The notes under the pieces were generated by a model. It ran no database searches. It was not told the origin of the DNA and worked only from the letters and a program-made list of their open reading frames with translations. A stretch of 32,472 nucleotides of DNA from Pseudochrobactrum saccharolyticum (GTDB taxonomy: Bacteria > Pseudomonadota > Alphaproteobacteria > Rhizobiales > Rhizobiaceae). Positions 1 through 32,472 of this stretch are shown here, piece by piece. The stretch is taken from positions 1-32,472 of the forward strand of contig NZ_VZPG01000007.1 of assembly GCF_008801715.1 (NCBI RefSeq). The letters run 5' to 3'. Numbering within the stretch: position 1 is the first letter of the stretch; every line of letters begins with the position of its first letter. The position numbers and the translations under genes are program-made.

Positions 1-98
1 CCCCGCTTTATCCCCTCACCACACTACTCCAACACCCAAAACCTCCCCAAATCACCCCAAAAACAAAGCCAAATATATCAAATCACACCCACAAACCC
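1..98 (+). other. C-rich, G-poor non-coding tract (candidate Rho-utilisation region)
   Basis: The first 100 bases of the plus strand hold about 45 C and only two G (positions 5 and 68), far from the composition of the rest of the window. No convincing coding frame crosses it. Long unstructured C-rich, G-poor RNA is the classic signature of a Rho loading site, so this may terminate transcription of a gene lying to the left. The rest of the leader (99-281) is non-coding as far as I can see. That is an inference from composition only. Confidence 0.3.
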
Positions 99-281
99 TT
101 GTTTCGACTCATAAATTCAGAATCAAATACCGATTTCAAACCAAAACGAGCGGAATCAGGCGGGAATAACCAGGCAGGTTTTTACGAGTCGCAGCAGAAC
201 TGTCCAAAATTTCGCTTTTACGGTAATGAGAGCTCGAGACTTTATATACATAGCTCAGACTCAGCGAGACAAAGCCCCGTT

Positions 282-779
282 ATGACTATTCGCCCTATTA
301 TTATCTATCCGGATTCGCGTCTGCGCGAGATTGCAGAACCTGTCACGCAATTTGATGCGTCTTTGCGTGAACTCACCGATGATCTTCTGGGCACTATGCG
401 CGCAGCACCGGGCATCGGAATCACTGCATCTCATATCGGCGTAGCGAAACGCATTACAGTTCTGGAGCTTTCGCCCGATGCAGGCGTGAAAATCTACATC
501 AATCCCGAAATCATCTGGGCTTCTGAAAATATGATCCGTCATCAAGAGGGCAGTGTCTCTATGCCTGGTGTTGTGGATGAGGTTGAACGCCACGCAGCCG
601 TCCATATCCGCTATCAGGATCTGGACGGCAAAGAACATATAGAAGAGTCCGAAGGACTGCTTGCTGTCTGCCATCAACACGAGATTGACCAGATGAACGG
701 TATCTTCTGGATTCAGCGTCTCTCCCGGCTGAAACGGGATCGCCTGATTAAGCGCTTTGAAAAGTTGCAGCGCCGCTAA
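282..779 (+). CDS. Peptide-deformylase-like protein with altered metal site
   Basis: This 165-residue protein has the length and fold signature of a peptide deformylase, the metallohydrolase that removes the formyl group from nascent proteins. All three hallmark motifs are recognisable but changed. Motif 1 is GIGITASH (residues 44-51) where GxGLAAxQ is normal. Motif 2 is EGSVS (89-93), with Ser91 in place of the metal-binding Cys. Motif 3 is HEIDQ (133-137), with Gln137 in place of the second metal-binding His; His133 and the catalytic Glu134 remain. Two of three metal ligands are therefore lost, so ordinary Fe/Zn deformylase activity is doubtful. The frame stays open upstream to 99, but that stretch does not resemble the family, so I start at the ATG at 282. 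The ribosome-binding site is weak. It stands alone and converges on the ABC-F gene. Divergent deformylase paralogues are common in Rhizobiales; their role is unknown to me. Confidence 0.85.
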   Translation: MTIRPIIIYPDSRLREIAEPVTQFDASLRELTDDLLGTMRAAPGIGITASHIGVAKRITVLELSPDAGVKIYINPEIIWASENMIRHQEGSVSMPGVVDEVERHAAVHIRYQDLDGKEHIEESEGLLAVCHQHEIDQMNGIFWIQRLSRLKRDRLIKRFEKLQRR

Positions 780-799
780 ACATATACCTTATTATAAAG

Positions 800-829
800 A
801 CGCCTCCCGAAGACCAGTTCGGGAGGCGT
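800..829. terminator. Bidirectional hairpin terminator
   Basis: A perfect 12-base-pair stem (ACGCCTCCCGAA / TTCGGGAGGCGT) with a 6-base loop lies between two convergent genes. It is followed by the T-rich run ATTCATTTT on the plus strand and preceded by an AT-rich stretch for the minus strand. Confidence 0.85.
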
Positions 830-836
830 ATTCATT

Positions 837-2459
837 TTAGCTATGCAGCCCCGGTGCTTCCTGTCCCGTGCTTTCCACATATTCCGTATAACCGCCGCTA
901 TATTGATGAATACCATCCGGCGTCAGTTCCAGAACGCGATTTGAAAGCGCTGACAGAAAATGTCTGTCATGCGAAACAAACAGCATTGTGCCTTCATAGG
1001 CAGCCAGTGCTTTAATCAGCATTTCTTTAGTATCGAGATCAAGGTGGTTGGTTGGTTCGTCCAGAACAAGGAAGTTCGGCGGATCAAACAACATAGCCGC
1101 CATGACCAGACGCGCTTTTTCACCACCGGACAACACACGGCATTTCTTTTCGATATCGTCACCGGAAAAACCGAAGCAACCGGCAAGAGCCCGCAGAGGT
1201 GCCTGCCCTGCTTTTGGAAAACGCTGCTCCAGCCATTCCAGAATCGTGCTGTCGCCTTCCAGAATATCCATGGCATGCTGAGCGAAGTAACCGAGCTTAA
1301 CGCTGGCACCGAGTGAAACATTGCCCTGATCGGCATCAGTCGTACCGGTCACCAGTTTGAGCAAAGTCGATTTACCCGCACCATTTACACCCATAATGCA
1401 CCAGCGCTCACGACGACGGATCATAAAATCCAGCCCGTCATAGATTGTGCGGCTGCCATAGGCTTTATGGACACCTTTGAGATTAACGACATCTTCACCG
1501 GAGCGCGGCGGCGTTGCAAATTCAAAAGCCACAGTTTGACGACGGCGCGGCGGTTCTACGCGATCAATCTTTTCCAGCTTCTTCACGCGGCTCTGTACCT
1601 GTGAGGCATGGGATGCGCGCGCTTTGAAGCGTTCAATAAATTTGATTTCTTTGGCAAGCATTGCCTGTTGGCGCTCGAACTGTGCCTGCTGATGTTTTTC
1701 ATTCAGAGCACGCTGGCCTTCGTAAAAAACATAGTCGCCGGAATAGGTCGTGAGATTACCGCCGTCGATTTCAATAATCTTGGAGACAATACGGTTCATG
1801 AATTCGCGGTCATGCGACGTCATCAGCAAAGCGCCGTCATAGGTTTTGAGAAAATTCTCAAGCCAGATCAGGCTTTCAAGATCAAGATGGTTGGAAGGTT
1901 CATCAAGCAGCATCACATCGGGGCGCATCAGCAGAATGCGCGCCAAGGCCACGCGCATTTTCCAGCCACCGGACAGATTGCCGACATCGCCGTCCATCAT
2001 TTCCTGAGAGAAGCTCAAACCTGCAAGCACTTCACGCGCACGACCATCAAGACCGTAACCGTCGAGTTCCTCATAGCGCGCCTGAACTTCGCCATAGCGC
2101 TCAATGATTGTATCCATCTCGTCCATACGATCCGGATCACACATTGCAGCTTCGAGTTCACGCAATTCTGCAGCTACGATACTGACAGGGCCAGCACCAT
2201 CCATCACTTCCGCAACGGCCGTACGCCCGCCCATTTCCCCGACATTCTGATCAAAATAGCCGATCGTCACGCCTTTCTCGACCGTAACCTGTCCCTCATC
2301 CGGCTGTTCTTCACCGGTGATCATACGGAAAAGCGTTGTTTTACCGGCACCATTCGGCCCGACAAGGCCGATTTTTTCGCCACGGTTCAAAGCGGCAGAC
2401 GCTTCAATAAACAGAATGCGATGGCTATTGGACTTACTGATATTGTCAATGCGGATCAT
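837..2459 (-). CDS. ABC-F family ATPase (ribosome-associated type)
   Basis: A 540-residue soluble protein with two ABC ATPase domains and no membrane segments, which is typical of the ABC-F family. These proteins act on ribosomes rather than in transport. Domain 1 has Walker A GPNGAGKT (34-41), signature LSGGW (162-166) and Walker B ending in LLDEP (about 184-188). Domain 2 has Walker A GVNGAGKS (357-364), signature LSGGE (443-447) and VLDEP (465-469). Between them lies a charged linker (about 245-305), rich in Lys, Arg and Gln, that matches the P-site tRNA interaction motif region. There is no long C-terminal coiled-coil extension of the Uup type, so it is closest in layout to YbiT/EttA-like proteins. 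It probably helps stalled or initiating ribosomes; the exact subfamily is not resolved. It is divergent from the MarR gene. An AGGAGG/CCTCCT inverted repeat at 2465-2492 lies in its leader. Confidence 0.93.
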   Translation of the reverse strand: MIRIDNISKSNSHRILFIEASAALNRGEKIGLVGPNGAGKTTLFRMITGEEQPDEGQVTVEKGVTIGYFDQNVGEMGGRTAVAEVMDGAGPVSIVAAELRELEAAMCDPDRMDEMDTIIERYGEVQARYEELDGYGLDGRAREVLAGLSFSQEMMDGDVGNLSGGWKMRVALARILLMRPDVMLLDEPSNHLDLESLIWLENFLKTYDGALLMTSHDREFMNRIVSKIIEIDGGNLTTYSGDYVFYEGQRALNEKHQQAQFERQQAMLAKEIKFIERFKARASHASQVQSRVKKLEKIDRVEPPRRRQTVAFEFATPPRSGEDVVNLKGVHKAYGSRTIYDGLDFMIRRRERWCIMGVNGAGKSTLLKLVTGTTDADQGNVSLGASVKLGYFAQHAMDILEGDSTILEWLEQRFPKAGQAPLRALAGCFGFSGDDIEKKCRVLSGGEKARLVMAAMLFDPPNFLVLDEPTNHLDLDTKEMLIKALAAYEGTMLFVSHDRHFLSALSNRVLELTPDGIHQYSGGYTEYVESTGQEAPGLHS

Positions 2460-2616
2460 GAAACAGGAGGCCTTGTGATTGTGCGCCCTCCTATGCCACG
2501 CCTTAGGCGCGCTGTCACGTCTTACAAGTTCTGCAATTTAATACACTCTCTCTGACAAGATTGAGAACTTAAAGCCAGAACTGGCCTGTTCGTCATCCGC
2601 AGTCGGTATTGAGTGC

Positions 2617-2645
2617 TTGACATTTAATTAGGACTCCTACTTAAT
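2617..2645 (+). promoter_or_regulatory. Promoter with embedded MarR-type palindromic operator
   Basis: A perfect -35 (TTGACA, 2617-2622) is followed after 17 bases by a weaker -10 (CTTAAT, 2640-2645). A near-perfect palindrome at 2624-2644 fills the spacer: arms TTAAtTAGGA and TCCTAcTTAA around a central C, nine of ten positions paired. Such placement is typical of MarR autorepression. The predicted start of transcription falls at or next to the ATG at 2652, and no Shine-Dalgarno sequence is visible, so the mRNA may be leaderless. Confidence 0.6.
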
Positions 2646-2651
2646 ATTTAC

Positions 2652-3344
2652 ATGAGTCAGATATCAACAACACTCCGGCACCTACGGACAGGCTTTGATC
2701 GCCTTGCTATCGTTCTGCGAGCTGAACTATGGGCAGCAGCAGCAGCCGAAGGGCTGAACCCGGCTCAGGCACAGGTTCTAGCTTTACTTGTGACGCGGCC
2801 CGACGGTATGCGCTCAAAAAATATTGCTGCGCAACTTGCCGTTTCCGGTGCCAGTATCACGGAGACGGTAAACGCCCTTGTCCGGAAAAAACTACTGATC
2901 CGCACCGCTGACACCTCTGATGCACGGGCAAGCATCATATGCGCGACCCCTGAAGGTCATGCCGTCAATGCTGCGATAGAAGAGAGTTCATCACGCTTTT
3001 CCGAGGCGCTAACGAGCTTACCTGCTTCGGTACAAAGCGAATTACTCGCCACACAAATCAGACTCATCCGTGAATTACAGCAAGCCGGCGCTATTCCGCT
3101 GCAGCGCATGTGTGTTTCCTGCCGTCATTTCCGTCCGAATATTCATCCCGGATCATCGCACCCGCATCATTGCACATTTATCGGCGCAGATATTGCCGGT
3201 ACGGATCTCCGACTGGATTGCGGAGAACATGAAGCCGCAGACCAGACTGCTCAGGATGTGAACTGGGCAGCATTCACCCAAAACCCTGAAAGAAATATCT
3301 CCGGCACACAAAAAATGCCGGACACCGTTGTTCACGGCTCATAA
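2652..3344 (+). CDS. MarR-family transcriptional regulator with Cys/His-rich C-terminal tail
   Basis: Residues 1-145 form a MarR-type winged helix: an N-terminal dimer helix, a helix-turn-helix around residues 53-82, then the wing (residues about 83-100). The tail is unusual. It carries Cys154-x2-Cys157, His159, His165, His170, His172, His173-Cys174, Cys190 and His193, an arrangement suited to zinc or an iron-sulphur cluster, after which the sequence is low in recognisable structure. A thiol or metal centre on a MarR protein suggests redox or metal sensing. The next gene, 84 bases downstream on the same strand, encodes an AhpD-like protein, so the pair probably forms a peroxide or thiol-stress module that the regulator controls together with itself. 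No strong ribosome-binding site precedes the ATG, consistent with the leaderless promoter proposed upstream. The domain call is secure; the ligand is inferred. Confidence 0.9.
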   Translation: MSQISTTLRHLRTGFDRLAIVLRAELWAAAAAEGLNPAQAQVLALLVTRPDGMRSKNIAAQLAVSGASITETVNALVRKKLLIRTADTSDARASIICATPEGHAVNAAIEESSSRFSEALTSLPASVQSELLATQIRLIRELQQAGAIPLQRMCVSCRHFRPNIHPGSSHPHHCTFIGADIAGTDLRLDCGEHEAADQTAQDVNWAAFTQNPERNISGTQKMPDTVVHGS

Positions 3345-3428
3345 GCCGGAACTGAAAACGGCCCGGTGACTGCCATCACCGGACCGTTCATTGACCCAAC
3401 TCCAAGCTACAGAGAAGGATTATCTATT

Positions 3429-3974
3429 ATGGCACATATTCATCTCATTGATCCAGCGTCTGCCAGCGGTTCTGTCAAACCGGTGCTTGATCAGATTAAC
3501 GGTGCTTTCGGCACTGTCCCGAACATGTTCAAGGCTGTTGCCAATTCACCAGCCGCACTGCAAAGCATGTGGGGATCGTTCGGCGCTCTTAGTACCGGCA
3601 AACTCGGTGCGCGTCTGGGCGAGGAAATCGCTGTTGCAATTGCCAATGCCAATAATTGTGCATATTGCCTTGCCGCCCATACAGCGCTCGGACGCAAGGC
3701 CGGCGCATCAGCTGCCGATATGGCGGCTGCCCAGACCGGACAATCCTCAGACCCGCGGACACAAGCTGCTCTGAGCTTTGCCCTCAAAATCACCCGCGAC
3801 CGTGCCGCAGTGACAGCAAATGATATTGCGGTGCTGAAAGCCGCAGGTTTTGACGATGAGGCTATTGTGGAGATTATTGCTCATGTCGCTCTCAATCTCT
3901 TCACCAATTATATCAATGTCGCGCTGGATGTACCGGTAGATTTTCCTGCTGTCGCATTAAAACCGGCCGCCTGA
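3429..3974 (+). CDS. AhpD-like carboxymuconolactone decarboxylase-family protein
   Basis: A 181-residue protein of the AhpD/carboxymuconolactone decarboxylase fold. Residues 66-84 contain the peroxidase motif: Glu65/Glu66, then Cys77-x2-Cys80-x3-His84, as in alkylhydroperoxidase D, where the two cysteines cycle between thiol and disulphide and the histidine acts as proton shuttle. It probably reduces organic peroxides or acts as a thiol-disulphide partner in the cytoplasm; the physiological reductant cannot be told from sequence. The frame is open from 3366, but the ATG at 3429 is preceded by AGAGAAGGA at good spacing and matches where family members begin. It follows the MarR gene on the same strand and is closed by a strong terminator, which suggests a two-gene unit. 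Confidence 0.9.
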   Translation: MAHIHLIDPASASGSVKPVLDQINGAFGTVPNMFKAVANSPAALQSMWGSFGALSTGKLGARLGEEIAVAIANANNCAYCLAAHTALGRKAGASAADMAAAQTGQSSDPRTQAALSFALKITRDRAAVTANDIAVLKAAGFDDEAIVEIIAHVALNLFTNYINVALDVPVDFPAVALKPAA

Positions 3975-4001
3975 TCTTCCGGCGAAACAAACACAAAGAA
4001 T

Positions 4002-4038
4002 AAAACTGCCGGCCTCCGTGACGGAAGCCGGCAGTTTT
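4002..4038. terminator. Bidirectional hairpin terminator
   Basis: The stem AAAACTGCCGGC (4002-4013) pairs perfectly with GCCGGCAGTTTT (4027-4038). It has flanking A and T runs on both sides, so it can stop both the AhpD-like gene and the convergent autotransporter gene. Confidence 0.9.
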
Positions 4039-4060
4039 CTTTTACAAAATATATGATGGA

Positions 4061-7000
4061 TCAGAATTTGATGCCAAGTTTGGCATTCACAGAATTACTC
4101 TGAAAGCCTGATCCGAACTGACCGCGATAGCTGATACCGAAAGTTGCCTGTTCACTGGCCTTAATATCAAAACCTGCCTGAACCAGCGCGGTATCCTCTG
4201 CCACAGGAACACCTGAAATATCGAATGCAGAACCCGTTGCAAAAGATGCGCGACTGGCTGGATCAATATCAGCAAATGCATGCTGCCAGCCAAGCGTACC
4301 ATTCAGCTCGGCTTTGATATTACCAAACATCATCTCTGTTGCTTCGCGAATACCGAGCGTTGTGAACACGGTGCTCATTCTGTCACCGTCAACGGTCAGA
4401 GCAGCCTGTCCGCCGGTTTCGGTAAAACTATCCGTCTTCACAGCAACATAGGCAAGATTGGCGAAAGGCTCGAAGACCGCATTACCGGTTTGCAGCTTAT
4501 GGCTGAGTTCACCGAAAGCCTGAACCGTGCCTGCATTATAATCAGCTGCGAGTTTATCCGAGAAATCAGCAAAACGGACTGAACGGCTGATATCTACCGA
4601 GTGCCAGCTATAGGCAAGACCAGCGCTCAGAGCAGTATTGCCCCATTGCGAACCGCCGTAGATGCCGAGATGATAATTATCACTCTCACCGGATGAGGCA
4701 CGGTCATCAACATCAAAACTGGTGCGGCTGTAACCGGCCAATGCACCAAGGCGTGCATTCTCTGCAATTTCTGCATCATAACCGGCAAAGACACCACCCG
4801 TTGTCTGGCTGAGTTTTGCTGTATTGCCGCTTGCAGAATTCTCAGCCCATGTGCCGAAGCTCTGCATCCACAAAGCAGCAGGCGCATCTTTGGCTGAAAC
4901 AACCTGTGCGCCCTTCTGTGCATGTGTATCCCCGAAAGCGGAACGAAGACGATCATGAGTTGCATTACGCAGATCGCTACTCGTATTCATCAAAGCCGTT
5001 TTAGCGGATGCATGTATCTCACCTGTCAGCAGATCAAAAGCAGCCAAAGCCTGTTTTTTGCTTTCCAGCCCGAGCACCGCATCATAAACAGCATTGCCAC
5101 TTGCCAGAGATTCAACAGCGGCTGCGACAGAACGCTGATTAGCCGTTTCGCCGATATCGTCAAACGCAACCTGATTGCGCAGCACATCCAGATAGACCGC
5201 CTTCGGATCATAAATCAGACCGAGATTAATGAATGGCATATTCTGGCTAAGGTCAGCGAAAGTACCGTTCACACCGCCATCCGCTGTGAGAATGGTATAA
5301 CGACTGCCCGGTATATAAGAGCCTCCCGCCTTATCGACATAAACGCGGGCACCGTCGATTGTTGCAGTACCGGAAGCCTGAACGAGATCAGATGTACCAT
5401 CCGGATTGATTTCCGCATGATAAAGAGAGCCTGCCTCCATCACCAGATCGCCGGAAGTTTTCAGCGTGCCGATAGAGTTACCCGGGGCCAGAACAGCATC
5501 CGCAGCAATATGAATACCGCCGAGCGTTCCTGAACCCGCAAGAAATGCACCATTGCTGACTTTAATCATACCGCTCACTGAAGCATCCGTATGATCTGCA
5601 TCACCGACAATCAACCCGCCGCGCTCTACTGATGTGCCGCCGCTGTAGCTATTGGCAGCATTCAGTGTCAGCACGCCCTCGCCGCGTTTGATGAGAGCAC
5701 CGCTGCCGCTGATCTCCTGATTAACTTTCAGATTATTGGCGGCCTCAGTCACATCAATCCAGCCATTACCGTCCAGCACGATTTTGCGCTCAAGACTGTT
5801 CATTGCCAGACCAGCCACGCGCAGACCACCACCATTTAAGCGTAAATTTGCTGATGCACTACCCAGCGCCGCATCTTCAAAAACAATCACCGTTCCGCCA
5901 TCGGAAACCGAGGTTTCGCCAATGAAATCGTGATTATCAATACAGTAATCTCTTACAGCCTGCGCAAAGCGTGCATCCGTTGTCTGGCAATTGAGCAGTG
6001 TTTGTTTTTCTTCCTGCGTCAGATCCTTCAAGATCGGTTTGCCGTTTTCATCCGCGACCTGTCCAAGATAAACATCATTACGGTTATTATTACGGGTCAG
6101 GAAAAACTCTTTGCCTTTGGCTTCAAAACCGGATGCACCGGCGCCCCAGATCAGACGGCTTTTCTCAACATCTCCGTCTTTATAAGTCTCAAGCTTTGGC
6201 CCTACCCAGCGCAGCTCCTGTGCGACCGGATCGTGATCCGACAGCGAATTACCATTTGGCAGCAATGACGGTTTGGAAAGTGTGCCGGACCATTGACCAT
6301 TATCAACAATCTCAACCCATTTGGCGAAAGGTCGGGAAACCAGAATATGATCAATATTCACACGATCCCAGCTCGGCCATGTATTGGTAGATTCTTCACC
6401 GTCACTGGTCCAGGTCGCACGTTCATCACCAACTTCACTTGGTTTGAACTGTTCACGGTTCCGCTCAAGCTGAATCAGCTGATATTGTTGTTTCAGAATA
6501 TTCATCGTCACCGGAAGATTATTGTCTACCGGATAGGCCTCTCCGGCAAAGCCTATATCTTTTTGAGCCTGATAGGCTTTGTCCAGTGCATTGCCCCACT
6601 GCTCCCATGACAAATTGTCAATATTGGCATTTGGGTGTTCGGCTTGAATGATTGCACGCCATTTTGTTGCATCCGCCCGCTCAAGATATTCATAAGCCAG
6701 CGTTTTATAAAATGCGTTACCAGCGGCTTTTTTTATCAGACGCAGTTGCGCATCCACACTCAGCAGGCCTCGTTCCGATACATCACCGGCATTCAGATCG
6801 CCGAGCAATATTGTCGGCGCCAGGGCAGATTGTGCCAGTTTGTTAGCATCTTTTGCCTGAGCGATACGACCAGCCGATGTGTCTGCATAATTGAAATGGC
6901 GACCGGCGATAACCGTATCAGGGAAACCATTACCCGGCTTCACGACAACCGTATTCGCCGCCAGATATTCCGTTTCACCGCTTGTAAAGACCATGCCTTC

Positions 7001-7420
7001 GCCTTCACGGGAACCATGATCTTTGATTTTTTCAAATGCACCCAGCTTGTCTGCTTTTTCATTCAGCAGATCCAGAGTATTTTTCACATGGGCTTTAACA
7101 ACCGTCGTATCGCCAAACGGCCTGTCGCTATTGTTGTAAAGCTCCGGCATAACCAGCACATCAGGCGCTACGCCACGCAGCAAATCCTGCATGGCCTTAT
7201 TATAAATCAACTGGCCATTCTTTTTTGCTTCAGCATCCCACATTTTGGAATCAAGACCGTTATTCCAGATGTTAAAACCCATCACGGTCAGAGAAAAATT
7301 CTGTGTTTTTGCTGGTTCTGCCTGTGCATTTGTATTCAGCGCGGCCAGCAATATTGCACTCGCCACCCCTGCCGTTAATTTACGCTTATGCCTTGCGCCT
7401 GACCGCTGCTGTTTCATCAT
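4061..7420 (-). CDS. Autotransporter with endonuclease/exonuclease/phosphatase-fold passenger
   Basis: An 1119-residue type Va secreted protein. A basic start and hydrophobic core (residues 1-34, likely cut after AQA) form the signal peptide. Residues about 41-405 are a DNase I/EEP-fold phosphoesterase with its catalytic set present: Asn50 (FNIWN), Glu93 (MPEL), His175, Asp208/Asn210 (GDLN), Asp357 and Ser394-Asp395-His396 (SDHD). An insertion of roughly 110 residues sits between GDLN and the Asp357 strand. Residues about 540-800 are glycine-rich beta-helix with a passenger-associated repeat (GSGALIKRGEGVLTLNAANS, then SYSGGT). Residues about 860-1119 form the outer-membrane barrel ending in Phe, the usual BAM signal. 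It should expose a nuclease, sphingomyelinase, phosphatase or related activity at the surface; the substrate is not evident. It is divergent from a DeoR regulator, a natural candidate to control it. Confidence 0.9.
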   Translation of the reverse strand: MMKQQRSGARHKRKLTAGVASAILLAALNTNAQAEPAKTQNFSLTVMGFNIWNNGLDSKMWDAEAKKNGQLIYNKAMQDLLRGVAPDVLVMPELYNNSDRPFGDTTVVKAHVKNTLDLLNEKADKLGAFEKIKDHGSREGEGMVFTSGETEYLAANTVVVKPGNGFPDTVIAGRHFNYADTSAGRIAQAKDANKLAQSALAPTILLGDLNAGDVSERGLLSVDAQLRLIKKAAGNAFYKTLAYEYLERADATKWRAIIQAEHPNANIDNLSWEQWGNALDKAYQAQKDIGFAGEAYPVDNNLPVTMNILKQQYQLIQLERNREQFKPSEVGDERATWTSDGEESTNTWPSWDRVNIDHILVSRPFAKWVEIVDNGQWSGTLSKPSLLPNGNSLSDHDPVAQELRWVGPKLETYKDGDVEKSRLIWGAGASGFEAKGKEFFLTRNNNRNDVYLGQVADENGKPILKDLTQEEKQTLLNCQTTDARFAQAVRDYCIDNHDFIGETSVSDGGTVIVFEDAALGSASANLRLNGGGLRVAGLAMNSLERKIVLDGNGWIDVTEAANNLKVNQEISGSGALIKRGEGVLTLNAANSYSGGTSVERGGLIVGDADHTDASVSGMIKVSNGAFLAGSGTLGGIHIAADAVLAPGNSIGTLKTSGDLVMEAGSLYHAEINPDGTSDLVQASGTATIDGARVYVDKAGGSYIPGSRYTILTADGGVNGTFADLSQNMPFINLGLIYDPKAVYLDVLRNQVAFDDIGETANQRSVAAAVESLASGNAVYDAVLGLESKKQALAAFDLLTGEIHASAKTALMNTSSDLRNATHDRLRSAFGDTHAQKGAQVVSAKDAPAALWMQSFGTWAENSASGNTAKLSQTTGGVFAGYDAEIAENARLGALAGYSRTSFDVDDRASSGESDNYHLGIYGGSQWGNTALSAGLAYSWHSVDISRSVRFADFSDKLAADYNAGTVQAFGELSHKLQTGNAVFEPFANLAYVAVKTDSFTETGGQAALTVDGDRMSTVFTTLGIREATEMMFGNIKAELNGTLGWQHAFADIDPASRASFATGSAFDISGVPVAEDTALVQAGFDIKASEQATFGISYRGQFGSGFQSNSVNAKLGIKF

Positions 7421-7443
7421 ATCATCCTGATAATAAGATTTGA

Positions 7444-7487
7444 GACATAAAATGTCACTTTTCTTACATTAGACGAGTCATATGTCA
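7444..7487. promoter_or_regulatory. Repeated GACAT/ATGTC elements in the divergent promoter region
   Basis: The 155-base gap between the autotransporter and the DeoR gene contains a small palindrome GACAT-AAA-ATGTC (7444-7456). A second copy of the half-site, ATGTCA, begins exactly 30 bases (about three helical turns) downstream, in a similar T-rich setting (7482-7487). Helically phased repeats fit an oligomeric DeoR-type repressor. No promoter hexamers could be assigned with confidence. Confidence 0.35.
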
Positions 7488-7575
7488 GTTTTTATACAAT
7501 CCGGATGATTGTCAAAAATCATTTTCTTGACGCATAATTTTTTTTGTCCGACATACGTGGAGTACAGGGGGCGCT

Positions 7576-8394
7576 ATGCGATTTGACAATTCGGCATCAA
7601 CCGGCGGCAACAAAAAAGACAACCGTCAGGCGTTTCTGCTGCAATATCTCGAGCAAAATCATTATATTTCGCTGGAAGAAATTGCGCATCTCTGCTCGGT
7701 GACGATGCAAACTGCACGCCGCGATATCATGGCGCTGGAAACCACAGGCAAAGTTCGCCGTATCCATGGCGGCGCGACGATCGCAGCTCCGATGGATGCC
7801 GGAACCTATCGTCAGAGACGTCTGGATCAGGCCGCAGAAAAACAGGCGATTGCCGCATTTGTAGCCGATTACATTCCCGACAACACAACGATTTTCATTG
7901 ATACAGGCACAACCTGCGAGGCCATTGCCGCTGCGCTGATAAAAAACAGGCAGGGCTTGCGCATTGTCACCTATAGTCTGCGTGTAGCATCACTCATCAG
8001 CGAGAATTCCGATTTCGCGCTGGCAATTCCGGGTGGTTTTGTCCGCGCCGTAGATGGCGGCATTTTTCAGGAAGACACACCCGATTTCATCAACCGTTTC
8101 AAATTCGACTATGCAGTGATTTCTGTCAGCGGCATCGATGATGACGGTGACTTGTGTGATGATGACCGGACAGAAGTAGCGGCCGTGTCCAAAGCGCTCG
8201 ACCAATCCAGACACAAATTGCTGGCTGTCGACAGCAGCAAATTCGGCAAACGCGCACTTGTTAAACTCGGCGCACTGAATATTGTCGATGCTATTATCAC
8301 CGACAAAGCACCGGCGCCGCATATTTTTGAGAAAATACAGACGCATAAGCTTCAGTTGCATCTGTGTGAGATCGCTGACCGGCAAAATACCTGA
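7576..8394 (+). CDS. DeoR/GlpR-family transcriptional regulator
   Basis: A 272-residue regulator. Residues 16-65 form the DeoR helix-turn-helix with the family signature VTMQTARRDIMALE and the RRIHGGA wing. Residues about 85-245 form the DeoR C-terminal sensor, an isomerase-like fold with the conserved stretches DTGTTCEA and VDSSKFGKRA. Family members usually bind phosphorylated sugars or sugar-like metabolites. The ATG at 7576 is preceded by AGGGGG, a good ribosome-binding site. Its only close partner is the divergent autotransporter gene, so it most likely controls that gene and itself; the effector is unknown. Its stop codon sits in the loop of a hairpin. Confidence 0.92.
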   Translation: MRFDNSASTGGNKKDNRQAFLLQYLEQNHYISLEEIAHLCSVTMQTARRDIMALETTGKVRRIHGGATIAAPMDAGTYRQRRLDQAAEKQAIAAFVADYIPDNTTIFIDTGTTCEAIAAALIKNRQGLRIVTYSLRVASLISENSDFALAIPGGFVRAVDGGIFQEDTPDFINRFKFDYAVISVSGIDDDGDLCDDDRTEVAAVSKALDQSRHKLLAVDSSKFGKRALVKLGALNIVDAIITDKAPAPHIFEKIQTHKLQLHLCEIADRQNT

Positions 8395-8406
8395 ATTTGC
8401 CGGTCA
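8376..8406. terminator. Stem-loop at the end of the deoR-type gene
   Basis: The arms TGACCGGCAAA and TTTGCCGGTCA (11 base pairs) enclose a 9-base loop that contains the TGA stop codon at 8392-8394. There is no long T run after it, so it may act as an mRNA 3' stabiliser or a weak terminator between the two convergent genes. Confidence 0.55.
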
Positions 8407-8424
8407 TAGAGCAATGATCCCGGA

Positions 8425-9360
8425 TTATTCAGAAATCAGACCGATTTCCTGCGCATTGAAAACAGTACTGAAAATTTCATTCCGGCCGGCACGTTTACTC
8501 AGATAGAGCTGGCGATCAGCATGTGCCATCCACTGCGATGCAGACATTTCCGGCAGACAACACGCCGAAGCAACGCCGATACTGACCGTGACACAAGTGG
8601 AAACCGTTGAACCCGGATGCGGAATTCTTAAAGAACTGACCTGTTCCTGTATTTCTTTGGCCACCAATACTGCCGCATCATGATCCCGCCCCGGCAAGAC
8701 ACAGACAAATTCCTCACCGCCATAACGTGCTGTCACATCTGTTGCCAGATGTACCGCGCGCGTAAGAGCCGCTGCAACCATCGCCAGACAACGATCACCG
8801 GCCGGATGACCAAATGTGTCGTTGAACAATTTGAAGAAGTCGATATCGACCATGATAACCGACAGCCAGTCGCCTGTGCGGGCCAGTTTCGTGGTTTCCG
8901 TCGCCAATGTCTGCTCCAGATGACGGCGGTTGCTTAAACCGGTCAAAGCATCTGTCACAGCCATTTGCGCCAGCTGATCGCGCAGACGTTTCAATTCAAC
9001 ATGATTGGCCACACGCGCCAGCAAAATAACCGGCTGAATAGGCTTGGTCACATAATCGATCGCACCGGCAGATAATCCGCGTACTTCCGCATCCTGATCA
9101 TTCAGGCCGGTTGTAAAAATCACCGGAATATCCGCAAGCATGCGATCTTTTTTCAGACGCTGGCAAACTTCATATCCGTCAATACCCGGCATCAGCACAT
9201 CGAGCAGAATAAGGTCCGGCAACACCGTCTGTGCAACTTTTAATGCTTCCTCGCCTGAAGTCGCAAAACATACTTCATAATCGTCCTCGAGTACTGCACT
9301 CATAATCTCAATATTTGAGATTTCATCATCCACAATGAGGATGACCGCGCGGTCTGTCAT
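8425..9360 (-). CDS. Response regulator-diguanylate cyclase (REC-GGDEF)
   Basis: A 311-residue cytoplasmic protein. Residues 5-120 are a receiver domain with phospho-acceptor Asp54, acidic residues Asp11-Asp12 and Lys106. Residues about 130-300 are a GGDEF domain with an intact GGEEF active site (214-218), so it should make cyclic di-GMP from GTP when phosphorylated. The inhibitory site, normally RxxD five residues ahead of GGEEF, reads LATD (205-208), so product inhibition through that Arg is probably lost. The gene begins two bases after the stop of the hybrid kinase, which makes the kinase the obvious phosphate source. The domain order resembles WspR; PleD has two receivers. The target process (adhesion, biofilm, cell cycle) cannot be read from sequence. 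Confidence 0.94.
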   Translation of the reverse strand: MTDRAVILIVDDEISNIEIMSAVLEDDYEVCFATSGEEALKVAQTVLPDLILLDVLMPGIDGYEVCQRLKKDRMLADIPVIFTTGLNDQDAEVRGLSAGAIDYVTKPIQPVILLARVANHVELKRLRDQLAQMAVTDALTGLSNRRHLEQTLATETTKLARTGDWLSVIMVDIDFFKLFNDTFGHPAGDRCLAMVAAALTRAVHLATDVTARYGGEEFVCVLPGRDHDAAVLVAKEIQEQVSSLRIPHPGSTVSTCVTVSIGVASACCLPEMSASQWMAHADRQLYLSKRAGRNEIFSTVFNAQEIGLISE

Positions 9361-9362
9361 AA

Positions 9363-12212
9363 TTATTCTCCGATACGCTCAGTGTCCGGTGAAGCTTGCA
9401 AAACATCAGCAAATTCAGCATCCAGCAATGTGAGGGCGCGATTATAGTCAAGATTGTCGAGAGCGATCTTCACCGGATGAGCCTGCAGAGTGTCAGGTGT
9501 CATACCGAGCGTAATCGCCAATTTTTCAAAACTGCTGCGTGCCTTCAGACTTCTGCGTTCCAGAAGCCCGCGGAAAACCAGAATCTCCGCCTGAATATTG
9601 ACCGGATCAGCTTGTCCTGCCGGAACCGGTTTATTATCATCTTCTGTTGTAGTTACAAGACTCTTAGCCGCTTTTATTGCCGGTTTCAGCACCTGCTCCA
9701 ATTCAGCAATCAATATATTAGCCGCAACCACATCACCTTGTGCCAATGCAGCTTCAGTCTTGGCAGACTGTTCATAAACCTCTGCCAGTTCCAGCGATCC
9801 CGCCACACCTTTCAGCGTATGGGCGCTGCGCCGCGCATCATCCAATGCACCGCGACCGATCAGCTCGTTGAGCTCTTCCGGTGTTGCAGCAAATCTCTGT
9901 CCGAAATCGATAATCAGCTTACGCAATAGTGATGTTTTACCGTTCATACGCGCCAGCGCTTTTGTAAGATCAAACGGCGGCAAGCTTTCCGGCAAATCCC
10001 TTACAGGCTTCACTGCGACCGGAGCAGACTCTGCGACCGGATGCGCAGCTTCTTTGCTGCGCGGCTTCAACCAACGATCAAGTGTGCGAACCAGCAGGAA
10101 CGGATCAACCGGTTTGGCCACATGGTCGTCCATACCCGCAGCAAAACATTTCTGCCGCTCTTCCTCATAGGCATGCGCAGTCATGGCAATAATCGGCAAT
10201 TGCTCCGCAGACCATTTTTTACGGATCTGCAAAGTGGCTTCAATACCGTCCATTTCCGGCATCTGGATATCCATCAAAATGCCGTCATAGGGCAGCGGAT
10301 CCTGAAGAACGAGATCGCAGGCGATACGGCCGTTTTCAGCAACATCAACCACCAATCCGGCATCCTGCAGCAGCTCAACCGCGATCTCACGGTTGATCAT
10401 ACTATCTTCAGCCAGCAGAACCTTCAGACCACGCAGTTGTTCCGCCACCATCGGAATAGTCTGACCGATTTCCGCATGCGGCGCATCCGCCGCTGTTTCA
10501 CGGGCAAACAAGCCGGTAATCGTGTCAAAAAGCACATTCGGGACAATCGGCTTGGTCAGGAAGGCAGCAATACCCGAACGCTCGGTTTCAGCACGGAAGT
10601 CCTCATTACCATAGGCCGTCACCATCACCACATAAGGCAGCGGCGAAAGATTCTCATTACGATGAAGCGCCTGTACTGTTTGCAGACCGTCCATGCCGGG
10701 CATTTTCCAGTCCAGAACCACCAGATCATAAGGCTGGCCGGCTTTGCATGCTCCTTCAAGCGCGCCCAGGACTTCCTCACCGGATGCAACGAGATCAATA
10801 TTCAAGCCCCATGAATTAAAGACATCATGGAAAATCTCGCGCGAGGCCGGATTATCGTCAGCCACAAGTACACGCAAACCTGCAATCTCTGCCGAAGCGA
10901 TGCGCTCCGGCTCAGTCTGCATTTCACCGATTGCCATATTGACGGTAAAGGTAAAAGTACTGCCCACACCCGGCATGCTTTCCACGCCGATTGTGCCGCC
11001 CATCTGCTCAACAATTTGTTTGCTGATAACAAGTCCAAGTCCGGTACCACCAAAGCGGCGCGTCATGGAACTGTCGGCCTGCGTGAAAGAATTAAACAGC
11101 AAAGCTTGCTGTTCCGGTGCCATACCGATCCCCTGATCACGCACCGATATGCGTAGTTTAACACCTGCATCCTGCTGCTCTTCAGCATCAACCGTGACTG
11201 TGACAGTCCCTTTTTCGCTGAACTTCACCGCATTGCTGACGAGATTGAGCAGCACTTGATTCAGGCGCAATTCATCGCCGACCAGAACTGCAGGCACATC
11301 ATTCTGAATTACAGTCTCAATGCTGACGCCCTTATTCTCCGCATTAATTGCCGCCAGATTAAGCTGGCTCTGCAAAGAAGAGCGTAAATTGAACGGACGT
11401 GTCTCGAGAGAAAGCTTGCCTGCCTCATTCTTGGAGAAGTCGAGAATATCATTGATCAGCCGCAGCAGAGCCGTACTGGCATTGCTGATTTTCGAGACAT
11501 ATTCTTTTTGACGCAGATCCAGATCCGTGCGCAACACCAGATGGCAAAAGCCCAGAATGGCATTCATCGGCGTGCGGATTTCATGGCTCATATTGGCGAG
11601 GAACATGCTCTTCGATTTGCTTGCAGCTTCCGCTTCAAGGGTGCGCTGTTCCAGAGCCGCATTCTTGGCAATGATTTCATCGCGCATGGCATTAATGCGG
11701 TTGAAGCAATCGACAAGCATATCGCCGAACCACACCAGCACTGCAGCCTGAAACGCAACAATCACCGCATGAAGCAGAACGCGCTTGATATCCCCGCCTT
11801 CAGGAAACACTGCTGCAGGCATCAGATAATCCAGCGTTAAATGATGCAGAGCTACCGCAGCGGCAGCAAAAAGCACTGCACGCTTGTCACACCACGCAAC
11901 CGTGAGCGCCAGCATAGCAAAGAAATACATATGCATATCCATTTGCCAGAGCTGACCGCTCATAAAATATAGCAGCAATGCGGGCTGCCCCATCAGGGCA
12001 ACGCCGGAAATATAGCGCGTTACCGGAGCAATGCCTGAGCGCAACCATGACATATGATAGGCACCGGCCAGCACCACGCCGGCCAAAGCTGCACCGACCG
12101 GCGAATGACCGGTGACATAAGCAACCAGCGCCAGAAGCGGGACATGCAGCCAGAATAAAATCACCAAAAACCGGCCAAACCGGCTGCGAAGGTCGTCAAG
12201 TTCTAGGATCAT
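9363..12212 (-). CDS. Hybrid sensor histidine kinase (TM-HisKA-HATPase-REC-REC-HPt)
   Basis: A roughly 949-residue membrane kinase. Residues about 10-165 hold five or six membrane segments with little periplasmic sequence and the motif HHLTLDYLMPAAVFP, a sensor seen in other alphaproteobacterial signalling proteins. A short coiled coil leads to HisKA with the phospho-accepting His210 (SHEIRTP), then a HATPase domain with N, G1 and G2 boxes. Two receiver domains follow (Asp501 and Asp648), then an HPt domain with His798 (AHTLKG) and a C-terminal helical tail of about 90 residues. It can therefore run a full internal phosphorelay and pass phosphate to the downstream receiver-GGDEF protein. I choose the ATG at 12212 because it overlaps the previous stop as ATGA, a sign of translational coupling; the frame is open to 12245. 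Confidence 0.93.
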   Translation of the reverse strand: MILELDDLRSRFGRFLVILFWLHVPLLALVAYVTGHSPVGAALAGVVLAGAYHMSWLRSGIAPVTRYISGVALMGQPALLLYFMSGQLWQMDMHMYFFAMLALTVAWCDKRAVLFAAAAVALHHLTLDYLMPAAVFPEGGDIKRVLLHAVIVAFQAAVLVWFGDMLVDCFNRINAMRDEIIAKNAALEQRTLEAEAASKSKSMFLANMSHEIRTPMNAILGFCHLVLRTDLDLRQKEYVSKISNASTALLRLINDILDFSKNEAGKLSLETRPFNLRSSLQSQLNLAAINAENKGVSIETVIQNDVPAVLVGDELRLNQVLLNLVSNAVKFSEKGTVTVTVDAEEQQDAGVKLRISVRDQGIGMAPEQQALLFNSFTQADSSMTRRFGGTGLGLVISKQIVEQMGGTIGVESMPGVGSTFTFTVNMAIGEMQTEPERIASAEIAGLRVLVADDNPASREIFHDVFNSWGLNIDLVASGEEVLGALEGACKAGQPYDLVVLDWKMPGMDGLQTVQALHRNENLSPLPYVVMVTAYGNEDFRAETERSGIAAFLTKPIVPNVLFDTITGLFARETAADAPHAEIGQTIPMVAEQLRGLKVLLAEDSMINREIAVELLQDAGLVVDVAENGRIACDLVLQDPLPYDGILMDIQMPEMDGIEATLQIRKKWSAEQLPIIAMTAHAYEEERQKCFAAGMDDHVAKPVDPFLLVRTLDRWLKPRSKEAAHPVAESAPVAVKPVRDLPESLPPFDLTKALARMNGKTSLLRKLIIDFGQRFAATPEELNELIGRGALDDARRSAHTLKGVAGSLELAEVYEQSAKTEAALAQGDVVAANILIAELEQVLKPAIKAAKSLVTTTEDDNKPVPAGQADPVNIQAEILVFRGLLERRSLKARSSFEKLAITLGMTPDTLQAHPVKIALDNLDYNRALTLLDAEFADVLQASPDTERIGE

Positions 12213-12562
12213 GCGGCTGTCGTCCGTTCCTGAATGGCATAACAACCACCAGGCAGCAGTGGTTCAAAAACCAGCCACTCACCGGCACTGTAAAGCCTGT
12301 TTGGGAAATCTTTATTTTCGGAATAAACTGTAATCAGGCTGGATGAAGCATTGATAGAAATAATCGCGCCCTCAGCGGCCTGAATGGAGCTGATAACAGA
12401 GTTCAATGTGCGCCAGGGAGCGACCATAACGATATATTGGTCATCCTTGCCGGTTGGCTTGAGAAAAGCCACGGCAATCCCGCCAAGCAACAGAACCAGC
12501 AATGCAATCGCTGGCATAAGATCGCGGATATGACACCGCTGATCACCGGTCTGCCCGTTCAT
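12209..12562 (-). CDS. Small single-pass membrane protein, first gene of the kinase operon
   Basis: A 117-residue protein that I do not recognise. It has a short basic N-terminus, one membrane segment (about residues 15-34, rich in Leu, Val, Ala and Gly) and an outside domain of about 80 residues with hydrophobic strands, four-residue turns and one Cys near the end. The ATG at 12562 has CAGGA eight bases upstream; a TTG 18 bases earlier would add six residues but lacks a good site. Its stop overlaps the kinase start as ATGA, so the two are made together. That coupling suggests a sensory or accessory subunit for the kinase in the inner membrane. The function is inference from context only. Confidence 0.7.
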   Translation of the reverse strand: MNGQTGDQRCHIRDLMPAIALLVLLLGGIAVAFLKPTGKDDQYIVMVAPWRTLNSVISSIQAAEGAIISINASSSLITVYSENKDFPNRLYSAGEWLVFEPLLPGGCYAIQERTTAA

Positions 12563-12588
12563 GACATTATCCTGCTTCAAATATTACT

Positions 12589-12609
12589 GATATTAGCAAG
12601 ATTAATATC
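12589..12609. promoter_or_regulatory. Inverted repeat upstream of the signalling operon
   Basis: A perfect 7-base inverted repeat, GATATTA and TAATATC separated by seven bases, lies 27 bases before the start of the small membrane protein gene. A regulator site or an AT-rich promoter element is possible. No clear -35/-10 pair was found. Confidence 0.35.
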
Positions 12610-12687
12610 GTTTTCCGGTAAATACCGCCTTAAGATTTTATGAACGTCACAACAAGACAGACTCATACGTCATCAGAACGGGAACAA

Positions 12688-14283
12688 TCAGCGGCGCAAC
12701 ACTTTTCCGGCTCTGTTACCGGTCGGTTTGCCTGCTGCAATCACCGCCTGTCCGTTGACAAAAACATGGCTGATACCAGACGGCATCTGTGTGGAATTTT
12801 CAAATGTCGCGTGGTCGGTAATCGCATCTTCAAACAACACCAGATCAGCAGCCATTGCGGGGCGCAACAGGCCACGGTCATGCAGAGAAAAACGCTGTGC
12901 AGCAACCGACGTCATCCGGCGCACTGCATCTTCAAGCGGGAACCATTTTTTCTCCCGCCGCAAAGGTCCGGCAATGCGTGGGAAAGTCCCGAAAGCACGC
13001 GGATGCGGCTTGGAGCCCGGACGCGGCAAACCGTCAGACCCCGCCATAAACAACCGGTTACAACAGGCCGCATAAAGATCATCCTCATCAAGCTGAAAAA
13101 GAATAATCCCTGTCTGCCCGTCATCCTCTTCAACAAAGCGCACCAGCAGATCGAAAGGCGTGGTACCAAGCGTAAAGGCAGCTTCACGCATGGTCTGCCC
13201 TTCCAGATGTTTCAGCGCCTCAATGCCGATTGCTGAAAGCCGTACATTCTCCCAACCTATCAGCGAAATTTTGCTCTGGCCGTGATAATCATCTCCGCCA
13301 TGTTCCACCCAATGCGCCAGTTTCTGCCGCCATGGCATATCCTGCAGGCGCGCTTTCAAAGCCGGCAAACCACCATCCATCACTGCCGCTGGCAGAAGCT
13401 GTAATATCCATGTACTGCCTGCCGGATAGGGATACATATCAAAGCTGATATCCACACCGTCAGATCGCAGGCTTTCCAGATAGTCAATCACCGCCGGTAC
13501 ATTGCCCCAGTTCGGCCGTCCCGCCGATTGCAGATGTGACAGCAATCCGGCTGCACCGGACAGGCGCACCGCCTCACCGAATTCTTCGGTCGCCTGCATC
13601 AGGCCTGCTTCATAGGAGCGGATATGCGCGGCCAGCACCCCGCCGAAACCAGCTACAACTTTGCCCAAAGCTACCAGTTCTTCAATCTCAGCAAAAGCAC
13701 TTGGCGGATAAACCAGCCCCAGAGACAGACCTGCCGCCCCCTGCGCCATTTGCACTTCAAGCAAGCGGCACATTGCTGCAAGCTCGCTCTCTGTGGCAGG
13801 CCGTCTGTCATGCCCCATCACTGCCAGCCGCAAAGCCGCATGGCCGACAAGTGAGATCAGATTGAGAGCAATCCCCTCTTCTTCCAGCGCCTGATGATAG
13901 CCAGAGAAATCATCAAAAATCTCATCGGAACGCGTTTCACCGAGAAGGCCGGAGAAATGCTGACGCAGATATTCGCGGGACTGTTCTGCTGCCGGATAAA
14001 GCGAGAAAGAGCAATTGCCGACCACAATACTGGTCACGCCCTGCATCGCCTTTTCCGGCCTGTCCCGCTCGCGCAGAAAGATCAGATCATCATGACAATG
14101 AGCATCAATAAAACCGGGGCTTAAATAACGCTCATACGCATCAATGATTTGCATATCACCGTCTGCTTTCAGACCTCTGCCGATCTGCCGGATTAACCCG
14201 CCGCTCAGCAACACATCACCGCGATACCAAGGCGCGCCGGTGCCATCAATGATACGGGCATTGCGAATGAGCGTTTGTGTCAT
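12688..14283 (-). CDS. D-aminoacylase-type N-acyl deacylase (amidohydrolase)
   Basis: A 531-residue metal-dependent amidohydrolase of the N-acyl-D-amino-acid deacylase family, which frees an amine from an N-acyl (usually N-acetyl) group. Metal ligands match the family at a constant offset: His62-x-His64 (HCHDD), Cys91 (GNCSF), histidines in AHIRSYE and SHLQSAG, and the catalytic Asp in AGSDG. The ATG at 14283 is preceded by GGAG six bases away and gives the family's usual N-terminus. An alternative ATG at 14310 overlaps the ridA stop (TAATG), so translation may be coupled. It lies downstream of ridA and near an IclR gene, a Dpp importer, a PLP enzyme and a KDG kinase. The natural substrate may be an N-acyl-D-amino acid or an N-acetylated amino-sugar acid such as N-acetyl-D-glucosaminate; the second option is inferred from neighbours. 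Confidence 0.9.
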   Translation of the reverse strand: MTQTLIRNARIIDGTGAPWYRGDVLLSGGLIRQIGRGLKADGDMQIIDAYERYLSPGFIDAHCHDDLIFLRERDRPEKAMQGVTSIVVGNCSFSLYPAAEQSREYLRQHFSGLLGETRSDEIFDDFSGYHQALEEEGIALNLISLVGHAALRLAVMGHDRRPATESELAAMCRLLEVQMAQGAAGLSLGLVYPPSAFAEIEELVALGKVVAGFGGVLAAHIRSYEAGLMQATEEFGEAVRLSGAAGLLSHLQSAGRPNWGNVPAVIDYLESLRSDGVDISFDMYPYPAGSTWILQLLPAAVMDGGLPALKARLQDMPWRQKLAHWVEHGGDDYHGQSKISLIGWENVRLSAIGIEALKHLEGQTMREAAFTLGTTPFDLLVRFVEEDDGQTGIILFQLDEDDLYAACCNRLFMAGSDGLPRPGSKPHPRAFGTFPRIAGPLRREKKWFPLEDAVRRMTSVAAQRFSLHDRGLLRPAMAADLVLFEDAITDHATFENSTQMPSGISHVFVNGQAVIAAGKPTGNRAGKVLRR

Positions 14284-14309
14284 ATCCGGCTCCGGCACTT
14301 CATTGAGCA

Positions 14310-14654
14310 TTACAGGGCAGCAACTGCTGTCATTTCAACCCGCAGGTCTGGATCAGCAAGGCGCGCTTCCACACAGGCACGCGCCGGCGGGTTTTCCGGA
14401 TCAATCCATGCATCATAGACCGAATTCATCGCATCAAAATCAACAATGGCCGGAAGAAACACATTCACCGCCAGCAATTTGGAACGGTCAGTGCCTGCCT
14501 GTTGCAAAAGCTGATCGATCTTGCCCAAAACATCACGGGTTTGCTCTTCAATAGAAGCCTTGCGGTTTTCAGCCACCTGACCGGCAATATGCACCATGCC
14601 GCCATAGCTCACGGCCTGACTCATCCGGCTGCCTTTTTGATAACGCATAATCAT
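14310..14654 (-). CDS. RidA/YjgF-family protein
   Basis: A 114-residue RidA-family protein with the typical core: RMSQAV, HIAGQVA and PPARACVEARLA, containing the substrate-binding Arg, then a final VEMTAVAAL. RidA enzymes hydrolyse reactive enamines and imines such as 2-aminoacrylate released by PLP-dependent dehydratases. The ATG at 14654 follows GAAGGA at about nine bases; earlier in-frame starts (14675, 14711, 14735) would add a tail unlike the family. It overlaps or abuts the deacylase gene downstream and is divergent from the IclR gene. A PLP dehydratase-type enzyme encoded in the same cluster (21047-22129) is an obvious source of its substrate. Confidence 0.9.
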   Translation of the reverse strand: MIMRYQKGSRMSQAVSYGGMVHIAGQVAENRKASIEEQTRDVLGKIDQLLQQAGTDRSKLLAVNVFLPAIVDFDAMNSVYDAWIDPENPPARACVEARLADPDLRVEMTAVAAL

Positions 14655-14701
14655 ACCCGTATTTCCTTCTGTCATCGTCACTTCTGATTGTAAACTTCTG
14701 C

Positions 14702-14747
14702 TTGCCTGCATGATAAAATCCAATATAACAGACACAATAACATTATA
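14702..14747. promoter_or_regulatory. Divergent ridA/iclR promoter region with candidate IclR site
   Basis: For the IclR gene, TTGCCT (14702-14707) and TATAAC (14724-14729) are 16 bases apart. On the other strand a perfect TATAAT lies at 14742-14747 as a -10 for ridA, with CTGACA at 14767-14772 a possible -35 at a long 19-base spacing. TCCA-N8-GACA (14719-14734) overlaps the first -10. It matches half-sites and spacing of the palindrome in front of the importer operon (20897-20914). Confidence 0.45.
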
Positions 14748-14765
14748 GCGCTCATCGGAGGCAGC

Positions 14766-15554
14766 ATGTCAGACAGTACCGCAACCGCTCCGGTCACGCC
14801 CAAAGAAGACAGCAGCAAACGTGCGCGCGGTCTGGATCGTGCCTTTGAGATACTGGATTTTCTGCGCAACAAGCGCGAACCGCTGAAACCCAATGAAATT
14901 GCCGCCCAAATCGGTGCCCCGCGTTCCTCGGTTTACGAGCTGGTCAATCTGCTGTTGCGCAATGGTATTCTCGAATTTACCGGCGGCGACGGTCGTGTGT
15001 TTCTCGGACGCAAACTCTATTTTCTCGGTGCGGCCTATGAAGATCATTTTGACTTCATGCGCGCCTGTGATGCCGCGCTGGAACGCATTGCCGAACAGAC
15101 CCGTGAAACAGCGCAATATTGCGTGCTCGACGGCAATAAATATACCGTTGCCCGTATGAAAGAAGGCGTACGCCCGTTCCGCATTTCCTCGGATGTCGGC
15201 CATTCCGTGCCTATTCCGTGGACAGCTTCCGGCCGTCTTCTGGTTGCTCATCTCAGCGATGAAGAAATTACCAGTTTCATTCCCGCTGCCGACTTTCAGA
15301 TGCCTAATGGCAGCTGGCTTGATCCGGCTGAATTTATCGCGCAGGTACGCGAAGCCGACAGAACCGGTCAATTTACTTTCAACAGCACAGTCGATAATTT
15401 CACCCATTGTTTTGCCGTACCGATGCGTGATGCGCAGGGTATTGCGACCGCAACGCTGTGCCTTGTTGCCCCCCGCGATGACGGGCTGAAGAACCATGCT
15501 TTCTATCTGCAATGCCTGAAGGATGCCGCACAGGCGCTCAGCGGCAAGCACTGA
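14766..15554 (+). CDS. IclR-family transcriptional regulator
   Basis: A 262-residue IclR-type protein. Residues about 20-85 form the winged helix (LDRAFEILDFL, then PNEIAAQIGAPRSSVYELVNLLL). Residues about 95-260 form the IclR ligand-binding domain, with conserved stretches PIPWTASGRLLVAHL and FAVPMRDAQG. The ATG is preceded by GGAGG four bases away. It is divergent from ridA-deacylase and convergent with the importer ATPase gene, separated by only 32 bases with no terminator in between. It most likely senses the substrate or an intermediate of the cluster and controls the two divergent promoter regions. Residue-level effector prediction is not possible from sequence alone. Confidence 0.93.
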   Translation: MSDSTATAPVTPKEDSSKRARGLDRAFEILDFLRNKREPLKPNEIAAQIGAPRSSVYELVNLLLRNGILEFTGGDGRVFLGRKLYFLGAAYEDHFDFMRACDAALERIAEQTRETAQYCVLDGNKYTVARMKEGVRPFRISSDVGHSVPIPWTASGRLLVAHLSDEEITSFIPAADFQMPNGSWLDPAEFIAQVREADRTGQFTFNSTVDNFTHCFAVPMRDAQGIATATLCLVAPRDDGLKNHAFYLQCLKDAAQALSGKH

Positions 15555-15586
15555 CTGGAAGAAGCAGACTTGTTTCACCGGACCTA

Positions 15587-17407
15587 TCATTGGAATATGA
15601 AATGCCCTTCTGAAACTTCGCGCATCTGCCGCTCGACCGGTACATAATCCGGCACACGGACAGGACTGTGCAATTCATCAGCAATCTGCCCGCGCCGCAT
15701 ACCGCGTCGCGCAGGATCAGGCACCGGCACTGCTGCCATCAGCTTTTTCGTATAAGGATGTTGCGGATTTTCAAACACCGCGGCACGCGGACCGATCTCA
15801 ACAATCTCGCCCAGATACATCACCGCAACACGATGGCTGAGACGCTCAACAACCGCCATATCGTGCGAGATAAACAGAAAAGACAGATTGAGACTGGATT
15901 GCAGATCGAGCAACAGATTGATGACCTGCGCCTTAATAGACACATCAAGCGCTGAGACAGATTCATCGGCAACGATAAGTTTCGGATCAAGCGCTAACGC
16001 GCGGGCAATACAAATACGCTGACGCTGTCCGCCGGAAAATTCATGCGGGAAGCGCGACGCCATATCGGCTTTCAGCCCCACACGCTCCAGAAGATCAGCC
16101 ACACGTTCCCGCGCCTGATGTTTTGTACCGAGTTTATGCTCCAGAAACGGTTCCGCAATCGACGCCCCTACCCGCATACGCGGATTGAGACTGGCATAGG
16201 GATCCTGAAAAATCATCTGCATGGTACGGCGCAGACCTTGCAGCTCATGCCCTGCCATGGCCATCACATCCTGCCCGTTGACCATAACGGAACCGCTTTG
16301 CGGCTCTATCAGCCGCATGATCGAGCGGCCGGTCGTCGACTTACCGCAACCGGACTCGCCCACCAGCGACAGCGTTTCCCCCGGTTGTAAGGAGAAAGAG
16401 ACATTCTCCACCGCATGAACCCGCCCTGCCAGCTTCCCGAATAATCCGCTGTGAATGGTAAAGCGTGTCGTCAACCCTTTTACGTCCAGAACCGGCGGCA
16501 CGTCCTGCGCCACAGTATCAGCAGCTTCCACCGGCGGCAGTGCCGTGCCGGTTCGGATATCAACAACCGGAAAACGCAGTGGGCGCACACGTCCAGTCAT
16601 CGAACCAAGTGCAGGCACGGCTGATAGCAAAGCCCGCGTATAAGGATGCTTCGCGTCGCGGAAAATCGTGGTCGTATCACCGGTTTCCACCGCATCACCA
16701 TGATACATCACCACGGTACGATCAGCCACTTCTGCAACCACGCCCATATCATGGGTGATGAACAATACCGAAGTGCCTTCCTCTTCCTGAAGGGTTTTAA
16801 TCAGGTCGAGGATTTGCCCCTGAATGGTTACATCCAGCGCTGTAGTCGGCTCGTCAGCAATCAGCAGTTTCGGGCGGGTAACCAGCGCCATAGCGATCAT
16901 CACGCGCTGACGCATACCGCCGGAGAAACGATGCGGATATTCATTGAACCGGCTTGCGGCAGACGGAATGCGAACCTTTTCCATCAGTCGCAGAGCTTCA
17001 GCCTTTGCCTCTGCCTTACTCATATTGCGATGGCATAGCAGGGCTTCACAAATCTGATCTCCTACCGTGTAAAGCGGGTTGAGCGAAGTCATCGGCTCCT
17101 GAAAGATCATCGCGACATCATTGCCGCGTATTTTTTGCATTTCCTGCTCGGACAACTGCAAGATATCTTTACCTGCAAGCAGAATATTCCCCTCAATCCG
17201 GCTGGTATCCGGCTGCAACAGCCGCATCACCGATAGTGATGTAACGCTTTTTCCAGATCCGGATTCCCCGACCAGCGCCACGGTTTCCCCTGCGCCGACA
17301 TCGAAGGAGATATTTTTCACAACAGATCGCCAGCCATCCTCACCAAGAAAAGAGGTTGTGAGATTTTGCACGCGGAGCACAGGCTGTTTGTCTGATAAAT
17401 GGCTCAT
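15587..17407 (-). CDS. Dipeptide/oligopeptide-type ABC transporter, fused double ATPase (DppD-DppF)
   Basis: A 606-residue protein with two complete ABC domains of the DppD/OppD and DppF/OppF type in one chain, as in GsiA-like importers. Domain 1: Walker A GESGSGKS (47-54), FSGGMRQR signature, IADEPTTALD. Domain 2: Walker A GESGCGKS (350-357), FSGGQRQR signature, VADESVSALD. Each domain is followed by the HPYT motif typical of this group. It powers the two permeases encoded just upstream in the operon. The ATG at 17407 uses GAGGG overlapping the previous stop; the adjacent ATG at 17410 is equally in frame, while the longer open frame to 17503 lies inside dppC and is not credible. Note DESVSALD instead of DEPVSALD in domain 2, a mild change. 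Confidence 0.93.
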   Translation of the reverse strand: MSHLSDKQPVLRVQNLTTSFLGEDGWRSVVKNISFDVGAGETVALVGESGSGKSVTSLSVMRLLQPDTSRIEGNILLAGKDILQLSEQEMQKIRGNDVAMIFQEPMTSLNPLYTVGDQICEALLCHRNMSKAEAKAEALRLMEKVRIPSAASRFNEYPHRFSGGMRQRVMIAMALVTRPKLLIADEPTTALDVTIQGQILDLIKTLQEEEGTSVLFITHDMGVVAEVADRTVVMYHGDAVETGDTTTIFRDAKHPYTRALLSAVPALGSMTGRVRPLRFPVVDIRTGTALPPVEAADTVAQDVPPVLDVKGLTTRFTIHSGLFGKLAGRVHAVENVSFSLQPGETLSLVGESGCGKSTTGRSIMRLIEPQSGSVMVNGQDVMAMAGHELQGLRRTMQMIFQDPYASLNPRMRVGASIAEPFLEHKLGTKHQARERVADLLERVGLKADMASRFPHEFSGGQRQRICIARALALDPKLIVADESVSALDVSIKAQVINLLLDLQSSLNLSFLFISHDMAVVERLSHRVAVMYLGEIVEIGPRAAVFENPQHPYTKKLMAAVPVPDPARRGMRRGQIADELHSPVRVPDYVPVERQMREVSEGHFIFQ

Positions 17408-17414
17408 CATGCCC

Positions 17415-18278
17415 TCACATATCTTTACGCAAACGCGGGTCGAGAAGATCGCGCAATCCGTCGCCCACCATCTGCAACGACAGCACGGCGAGAATGATGG
17501 CAAAACCCGGGAACAGTGTCATCCAGTCTGCCTGTCCGACATATTGACGGCCGGAGGCAATCATCGTTCCCCATGTCGGAATTTCCGGACTGACACCAAG
17601 CCCCAAAAAGGACAAACCGGCTTCGGCAAGCATGGCCTGCGCAAACAGAAACGTCCCCTGCACCAGAATAGGTGACAGCAAGTTGCGCAACACATGGCGG
17701 GTCATAATATGCGGCGTGGAAATGCCCAGCGCACGCGATGCCTCAATATAAGGCAGTTCGCGGATAACGAGTGTTGAAGCACGCACCACACGCGCCAGTC
17801 TCGGTGCATAGACAATCGACAGCGCCACAATCACTGTTGTCAGCGAAGGCCCGAGTGCTGCCACCAGCGCAATCGCCAGCAGAATATCGGGAAAAGCCAT
17901 CATCGCATCAATCAGACGCGCAATCGGTGTATCCAGCCGCTGGAAAAAACCGGCCAGCAAGCCGAGTGTGATACCAATCAGGCTTGCCAGAACGACAACC
18001 GCAGCGCCGACTGCCAATGACAACTGCCCCGCATAAAGTGTGCGGGAAAATACATCGCGGCCAAATTCATCGGTGCCGAAAAACCATGTGCCATTCGGTG
18101 CGGTCAGACGATTGCTGATCGACAATTTACCCGGTGCATAAGGCGCAATCAGTGGTGCCAGAACGGCTAGCAACACAAAAACGATCAGGACGAACAGGCC
18201 GAATGCAACGGTACGGCGGCGCAACAGGCGACGGATAAACAACCATGTTTCTGAGGATTTTACACTGGAGCCGGTCAT
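17415..18278 (-). CDS. Dipeptide/oligopeptide-type ABC permease (DppC-like)
   Basis: A 287-residue inner-membrane permease with about six membrane segments, an N-terminal OppC-type segment (residues 20-50) and the coupling loop EASRALGISTPHIMTRHVLRN that contacts the ATPase. The FGTDEFGRDVFSR motif is diagnostic for the DppC/OppC half of these importers. Its start overlaps the stop of the previous permease gene (TGATG), so the two are translationally coupled. Together with the DppB-like permease it forms the channel of the importer in this cluster. Confidence 0.94.
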   Translation of the reverse strand: MTGSSVKSSETWLFIRRLLRRRTVAFGLFVLIVFVLLAVLAPLIAPYAPGKLSISNRLTAPNGTWFFGTDEFGRDVFSRTLYAGQLSLAVGAAVVVLASLIGITLGLLAGFFQRLDTPIARLIDAMMAFPDILLAIALVAALGPSLTTVIVALSIVYAPRLARVVRASTLVIRELPYIEASRALGISTPHIMTRHVLRNLLSPILVQGTFLFAQAMLAEAGLSFLGLGVSPEIPTWGTMIASGRQYVGQADWMTLFPGFAIILAVLSLQMVGDGLRDLLDPRLRKDM

Positions 18279-19219
18279 CAGTAACGCACCCTCGGATCGA
18301 CGGCCAGATAAAGCATATCAATGGCAAAATTTATCAGAACATAGAGCGCGGCAATCACCAGCAATGCCCCCTGAATAACCGGATAATCACGGCGCATCAC
18401 AGCCGAGACAACAAGATTGCCAACCCCCGGCAAGCCAAACACCGTCTCTGTGACCACCGCACCGGAAATCAGTACAGCTGCGGTCAGGCCGATCACTGTC
18501 AAAATCGGGATCAGCGCATTTTTAAACGCATGTTTCATCACCACGCGTCTGCCATTCAGCCCCTTGGCTCGGGCTGTGCGCACATAATCATCGCCCAGCA
18601 CATCCAGCATCGAGGCGCGGGTAAAACGCATGATGAGAGCAGAAGACACAATACCCAGCGCGAAAGACGGCAGCACCAGATGCATCATTCGTTCGCCGAA
18701 ACTCGTATCCGGCCCGCCATAGCCGGAAACCGGAAACAAGCCGTAGCGCACGGCAAATACCTGCATCAGCAGCAGGCCGAGCCAGAAGCTTGGAATACTT
18801 GCGGCAAACATCGCCAGCGCCGTTGCGGTCTGATCAAAAAATGAACCTCGCTTAACCGCGGCATAAATACCGACCGGCAATGCAATCGCACTGGCAATCA
18901 GAATGGAGAACAATGTGAGAAAGAAGGTCGGCTCTGCCCGTTCCGCCAAAGCATGGGCAACCGGCTGACCGAGAAAGATCGACTGGCCAAGATCACCGCG
19001 CAGCAATTGCAGCAGGTAATAGCCATATTGCACCGGCAATGAGCGGTCGAGACCGAGTTTAGCCCGCAGTCCTTCAATATCAGCCTGTGTCGCTTCCGGC
19101 CCCAGCATGACGGCTGCAGGATCGCCCGGTGTGACGCGGACGATCACAAAAACAATCGTCACAACCAGAAACATGACCACGATCATGCCGATCAGACGCT
19201 GTATGATATAGCGTAGCAT
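18278..19219 (-). CDS. Dipeptide/oligopeptide-type ABC permease (DppB-like)
   Basis: A 313-residue inner-membrane permease with about six membrane segments, starting MLRYIIQRLIGMI as is usual for DppB/OppB. It carries the long periplasmic loop after segment 1 (PGDPAAVMLGPEA, then LGLDRSLPVQYGYYL) and the coupling motif DYVRTARAKGLNGRRVVMKHA. It is the second gene of the importer operon, 80 bases after the binding-protein gene and separated from it by a GC-rich stem-loop. The substrate is set mainly by the binding protein, not by this subunit. Confidence 0.94.
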   Translation of the reverse strand: MLRYIIQRLIGMIVVMFLVVTIVFVIVRVTPGDPAAVMLGPEATQADIEGLRAKLGLDRSLPVQYGYYLLQLLRGDLGQSIFLGQPVAHALAERAEPTFFLTLFSILIASAIALPVGIYAAVKRGSFFDQTATALAMFAASIPSFWLGLLLMQVFAVRYGLFPVSGYGGPDTSFGERMMHLVLPSFALGIVSSALIMRFTRASMLDVLGDDYVRTARAKGLNGRRVVMKHAFKNALIPILTVIGLTAAVLISGAVVTETVFGLPGVGNLVVSAVMRRDYPVIQGALLVIAALYVLINFAIDMLYLAVDPRVRY

Positions 19220-19257
19220 TCAGTCTCCACCCAATTCGGGAATACCCAAAACTTAAA

Positions 19258-19290
19258 GCCGCGCCGCCTCTCCTCCGAAGCTGGCGCGGC
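19258..19290 (-). terminator. GC-rich stem-loop between binding-protein and permease genes
   Basis: Arms GCCGCGCC and GGCGCGGC pair perfectly around a 17-base loop, nine bases after the binding-protein stop codon. Such hairpins usually protect the upstream message or reduce read-through, giving more binding protein than permease. There is no T run of terminator quality on the minus strand. Confidence 0.55.
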
Positions 19291-19299
19291 CTGTTTTAT

Positions 19300-20829
19300 T
19301 TACTGCGTAACGGAAGCATTCCAGAAATAAGGCCATGGTGCAGGCGTTACACCATCCAGTTTCTTGGACTTGGCAGACAGATTGTTAAAGTTGCCGACCT
19401 TGATGAACGGCACTTCGTCGAACACAACTTTCTGCACATCTGCCCAGAGTGCCGCACGCTTCTGCGGATCAGCCTCCGCATTAAACGCATCCATCACTTT
19501 GGCACGCGCCGGTGTATTCCACTTGCCCGGTGCGCTCACTGAAAGCGGATCAATCAGAGCCGGTTCCGGCAGGAACGGACTATGCGTGATGTAAATATCC
19601 CAGAGTGCCGGATCAGCACGGCGCTGAGTGAGCGTTGCCCAATCCACCACCTGCATATCAACATTGAAACCGGCCAGTTTCAGATATTCAGCGGCAACCT
19701 GTGCCATCTTATAATGGAACTCATATTGACGGCTGGTGAGAATACGCAGCGGCTCGCCGTTATAATTCGCAGTTTTAAGCAGCGCCTTTGCAGCTTCCGC
19801 ATCACCGACATTATAGCTGCCTTCCGATCCCGCATCTGTGCTCCAGATGAATTGAGACGGATAAAGTGACGGCTCGGCGCTGAAGAAATCCTTGCTGCCA
19901 TAGGCGGCAGTCAGCATGTCCTCATTATTCAATGCGACCTGAACAGCTTTACGCAGATCACGGTTTGCAGCAATGCCTTTGGAAGTATTCATAATGAAAA
20001 CCGGCCAGCCGAATGGTTTGAGCATCACGGCATCCGAAGACGCCGAGCCGGACACACGGTCAAAAGCCTCAACCGGCAGCGCATCCACATAACCATACTG
20101 GCCGGAAACCGCAGCTTCTACGCGGGTATTGGCATCCGGCACCGGCACAAAACGGATTTCATCGAGATTTTGCTGGCGGCCACCGGCATAACCGCTCGGC
20201 TCGCCTTCCTGCGATTTATAACCGTCATAACGCACCAGCTGAATATACTGATCCGGCTTACGCTCTTTAAACTGATAAGGGCCGGTGCCGACAAATTCAG
20301 TCATCGGTTCAGCCTGTTTTTCAGCAGGCAAAACAATGGCCGCGGAATTGTTAAAAGCCAGCAGCGAGGTCAGCGGTGCATAAGGCTGCTTCAGCGTGAT
20401 TTTGATGCTGTGATCGCCAACCGGCTCAATGGCTTCAATCAAAGTTGCTGCCTGTTTGCCGCGCGAGGCCAGTGTCGTCCAGCGCTTGAGGGAGGCCACA
20501 ACATCTTCCGATGTCATGTCTGTACCGTCGTGGAATTTAACGCCCTCACGCAGTTTAATCAGATAGGTTTTTCCGTCGGCAGAGATTTCCGGAAGGCTGG
20601 CAGCCAGAAGCGGCGCCGGTTTCCAGTCTTTATCGAAAGTATAAAGCGTCTCAAACATATGCTGACTGACAATACCGACGAGATCAGCCGTTGAGACCAT
20701 CGGGTCCAGTGTCGGCGGCTCACCAATAGTTGCCACATCCAGTACGCCGCCTTTTTGCTGCGCGAAAGCGGATGGTGTCAATGCGATTGTCGCGGCACCC
20801 AATAACAGTGCCAGTTTCATTGCCTGCAT
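19300..20829 (-). CDS. Extracellular solute-binding protein of the Dpp/Opp family (SBP_bac_5)
   Basis: A 509-residue periplasmic binding protein. Residues 1-28 form a signal peptide (MKLALLLGAATIALTPSAFA, cut after AFA), with no lipobox Cys. The mature part shows the family-5 pattern: PPTLDPMVSTADLVGIVSQHMFETLY, LREGVKFHDGTDMTSEDVVASL, FVGTGPYQFKER. Proteins of this family bind peptides but also nickel, sugars and chito-oligosaccharides, so ligand identity is open. The ATG at 20829 has GGGGG eight bases upstream; an ATG at 20820 (three codons later) overlaps the stop of a possible leader ORF. It is the first gene of the importer operon and divergent from the PLP-enzyme gene. Confidence 0.92.
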   Translation of the reverse strand: MQAMKLALLLGAATIALTPSAFAQQKGGVLDVATIGEPPTLDPMVSTADLVGIVSQHMFETLYTFDKDWKPAPLLAASLPEISADGKTYLIKLREGVKFHDGTDMTSEDVVASLKRWTTLASRGKQAATLIEAIEPVGDHSIKITLKQPYAPLTSLLAFNNSAAIVLPAEKQAEPMTEFVGTGPYQFKERKPDQYIQLVRYDGYKSQEGEPSGYAGGRQQNLDEIRFVPVPDANTRVEAAVSGQYGYVDALPVEAFDRVSGSASSDAVMLKPFGWPVFIMNTSKGIAANRDLRKAVQVALNNEDMLTAAYGSKDFFSAEPSLYPSQFIWSTDAGSEGSYNVGDAEAAKALLKTANYNGEPLRILTSRQYEFHYKMAQVAAEYLKLAGFNVDMQVVDWATLTQRRADPALWDIYITHSPFLPEPALIDPLSVSAPGKWNTPARAKVMDAFNAEADPQKRAALWADVQKVVFDEVPFIKVGNFNNLSAKSKKLDGVTPAPWPYFWNASVTQ

Positions 20830-20858
20830 TTTCTGAACCCCCAATTGTTTGCCTGCAT
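20817..20858 (-). CDS. Possible 13-codon leader ORF before the binding-protein gene
   Basis: An ATG at 20858, 12 bases after the strong ribosome-binding sequence GAGGAGGAG, opens a 13-codon frame (MQANNWGFRKCRQ). It ends in TGA overlapping the ATG at 20820 (ATGA) of the binding-protein gene. The start lies inside a perfect hairpin (CTGCATCA-GG-TGATGCAG on the plus strand, 20853-20870). It may couple translation to the hairpin, or be a chance frame; nothing in the peptide is recognisable. Confidence 0.3.
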   Translation of the reverse strand: MQANNWGFRKCRQ

Positions 20859-20896
20859 CAGGTGATGCAGCTCCTCCTCGGTATGATTTTTCATTT

Positions 20897-20914
20897 TGTC
20901 CAAAATAATGGACA
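20897..20914. promoter_or_regulatory. Palindromic operator candidate before the importer operon
   Basis: A perfect palindrome, TGTCCA and TGGACA separated by AAATAA, lies in the 200-base divergent region. A TAAAAT on the minus strand (20922-20927) is placed just upstream as a possible -10, so the palindrome would cover the transcription start. A related TCCA-N8-GACA copy sits at 14719-14734 in front of iclR/ridA. The IclR protein of this cluster is the likely binder; this is inferred. Confidence 0.5.
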
Positions 20915-20932
20915 TTGGTCTATTTTACCGGA

Positions 20933-20961
20933 TTGACGTATCTCAATACAGTATGCATAAC
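20933..20961 (+). promoter_or_regulatory. Sigma-70-type promoter candidate for the PLP-enzyme/kinase genes
   Basis: TTGACG (20933-20938), a 17-base spacer, then CATAAC (20956-20961) form a reasonable promoter about 85 bases before the start codon at 21047. A small palindrome CTTG-T-CAAG overlaps its downstream edge (20961-20969). Confidence 0.4.
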
Positions 20962-21046
20962 TTGTCAAGGGGGCGACCAGCCTGACCGGTACGTTTTTTG
21001 ACGTCTGAAAGGCAAGTCAACAGGGTCGCGGAATTTGTGAGGAAAA

Positions 21047-22129
21047 ATGGAACCAAAACTTGCGGACCAATTGAACACACCGGCAATTGTCGTTGATCTG
21101 GATATAACGGAAAGAAATATCCGTAATTTTCAGTCCTATGCGAACCAGCATGGTTTCAAGGTACGTCCTCATATCAAAACGCATAAATTACCGGCGCTGG
21201 CCTATGCCCAGCTTGCAGCAGGCGCAGACGGCATTACCTGCCAGAAAATCTCTGAAGCAGAAGCCATGCTCGACGGCTTGCAAAAACAATATGGTCTCTC
21301 CCCTGACCTGTTGATTACCTATAATATTTTAGGCAGCGAAAAACTTGACCGGCTCAAAGCGCTCGCGCACCGCACAAAACTAAGTGTGGTTGCGGATAAT
21401 ATGACTGTGATTAACGGTCTGTCCGAAGCTTTCGCCAATGAGGCACAGCCTTTAACGGTGCTGGTAGAATGCAATACCGGCGCAGACCGCTGCGGTGTAG
21501 CAACGCCTGAAGCAGCAGCAGAACTTGCCAAAGCCATTCATAATGCTGCAGGGCTGCATTTCGGCGGCCTGATGACCTATCCGCCGGCAAATGCCCATGC
21601 TGCCGTTGAAAACTTCATGGAACAGGCAAAACAAAAAATCGAAGCATCCGGCATCACAGTTCCGCTCATTACCTCCGGCGGCACACCCTCAATGATGAGC
21701 GCAGCAGAAGCAGCTGTTGTCACGGAATATCGTCCCGGCACTTATATTTACAATGACCGCTCGCTCGTTGAGCGCGGCGCTTGCAGTTACGATGATTGTG
21801 CGTTTTTTGTATTGGCGACTGTTGTGTCCGTGCCGTCTGACAACCGCGCAATTATTGATGCCGGCAGCAAAACGCTGACTTCTGACCTGTTCGGATTGAG
21901 TGGTTATGGCCATGTCCTCGGCCGCGATGATATCCGCATCGATCAGCTGTCAGAAGAACATGGCCGTCTGGTCAGCAACAAGCCGATCAACCTCAAAGTC
22001 GGCGACAAAGTACGGATCATTCCGAACCATGTCTGCGTCGTTACCAATATGTTTGACAGCCTCTATATCCAGCGCAACGGCATGGTCACTGAAAGCTGGC
22101 CGATTGCAGCCCGTGGCAAGCTGGTCTGA
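21047..22129 (+). CDS. D-serine dehydratase/D-threonine aldolase-fold PLP enzyme
   Basis: A 360-residue PLP enzyme of the fold-type III alanine-racemase-like class. Residues 40-47 carry the cofactor lysine motif RPHIKTHK (Lys44). Near the C-terminus His328-x-Cys330 (NHVC) matches the zinc ligands of D-serine dehydratases; D-threonine aldolases usually have His-x-Asp there. Such enzymes remove ammonia from, or split, D-configured beta-hydroxy amino acids. D-glucosaminate, also a beta-hydroxy-alpha-amino acid of D-type, is dehydrated to 2-keto-3-deoxygluconate by PLP enzymes in related bacteria. The kinase gene that follows acts on exactly that product, so D-glucosaminate is an attractive substrate; D-serine or D-threonine are alternatives. 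The ATG is preceded by GAGGAAAA. It is divergent from the importer operon, and its stop lies eight bases before the kinase start. Confidence 0.88.
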   Translation: MEPKLADQLNTPAIVVDLDITERNIRNFQSYANQHGFKVRPHIKTHKLPALAYAQLAAGADGITCQKISEAEAMLDGLQKQYGLSPDLLITYNILGSEKLDRLKALAHRTKLSVVADNMTVINGLSEAFANEAQPLTVLVECNTGADRCGVATPEAAAELAKAIHNAAGLHFGGLMTYPPANAHAAVENFMEQAKQKIEASGITVPLITSGGTPSMMSAAEAAVVTEYRPGTYIYNDRSLVERGACSYDDCAFFVLATVVSVPSDNRAIIDAGSKTLTSDLFGLSGYGHVLGRDDIRIDQLSEEHGRLVSNKPINLKVGDKVRIIPNHVCVVTNMFDSLYIQRNGMVTESWPIAARGKLV

Positions 22130-22137
22130 GGTTAATC

Positions 22138-23031
22138 ATGAGCGGACAGTTTCTCGCCATCGGTGAGGCAATGATCGAGCTTGCCCCTGATGGCAGCGGC
22201 TTGTTACGGCAAGGCTTTGCCGGAGACACCTTCAATGCTGCTTATTATGCCCGTGCGGCGCTGCCAACTGACTGGCAGGTCAGCTATTTCACTCTGCTCG
22301 GGCGGGATGCAATGTCCGATGCCATGCTGGCATTCATGGCACAAAAACAGATCGGAACCGACTATATAGGGCGCCATGCATCGCGCATGCCCGGCCTCTA
22401 TATGGTGCATCTCAATAATGGTGAGCGTAGTTTCTCCTATTGGCGCTCGCAATCTGCAGCGCGTCTGCTGGCAGACAACAAAACTGCATTGCGACAGGCC
22501 ATTGAAGCTTCTGATATTATTGTTTTCTCCGGCATCACACTGGCAATCCTTGAGGGAGACGGTGCTGATAATCTGCTCAGCATTCTGCAAGAGTTCCGTG
22601 ATACGAATAAGATTATCGCCTTCGATCCCAATATCCGCCCGCGCCTCTGGCCGGATCAGGATCATATGCGCTCGCAACTGATCCGTGGTGCGAAAGCCAG
22701 TAATCTGGTGCTGCCAAGTTTTGATGATGAGGTCGCCTGTTTCGGTGACTTGACGACAGCGGACACAATCAGCCGCTATCGCAGCTACGGTCTGAAGCGG
22801 ATCATCGTCAAAAATGGTGCGGATGAAATCGAAGTTCTTTTTGACGGCCAGTCTTTTACTGTCAAAATAGCGCCTGTCGCACAGATTATTGACACCACAG
22901 GCGCAGGCGACAGTTTCAACGGCTCATTCTTAGGTCATTTTGCACAAACCGGCGATGCCGAGGTCGCCATCCGTTTTGCAGCGCAAACCGCAGCAAAAAC
23001 CATTCAGCATTATGGCGCTCTGGTAGACTAG
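22138..23031 (+). CDS. kdgK: 2-keto-3-deoxygluconate kinase (PfkB family)
   Basis: A 297-residue ribokinase-family sugar kinase. Residues 26-38 (GFAGDTFNAAYYA) and 97-111 (RSFSYWRSQSAARLL) are characteristic of KDG kinases, where Tyr and Arg hold the keto-acid. Residues 252-261 (DTTGAGDSFN) carry the anion hole and the catalytic Asp258. It should convert 2-keto-3-deoxygluconate plus ATP to KDPG for the Entner-Doudoroff aldolase, which is not in this window. The start follows GAGG at six bases, in the tail of the PLP-enzyme gene, so the two are co-translated. The stop codon TAG is the first three bases of an intergenic repeat; the protein length is normal, so no truncation is evident. Confidence 0.9.
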   Translation: MSGQFLAIGEAMIELAPDGSGLLRQGFAGDTFNAAYYARAALPTDWQVSYFTLLGRDAMSDAMLAFMAQKQIGTDYIGRHASRMPGLYMVHLNNGERSFSYWRSQSAARLLADNKTALRQAIEASDIIVFSGITLAILEGDGADNLLSILQEFRDTNKIIAFDPNIRPRLWPDQDHMRSQLIRGAKASNLVLPSFDDEVACFGDLTTADTISRYRSYGLKRIIVKNGADEIEVLFDGQSFTVKIAPVAQIIDTTGAGDSFNGSFLGHFAQTGDAEVAIRFAAQTAAKTIQHYGALVD

Positions 23032-23134
23032 AGCGGTTTACGTTCATGTTGGATCACAGTGCTCGCTCTAGATTTTTTAGTTTGTCGCATTATCCCGACG
23101 TCAAGTTGATCCAACTTGACTGTGAAATGCTCTA
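23029..23134. repeat. Rhizobiales-type palindromic intergenic repeat, about 106 bp
   Basis: The ends are inverted (TAGAGC at 23029, GCTCTA at 23129-23134), with a further internal GCTCTA at 23065-23070 and inner arms containing TTGGATCA and TGATCCAA. This organisation and the GTCGCATTATCCCGACG core are of the kind seen in the small palindromic repeats of Brucella and relatives (Bru-RS type), which I recall rather than have compared. The left end overlaps the kinase stop codon. A shorter GAGCGG palindrome at 26980-27016 may be a relative. Confidence 0.7.
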
Positions 23135-23140
23135 AAAACA

Positions 23141-23169
23141 AAAGCCCGCTGGAATTTCCGGCGGGCTTT
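23141..23169. terminator. Bidirectional hairpin terminator
   Basis: Arms AAAGCCCGC and GCGGGCTTT, plus an inner GGA/TCC, form a strong stem; T-rich sequence follows on the plus strand and A-rich on the other. It separates the kinase gene from the convergent dehydrogenase gene. Confidence 0.85.
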
Positions 23170-23192
23170 CTTTTCCAAAAAAAGTGAAACAC

Positions 23193-23972
23193 TTAGCGAT
23201 AAACAATACCGCCGTCAGTCAGAATGGCCTGACCGGTAATATAATCAGAATCAGCCCCTGCAAGGAAAGAAACCAGCGCCGCCACATCATCCGGTGTTTG
23301 CGCACGGCCAAGGGCAATCCCTTCAACAAATTTCTTATAGGTCTCGCCCTTCGGTGCACCGGTAATTTCCGCAAAGCGTTCGTCAATTTCCACCCACATA
23401 TCGGTACCGACAATACCCGGACAATAAGCATTCACGGTAATGCCCGCACTGGCATATTCCTTCGCCGCAGCCTGTGTCAGCGCACGTACTGCAAATTTGG
23501 TCGCGGAATAAACGCCAAGCATCGCAAAACCATCATGACCGGCAATAGACGACGCATTGATGATTTTACCCTTCTGGCCGCGCTGCTTGAATTTTGCCGC
23601 CGCCGCCTGAATACCCCAGAGCACACCGTCAATATTGATCTTAAATATCCGGTCAACTTCTTCCGGTGTGACCTCGGAAAGCGGCTTAACCTGCGCAATA
23701 CCGGCATTGTTCACAATCACATCAAAACCACCGAGCTCTTTCTCGGTATATTCAATGGCCGCGTAAATATCATCGCGCTTGCTGACATCGGCAGCAAAAG
23801 TCGTTGCCTTGCGCCCGAGCGCTTCAATCTCTTTGGCAACCGCTTCAAGCTTGTCTTCTTTCAGATCAACCAGTGTCAGATCAAAACCGTCTTTTGCCAG
23901 ACGCAACGCAATGCCGCGGCCAATGCCCTGAGCCGCACCGGTAACTAACGCAACCTTATTGGTAACAGTCAT
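23193..23972 (-). CDS. budC: Short-chain dehydrogenase, diacetyl/acetoin reductase (meso-2,3-butanediol dehydrogenase)
   Basis: A 259-residue short-chain dehydrogenase. The nucleotide motif TGAAQGIG (residues 11-18), NNAG, then the catalytic Ser (NASSIAG) and YSATK are in place. The run [21 protein letters not shown] and the ending [14 protein letters not shown] are typical of acetoin-forming diacetyl reductases and 2,3-butanediol dehydrogenases, which use NADH to reduce diacetyl and acetoin and so regenerate NAD+. The ATG at 23972 follows AAGGA at seven bases; longer in-frame starts lack a good site. A perfect FNR-type box about 140 bases upstream suggests induction when oxygen is low. No acetoin-forming genes are nearby, so substrate supply is unclear. 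Confidence 0.82.
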
Positions 23973-24110
23973 AATCATATCCTTTTCGTCTTGAGGATCG
24001 AAAACCTGCCGGTCAACATGCCTGCTATACACGGCCGCAATATGGCCTTTTGCAATGCATGTCTGCTACCGGATATGAGGGCAGAATTGCAAATTTCCTG
24101 CATTAATTCA

Positions 24111-24124
24111 TTGATTACAATCAA
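24111..24124 (-). promoter_or_regulatory. Perfect FNR/CRP-type box, TTGAT-N4-ATCAA
   Basis: The sequence TTGAT-TACA-ATCAA matches the FNR/FnrN half-sites and spacing exactly and extends one base pair on each side. It lies between the dehydrogenase start (23972) and the end of the DUF488 gene, upstream of the dehydrogenase. The -10 could not be placed with confidence: CATATC at 24072-24077 on the minus strand is about 43 bases from the box centre, too far for a standard class II layout. Confidence 0.6.
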
Positions 24125-24166
24125 TTTTTCATTCAAGTCTGAAAACATCTATCAGAGTATCGCCGT

Positions 24167-24535
24167 TTACGGCGCTTGCTGCCCGGACAAATAATCTCTG
24201 AGAACAATTGCCTGATTATGATCTGTATCTTTCGCCGAATAAAGCAGCGTAACCGCCCCCTCTGAACAATGCTGCAAAAGCAGTTTCACAGGTTCGGGAT
24301 TATGCTGCAATTCCTCACGATAGCGCCCGCAAAATATCTGCCAGTTTTCCGAACTGCTTTCCTGATGATGAAACCATTGCCGCAGTTCCGTTGTCGGCGC
24401 GATCTCTTTGAGCCAGAGGTCAAGGGCAGCGTGCTCTTTGCTCATACCGCGCGGCCAGATGCGGTCAACCAGCACTCTGAAACCATCATCCGGTGAGACA
24501 TCTTCGTAAATCCGTTTCACTGCGATTTTCAACAT
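24167..24535 (-). CDS. DUF488 (YeaO-like) family protein
   Basis: A 122-residue DUF488 protein with family signatures VLVDRIWPRGMSKE, WLKEIAPTTELRQWF and the end TLLYSAKDTDHNQAIVLRDYL. The biochemical role of this family is not established; it is widespread and soluble. The ATG at 24535 has GGAGGA about nine bases upstream; ten extra residues upstream are possible but unlike the family. It is divergent from the iron transporter ATPase gene, with 126 bases between the starts. Confidence 0.9.
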   Translation of the reverse strand: MLKIAVKRIYEDVSPDDGFRVLVDRIWPRGMSKEHAALDLWLKEIAPTTELRQWFHHQESSSENWQIFCGRYREELQHNPEPVKLLLQHCSEGAVTLLYSAKDTDHNQAIVLRDYLSGQQAP

Positions 24536-24661
24536 TGCCCGTGCTCCTCCGGCATTGCCAAACATATTCAGTTTTACAAGATAATAAATGTCAGGTTTTT
24601 ATAGTACAACTCCGGAACCGGTGTTATAGCAAAATCAGAACGGAAACAGGCAGAGTGAACA

Positions 24662-25747
24662 GTGCATTCAAAAGACCACACCGGACAAAGTGATAACAGA
24701 CTTGCTGCGTTGGAGGTTTCATCCGTCAGCAGACATTTCGACACCACTGCCGCACTGCAGGATATTTCGCTGTCTGTTGCTTCCGGTGAAATCATCTGTC
24801 TTGTCGGCCACTCCGGCTGCGGGAAGACCACTCTGCTGAAGATTATCTCCGGTATTGATACGCCGGACAGCGGTTCGGTGTTCATCAATAATCAGCCTAT
24901 CGTCAACGGTACGCATTTTATCGAACCGGAGCAACGCCGCGTCGGCGTAGTCTTTCAGAATTACGCCCTGTTCCCGCATTTGACAGTAAAGCAAAATGTC
25001 CTGTTCGGCTTGCGGAAAACACCTCGGGCAACAGCCTCGGCCCGTGCCGATGAATTGCTGGCTCTGGTCGGCTTGTCCCATATGGCATCCCGTTATCCGC
25101 ATATGCTCTCGGGCGGTGAACAACAGCGCGTGGCATTGGCGCGCGCACTGGCGCCGACCCCTGACATTCTGCTGATGGATGAGCCCTTTTCCAATCTCGA
25201 TCAGGGTTTGCGCCAGAAAGTACGCAGTGAAACCATAGCTCTGCTGCGCCAGTTGGGCACCACCGTTATTATCGTTACGCATGATGCCGAAGAGGCTTTG
25301 TCTGCCGGAGACCGGATTATCCTGATGAAATCAGGCAAAATCATCCAGCAGGGCACAGCGCATGAAATCTACGACCATCCGAACGGACGTTATGCAGCTG
25401 ATTTCTTCTGCAGTTTCAATGCTATTCCGGGCACAATCAAAAGCGGGACGATTGAAACTCCGCTCGGCACTTTTCCGGTCAGCAATACAGAGCTCAGCGA
25501 CGGACCGGTAACAATGTATCTGCGACCTTCCCATATTCTTCCGGTGGCCGGTACAGATAATCTGCAGAACACAACTGAAGGCACAGTGACAGGCCGTCAT
25601 TTTCTGGGTGAAACTGAAGAACTGCTCATCCGCACCGGTGATCTGCAAACGCCCCTGCGCATCCGCACTTCTCTCCGGTTACCGGCCAATATTCAGAAAA
25701 TACATTTGCAGCTGGATACGGACAAAGCGCTCTTCTTCCGCGATTAA
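24662..25747 (+). CDS. fbpC: Ferric-iron-type ABC transporter ATPase (FbpC-like)
   Basis: A 361-residue ATPase of the FbpC/PotA group: Walker A GHSGCGKT (49-56), Q-loop QNYALFPH, signature LSGGEQQRVALARAL (149-163), Walker B LMDEPFSNLD and switch His in IVTHDAEEAL. A C-terminal regulatory TOBE-like domain (about residues 245-361) carries YLRPSHI. It powers the ferric importer encoded downstream. The start is a GTG at 24662 with a weak ribosome-binding site (GCAGAG); no better start lies nearby. It is first in the group rather than last, and it is separated from the binding-protein gene by its own iron-box promoter, so it may be transcribed independently. Confidence 0.88.
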   Translation: MHSKDHTGQSDNRLAALEVSSVSRHFDTTAALQDISLSVASGEIICLVGHSGCGKTTLLKIISGIDTPDSGSVFINNQPIVNGTHFIEPEQRRVGVVFQNYALFPHLTVKQNVLFGLRKTPRATASARADELLALVGLSHMASRYPHMLSGGEQQRVALARALAPTPDILLMDEPFSNLDQGLRQKVRSETIALLRQLGTTVIIVTHDAEEALSAGDRIILMKSGKIIQQGTAHEIYDHPNGRYAADFFCSFNAIPGTIKSGTIETPLGTFPVSNTELSDGPVTMYLRPSHILPVAGTDNLQNTTEGTVTGRHFLGETEELLIRTGDLQTPLRIRTSLRLPANIQKIHLQLDTDKALFFRD

Positions 25748-25780
25748 ACGCACATACAACCTGCTCACAAAGGCTTGACT

Positions 25781-25819
25781 TGACAGTCAAAGTCAACCAA
25801 TAGTTGACTTTATTAATCA
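25781..25819 (+). promoter_or_regulatory. Two TGA-N9-TCA iron-responsive operator candidates
   Basis: Two boxes fit TGA-N9-TCA, the pattern of the alphaproteobacterial RirA iron-responsive operator: 25781-25795 and 25805-25819. They lie in a dense run of TTGACT/AGTCAA repeats, with arms AAAGTCAA and TTGACTTT pairing across seven bases. The position 41-65 bases before the binding-protein start fits iron repression. A CATAAT (25818-25823) may be the -10. Confidence 0.6.
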
Positions 25820-25859
25820 TAATTTCTGTCCATGCAGTTTCAATCATGAAAGAGATACA

Positions 25860-26882
25860 ATGACCAGAACCGGATATGCGCAAGCAGGCTTTGCTCTCGT
25901 CCTCGGAACCCTTTTCGCAGGTGCTGCGAATGCAGAGGAAGTCAATATCTATACCACCCGCGAACCGGGTCTGATCCAGCCTCTGCTTGATGCCTTCAAG
26001 GCTTCCAGCGGTATTACAGTCAACACCGTATTCCTGAAAGACGGTCTGGCTGAGCGCGTTGCCTCTGAAGGTGAGAATTCCCCTGCAGACATTCTGATGA
26101 CCGTTGATGCGGGCAACCTGATCGATCTGACAGAAAAAGGCCTCACCCAGCCTGTTTCGTCCAAAGTACTGGAAGAAGCCGTTCCGGCACAGCTGCGCGA
26201 TGCTAAAGGTGAGTGGTTTGCCCTGTCCATGCGCGCCCGCGTTGTTTACGCCGCCAAGGATCTGGATGTTACCGCTCTGAATTATGAAGATCTGTCTGAT
26301 CCGAAATGGAAAGGCAAAATCTGTATCCGTGCAGGCCAGCATCCTTACAACACAGCCCTGATCGCCGATTACATCGCCCATTACGGCGCTGAAAAAACCG
26401 AAGAATGGTTGAAAGGCGTCAAAGCCAATCTGGCACGTAAAGCGGCCGGTGGTGACCGTGACGGCGCGAAAGACATTGCAGGCGGCATTTGCGATATCGC
26501 AGTTGCCAACTCCTACTATGTCGGCCTGATGCGTTCCGGCAAGGGCGGTGAAGAGCAGGTCAAATGGGGTGAAAGCCTCAAAGTCATTCTGCCAACCTTC
26601 AAAGAAGGTGGTACACAGGTCAATATCAGCGGTGCGTCCCTTGCCAAACATGCCAAGAACAAAGACGCTGCTGTGAAGCTGCTTGAATATCTGGTTTCTG
26701 ATGAAGCTCAGAAAATCTATGCGGAAGCCAATTTCGAATATCCGGTTAAAGCCGGTGCGCCGCTTGATCCGATTGTGAAATCCTTCGGTGAGCTGACAAT
26801 CGACAAAACCCCGCTCACAGAAATCGTAAGCCATCGCAAACAGGCCAGTGAGCTGGTCGACAAAGTAGGCTTCGACAATTAA
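25860..26882 (+). CDS. fbpA: Ferric-iron-binding periplasmic protein (FbpA/FutA-like)
   Basis: A 340-residue periplasmic binding protein with a signal peptide (residues 1-25, cut after ANA). The mature N-terminus EEVNIYTTREPGL and the iron-binding tyrosine pair Tyr219-Tyr220 (NSYYVGLM) mark it as a class of ferric-binding proteins. Tyr31 is a further candidate ligand. It carries Fe(III), probably as free ion or simple chelate, to the FbpB permease. The ATG at 25860 follows AAAGAGA. The iron-box promoter just upstream and the strong terminator just downstream suggest the protein is made in excess over its permease. Confidence 0.92.
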   Translation: MTRTGYAQAGFALVLGTLFAGAANAEEVNIYTTREPGLIQPLLDAFKASSGITVNTVFLKDGLAERVASEGENSPADILMTVDAGNLIDLTEKGLTQPVSSKVLEEAVPAQLRDAKGEWFALSMRARVVYAAKDLDVTALNYEDLSDPKWKGKICIRAGQHPYNTALIADYIAHYGAEKTEEWLKGVKANLARKAAGGDRDGAKDIAGGICDIAVANSYYVGLMRSGKGGEEQVKWGESLKVILPTFKEGGTQVNISGASLAKHAKNKDAAVKLLEYLVSDEAQKIYAEANFEYPVKAGAPLDPIVKSFGELTIDKTPLTEIVSHRKQASELVDKVGFDN

Positions 26883-26883
26883 T

Positions 26884-26927
26884 AAAAAAGCGCCGCTCTT
26901 TATGAATAATGAAGAGCGGCGTTTTTT
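26884..26927 (+). terminator. Strong terminator between binding-protein and permease genes
   Basis: Arms CGCCGCTCTT and AAGAGCGGCG, with six A before and six T after, make an intrinsic terminator immediately after the fbpA stop. It probably limits read-through into fbpB. Confidence 0.9.
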
Positions 26928-26979
26928 ATATTAAAGCAGTTACGACGACGATTCGTTTCAACTGCAACACTGAGAGAAA

Positions 26980-27016
26980 GAGCGGTTTTCCGTTTCAGGA
27001 CAAATCAAAGCCGCTC
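26980..27016. repeat. Short GAGCGG inverted repeat
   Basis: Arms GAGCGGTTTT and AAAGCCGCTC (nine of ten paired) sit seven bases before the permease start. The sequence resembles the left end of the 23029 repeat, so it may be a shorter member of that family. Its nearness to the start codon could hide the ribosome-binding site. Confidence 0.45.
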
Positions 27017-27022
27017 CGGATA

Positions 27023-28690
27023 ATGGCGAGCCTTAATATGCCAGCATATTCTAAAAGCCGGTTTTTCCGTGCCGGATCTTTATGGCTCTGCCTTTCAGCA
27101 GTCAGCGCGTTTCTGGTTTTTCTGCCGGTGCTGGCGCTTGCTTTACAAGCCGCTCAGGGTTCTGACGGTTTATGGTCACATCTTCTGGCCACAACATTAC
27201 CGGTTGCATTCGTTGATACACTCATTCTGCTGACCGGTGTCGGCATTATTGTTGCAATTGTCGGTACATCTGCAGCATGGCTGGTAACAGCCTATGATTT
27301 TCGCGGGCGCAAGATTCTGGAATGGGCTTTGCTGCTGCCGCTTGCTGTTCCGACTTACATTATCGCCTATGCCTATCTTGATATTCTGCACCCGATCGGC
27401 CCTGTTCAAAGCGCATTACGTGCACTCTTAGGGTTTGCCAGCCCGCGCGATTTTCGCCTGCCGGATATCCGCTCCATGACCGGCTGCATTCTGCTGCTTG
27501 GTTTTGTGCTCTATCCTTATGTCTATATTCCGACACGGGCGATGTTCCTTACCCAGTCTTCTTCATTGATTGATGCGGCACGAACTTTAGGCGTCACCCG
27601 TAATGCAATCTTCTGGCGTGTTGCTCTGCCAATGGCACGTCCTGCCATTGCAGTCGGCATCAGTCTCGCTTTGATGGAAACACTGAACGATATTGGTGCA
27701 GCTGAATTTCTCGGCATCCGCACGCTCACCGTTTCCATTTACACAACATGGGTCACACGCTCAGACCTGCCGGGAGCTGCACAAATTGCACTGGCACTTT
27801 TGCTGATTGTTGTCTGCCTCGTCTCGCTTGAACGCTGGGCGCGACGCAAACAGCGTTTTTCATCCAGTGCAAAACGCAGCCAGCAATTCACGCCACATAA
27901 AGTCAGCGCAACACGTGGCGGCATGTTCTTTTTGCTGGGGCTTACACCAATCCTGCTCGGTTTTGTCTTTCCGGCTATTTATCTGGCGACTGAAGCATGG
28001 AAACGCATGCGTTTTGCCGGTATCTCGCCGCGCCTTTATGATGAAATCATCAATACGGTAATTCTGGCTTCGGTCGCGACGATCGTTACACTCACCATCG
28101 GCCTGATCGTTGCCTATGCGATCCGGCTACGTCCGGGCAATGCCTCGCAATGGTTTTTCCGCTTTTCCACCATGGGCTATGCAGCCCCCGGAACGGTGAT
28201 TGCGATCGGCGTGCTCATTATCACCGGCGCAGCGGATCACTTTATCAGCCAGATCGCCATGTCATGGTTTAATATGTCGGTCAGCCTGTTCTTGCTGGGC
28301 TCCGGTGCCGCATTGATCTATGCCTATCTGGTACGTTTTTTAGCAATATCCGCCGGTAGTATTGATGCGGGGTTCAACCGTATTCCTGTGACCTATGATC
28401 AGGCCTCCCGAACATTAGGTGAGACGGCAACCGGCACATTCCGGCACATTCATTTGCCTCTGTCCAAAACAGCGCTCAGTGCAGCGGCATTGCTGGTCTT
28501 TGTTGATTGCGTGAAAGAGCTTCCGGCTACTCTGCTGCTGCGCTCTCTCAACATCGAAACACTGGCAACCCATCTTTACGGAGAAGCGGCACGCGGCACC
28601 TATGAGGAAGCCTCGATTGCAGCACTGGCAATTGTTGCCATCGGTATCCTGCCGGTCATCGTCTTATCCCGTGTAGGACGCCGCCTGTAA
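27023..28690 (+). CDS. fbpB: Ferric-iron ABC transporter permease, two-domain (FbpB-like)
   Basis: A 555-residue inner-membrane permease with two homologous halves of about six membrane segments each, as in FbpB/HitB. Each half has an ATPase-coupling loop: DAARTLGVTRNAIFWRVALP in the first and DQASRTLGETATGTFRHIHLP in the second. It passes Fe(III) from the binding protein into the cytoplasm with the FbpC ATPase. The open frame extends to 26909 through a terminator and a repeat, so I start at the ATG at 27023; an ATG at 27038 is also possible, and neither has a strong ribosome-binding site. The end of the gene is one base from the convergent LysR gene, with no classical terminator between. Confidence 0.9.
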   Translation: MASLNMPAYSKSRFFRAGSLWLCLSAVSAFLVFLPVLALALQAAQGSDGLWSHLLATTLPVAFVDTLILLTGVGIIVAIVGTSAAWLVTAYDFRGRKILEWALLLPLAVPTYIIAYAYLDILHPIGPVQSALRALLGFASPRDFRLPDIRSMTGCILLLGFVLYPYVYIPTRAMFLTQSSSLIDAARTLGVTRNAIFWRVALPMARPAIAVGISLALMETLNDIGAAEFLGIRTLTVSIYTTWVTRSDLPGAAQIALALLLIVVCLVSLERWARRKQRFSSSAKRSQQFTPHKVSATRGGMFFLLGLTPILLGFVFPAIYLATEAWKRMRFAGISPRLYDEIINTVILASVATIVTLTIGLIVAYAIRLRPGNASQWFFRFSTMGYAAPGTVIAIGVLIITGAADHFISQIAMSWFNMSVSLFLLGSGAALIYAYLVRFLAISAGSIDAGFNRIPVTYDQASRTLGETATGTFRHIHLPLSKTALSAAALLVFVDCVKELPATLLLRSLNIETLATHLYGEAARGTYEEASIAALAIVAIGILPVIVLSRVGRRL

Positions 28691-28691
28691 G

Positions 28692-29585
28692 CTACATGCT
28701 CTCTGTAGCCACCTCCTGATGCAGCCACTCAATAAACAGCTTCACAGCAGGCTTTTGTGCATTTTCGGGTAATGTCAGCACATAATAAGCAAATTGTGTC
28801 GGCCAGGGGCGGTTTATTGCAAGAGCAAGACGCCCTGCCGCAATTTCCGGTCTGGCATAAATATCCCGCACAAGGGCGATTCCCTGTCCCGCCTCCGCAG
28901 CACGCAATAACAGGAAATCATCATCGAAAGCAGTGCCCCGCTCCGCTTCCGGTGTCGGCTCCACACCGCAGGCAGTAAGCCACAAACGCCAGTCAGCACG
29001 ATCTGAATCCTGCAGCAAAGGATAGGCCAGACAATCTGACGGCTCATCAATAGCAGGTCCGGAAGCCAGTAATGCAGGACACATCACCGGCACAAGCTCT
29101 GGCGCAATCAAAGGCTGCACATCATAAGACGGATAATCACCTAGCCCGTGACGGATCGCTATATCGACACGTCCGCCATGCAGGTTGGTTAAGCCGGACG
29201 ATGCCTCAACACGGACTTCAATCTCCGGATTTTGTTCCATAAATTTGCCCAGACGCGGCACCAGCCATGAAGCAGCAAAAGAAGGCAGCGTGCTGACAGT
29301 CAAAGTCTGCCGCCCCGTGCTTGTCTCAAGAGTGGCAAGACTCGCTTCAATCTGTGCAAATGCCCGCATCAATGCGGGATAAACACCCGCCCCTGCTTCC
29401 GTCAGTTCCACACCATATCGGGTACGTCTGAAAAGCGTTACGCCTGTCCGCTCCTCAAGCAGACGGATTTGCTGGCTTACAGCACCTGACGTTACTCCCA
29501 TCGTCTCAGCTGCACTCTTAATGCTGCCCGTGCGTCCGGTCTCGGTAAAAGCCCGTAAAGCCAGCAATGGCAAAACCTTGCCCAT
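28692..29585 (-). CDS. LysR-family transcriptional regulator (GcvA-like)
   Basis: A 297-residue LysR-type regulator. Residues about 5-62 form the helix-turn-helix (SIKSAAETMGVTSGAVSQQI, then LFRRTRYGVELTEAG). Residues about 95-290 are the periplasmic-binding-protein-like effector domain; SSGLTNLHGGRVDIAIRHGLG and the final LFIEWL are typical of the GcvA group. It is divergent from the glutathione transferase gene across 126 bases. It probably activates that gene and its neighbours and represses itself. Its stop is one base from the fbpB stop; a GCTACA/TGTAGC hairpin (28691-28709) overlaps the ends of both genes. Confidence 0.93.
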   Translation of the reverse strand: MGKVLPLLALRAFTETGRTGSIKSAAETMGVTSGAVSQQIRLLEERTGVTLFRRTRYGVELTEAGAGVYPALMRAFAQIEASLATLETSTGRQTLTVSTLPSFAASWLVPRLGKFMEQNPEIEVRVEASSGLTNLHGGRVDIAIRHGLGDYPSYDVQPLIAPELVPVMCPALLASGPAIDEPSDCLAYPLLQDSDRADWRLWLTACGVEPTPEAERGTAFDDDFLLLRAAEAGQGIALVRDIYARPEIAAGRLALAINRPWPTQFAYYVLTLPENAQKPAVKLFIEWLHQEVATESM

Positions 29586-29587
29586 AA

Positions 29588-29602
29588 TTTAGTTTTCCTA
29601 AA
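29588..29602. promoter_or_regulatory. Small palindrome next to the LysR gene start
   Basis: TTTAG-N5-CTAAA begins two bases from the LysR start codon. It is short and AT-rich but sits where an autoregulatory LysR site would; related TTTAG sequences recur at 29624 and 29682 in the divergent region. Confidence 0.3.
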
Positions 29603-29711
29603 CTTAATAATCAGAATCAATCGTTTTAGAAATACACTATTTCCAAATAAGTATGTCTTTAGATGATGCTACCACAATTTAGATTTTCTGACACATCATC
29701 AAAAGGAAAAA

Positions 29712-30335
29712 ATGATTGAACTTTATAGCGATTCATCTCCGAACGGGTTCAAAGCAACCATTGCCCTTGAAGAAACAGGCTTAGACTACACACTGCATCA
29801 TATTCAGATTGAACAGGGTGAACACCGCAGCGCGGATTTCCTGACACTCAATCCGCATGGGCGCATACCTGTCATCACAGACAGTACAACAGGAATAGTG
29901 CTGTTTGAATCTGCTGCCATTCTGCTCTACATCGCTGAAAAATCCGGCCAGCTCCTGCCAAAATCTTTTGCGGAGCGCTGGCAGGCACTTCAATGGCTGC
30001 AATTTCATTCGTCCAGCATGGGGCCGATCTTTGGTCAGCGTGTTCATTTCGAAATCTTCGCTGAAACCAAATTACAGCCCGCTATTACCCGTTACCAAAA
30101 ACTGACAAACGATATTTATCAGGTGCTCAATCAACGACTGAGTGACGCTGAATATTTTGCCGGATCAGAATATTCCATTGCGGATATAGCGGCCTTCGGC
30201 TGGACACATATTGCTCAGATTTGCGGCTTCAATTTCGATCACCATCCGTACTTAAGCAACTGGCATCAAAAAATTGCTGCGCGGCCTGCTGTATTGCGCG
30301 GCATTGCTTTGCCGCAACCGGCTACCGGTCCTTAG
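29712..30335 (+). CDS. Glutathione S-transferase family protein (Nu-class-like)
   Basis: A 207-residue glutathione transferase. Residues 1-80 are the thioredoxin-like domain with the start MIELYSDSSPNGFKATIALEE-type layout and the glutathione-binding NPHGRIPVI and FESAAILLYIAE; residues 90-200 are helical, with ADIAAFGWTHI. The SPNGFK motif resembles the TPNG motif of YfcG/YghU (Nu class), which use glutathione in disulphide-bond chemistry rather than classic conjugation, so either role is possible. The ATG follows AAGGA. It is divergent from the LysR regulator and precedes the luciferase-like oxidoreductase gene by 40 bases. Confidence 0.92.
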   Translation: MIELYSDSSPNGFKATIALEETGLDYTLHHIQIEQGEHRSADFLTLNPHGRIPVITDSTTGIVLFESAAILLYIAEKSGQLLPKSFAERWQALQWLQFHSSSMGPIFGQRVHFEIFAETKLQPAITRYQKLTNDIYQVLNQRLSDAEYFAGSEYSIADIAAFGWTHIAQICGFNFDHHPYLSNWHQKIAARPAVLRGIALPQPATGP

Positions 30336-30375
30336 CCTCGATCTGCCAAGTTTTCTATTCCTTGAAAGCCTTATC

Positions 30376-31416
30376 ATGAACAACAATCTGTCTGCTTCGG
30401 AAATTACATCCGGTATGTCATCAGAAGCCTTTGCGCACCATCCGGGTTACACCCGTATGTTTGCTGCCAATCAACTTACGATTGGTATATTTCTGCCGCT
30501 TCGCTTTTATCAAGGCGATATGCGTGCTCTTGAAGGTCAAACTGCCCTCGTCAAAGACATTGACCAACGCGGATTTGCTTCCGTCTGGGTGCGGGATGTT
30601 CCGCTATATGATCCGTCTTTTGGTGATGCCGGCCAGATTTTTGATCCGTTCACCTATCTTTCCTATCTTGCCGCACAAACAACCAGAGTTTCACTGGCAA
30701 TCGGCAGTGCGATTTTCTCCCTGCGCCACCCGATTGATCTCGCCAAAGCAGCAAGCACCATTGACCATTTATCCGGCGGGCGGCTTGTTCTTGGAATAGC
30801 ATCAGGTGACAGGCCGGTCGAATTTCCAGCCTATGGCTTAGATCTGGATACAAGAGCTGAGCGTTTTGCAGAAACGGTCATCTATTTTCGTCAATTACTG
30901 GCAGAAAGCTCACTGCCGATACGCTCGAGTTTGGGAGAACTTGCACAAGCAGAATTTTTGCCAAAGCCAGCTTATGGACGAATTCCTTTGCTGGTCACAG
31001 GATCAAGCCGGCAAACACCACAATGGATAGCCGAGCATGCGGATGGCTGGCTGACTTATCCGCAACAGACACATACACAAGAAGGGCCCTTACGTCTGGC
31101 ACAGAATATCTGTCGCTGGCGCGATGCAATTCCTGACCGCGGATTTCGCCCGCATGTCACGAATGAGTGGCTGGAGTTGACCGCGGATCCTGATTTCCCG
31201 CGTACACCACTCAATGGCGGCTTTGTTTTGAAAACAGGACGTAAAGGACTGATTGACCTTCTTGGAGAATGGCAGCAAGCCGGAGTTAATCATGCGGCAC
31301 TTGGTATGCAATTTGCTTCACGTCCACCATCAGAGATTATACAAGAACTGGCAGAAGAGGTTTTACCTTTGTTTCCTTCGCTTGCTGGCGCTGCACCATC
31401 AAGCATAACGTGGTAG
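30376..31416 (+). CDS. Luciferase-like flavin-dependent oxidoreductase (LLM class)
   Basis: A 346-residue bacterial-luciferase-fold flavoprotein. The pattern GIFLPLRFYQGD, FASVWVRDVPLYDPSFGDAGQ, IDHLSGGRLVLGIASGDRP and LLVTGSSRQTPQWIAEHADGW fits the BA3436-type luciferase-like group. Members use FMN or F420-like flavins in monooxygenase or reductase reactions on unknown substrates. The frame is open from 30274 inside the preceding gene; the ATG at 30376 gives the family N-terminus but the ribosome-binding site is weak. The 40-base gap after the glutathione transferase suggests one transcript, and both proteins are typical of detoxification of organic compounds. Confidence 0.88.
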   Translation: MNNNLSASEITSGMSSEAFAHHPGYTRMFAANQLTIGIFLPLRFYQGDMRALEGQTALVKDIDQRGFASVWVRDVPLYDPSFGDAGQIFDPFTYLSYLAAQTTRVSLAIGSAIFSLRHPIDLAKAASTIDHLSGGRLVLGIASGDRPVEFPAYGLDLDTRAERFAETVIYFRQLLAESSLPIRSSLGELAQAEFLPKPAYGRIPLLVTGSSRQTPQWIAEHADGWLTYPQQTHTQEGPLRLAQNICRWRDAIPDRGFRPHVTNEWLELTADPDFPRTPLNGGFVLKTGRKGLIDLLGEWQQAGVNHAALGMQFASRPPSEIIQELAEEVLPLFPSLAGAAPSSITW

Positions 31417-31463
31417 ATTGTCACTGCTTTATACGTTCAAAATATTCAAGCGGAACATTGCTC

Positions 31464-31976
31464 ATGCCGGTATGTTTTTACTCAGGTTGTATACGGACGC
31501 CTATCGGTGAGCTAACCGTTATTGTGAATGATCAGGGCGCGGTTATGCGCCTTGATTTTGAGAATGACAGCCGTGTTCATTCAGCCAATACACAAATCCC
31601 TGTTACACGACATGATGATGCAGCTGTGCGCCATGTCGCTGAACAGATACATCAGTATTTTGCAAGGGAGAGACGTCATTTTGATCTTACACTTGCACCG
31701 CTTGGCACGCCTTTTCTGAAGGCAGCCTGGCAGGAGCTTGCAAAAGTGCCTTATGGTACAGTTGTTACCTATGGTGAACTTGCAGAACGTGCCGGTCATC
31801 GCGGCTCTGCGCGTGCTTTTGGCCGCGTGAATGCGATTAATCCGATTTCGATTATTGTTCCCTGCCACCGCGTCATCGGTGCCAACGGCAAACTAACAGG
31901 CTTTAGCGGCGGTCTAGCCAAGAAAGAGGCGCTATTGCGTCTGGAAGGCAGTCTTTATCAGGAACGCTTACTCTGA
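31464..31976 (+). CDS. ogt: Methylated-DNA-protein-cysteine S-methyltransferase (Ogt type)
   Basis: A 170-residue O6-alkylguanine-DNA methyltransferase. Residues 1-75 are the Ogt N-terminal domain (SGCIRTPIGELTV). Residues 80-160 hold the active domain with PCHRVIG, Cys134 being the acceptor that takes the alkyl group in a suicide reaction, and the helix-turn-helix region VTYGELAERAGHRGSARAFGRV. The N-terminal regulatory part of Ada is absent. The ATG at 31464 follows AAGCGGAA; a GTG at 31410 in the same frame overlaps the previous gene and looks unlikely. It lies 47 bases after the oxidoreductase gene, so the three genes from 29712 may be a repair and detoxification unit. Confidence 0.93.
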   Translation: MPVCFYSGCIRTPIGELTVIVNDQGAVMRLDFENDSRVHSANTQIPVTRHDDAAVRHVAEQIHQYFARERRHFDLTLAPLGTPFLKAAWQELAKVPYGTVVTYGELAERAGHRGSARAFGRVNAINPISIIVPCHRVIGANGKLTGFSGGLAKKEALLRLEGSLYQERLL

Positions 31977-31989
31977 CAGCGTGAGTAGA

Positions 31990-32027
31990 GCTTCCCCTCA
32001 TCGCCACTTAAGCGATGGAGGGGAAGC
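31990..32027. terminator. Stem-loop after the methyltransferase gene
   Basis: Arms GCTTCCCCTC-ATCGC and GCGAT-GGAGGGGAAGC pair with one bulge, making a stable hairpin 13 bases after the stop codon. There is no long T run, so it may be a terminator with a weak tail or an mRNA stabiliser. Confidence 0.6.
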
Positions 32028-32348
32028 CCTTATGGCCGTCGCTTGATTATCGACTTTAGGCTGCACAGTCTATTGCAAGAGTTTTGCTTGGTTTAGCCAG
32101 AGCTATTGAATTTCGGATGTGTTTATGGGAGATTTTGGTTTCGGGTTTGGCTTTGTTTCGTTCGTCGTGCAATCGATATTGTATCGCTTGCTTTTCCTCC
32201 TCCGCCTTCCGGTTATGAGCGTGATGAGGTGAGAGCGTTAAAAAATCGATTGCTTATCGATTTTAGCTCGAACGGGCTGCATCAAGATGCATAGACACGC
32301 CTATTGGAATGGCGTCTGGATCGTGGCTTTATTGCTTTGAGGGAAGTT
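32028..32348. other. Gene-free stretch before the tRNA
   Basis: No convincing gene is present; a 62-codon frame at 32106-32294 lacks a ribosome-binding site and resembles nothing I know. The stretch holds two hairpins on the path of minus-strand transcripts: one at 32242-32264 and one at 32297-32315 (ACGCC and GGCGT around nine bases). It is most likely the trailer of the tRNA/rRNA transcript. Confidence 0.6.
32242..32264 (-). terminator. Probable terminator of the tRNA-fMet transcript
   Basis: A perfect 9-base-pair AT-rich stem (AAAATCGAT / ATCGATTTT) with a 5-base loop is followed on the minus strand by six T. It lies about 85 bases downstream of the tRNA. Confidence 0.55.
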
Positions 32349-32425
<77 letters not shown>

Positions 32426-32472
32426 TCAAAGTTAGTACAAGCCTGTGAGGCCCGGGAGCGAAGTCAGCCTCT

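Follow-up and report, generated by a model that had tools for sequence, protein, structure and literature searches.

What substrate is served by a gene cluster that places an N-acyl deacylase, a RidA protein, a peptide-type importer, a PLP enzyme and a sugar-acid kinase side by side in the alphaproteobacterium Pseudochrobactrum saccharolyticum? The cluster lies at positions 12688 to 23031 of the window, namely the whole stretch of 32,472 nucleotides of contig NZ_VZPG01000007.1 that was analysed, and the original prediction read it as a route from N-acetyl-glucosaminate through glucosaminate and 2-keto-3-deoxygluconate (KDG) to KDPG. We propose that it serves to catabolise a glucosaminate-like compound, an N-acylated 2-amino-2-deoxy sugar acid, and give this reading a probability of about 0.62.

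Gene content and conservation of the cluster

All the genes that had been named were found, including the deacylase, RidA, IclR, importer, PLP enzyme and kinase. On the minus strand lie a D-aminoacylase-like amidohydrolase (the N-acyl deacylase, 540 aa, 12688–14310) and a RidA/L-PSP family protein (14310–14735, or 14310–14675 from a later ATG), whose stop codon is overlapped by the deacylase ATG and whose likelier start is the ATG at 14675. The IclR-family regulator (14766–15554, plus strand) is followed by a minus-strand PepT importer, consisting of a fused double ABC ATPase (GsiA/OppDF-like, 15587–17410), permease C (17415–18278), permease B (18278–19219) and a family-5 solute-binding protein (SBP_bac_5, 19300–20844). 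On the plus strand, a fold-type III PLP enzyme of the D-threonine aldolase/D-serine dehydratase fold (21047–22129) precedes a PfkB kinase closest to 2-dehydro-3-deoxygluconokinase (KdgK, 22138–23031), with 8 bp between the PLP stop codon and the kinase start. Read in order as predicted, the genes do not form a single operon, as strand alone separates at least three units: a leftward one from the solute-binding protein to the ATPase, a leftward RidA-deacylase pair from which IclR diverges, and a rightward PLP-kinase pair.

The ten genes, including a downstream SDR gene, are syntenic in all five same-genus genomes that have a PLP match, and the cluster is conserved within the genus beyond chance. 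A search for the PLP gene in a sixth same-genus genome, 61% complete, gave no match, and a plasmid search gave no record spanning 80% of the cluster. In one congener, G003, an in-frame stop lies inside the deacylase match.

The enzymes and the substrates they suggest

The deacylase contains the metal ligands and catalytic Asp of subtype V amidohydrolases (equivalents of Cys97, His222, His252 and Asp368). It shares the fold, the Cys/His/His metal site and the catalytic Asp with D-aminoacylase (1m7j/1rjp) and N-acyl-D-glutamate deacylase (3gip), but differs from them by an extra insertion after the YPYPAGST motif, very roughly 40–60 aa, and by Gln and Tyr at the PpOngB Lys254 and Glu226 positions. 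In the marine enzyme OngB, Glu226, Lys254, Ser292 and Gln298 bind N-acetyl-glucosaminate, according to the published account (PMC12017989). All four are kept in 15/15 aligned OngBs from ong loci, whereas the deacylase alignment has Tyr, Gln, Thr and Tyr, the last becoming Leu once an alignment gap is closed; the deacylase Gly290 does not discriminate, as 4/15 ong-locus OngBs have the same Gly. AlphaFold models of the deacylase and the PLP enzyme gave no information past the fold.

The substitution of the OngB residues speaks against N-acetyl-D-glucosaminate as the deacylase substrate, and the predicted chitin link fared no better. AA10 LPMO (PF03067) was found in 0/7 genomes including the organism's own (the control was positive in 1/14 genomes), GH18, the chitinase family covered by the genome search, was not found in that genome, and no GH20 or TonB-dependent receptor is among the ten cluster proteins. 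Therefore, "N-acetyl-D-glucosaminate from chitin" is unsupported both by the deacylase residues and by the AA10 LPMO and GH18 searches.

The deacylase also brings in the main rival, which we consider unlikely, namely the scavenging of D-amino acids or D-peptides: N-acyl-D-amino acids or D-peptides would enter by the PepT importer, D-serine or D-threonine would be freed by the deacylase and deaminated by the PLP enzyme, RidA would remove the imine, and the kinase would be a neighbour or have another role. In its favour, D-aminoacylase gives the deacylase a higher score (273 bits) than PpOngB does (215 bits), and the deacylase carries the Dam-type Thr in the alignment. RidA also points this way, its nearest solved relative being PSPTO_0102, with PA5083, which we take to be part of a D-glutamate locus, lower down the list. 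RidA is 26–27% identical to OngD of locus L180, and an OngD-type RidA searched against the organism's own genome has a best match of 33%. Left unexplained by D-amino-acid scavenging is the co-directional putative KDG kinase, spaced by 8 bp and conserved in 5/5 congeners. The top solved relative of this kinase is the 2-dehydro-3-deoxygluconokinase 4e69 (247 bits), and its top family model is KdgK (238 bits, under the equivalog cut-off of 400); another relative in the same genome is 46% identical, and a KDPG aldolase gene is encoded elsewhere in that genome.

Nor would scavenging account for KDG-kinase-like genes in other PLP clusters. Of at least 594 pattern matches, 589 encode a PLP relative, and the best 80 were kept as named loci (1.55 Mb in all, 15/80 under 20 kb). 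KDG-kinase-like genes lie within about 10 kb, in several arrangements, in 11/80 of these best PLP loci of at least 589, and none is present in the available stretch of the other 69/80. The proposed co-occurrence of the PLP gene with kdgK is thus real but confined to a minority. For comparison, 22 KDG-kinase-like relatives (at least 90 bits) occur in 25 non-genus genomes, fewer than one per genome, and a direct kinase control gave 0 in 233 kb, too small a sample to say much.

For the PLP enzyme the nearest solved relatives are aldolases, by both sequence and fold. This favours an aldolase of the D-threonine or 3-hydroxyaspartate type, which would split a beta-hydroxy-D-amino acid into glycine and an aldehyde, and the top NCBIfam model is BhcC; its 226 bits, however, fall below the cut-off of 690, and no KDG kinase would be required for what an aldolase makes. 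Moreover, the predicted His-x-Cys metal ligands are present as His328-x-Cys330, as in D-threo-3-hydroxyaspartate dehydratase, whereas the four aldolases shown have His-x-Asp. His-x-Cys is kept in 80/80 PLP genes (the best 80 of at least 589 relatives; 79 by pattern, L094 by eye), and it is not unique to the clade, because four second, distant PLP genes at the relatives' loci also carry it. We regard an aldolase as very improbable.

Compared with D-threonine aldolase, BhcC, D-threo-3-hydroxyaspartate dehydratase and D-serine dehydratase, the enzyme has the common fold and PLP domain (query-normalised TM 0.80–0.84), but sets a dehydratase-type His-x-Cys on a mostly aldolase-like sequence. In the tree, cluster-type enzymes form their own well-conserved clade, with a fork support of 87/99 against the aldolase-like rows included, and 16 OngC-type rows form a separate clade (100/100). 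Identity to OngC is 21–25%, and the OngC type matches 3gwq where the cluster enzyme matches D-threonine aldolases. We propose that the cluster enzyme is a glucosaminate-type ammonia-lyase.

Linkage in other genomes and the candidate operator

In other genomes, members of known glucosaminate systems, namely OngB/OngC/OngD or a DgaE-family ammonia-lyase, are neighbours of each of the importer, deacylase, RidA, IclR and PLP genes. Phyllobacterium sp. 628, S. meliloti LMB1 and Neorhizobium sp. SOG26 carry counterparts of all four importer components (68–84%), together with an IclR (31–36%), a DgaE-family lyase and an amidohydrolase of the PRK09237 type; in R. leguminosarum WSM1325 three components are matched, together with a DgaE-family lyase and an annotated RidA. 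Relatives of the ATPase (74–78%) are found in loci L254–L257 and those of the deacylase (73–74%) in L232 and L233. DgaE-family lyases found with the importer and with the deacylase type of the cluster are a further point that D-amino-acid scavenging leaves unexplained.

A PAAT importer is present in 14/80 PLP loci (best 80 of at least 589), in 13 of them with IclR and in 12 with an OngD-type RidA, and the same importer has OngB, OngC and an OngD-type RidA for neighbours in 2/15 ong-type loci (L184 and L190), which is no rate because these loci were chosen by hand from matches in 50 genomes. OngC is a measured glucosaminate deaminase that also deaminates D-serine and D-threonine, as given in PMC9537276, so that linkage to OngC is not exclusive to sugars and this activity also suits D-amino-acid scavenging. 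So does congener G003, where an OngC-type gene is grouped with M81, M55 D-aminopeptidase and PepT importer genes in what looks like D-peptide use. M81 proteins lie near the PLP gene in 33/80 loci (best 80 of at least 589).

Among the loci examined outside the genus, none has the whole gene set, and the linkage chains pass through several genomes. That the halves occur apart there, that the transcription units are separate and that no copy of the operator lies in the RidA-IclR region would suit two unrelated adjoining systems, importer-deacylase-RidA for one substrate and PLP-kinase for another. We find this quite improbable in view of the synteny in 5/5 congeners, the single palindrome in the common divergent intergenic region, and G046, where the PAAT importer and the IclR that typify PLP clusters accompany deacylase and RidA.

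This palindrome, TGTCCA-N6-TGGACA (20897–20914, no strand), lies between the divergent solute-binding protein and PLP genes and is a candidate IclR operator. Most of the IclR-bearing clusters seen have it upstream of PLP as well: at up to two mismatches, it is present in 14/18 loci with IclR versus 11/62 without (best 80 of at least 589), against null rates of 10% for shuffled sequence and 15% for stretches drawn at random from these loci. IclR relatives share 51–72% identity across the other PLP clusters, and the one in the G046 cluster is 74% identical. Over the whole window the motif is not enriched (14 matches at up to two mismatches versus 10.5 expected), and at up to one mismatch the genome has 26 sites, fewer than the 49 of the reversed control, both strands counted. 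A second operator in the RidA-IclR region was rejected, the best match there having 3 mismatches, and none was found in the scanned regions of L184 and L190. As operator evidence we count the exact site at 20897 and the copies that precede the relatives' PLP genes, and nothing else. The central TAT is conserved in 15, 16 and 17 of 17 aligned sites, a descriptive result because the sites were hand-picked, several from related genomes (class B L084 and L091 and weaker class B were left out; L071, L034, L232, L243 and the window were added).

A proposed pathway and its meaning

Of the predicted pathway, the type has held up, through linkage, the KDG-kinase-like genes near relatives and the KDPG aldolase in the genome, while N-acetyl-D-glucosaminate and chitin have not. 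Because of the linkage, the route from an N-acyl-2-amino-2-deoxy sugar acid through a glucosaminate-like acid and KDG to KDPG is best supported. We infer its reactions, substrates and step order as follows. The PepT importer would carry the acylated acid into the cytoplasm, where the D-aminoacylase-like enzyme would take off the acyl group. The PLP enzyme would then convert the 2-amino-3-hydroxy acid to KDG with loss of water and ammonia, RidA would aid enamine/imine clearing, and the kinase would phosphorylate KDG to KDPG for cleavage by the KDPG aldolase encoded elsewhere. Through the palindrome at 20897–20914, IclR may control both divergent promoters, that of the importer and that of PLP-kinase, a pairing of regulator and operator that is likewise inferred.

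The cluster probably does the job of the marine-type pathway with largely different, exchangeable enzymes. The ong pathway for GlcNAc1A in Pseudoalteromonas prydzensis (PMC9537276, PMC12017989) has the common logic of a D-aminoacylase-like deacetylase, a fold-III PLP deaminase, RidA and a KDG kinase, the last a putative one in the cluster. However, the cluster PLP enzyme falls in another clade, its deacylase lacks the OngB residues and its RidA is of another subgroup, which rejects identity with the marine pathway; and the cluster has IclR and a PepT ABC importer where ong has an RpiR repressor (OngR) and an SSS importer (OngIT). The complete ong pathway is reported, in PMC9537276, only in Gammaproteobacteria and one betaproteobacterium, and full-text literature searches, mostly without subscription journals, gave no recognised description of this alphaproteobacterial variant. 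The Salmonella dga pathway, as outlined in PMC9529869, also deaminates a glucosaminate-type acid by a PLP lyase towards KDPG, but DgaE is SelA-like and acts after PTS phosphorylation, whereas the cluster enzyme is fold-III and presumably acts before phosphorylation. No DgaE-family lyase is among the ten cluster proteins; it is present in relatives that share the importer or deacylase.

As for the natural substrate, aminogluconate occurs in Rhizobium lipid A, according to PMC5769089, and N-acyl-2-aminogluconate from rhizobial lipid A is a possible candidate that would suit the non-OngB pocket of the deacylase. The genome also encodes a PQQ glucose dehydrogenase, which could be a source of free glucosaminate, needing no deacylase.

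More tentatively, the use of N-acyl amino-sugar acids in alphaproteobacteria may be an exchange system, in which lyases, amide hydrolases and importers swap in the same slots. The swapped parts would be PLP lyases of the cluster, OngC and DgaE types, unrelated or only distantly related; unrelated amide hydrolases that are D-aminoacylase-like, M81/MlrC-like or PRK09237-like; and PepT, PAAT and TRAP importers. D-glucosaminate lyases would then have a third family in the cluster-type PLP enzyme, and M81, which is known from microcystin breakdown, would act as an amidase on N-acyl amino-sugar acids.

If true, the proposed module would place amino-sugar-acid use in rhizobia-like alphaproteobacteria, through enzymes that look like D-aminoacylase and D-threonine aldolase and are readily annotated under those names. 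It would give a testable function to a large, well-conserved PLP clade of at least 589 relatives and, on a bolder view, to the M81 proteins in the neighbourhood of the PLP genes.

Organization of the cluster in the genus

All the genes that the original prediction named are present in the window, in the order of a D-aminoacylase-like deacylase (12688-14310) and RidA (14310-14735) on the minus strand, a divergent IclR regulator (14766-15554, plus strand), a complete PepT-class ABC importer (15587-20844, minus strand), and a divergent plus-strand pair of a fold-type III PLP enzyme (21047-22129) and a PfkB KdgK-like kinase (22138-23031). The same synteny, including the downstream SDR gene that converges with the kinase (23193-24032, minus strand; acetoin reductase subfamily, 373 bits, above the cut-off), occurs in all five PLP-bearing same-genus genomes (L051, L052, L061, L062 and L065). 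The family of the source genome (3.76 Mb in 12 contigs) has members whose gene content comes near that of named rhizobial genomes. In the source genome, the PLP gene has a single match, and the cluster kinase may be a dedicated copy, because a 46% identical relative lies elsewhere. Additionally, inspection by eye found a protein of 1119 aa whose N-terminal part resembles an endonuclease/phosphatase and whose C-terminal part resembles an autotransporter (4061-7420, minus), a response regulator with a diguanylate-cyclase-like domain adjoining a large hybrid sensor kinase (8425-12245, minus), and iron-type ABC importer-like genes for an ATPase, a solute-binding protein and a double-length permease (24662-28690, plus).

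The deacylase and the PLP enzyme

The deacylase carries the Cys/His/His/Asp site of D-aminoacylases, and its fold is matched about equally well by D-aminoacylases and by PpOngB, the deacetylase of the marine N-acetyl-D-glucosaminate (GlcNAc1A) pathway encoded by ong genes. The PpOngB residues reported to bind GlcNAc1A include Glu226, Lys254, Ser292 and Gln298 (PMC12017989), and all four are retained in the same alignment by the 15 OngBs of ong-type loci, whereas the window enzyme has Tyr, Gln and Thr at the first three positions and, at the fourth, Tyr, or Leu once a gap is closed. The single change Ser292Thr is reported to lower the kcat/Km of PpOngB to 1.3% (PMC12017989). Gly at 290 does not discriminate, since four of the 15 OngBs have it too, and an insertion in the deacylase is common to other relatives of about 530 aa and absent from the enzymes of 480-490 aa. 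Because the GlcNAc1A-binding positions differ, N-acetyl-glucosaminate as such is not favoured by the sequence as the substrate, and the specific substrate originally predicted is unsupported.

The title of PDB 9g5m/9gv8, 'N-Acyl-D-amino-acid deacylase (D-acylase) from Klebsiella pneumoniae', may be a wrong label: the protein is almost the same (1077 bits, 479 residues) as an OngB encoded in an ong-type cluster (L187:7665-9140), which carries all four discriminating residues. The deacylase match in the congener G003 (L206, G003:C19:27281-28897) contains an in-frame TAG.

The closest solved structures to the PLP enzyme are D-threonine aldolases and hydroxyaspartate aldolase, and the matches of its structure model (mean pLDDT 78) agree with aldolase-type nearest relatives. 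Its metal site, however, is His-x-Cys, as in D-threo-3-hydroxyaspartate dehydratase; the four aldolases compared have His-x-Asp. The family is large (at least 589 relatives) and strongly conserved among seven members (57-100% identity), and His-x-Cys is kept in all of the best 80 relatives (79 by pattern, L094 by eye) as well as in four distant second PLP genes of their loci. The OngC-type PLP deaminases of ong-type clusters are only 21-25% identical to it, the one searched matches a different solved structure (3gwq), and the 16 OngC-type rows form a separate clade with 100/100 support, two of them alphaproteobacterial (L064, and L232 on a long branch). Therefore, the window enzyme is not OngC.

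Gene neighbourhoods and a candidate operator

The linkages below are gene neighbourhoods, which could arise by chance, and their counts are uncorrected for relatedness. For each of the four importer proteins, relatives at 68-84% occur in Phyllobacterium sp. 628, S. meliloti LMB1 and Neorhizobium sp. SOG26, in clusters with IclR, a PRK09237-type amidohydrolase and a lyase of the family of DgaE, the SelA-like lyase of the Salmonella dga pathway. R. leguminosarum WSM1325 gave matches to three of the importer proteins and to a DgaE-family lyase, next to genes annotated as RidA and permease; IclR and PRK09237-type matches were sought at that locus and none was found. Among 101 genomes, two non-genus deacylase relatives stand at 73-74%: one (L233) adjoins a DgaE-family lyase (240 bits to 7lc0; 275 bits to the DgaE model, cut-off 600), and the other (L232, in genome G046) adjoins an OngC-type enzyme. 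The latter locus also holds a window-type RidA (87%), the PAAT importer of PLP clusters (78-89%), an AstE/AspA-like deacylase, a sugar-type ABC importer and an amidohydrolase-2 gene, and its far end carries an IclR that shares 74% identity with the window regulator.

In rhizobia and some other alphaproteobacteria, the PLP gene is accompanied by this PAAT importer, which has a family-3 solute-binding protein, in 14 of the best 80 loci and five further ones; 13 of the 14 have IclR and 12 an OngD-type RidA. Among 15 ong-type loci retrieved, L184 and L190 are the two in which the same importer adjoins OngB, OngC and OngD-type RidA, and the IclR of L184 is 44% identical to the window regulator.

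A perfect palindrome, TGTCCA-N6-TGGACA (20897-20914), sits between the divergent solute-binding protein and PLP genes; it is exact in five of six genus members and is the sole exact match to the fuller pattern in its own genome. With scoring restricted to its outer ten bases and up to two mismatches allowed, it was found within 300 bp upstream of PLP in 14 of the 18 IclR-bearing loci of the best-80 set (4 exact) versus 11 of the 62 without IclR (none exact), with null rates of 10-15%. It is exact in L034, a PLP locus outside that set, and in G046 lies one mismatch off near IclR and two off before the PAAT importer; a scan of parts of L184 and L190 did not find it. This candidate operator ties the window IclR to clusters with the PAAT importer, OngD-type RidA and, in G046, OngC.

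Co-occurrence of the PLP gene with kdgK was borne out in part: a KDG-kinase-like gene was found in 11 of the best 80 PLP loci, in at least three arrangements, and none in the other 69, which counts against the role proposed below. Six of the 11 are from Thalassospira and a seventh (Rhodospirillales) shares their arrangement, so these are not 11 independent events. In L034, such a gene (52% identical) adjoins IclR. The four of these kinases that were scanned all score best against a KdgK or KDG/KDGal kinase model, in every case below the equivalog cut-off. The control run directly on the kinase covers little sequence; for scale, 25 non-genus genomes have 22 kinase relatives of at least 90 bits, and the 80 PLP loci total 1.55 Mb.

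Proposed role of the cluster

The linkage puts the importer, deacylase, RidA, IclR and PLP enzyme beside three kinds of glucosaminate-type lyase. Some observations count against a sugar-acid substrate, for which scavenging of D-amino acids or D-peptides is an unlikely but appreciable alternative. M81 hydrolases are known for a role on peptides, and M81/MlrC-like genes lie near PLP in 33 of the best 80 loci; a second locus of the congener G003 (L064:5175-8869) likewise combines genes for an OngC-type PLP enzyme, M81, an M55 D-aminopeptidase and a PepT importer, a set that reads as D-peptide use. Additionally, OngC is reported to be active on D-serine and D-threonine too (PMC9537276). As to regulators, 29 of the 33 M81-bearing loci have RpiR and lack IclR.

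The simplest reading of these neighbourhoods is that all of these proteins would act on one compound class, an N-acyl 2-amino-2-deoxy sugar acid, and that the kinase would form KDPG, whose aldolase is encoded elsewhere in the genome (227 bits, above the cut-off). A RidA is in keeping with beta-elimination chemistry; the hazard that enamines pose has been discussed (PMC9529869), and OngD, the RidA of the ong pathway, is described as essential with its role unknown in that work (PMC9537276). The specific substrate and source first proposed for this cluster are not supported; the pathway is, as far as linkage can tell, right in kind.
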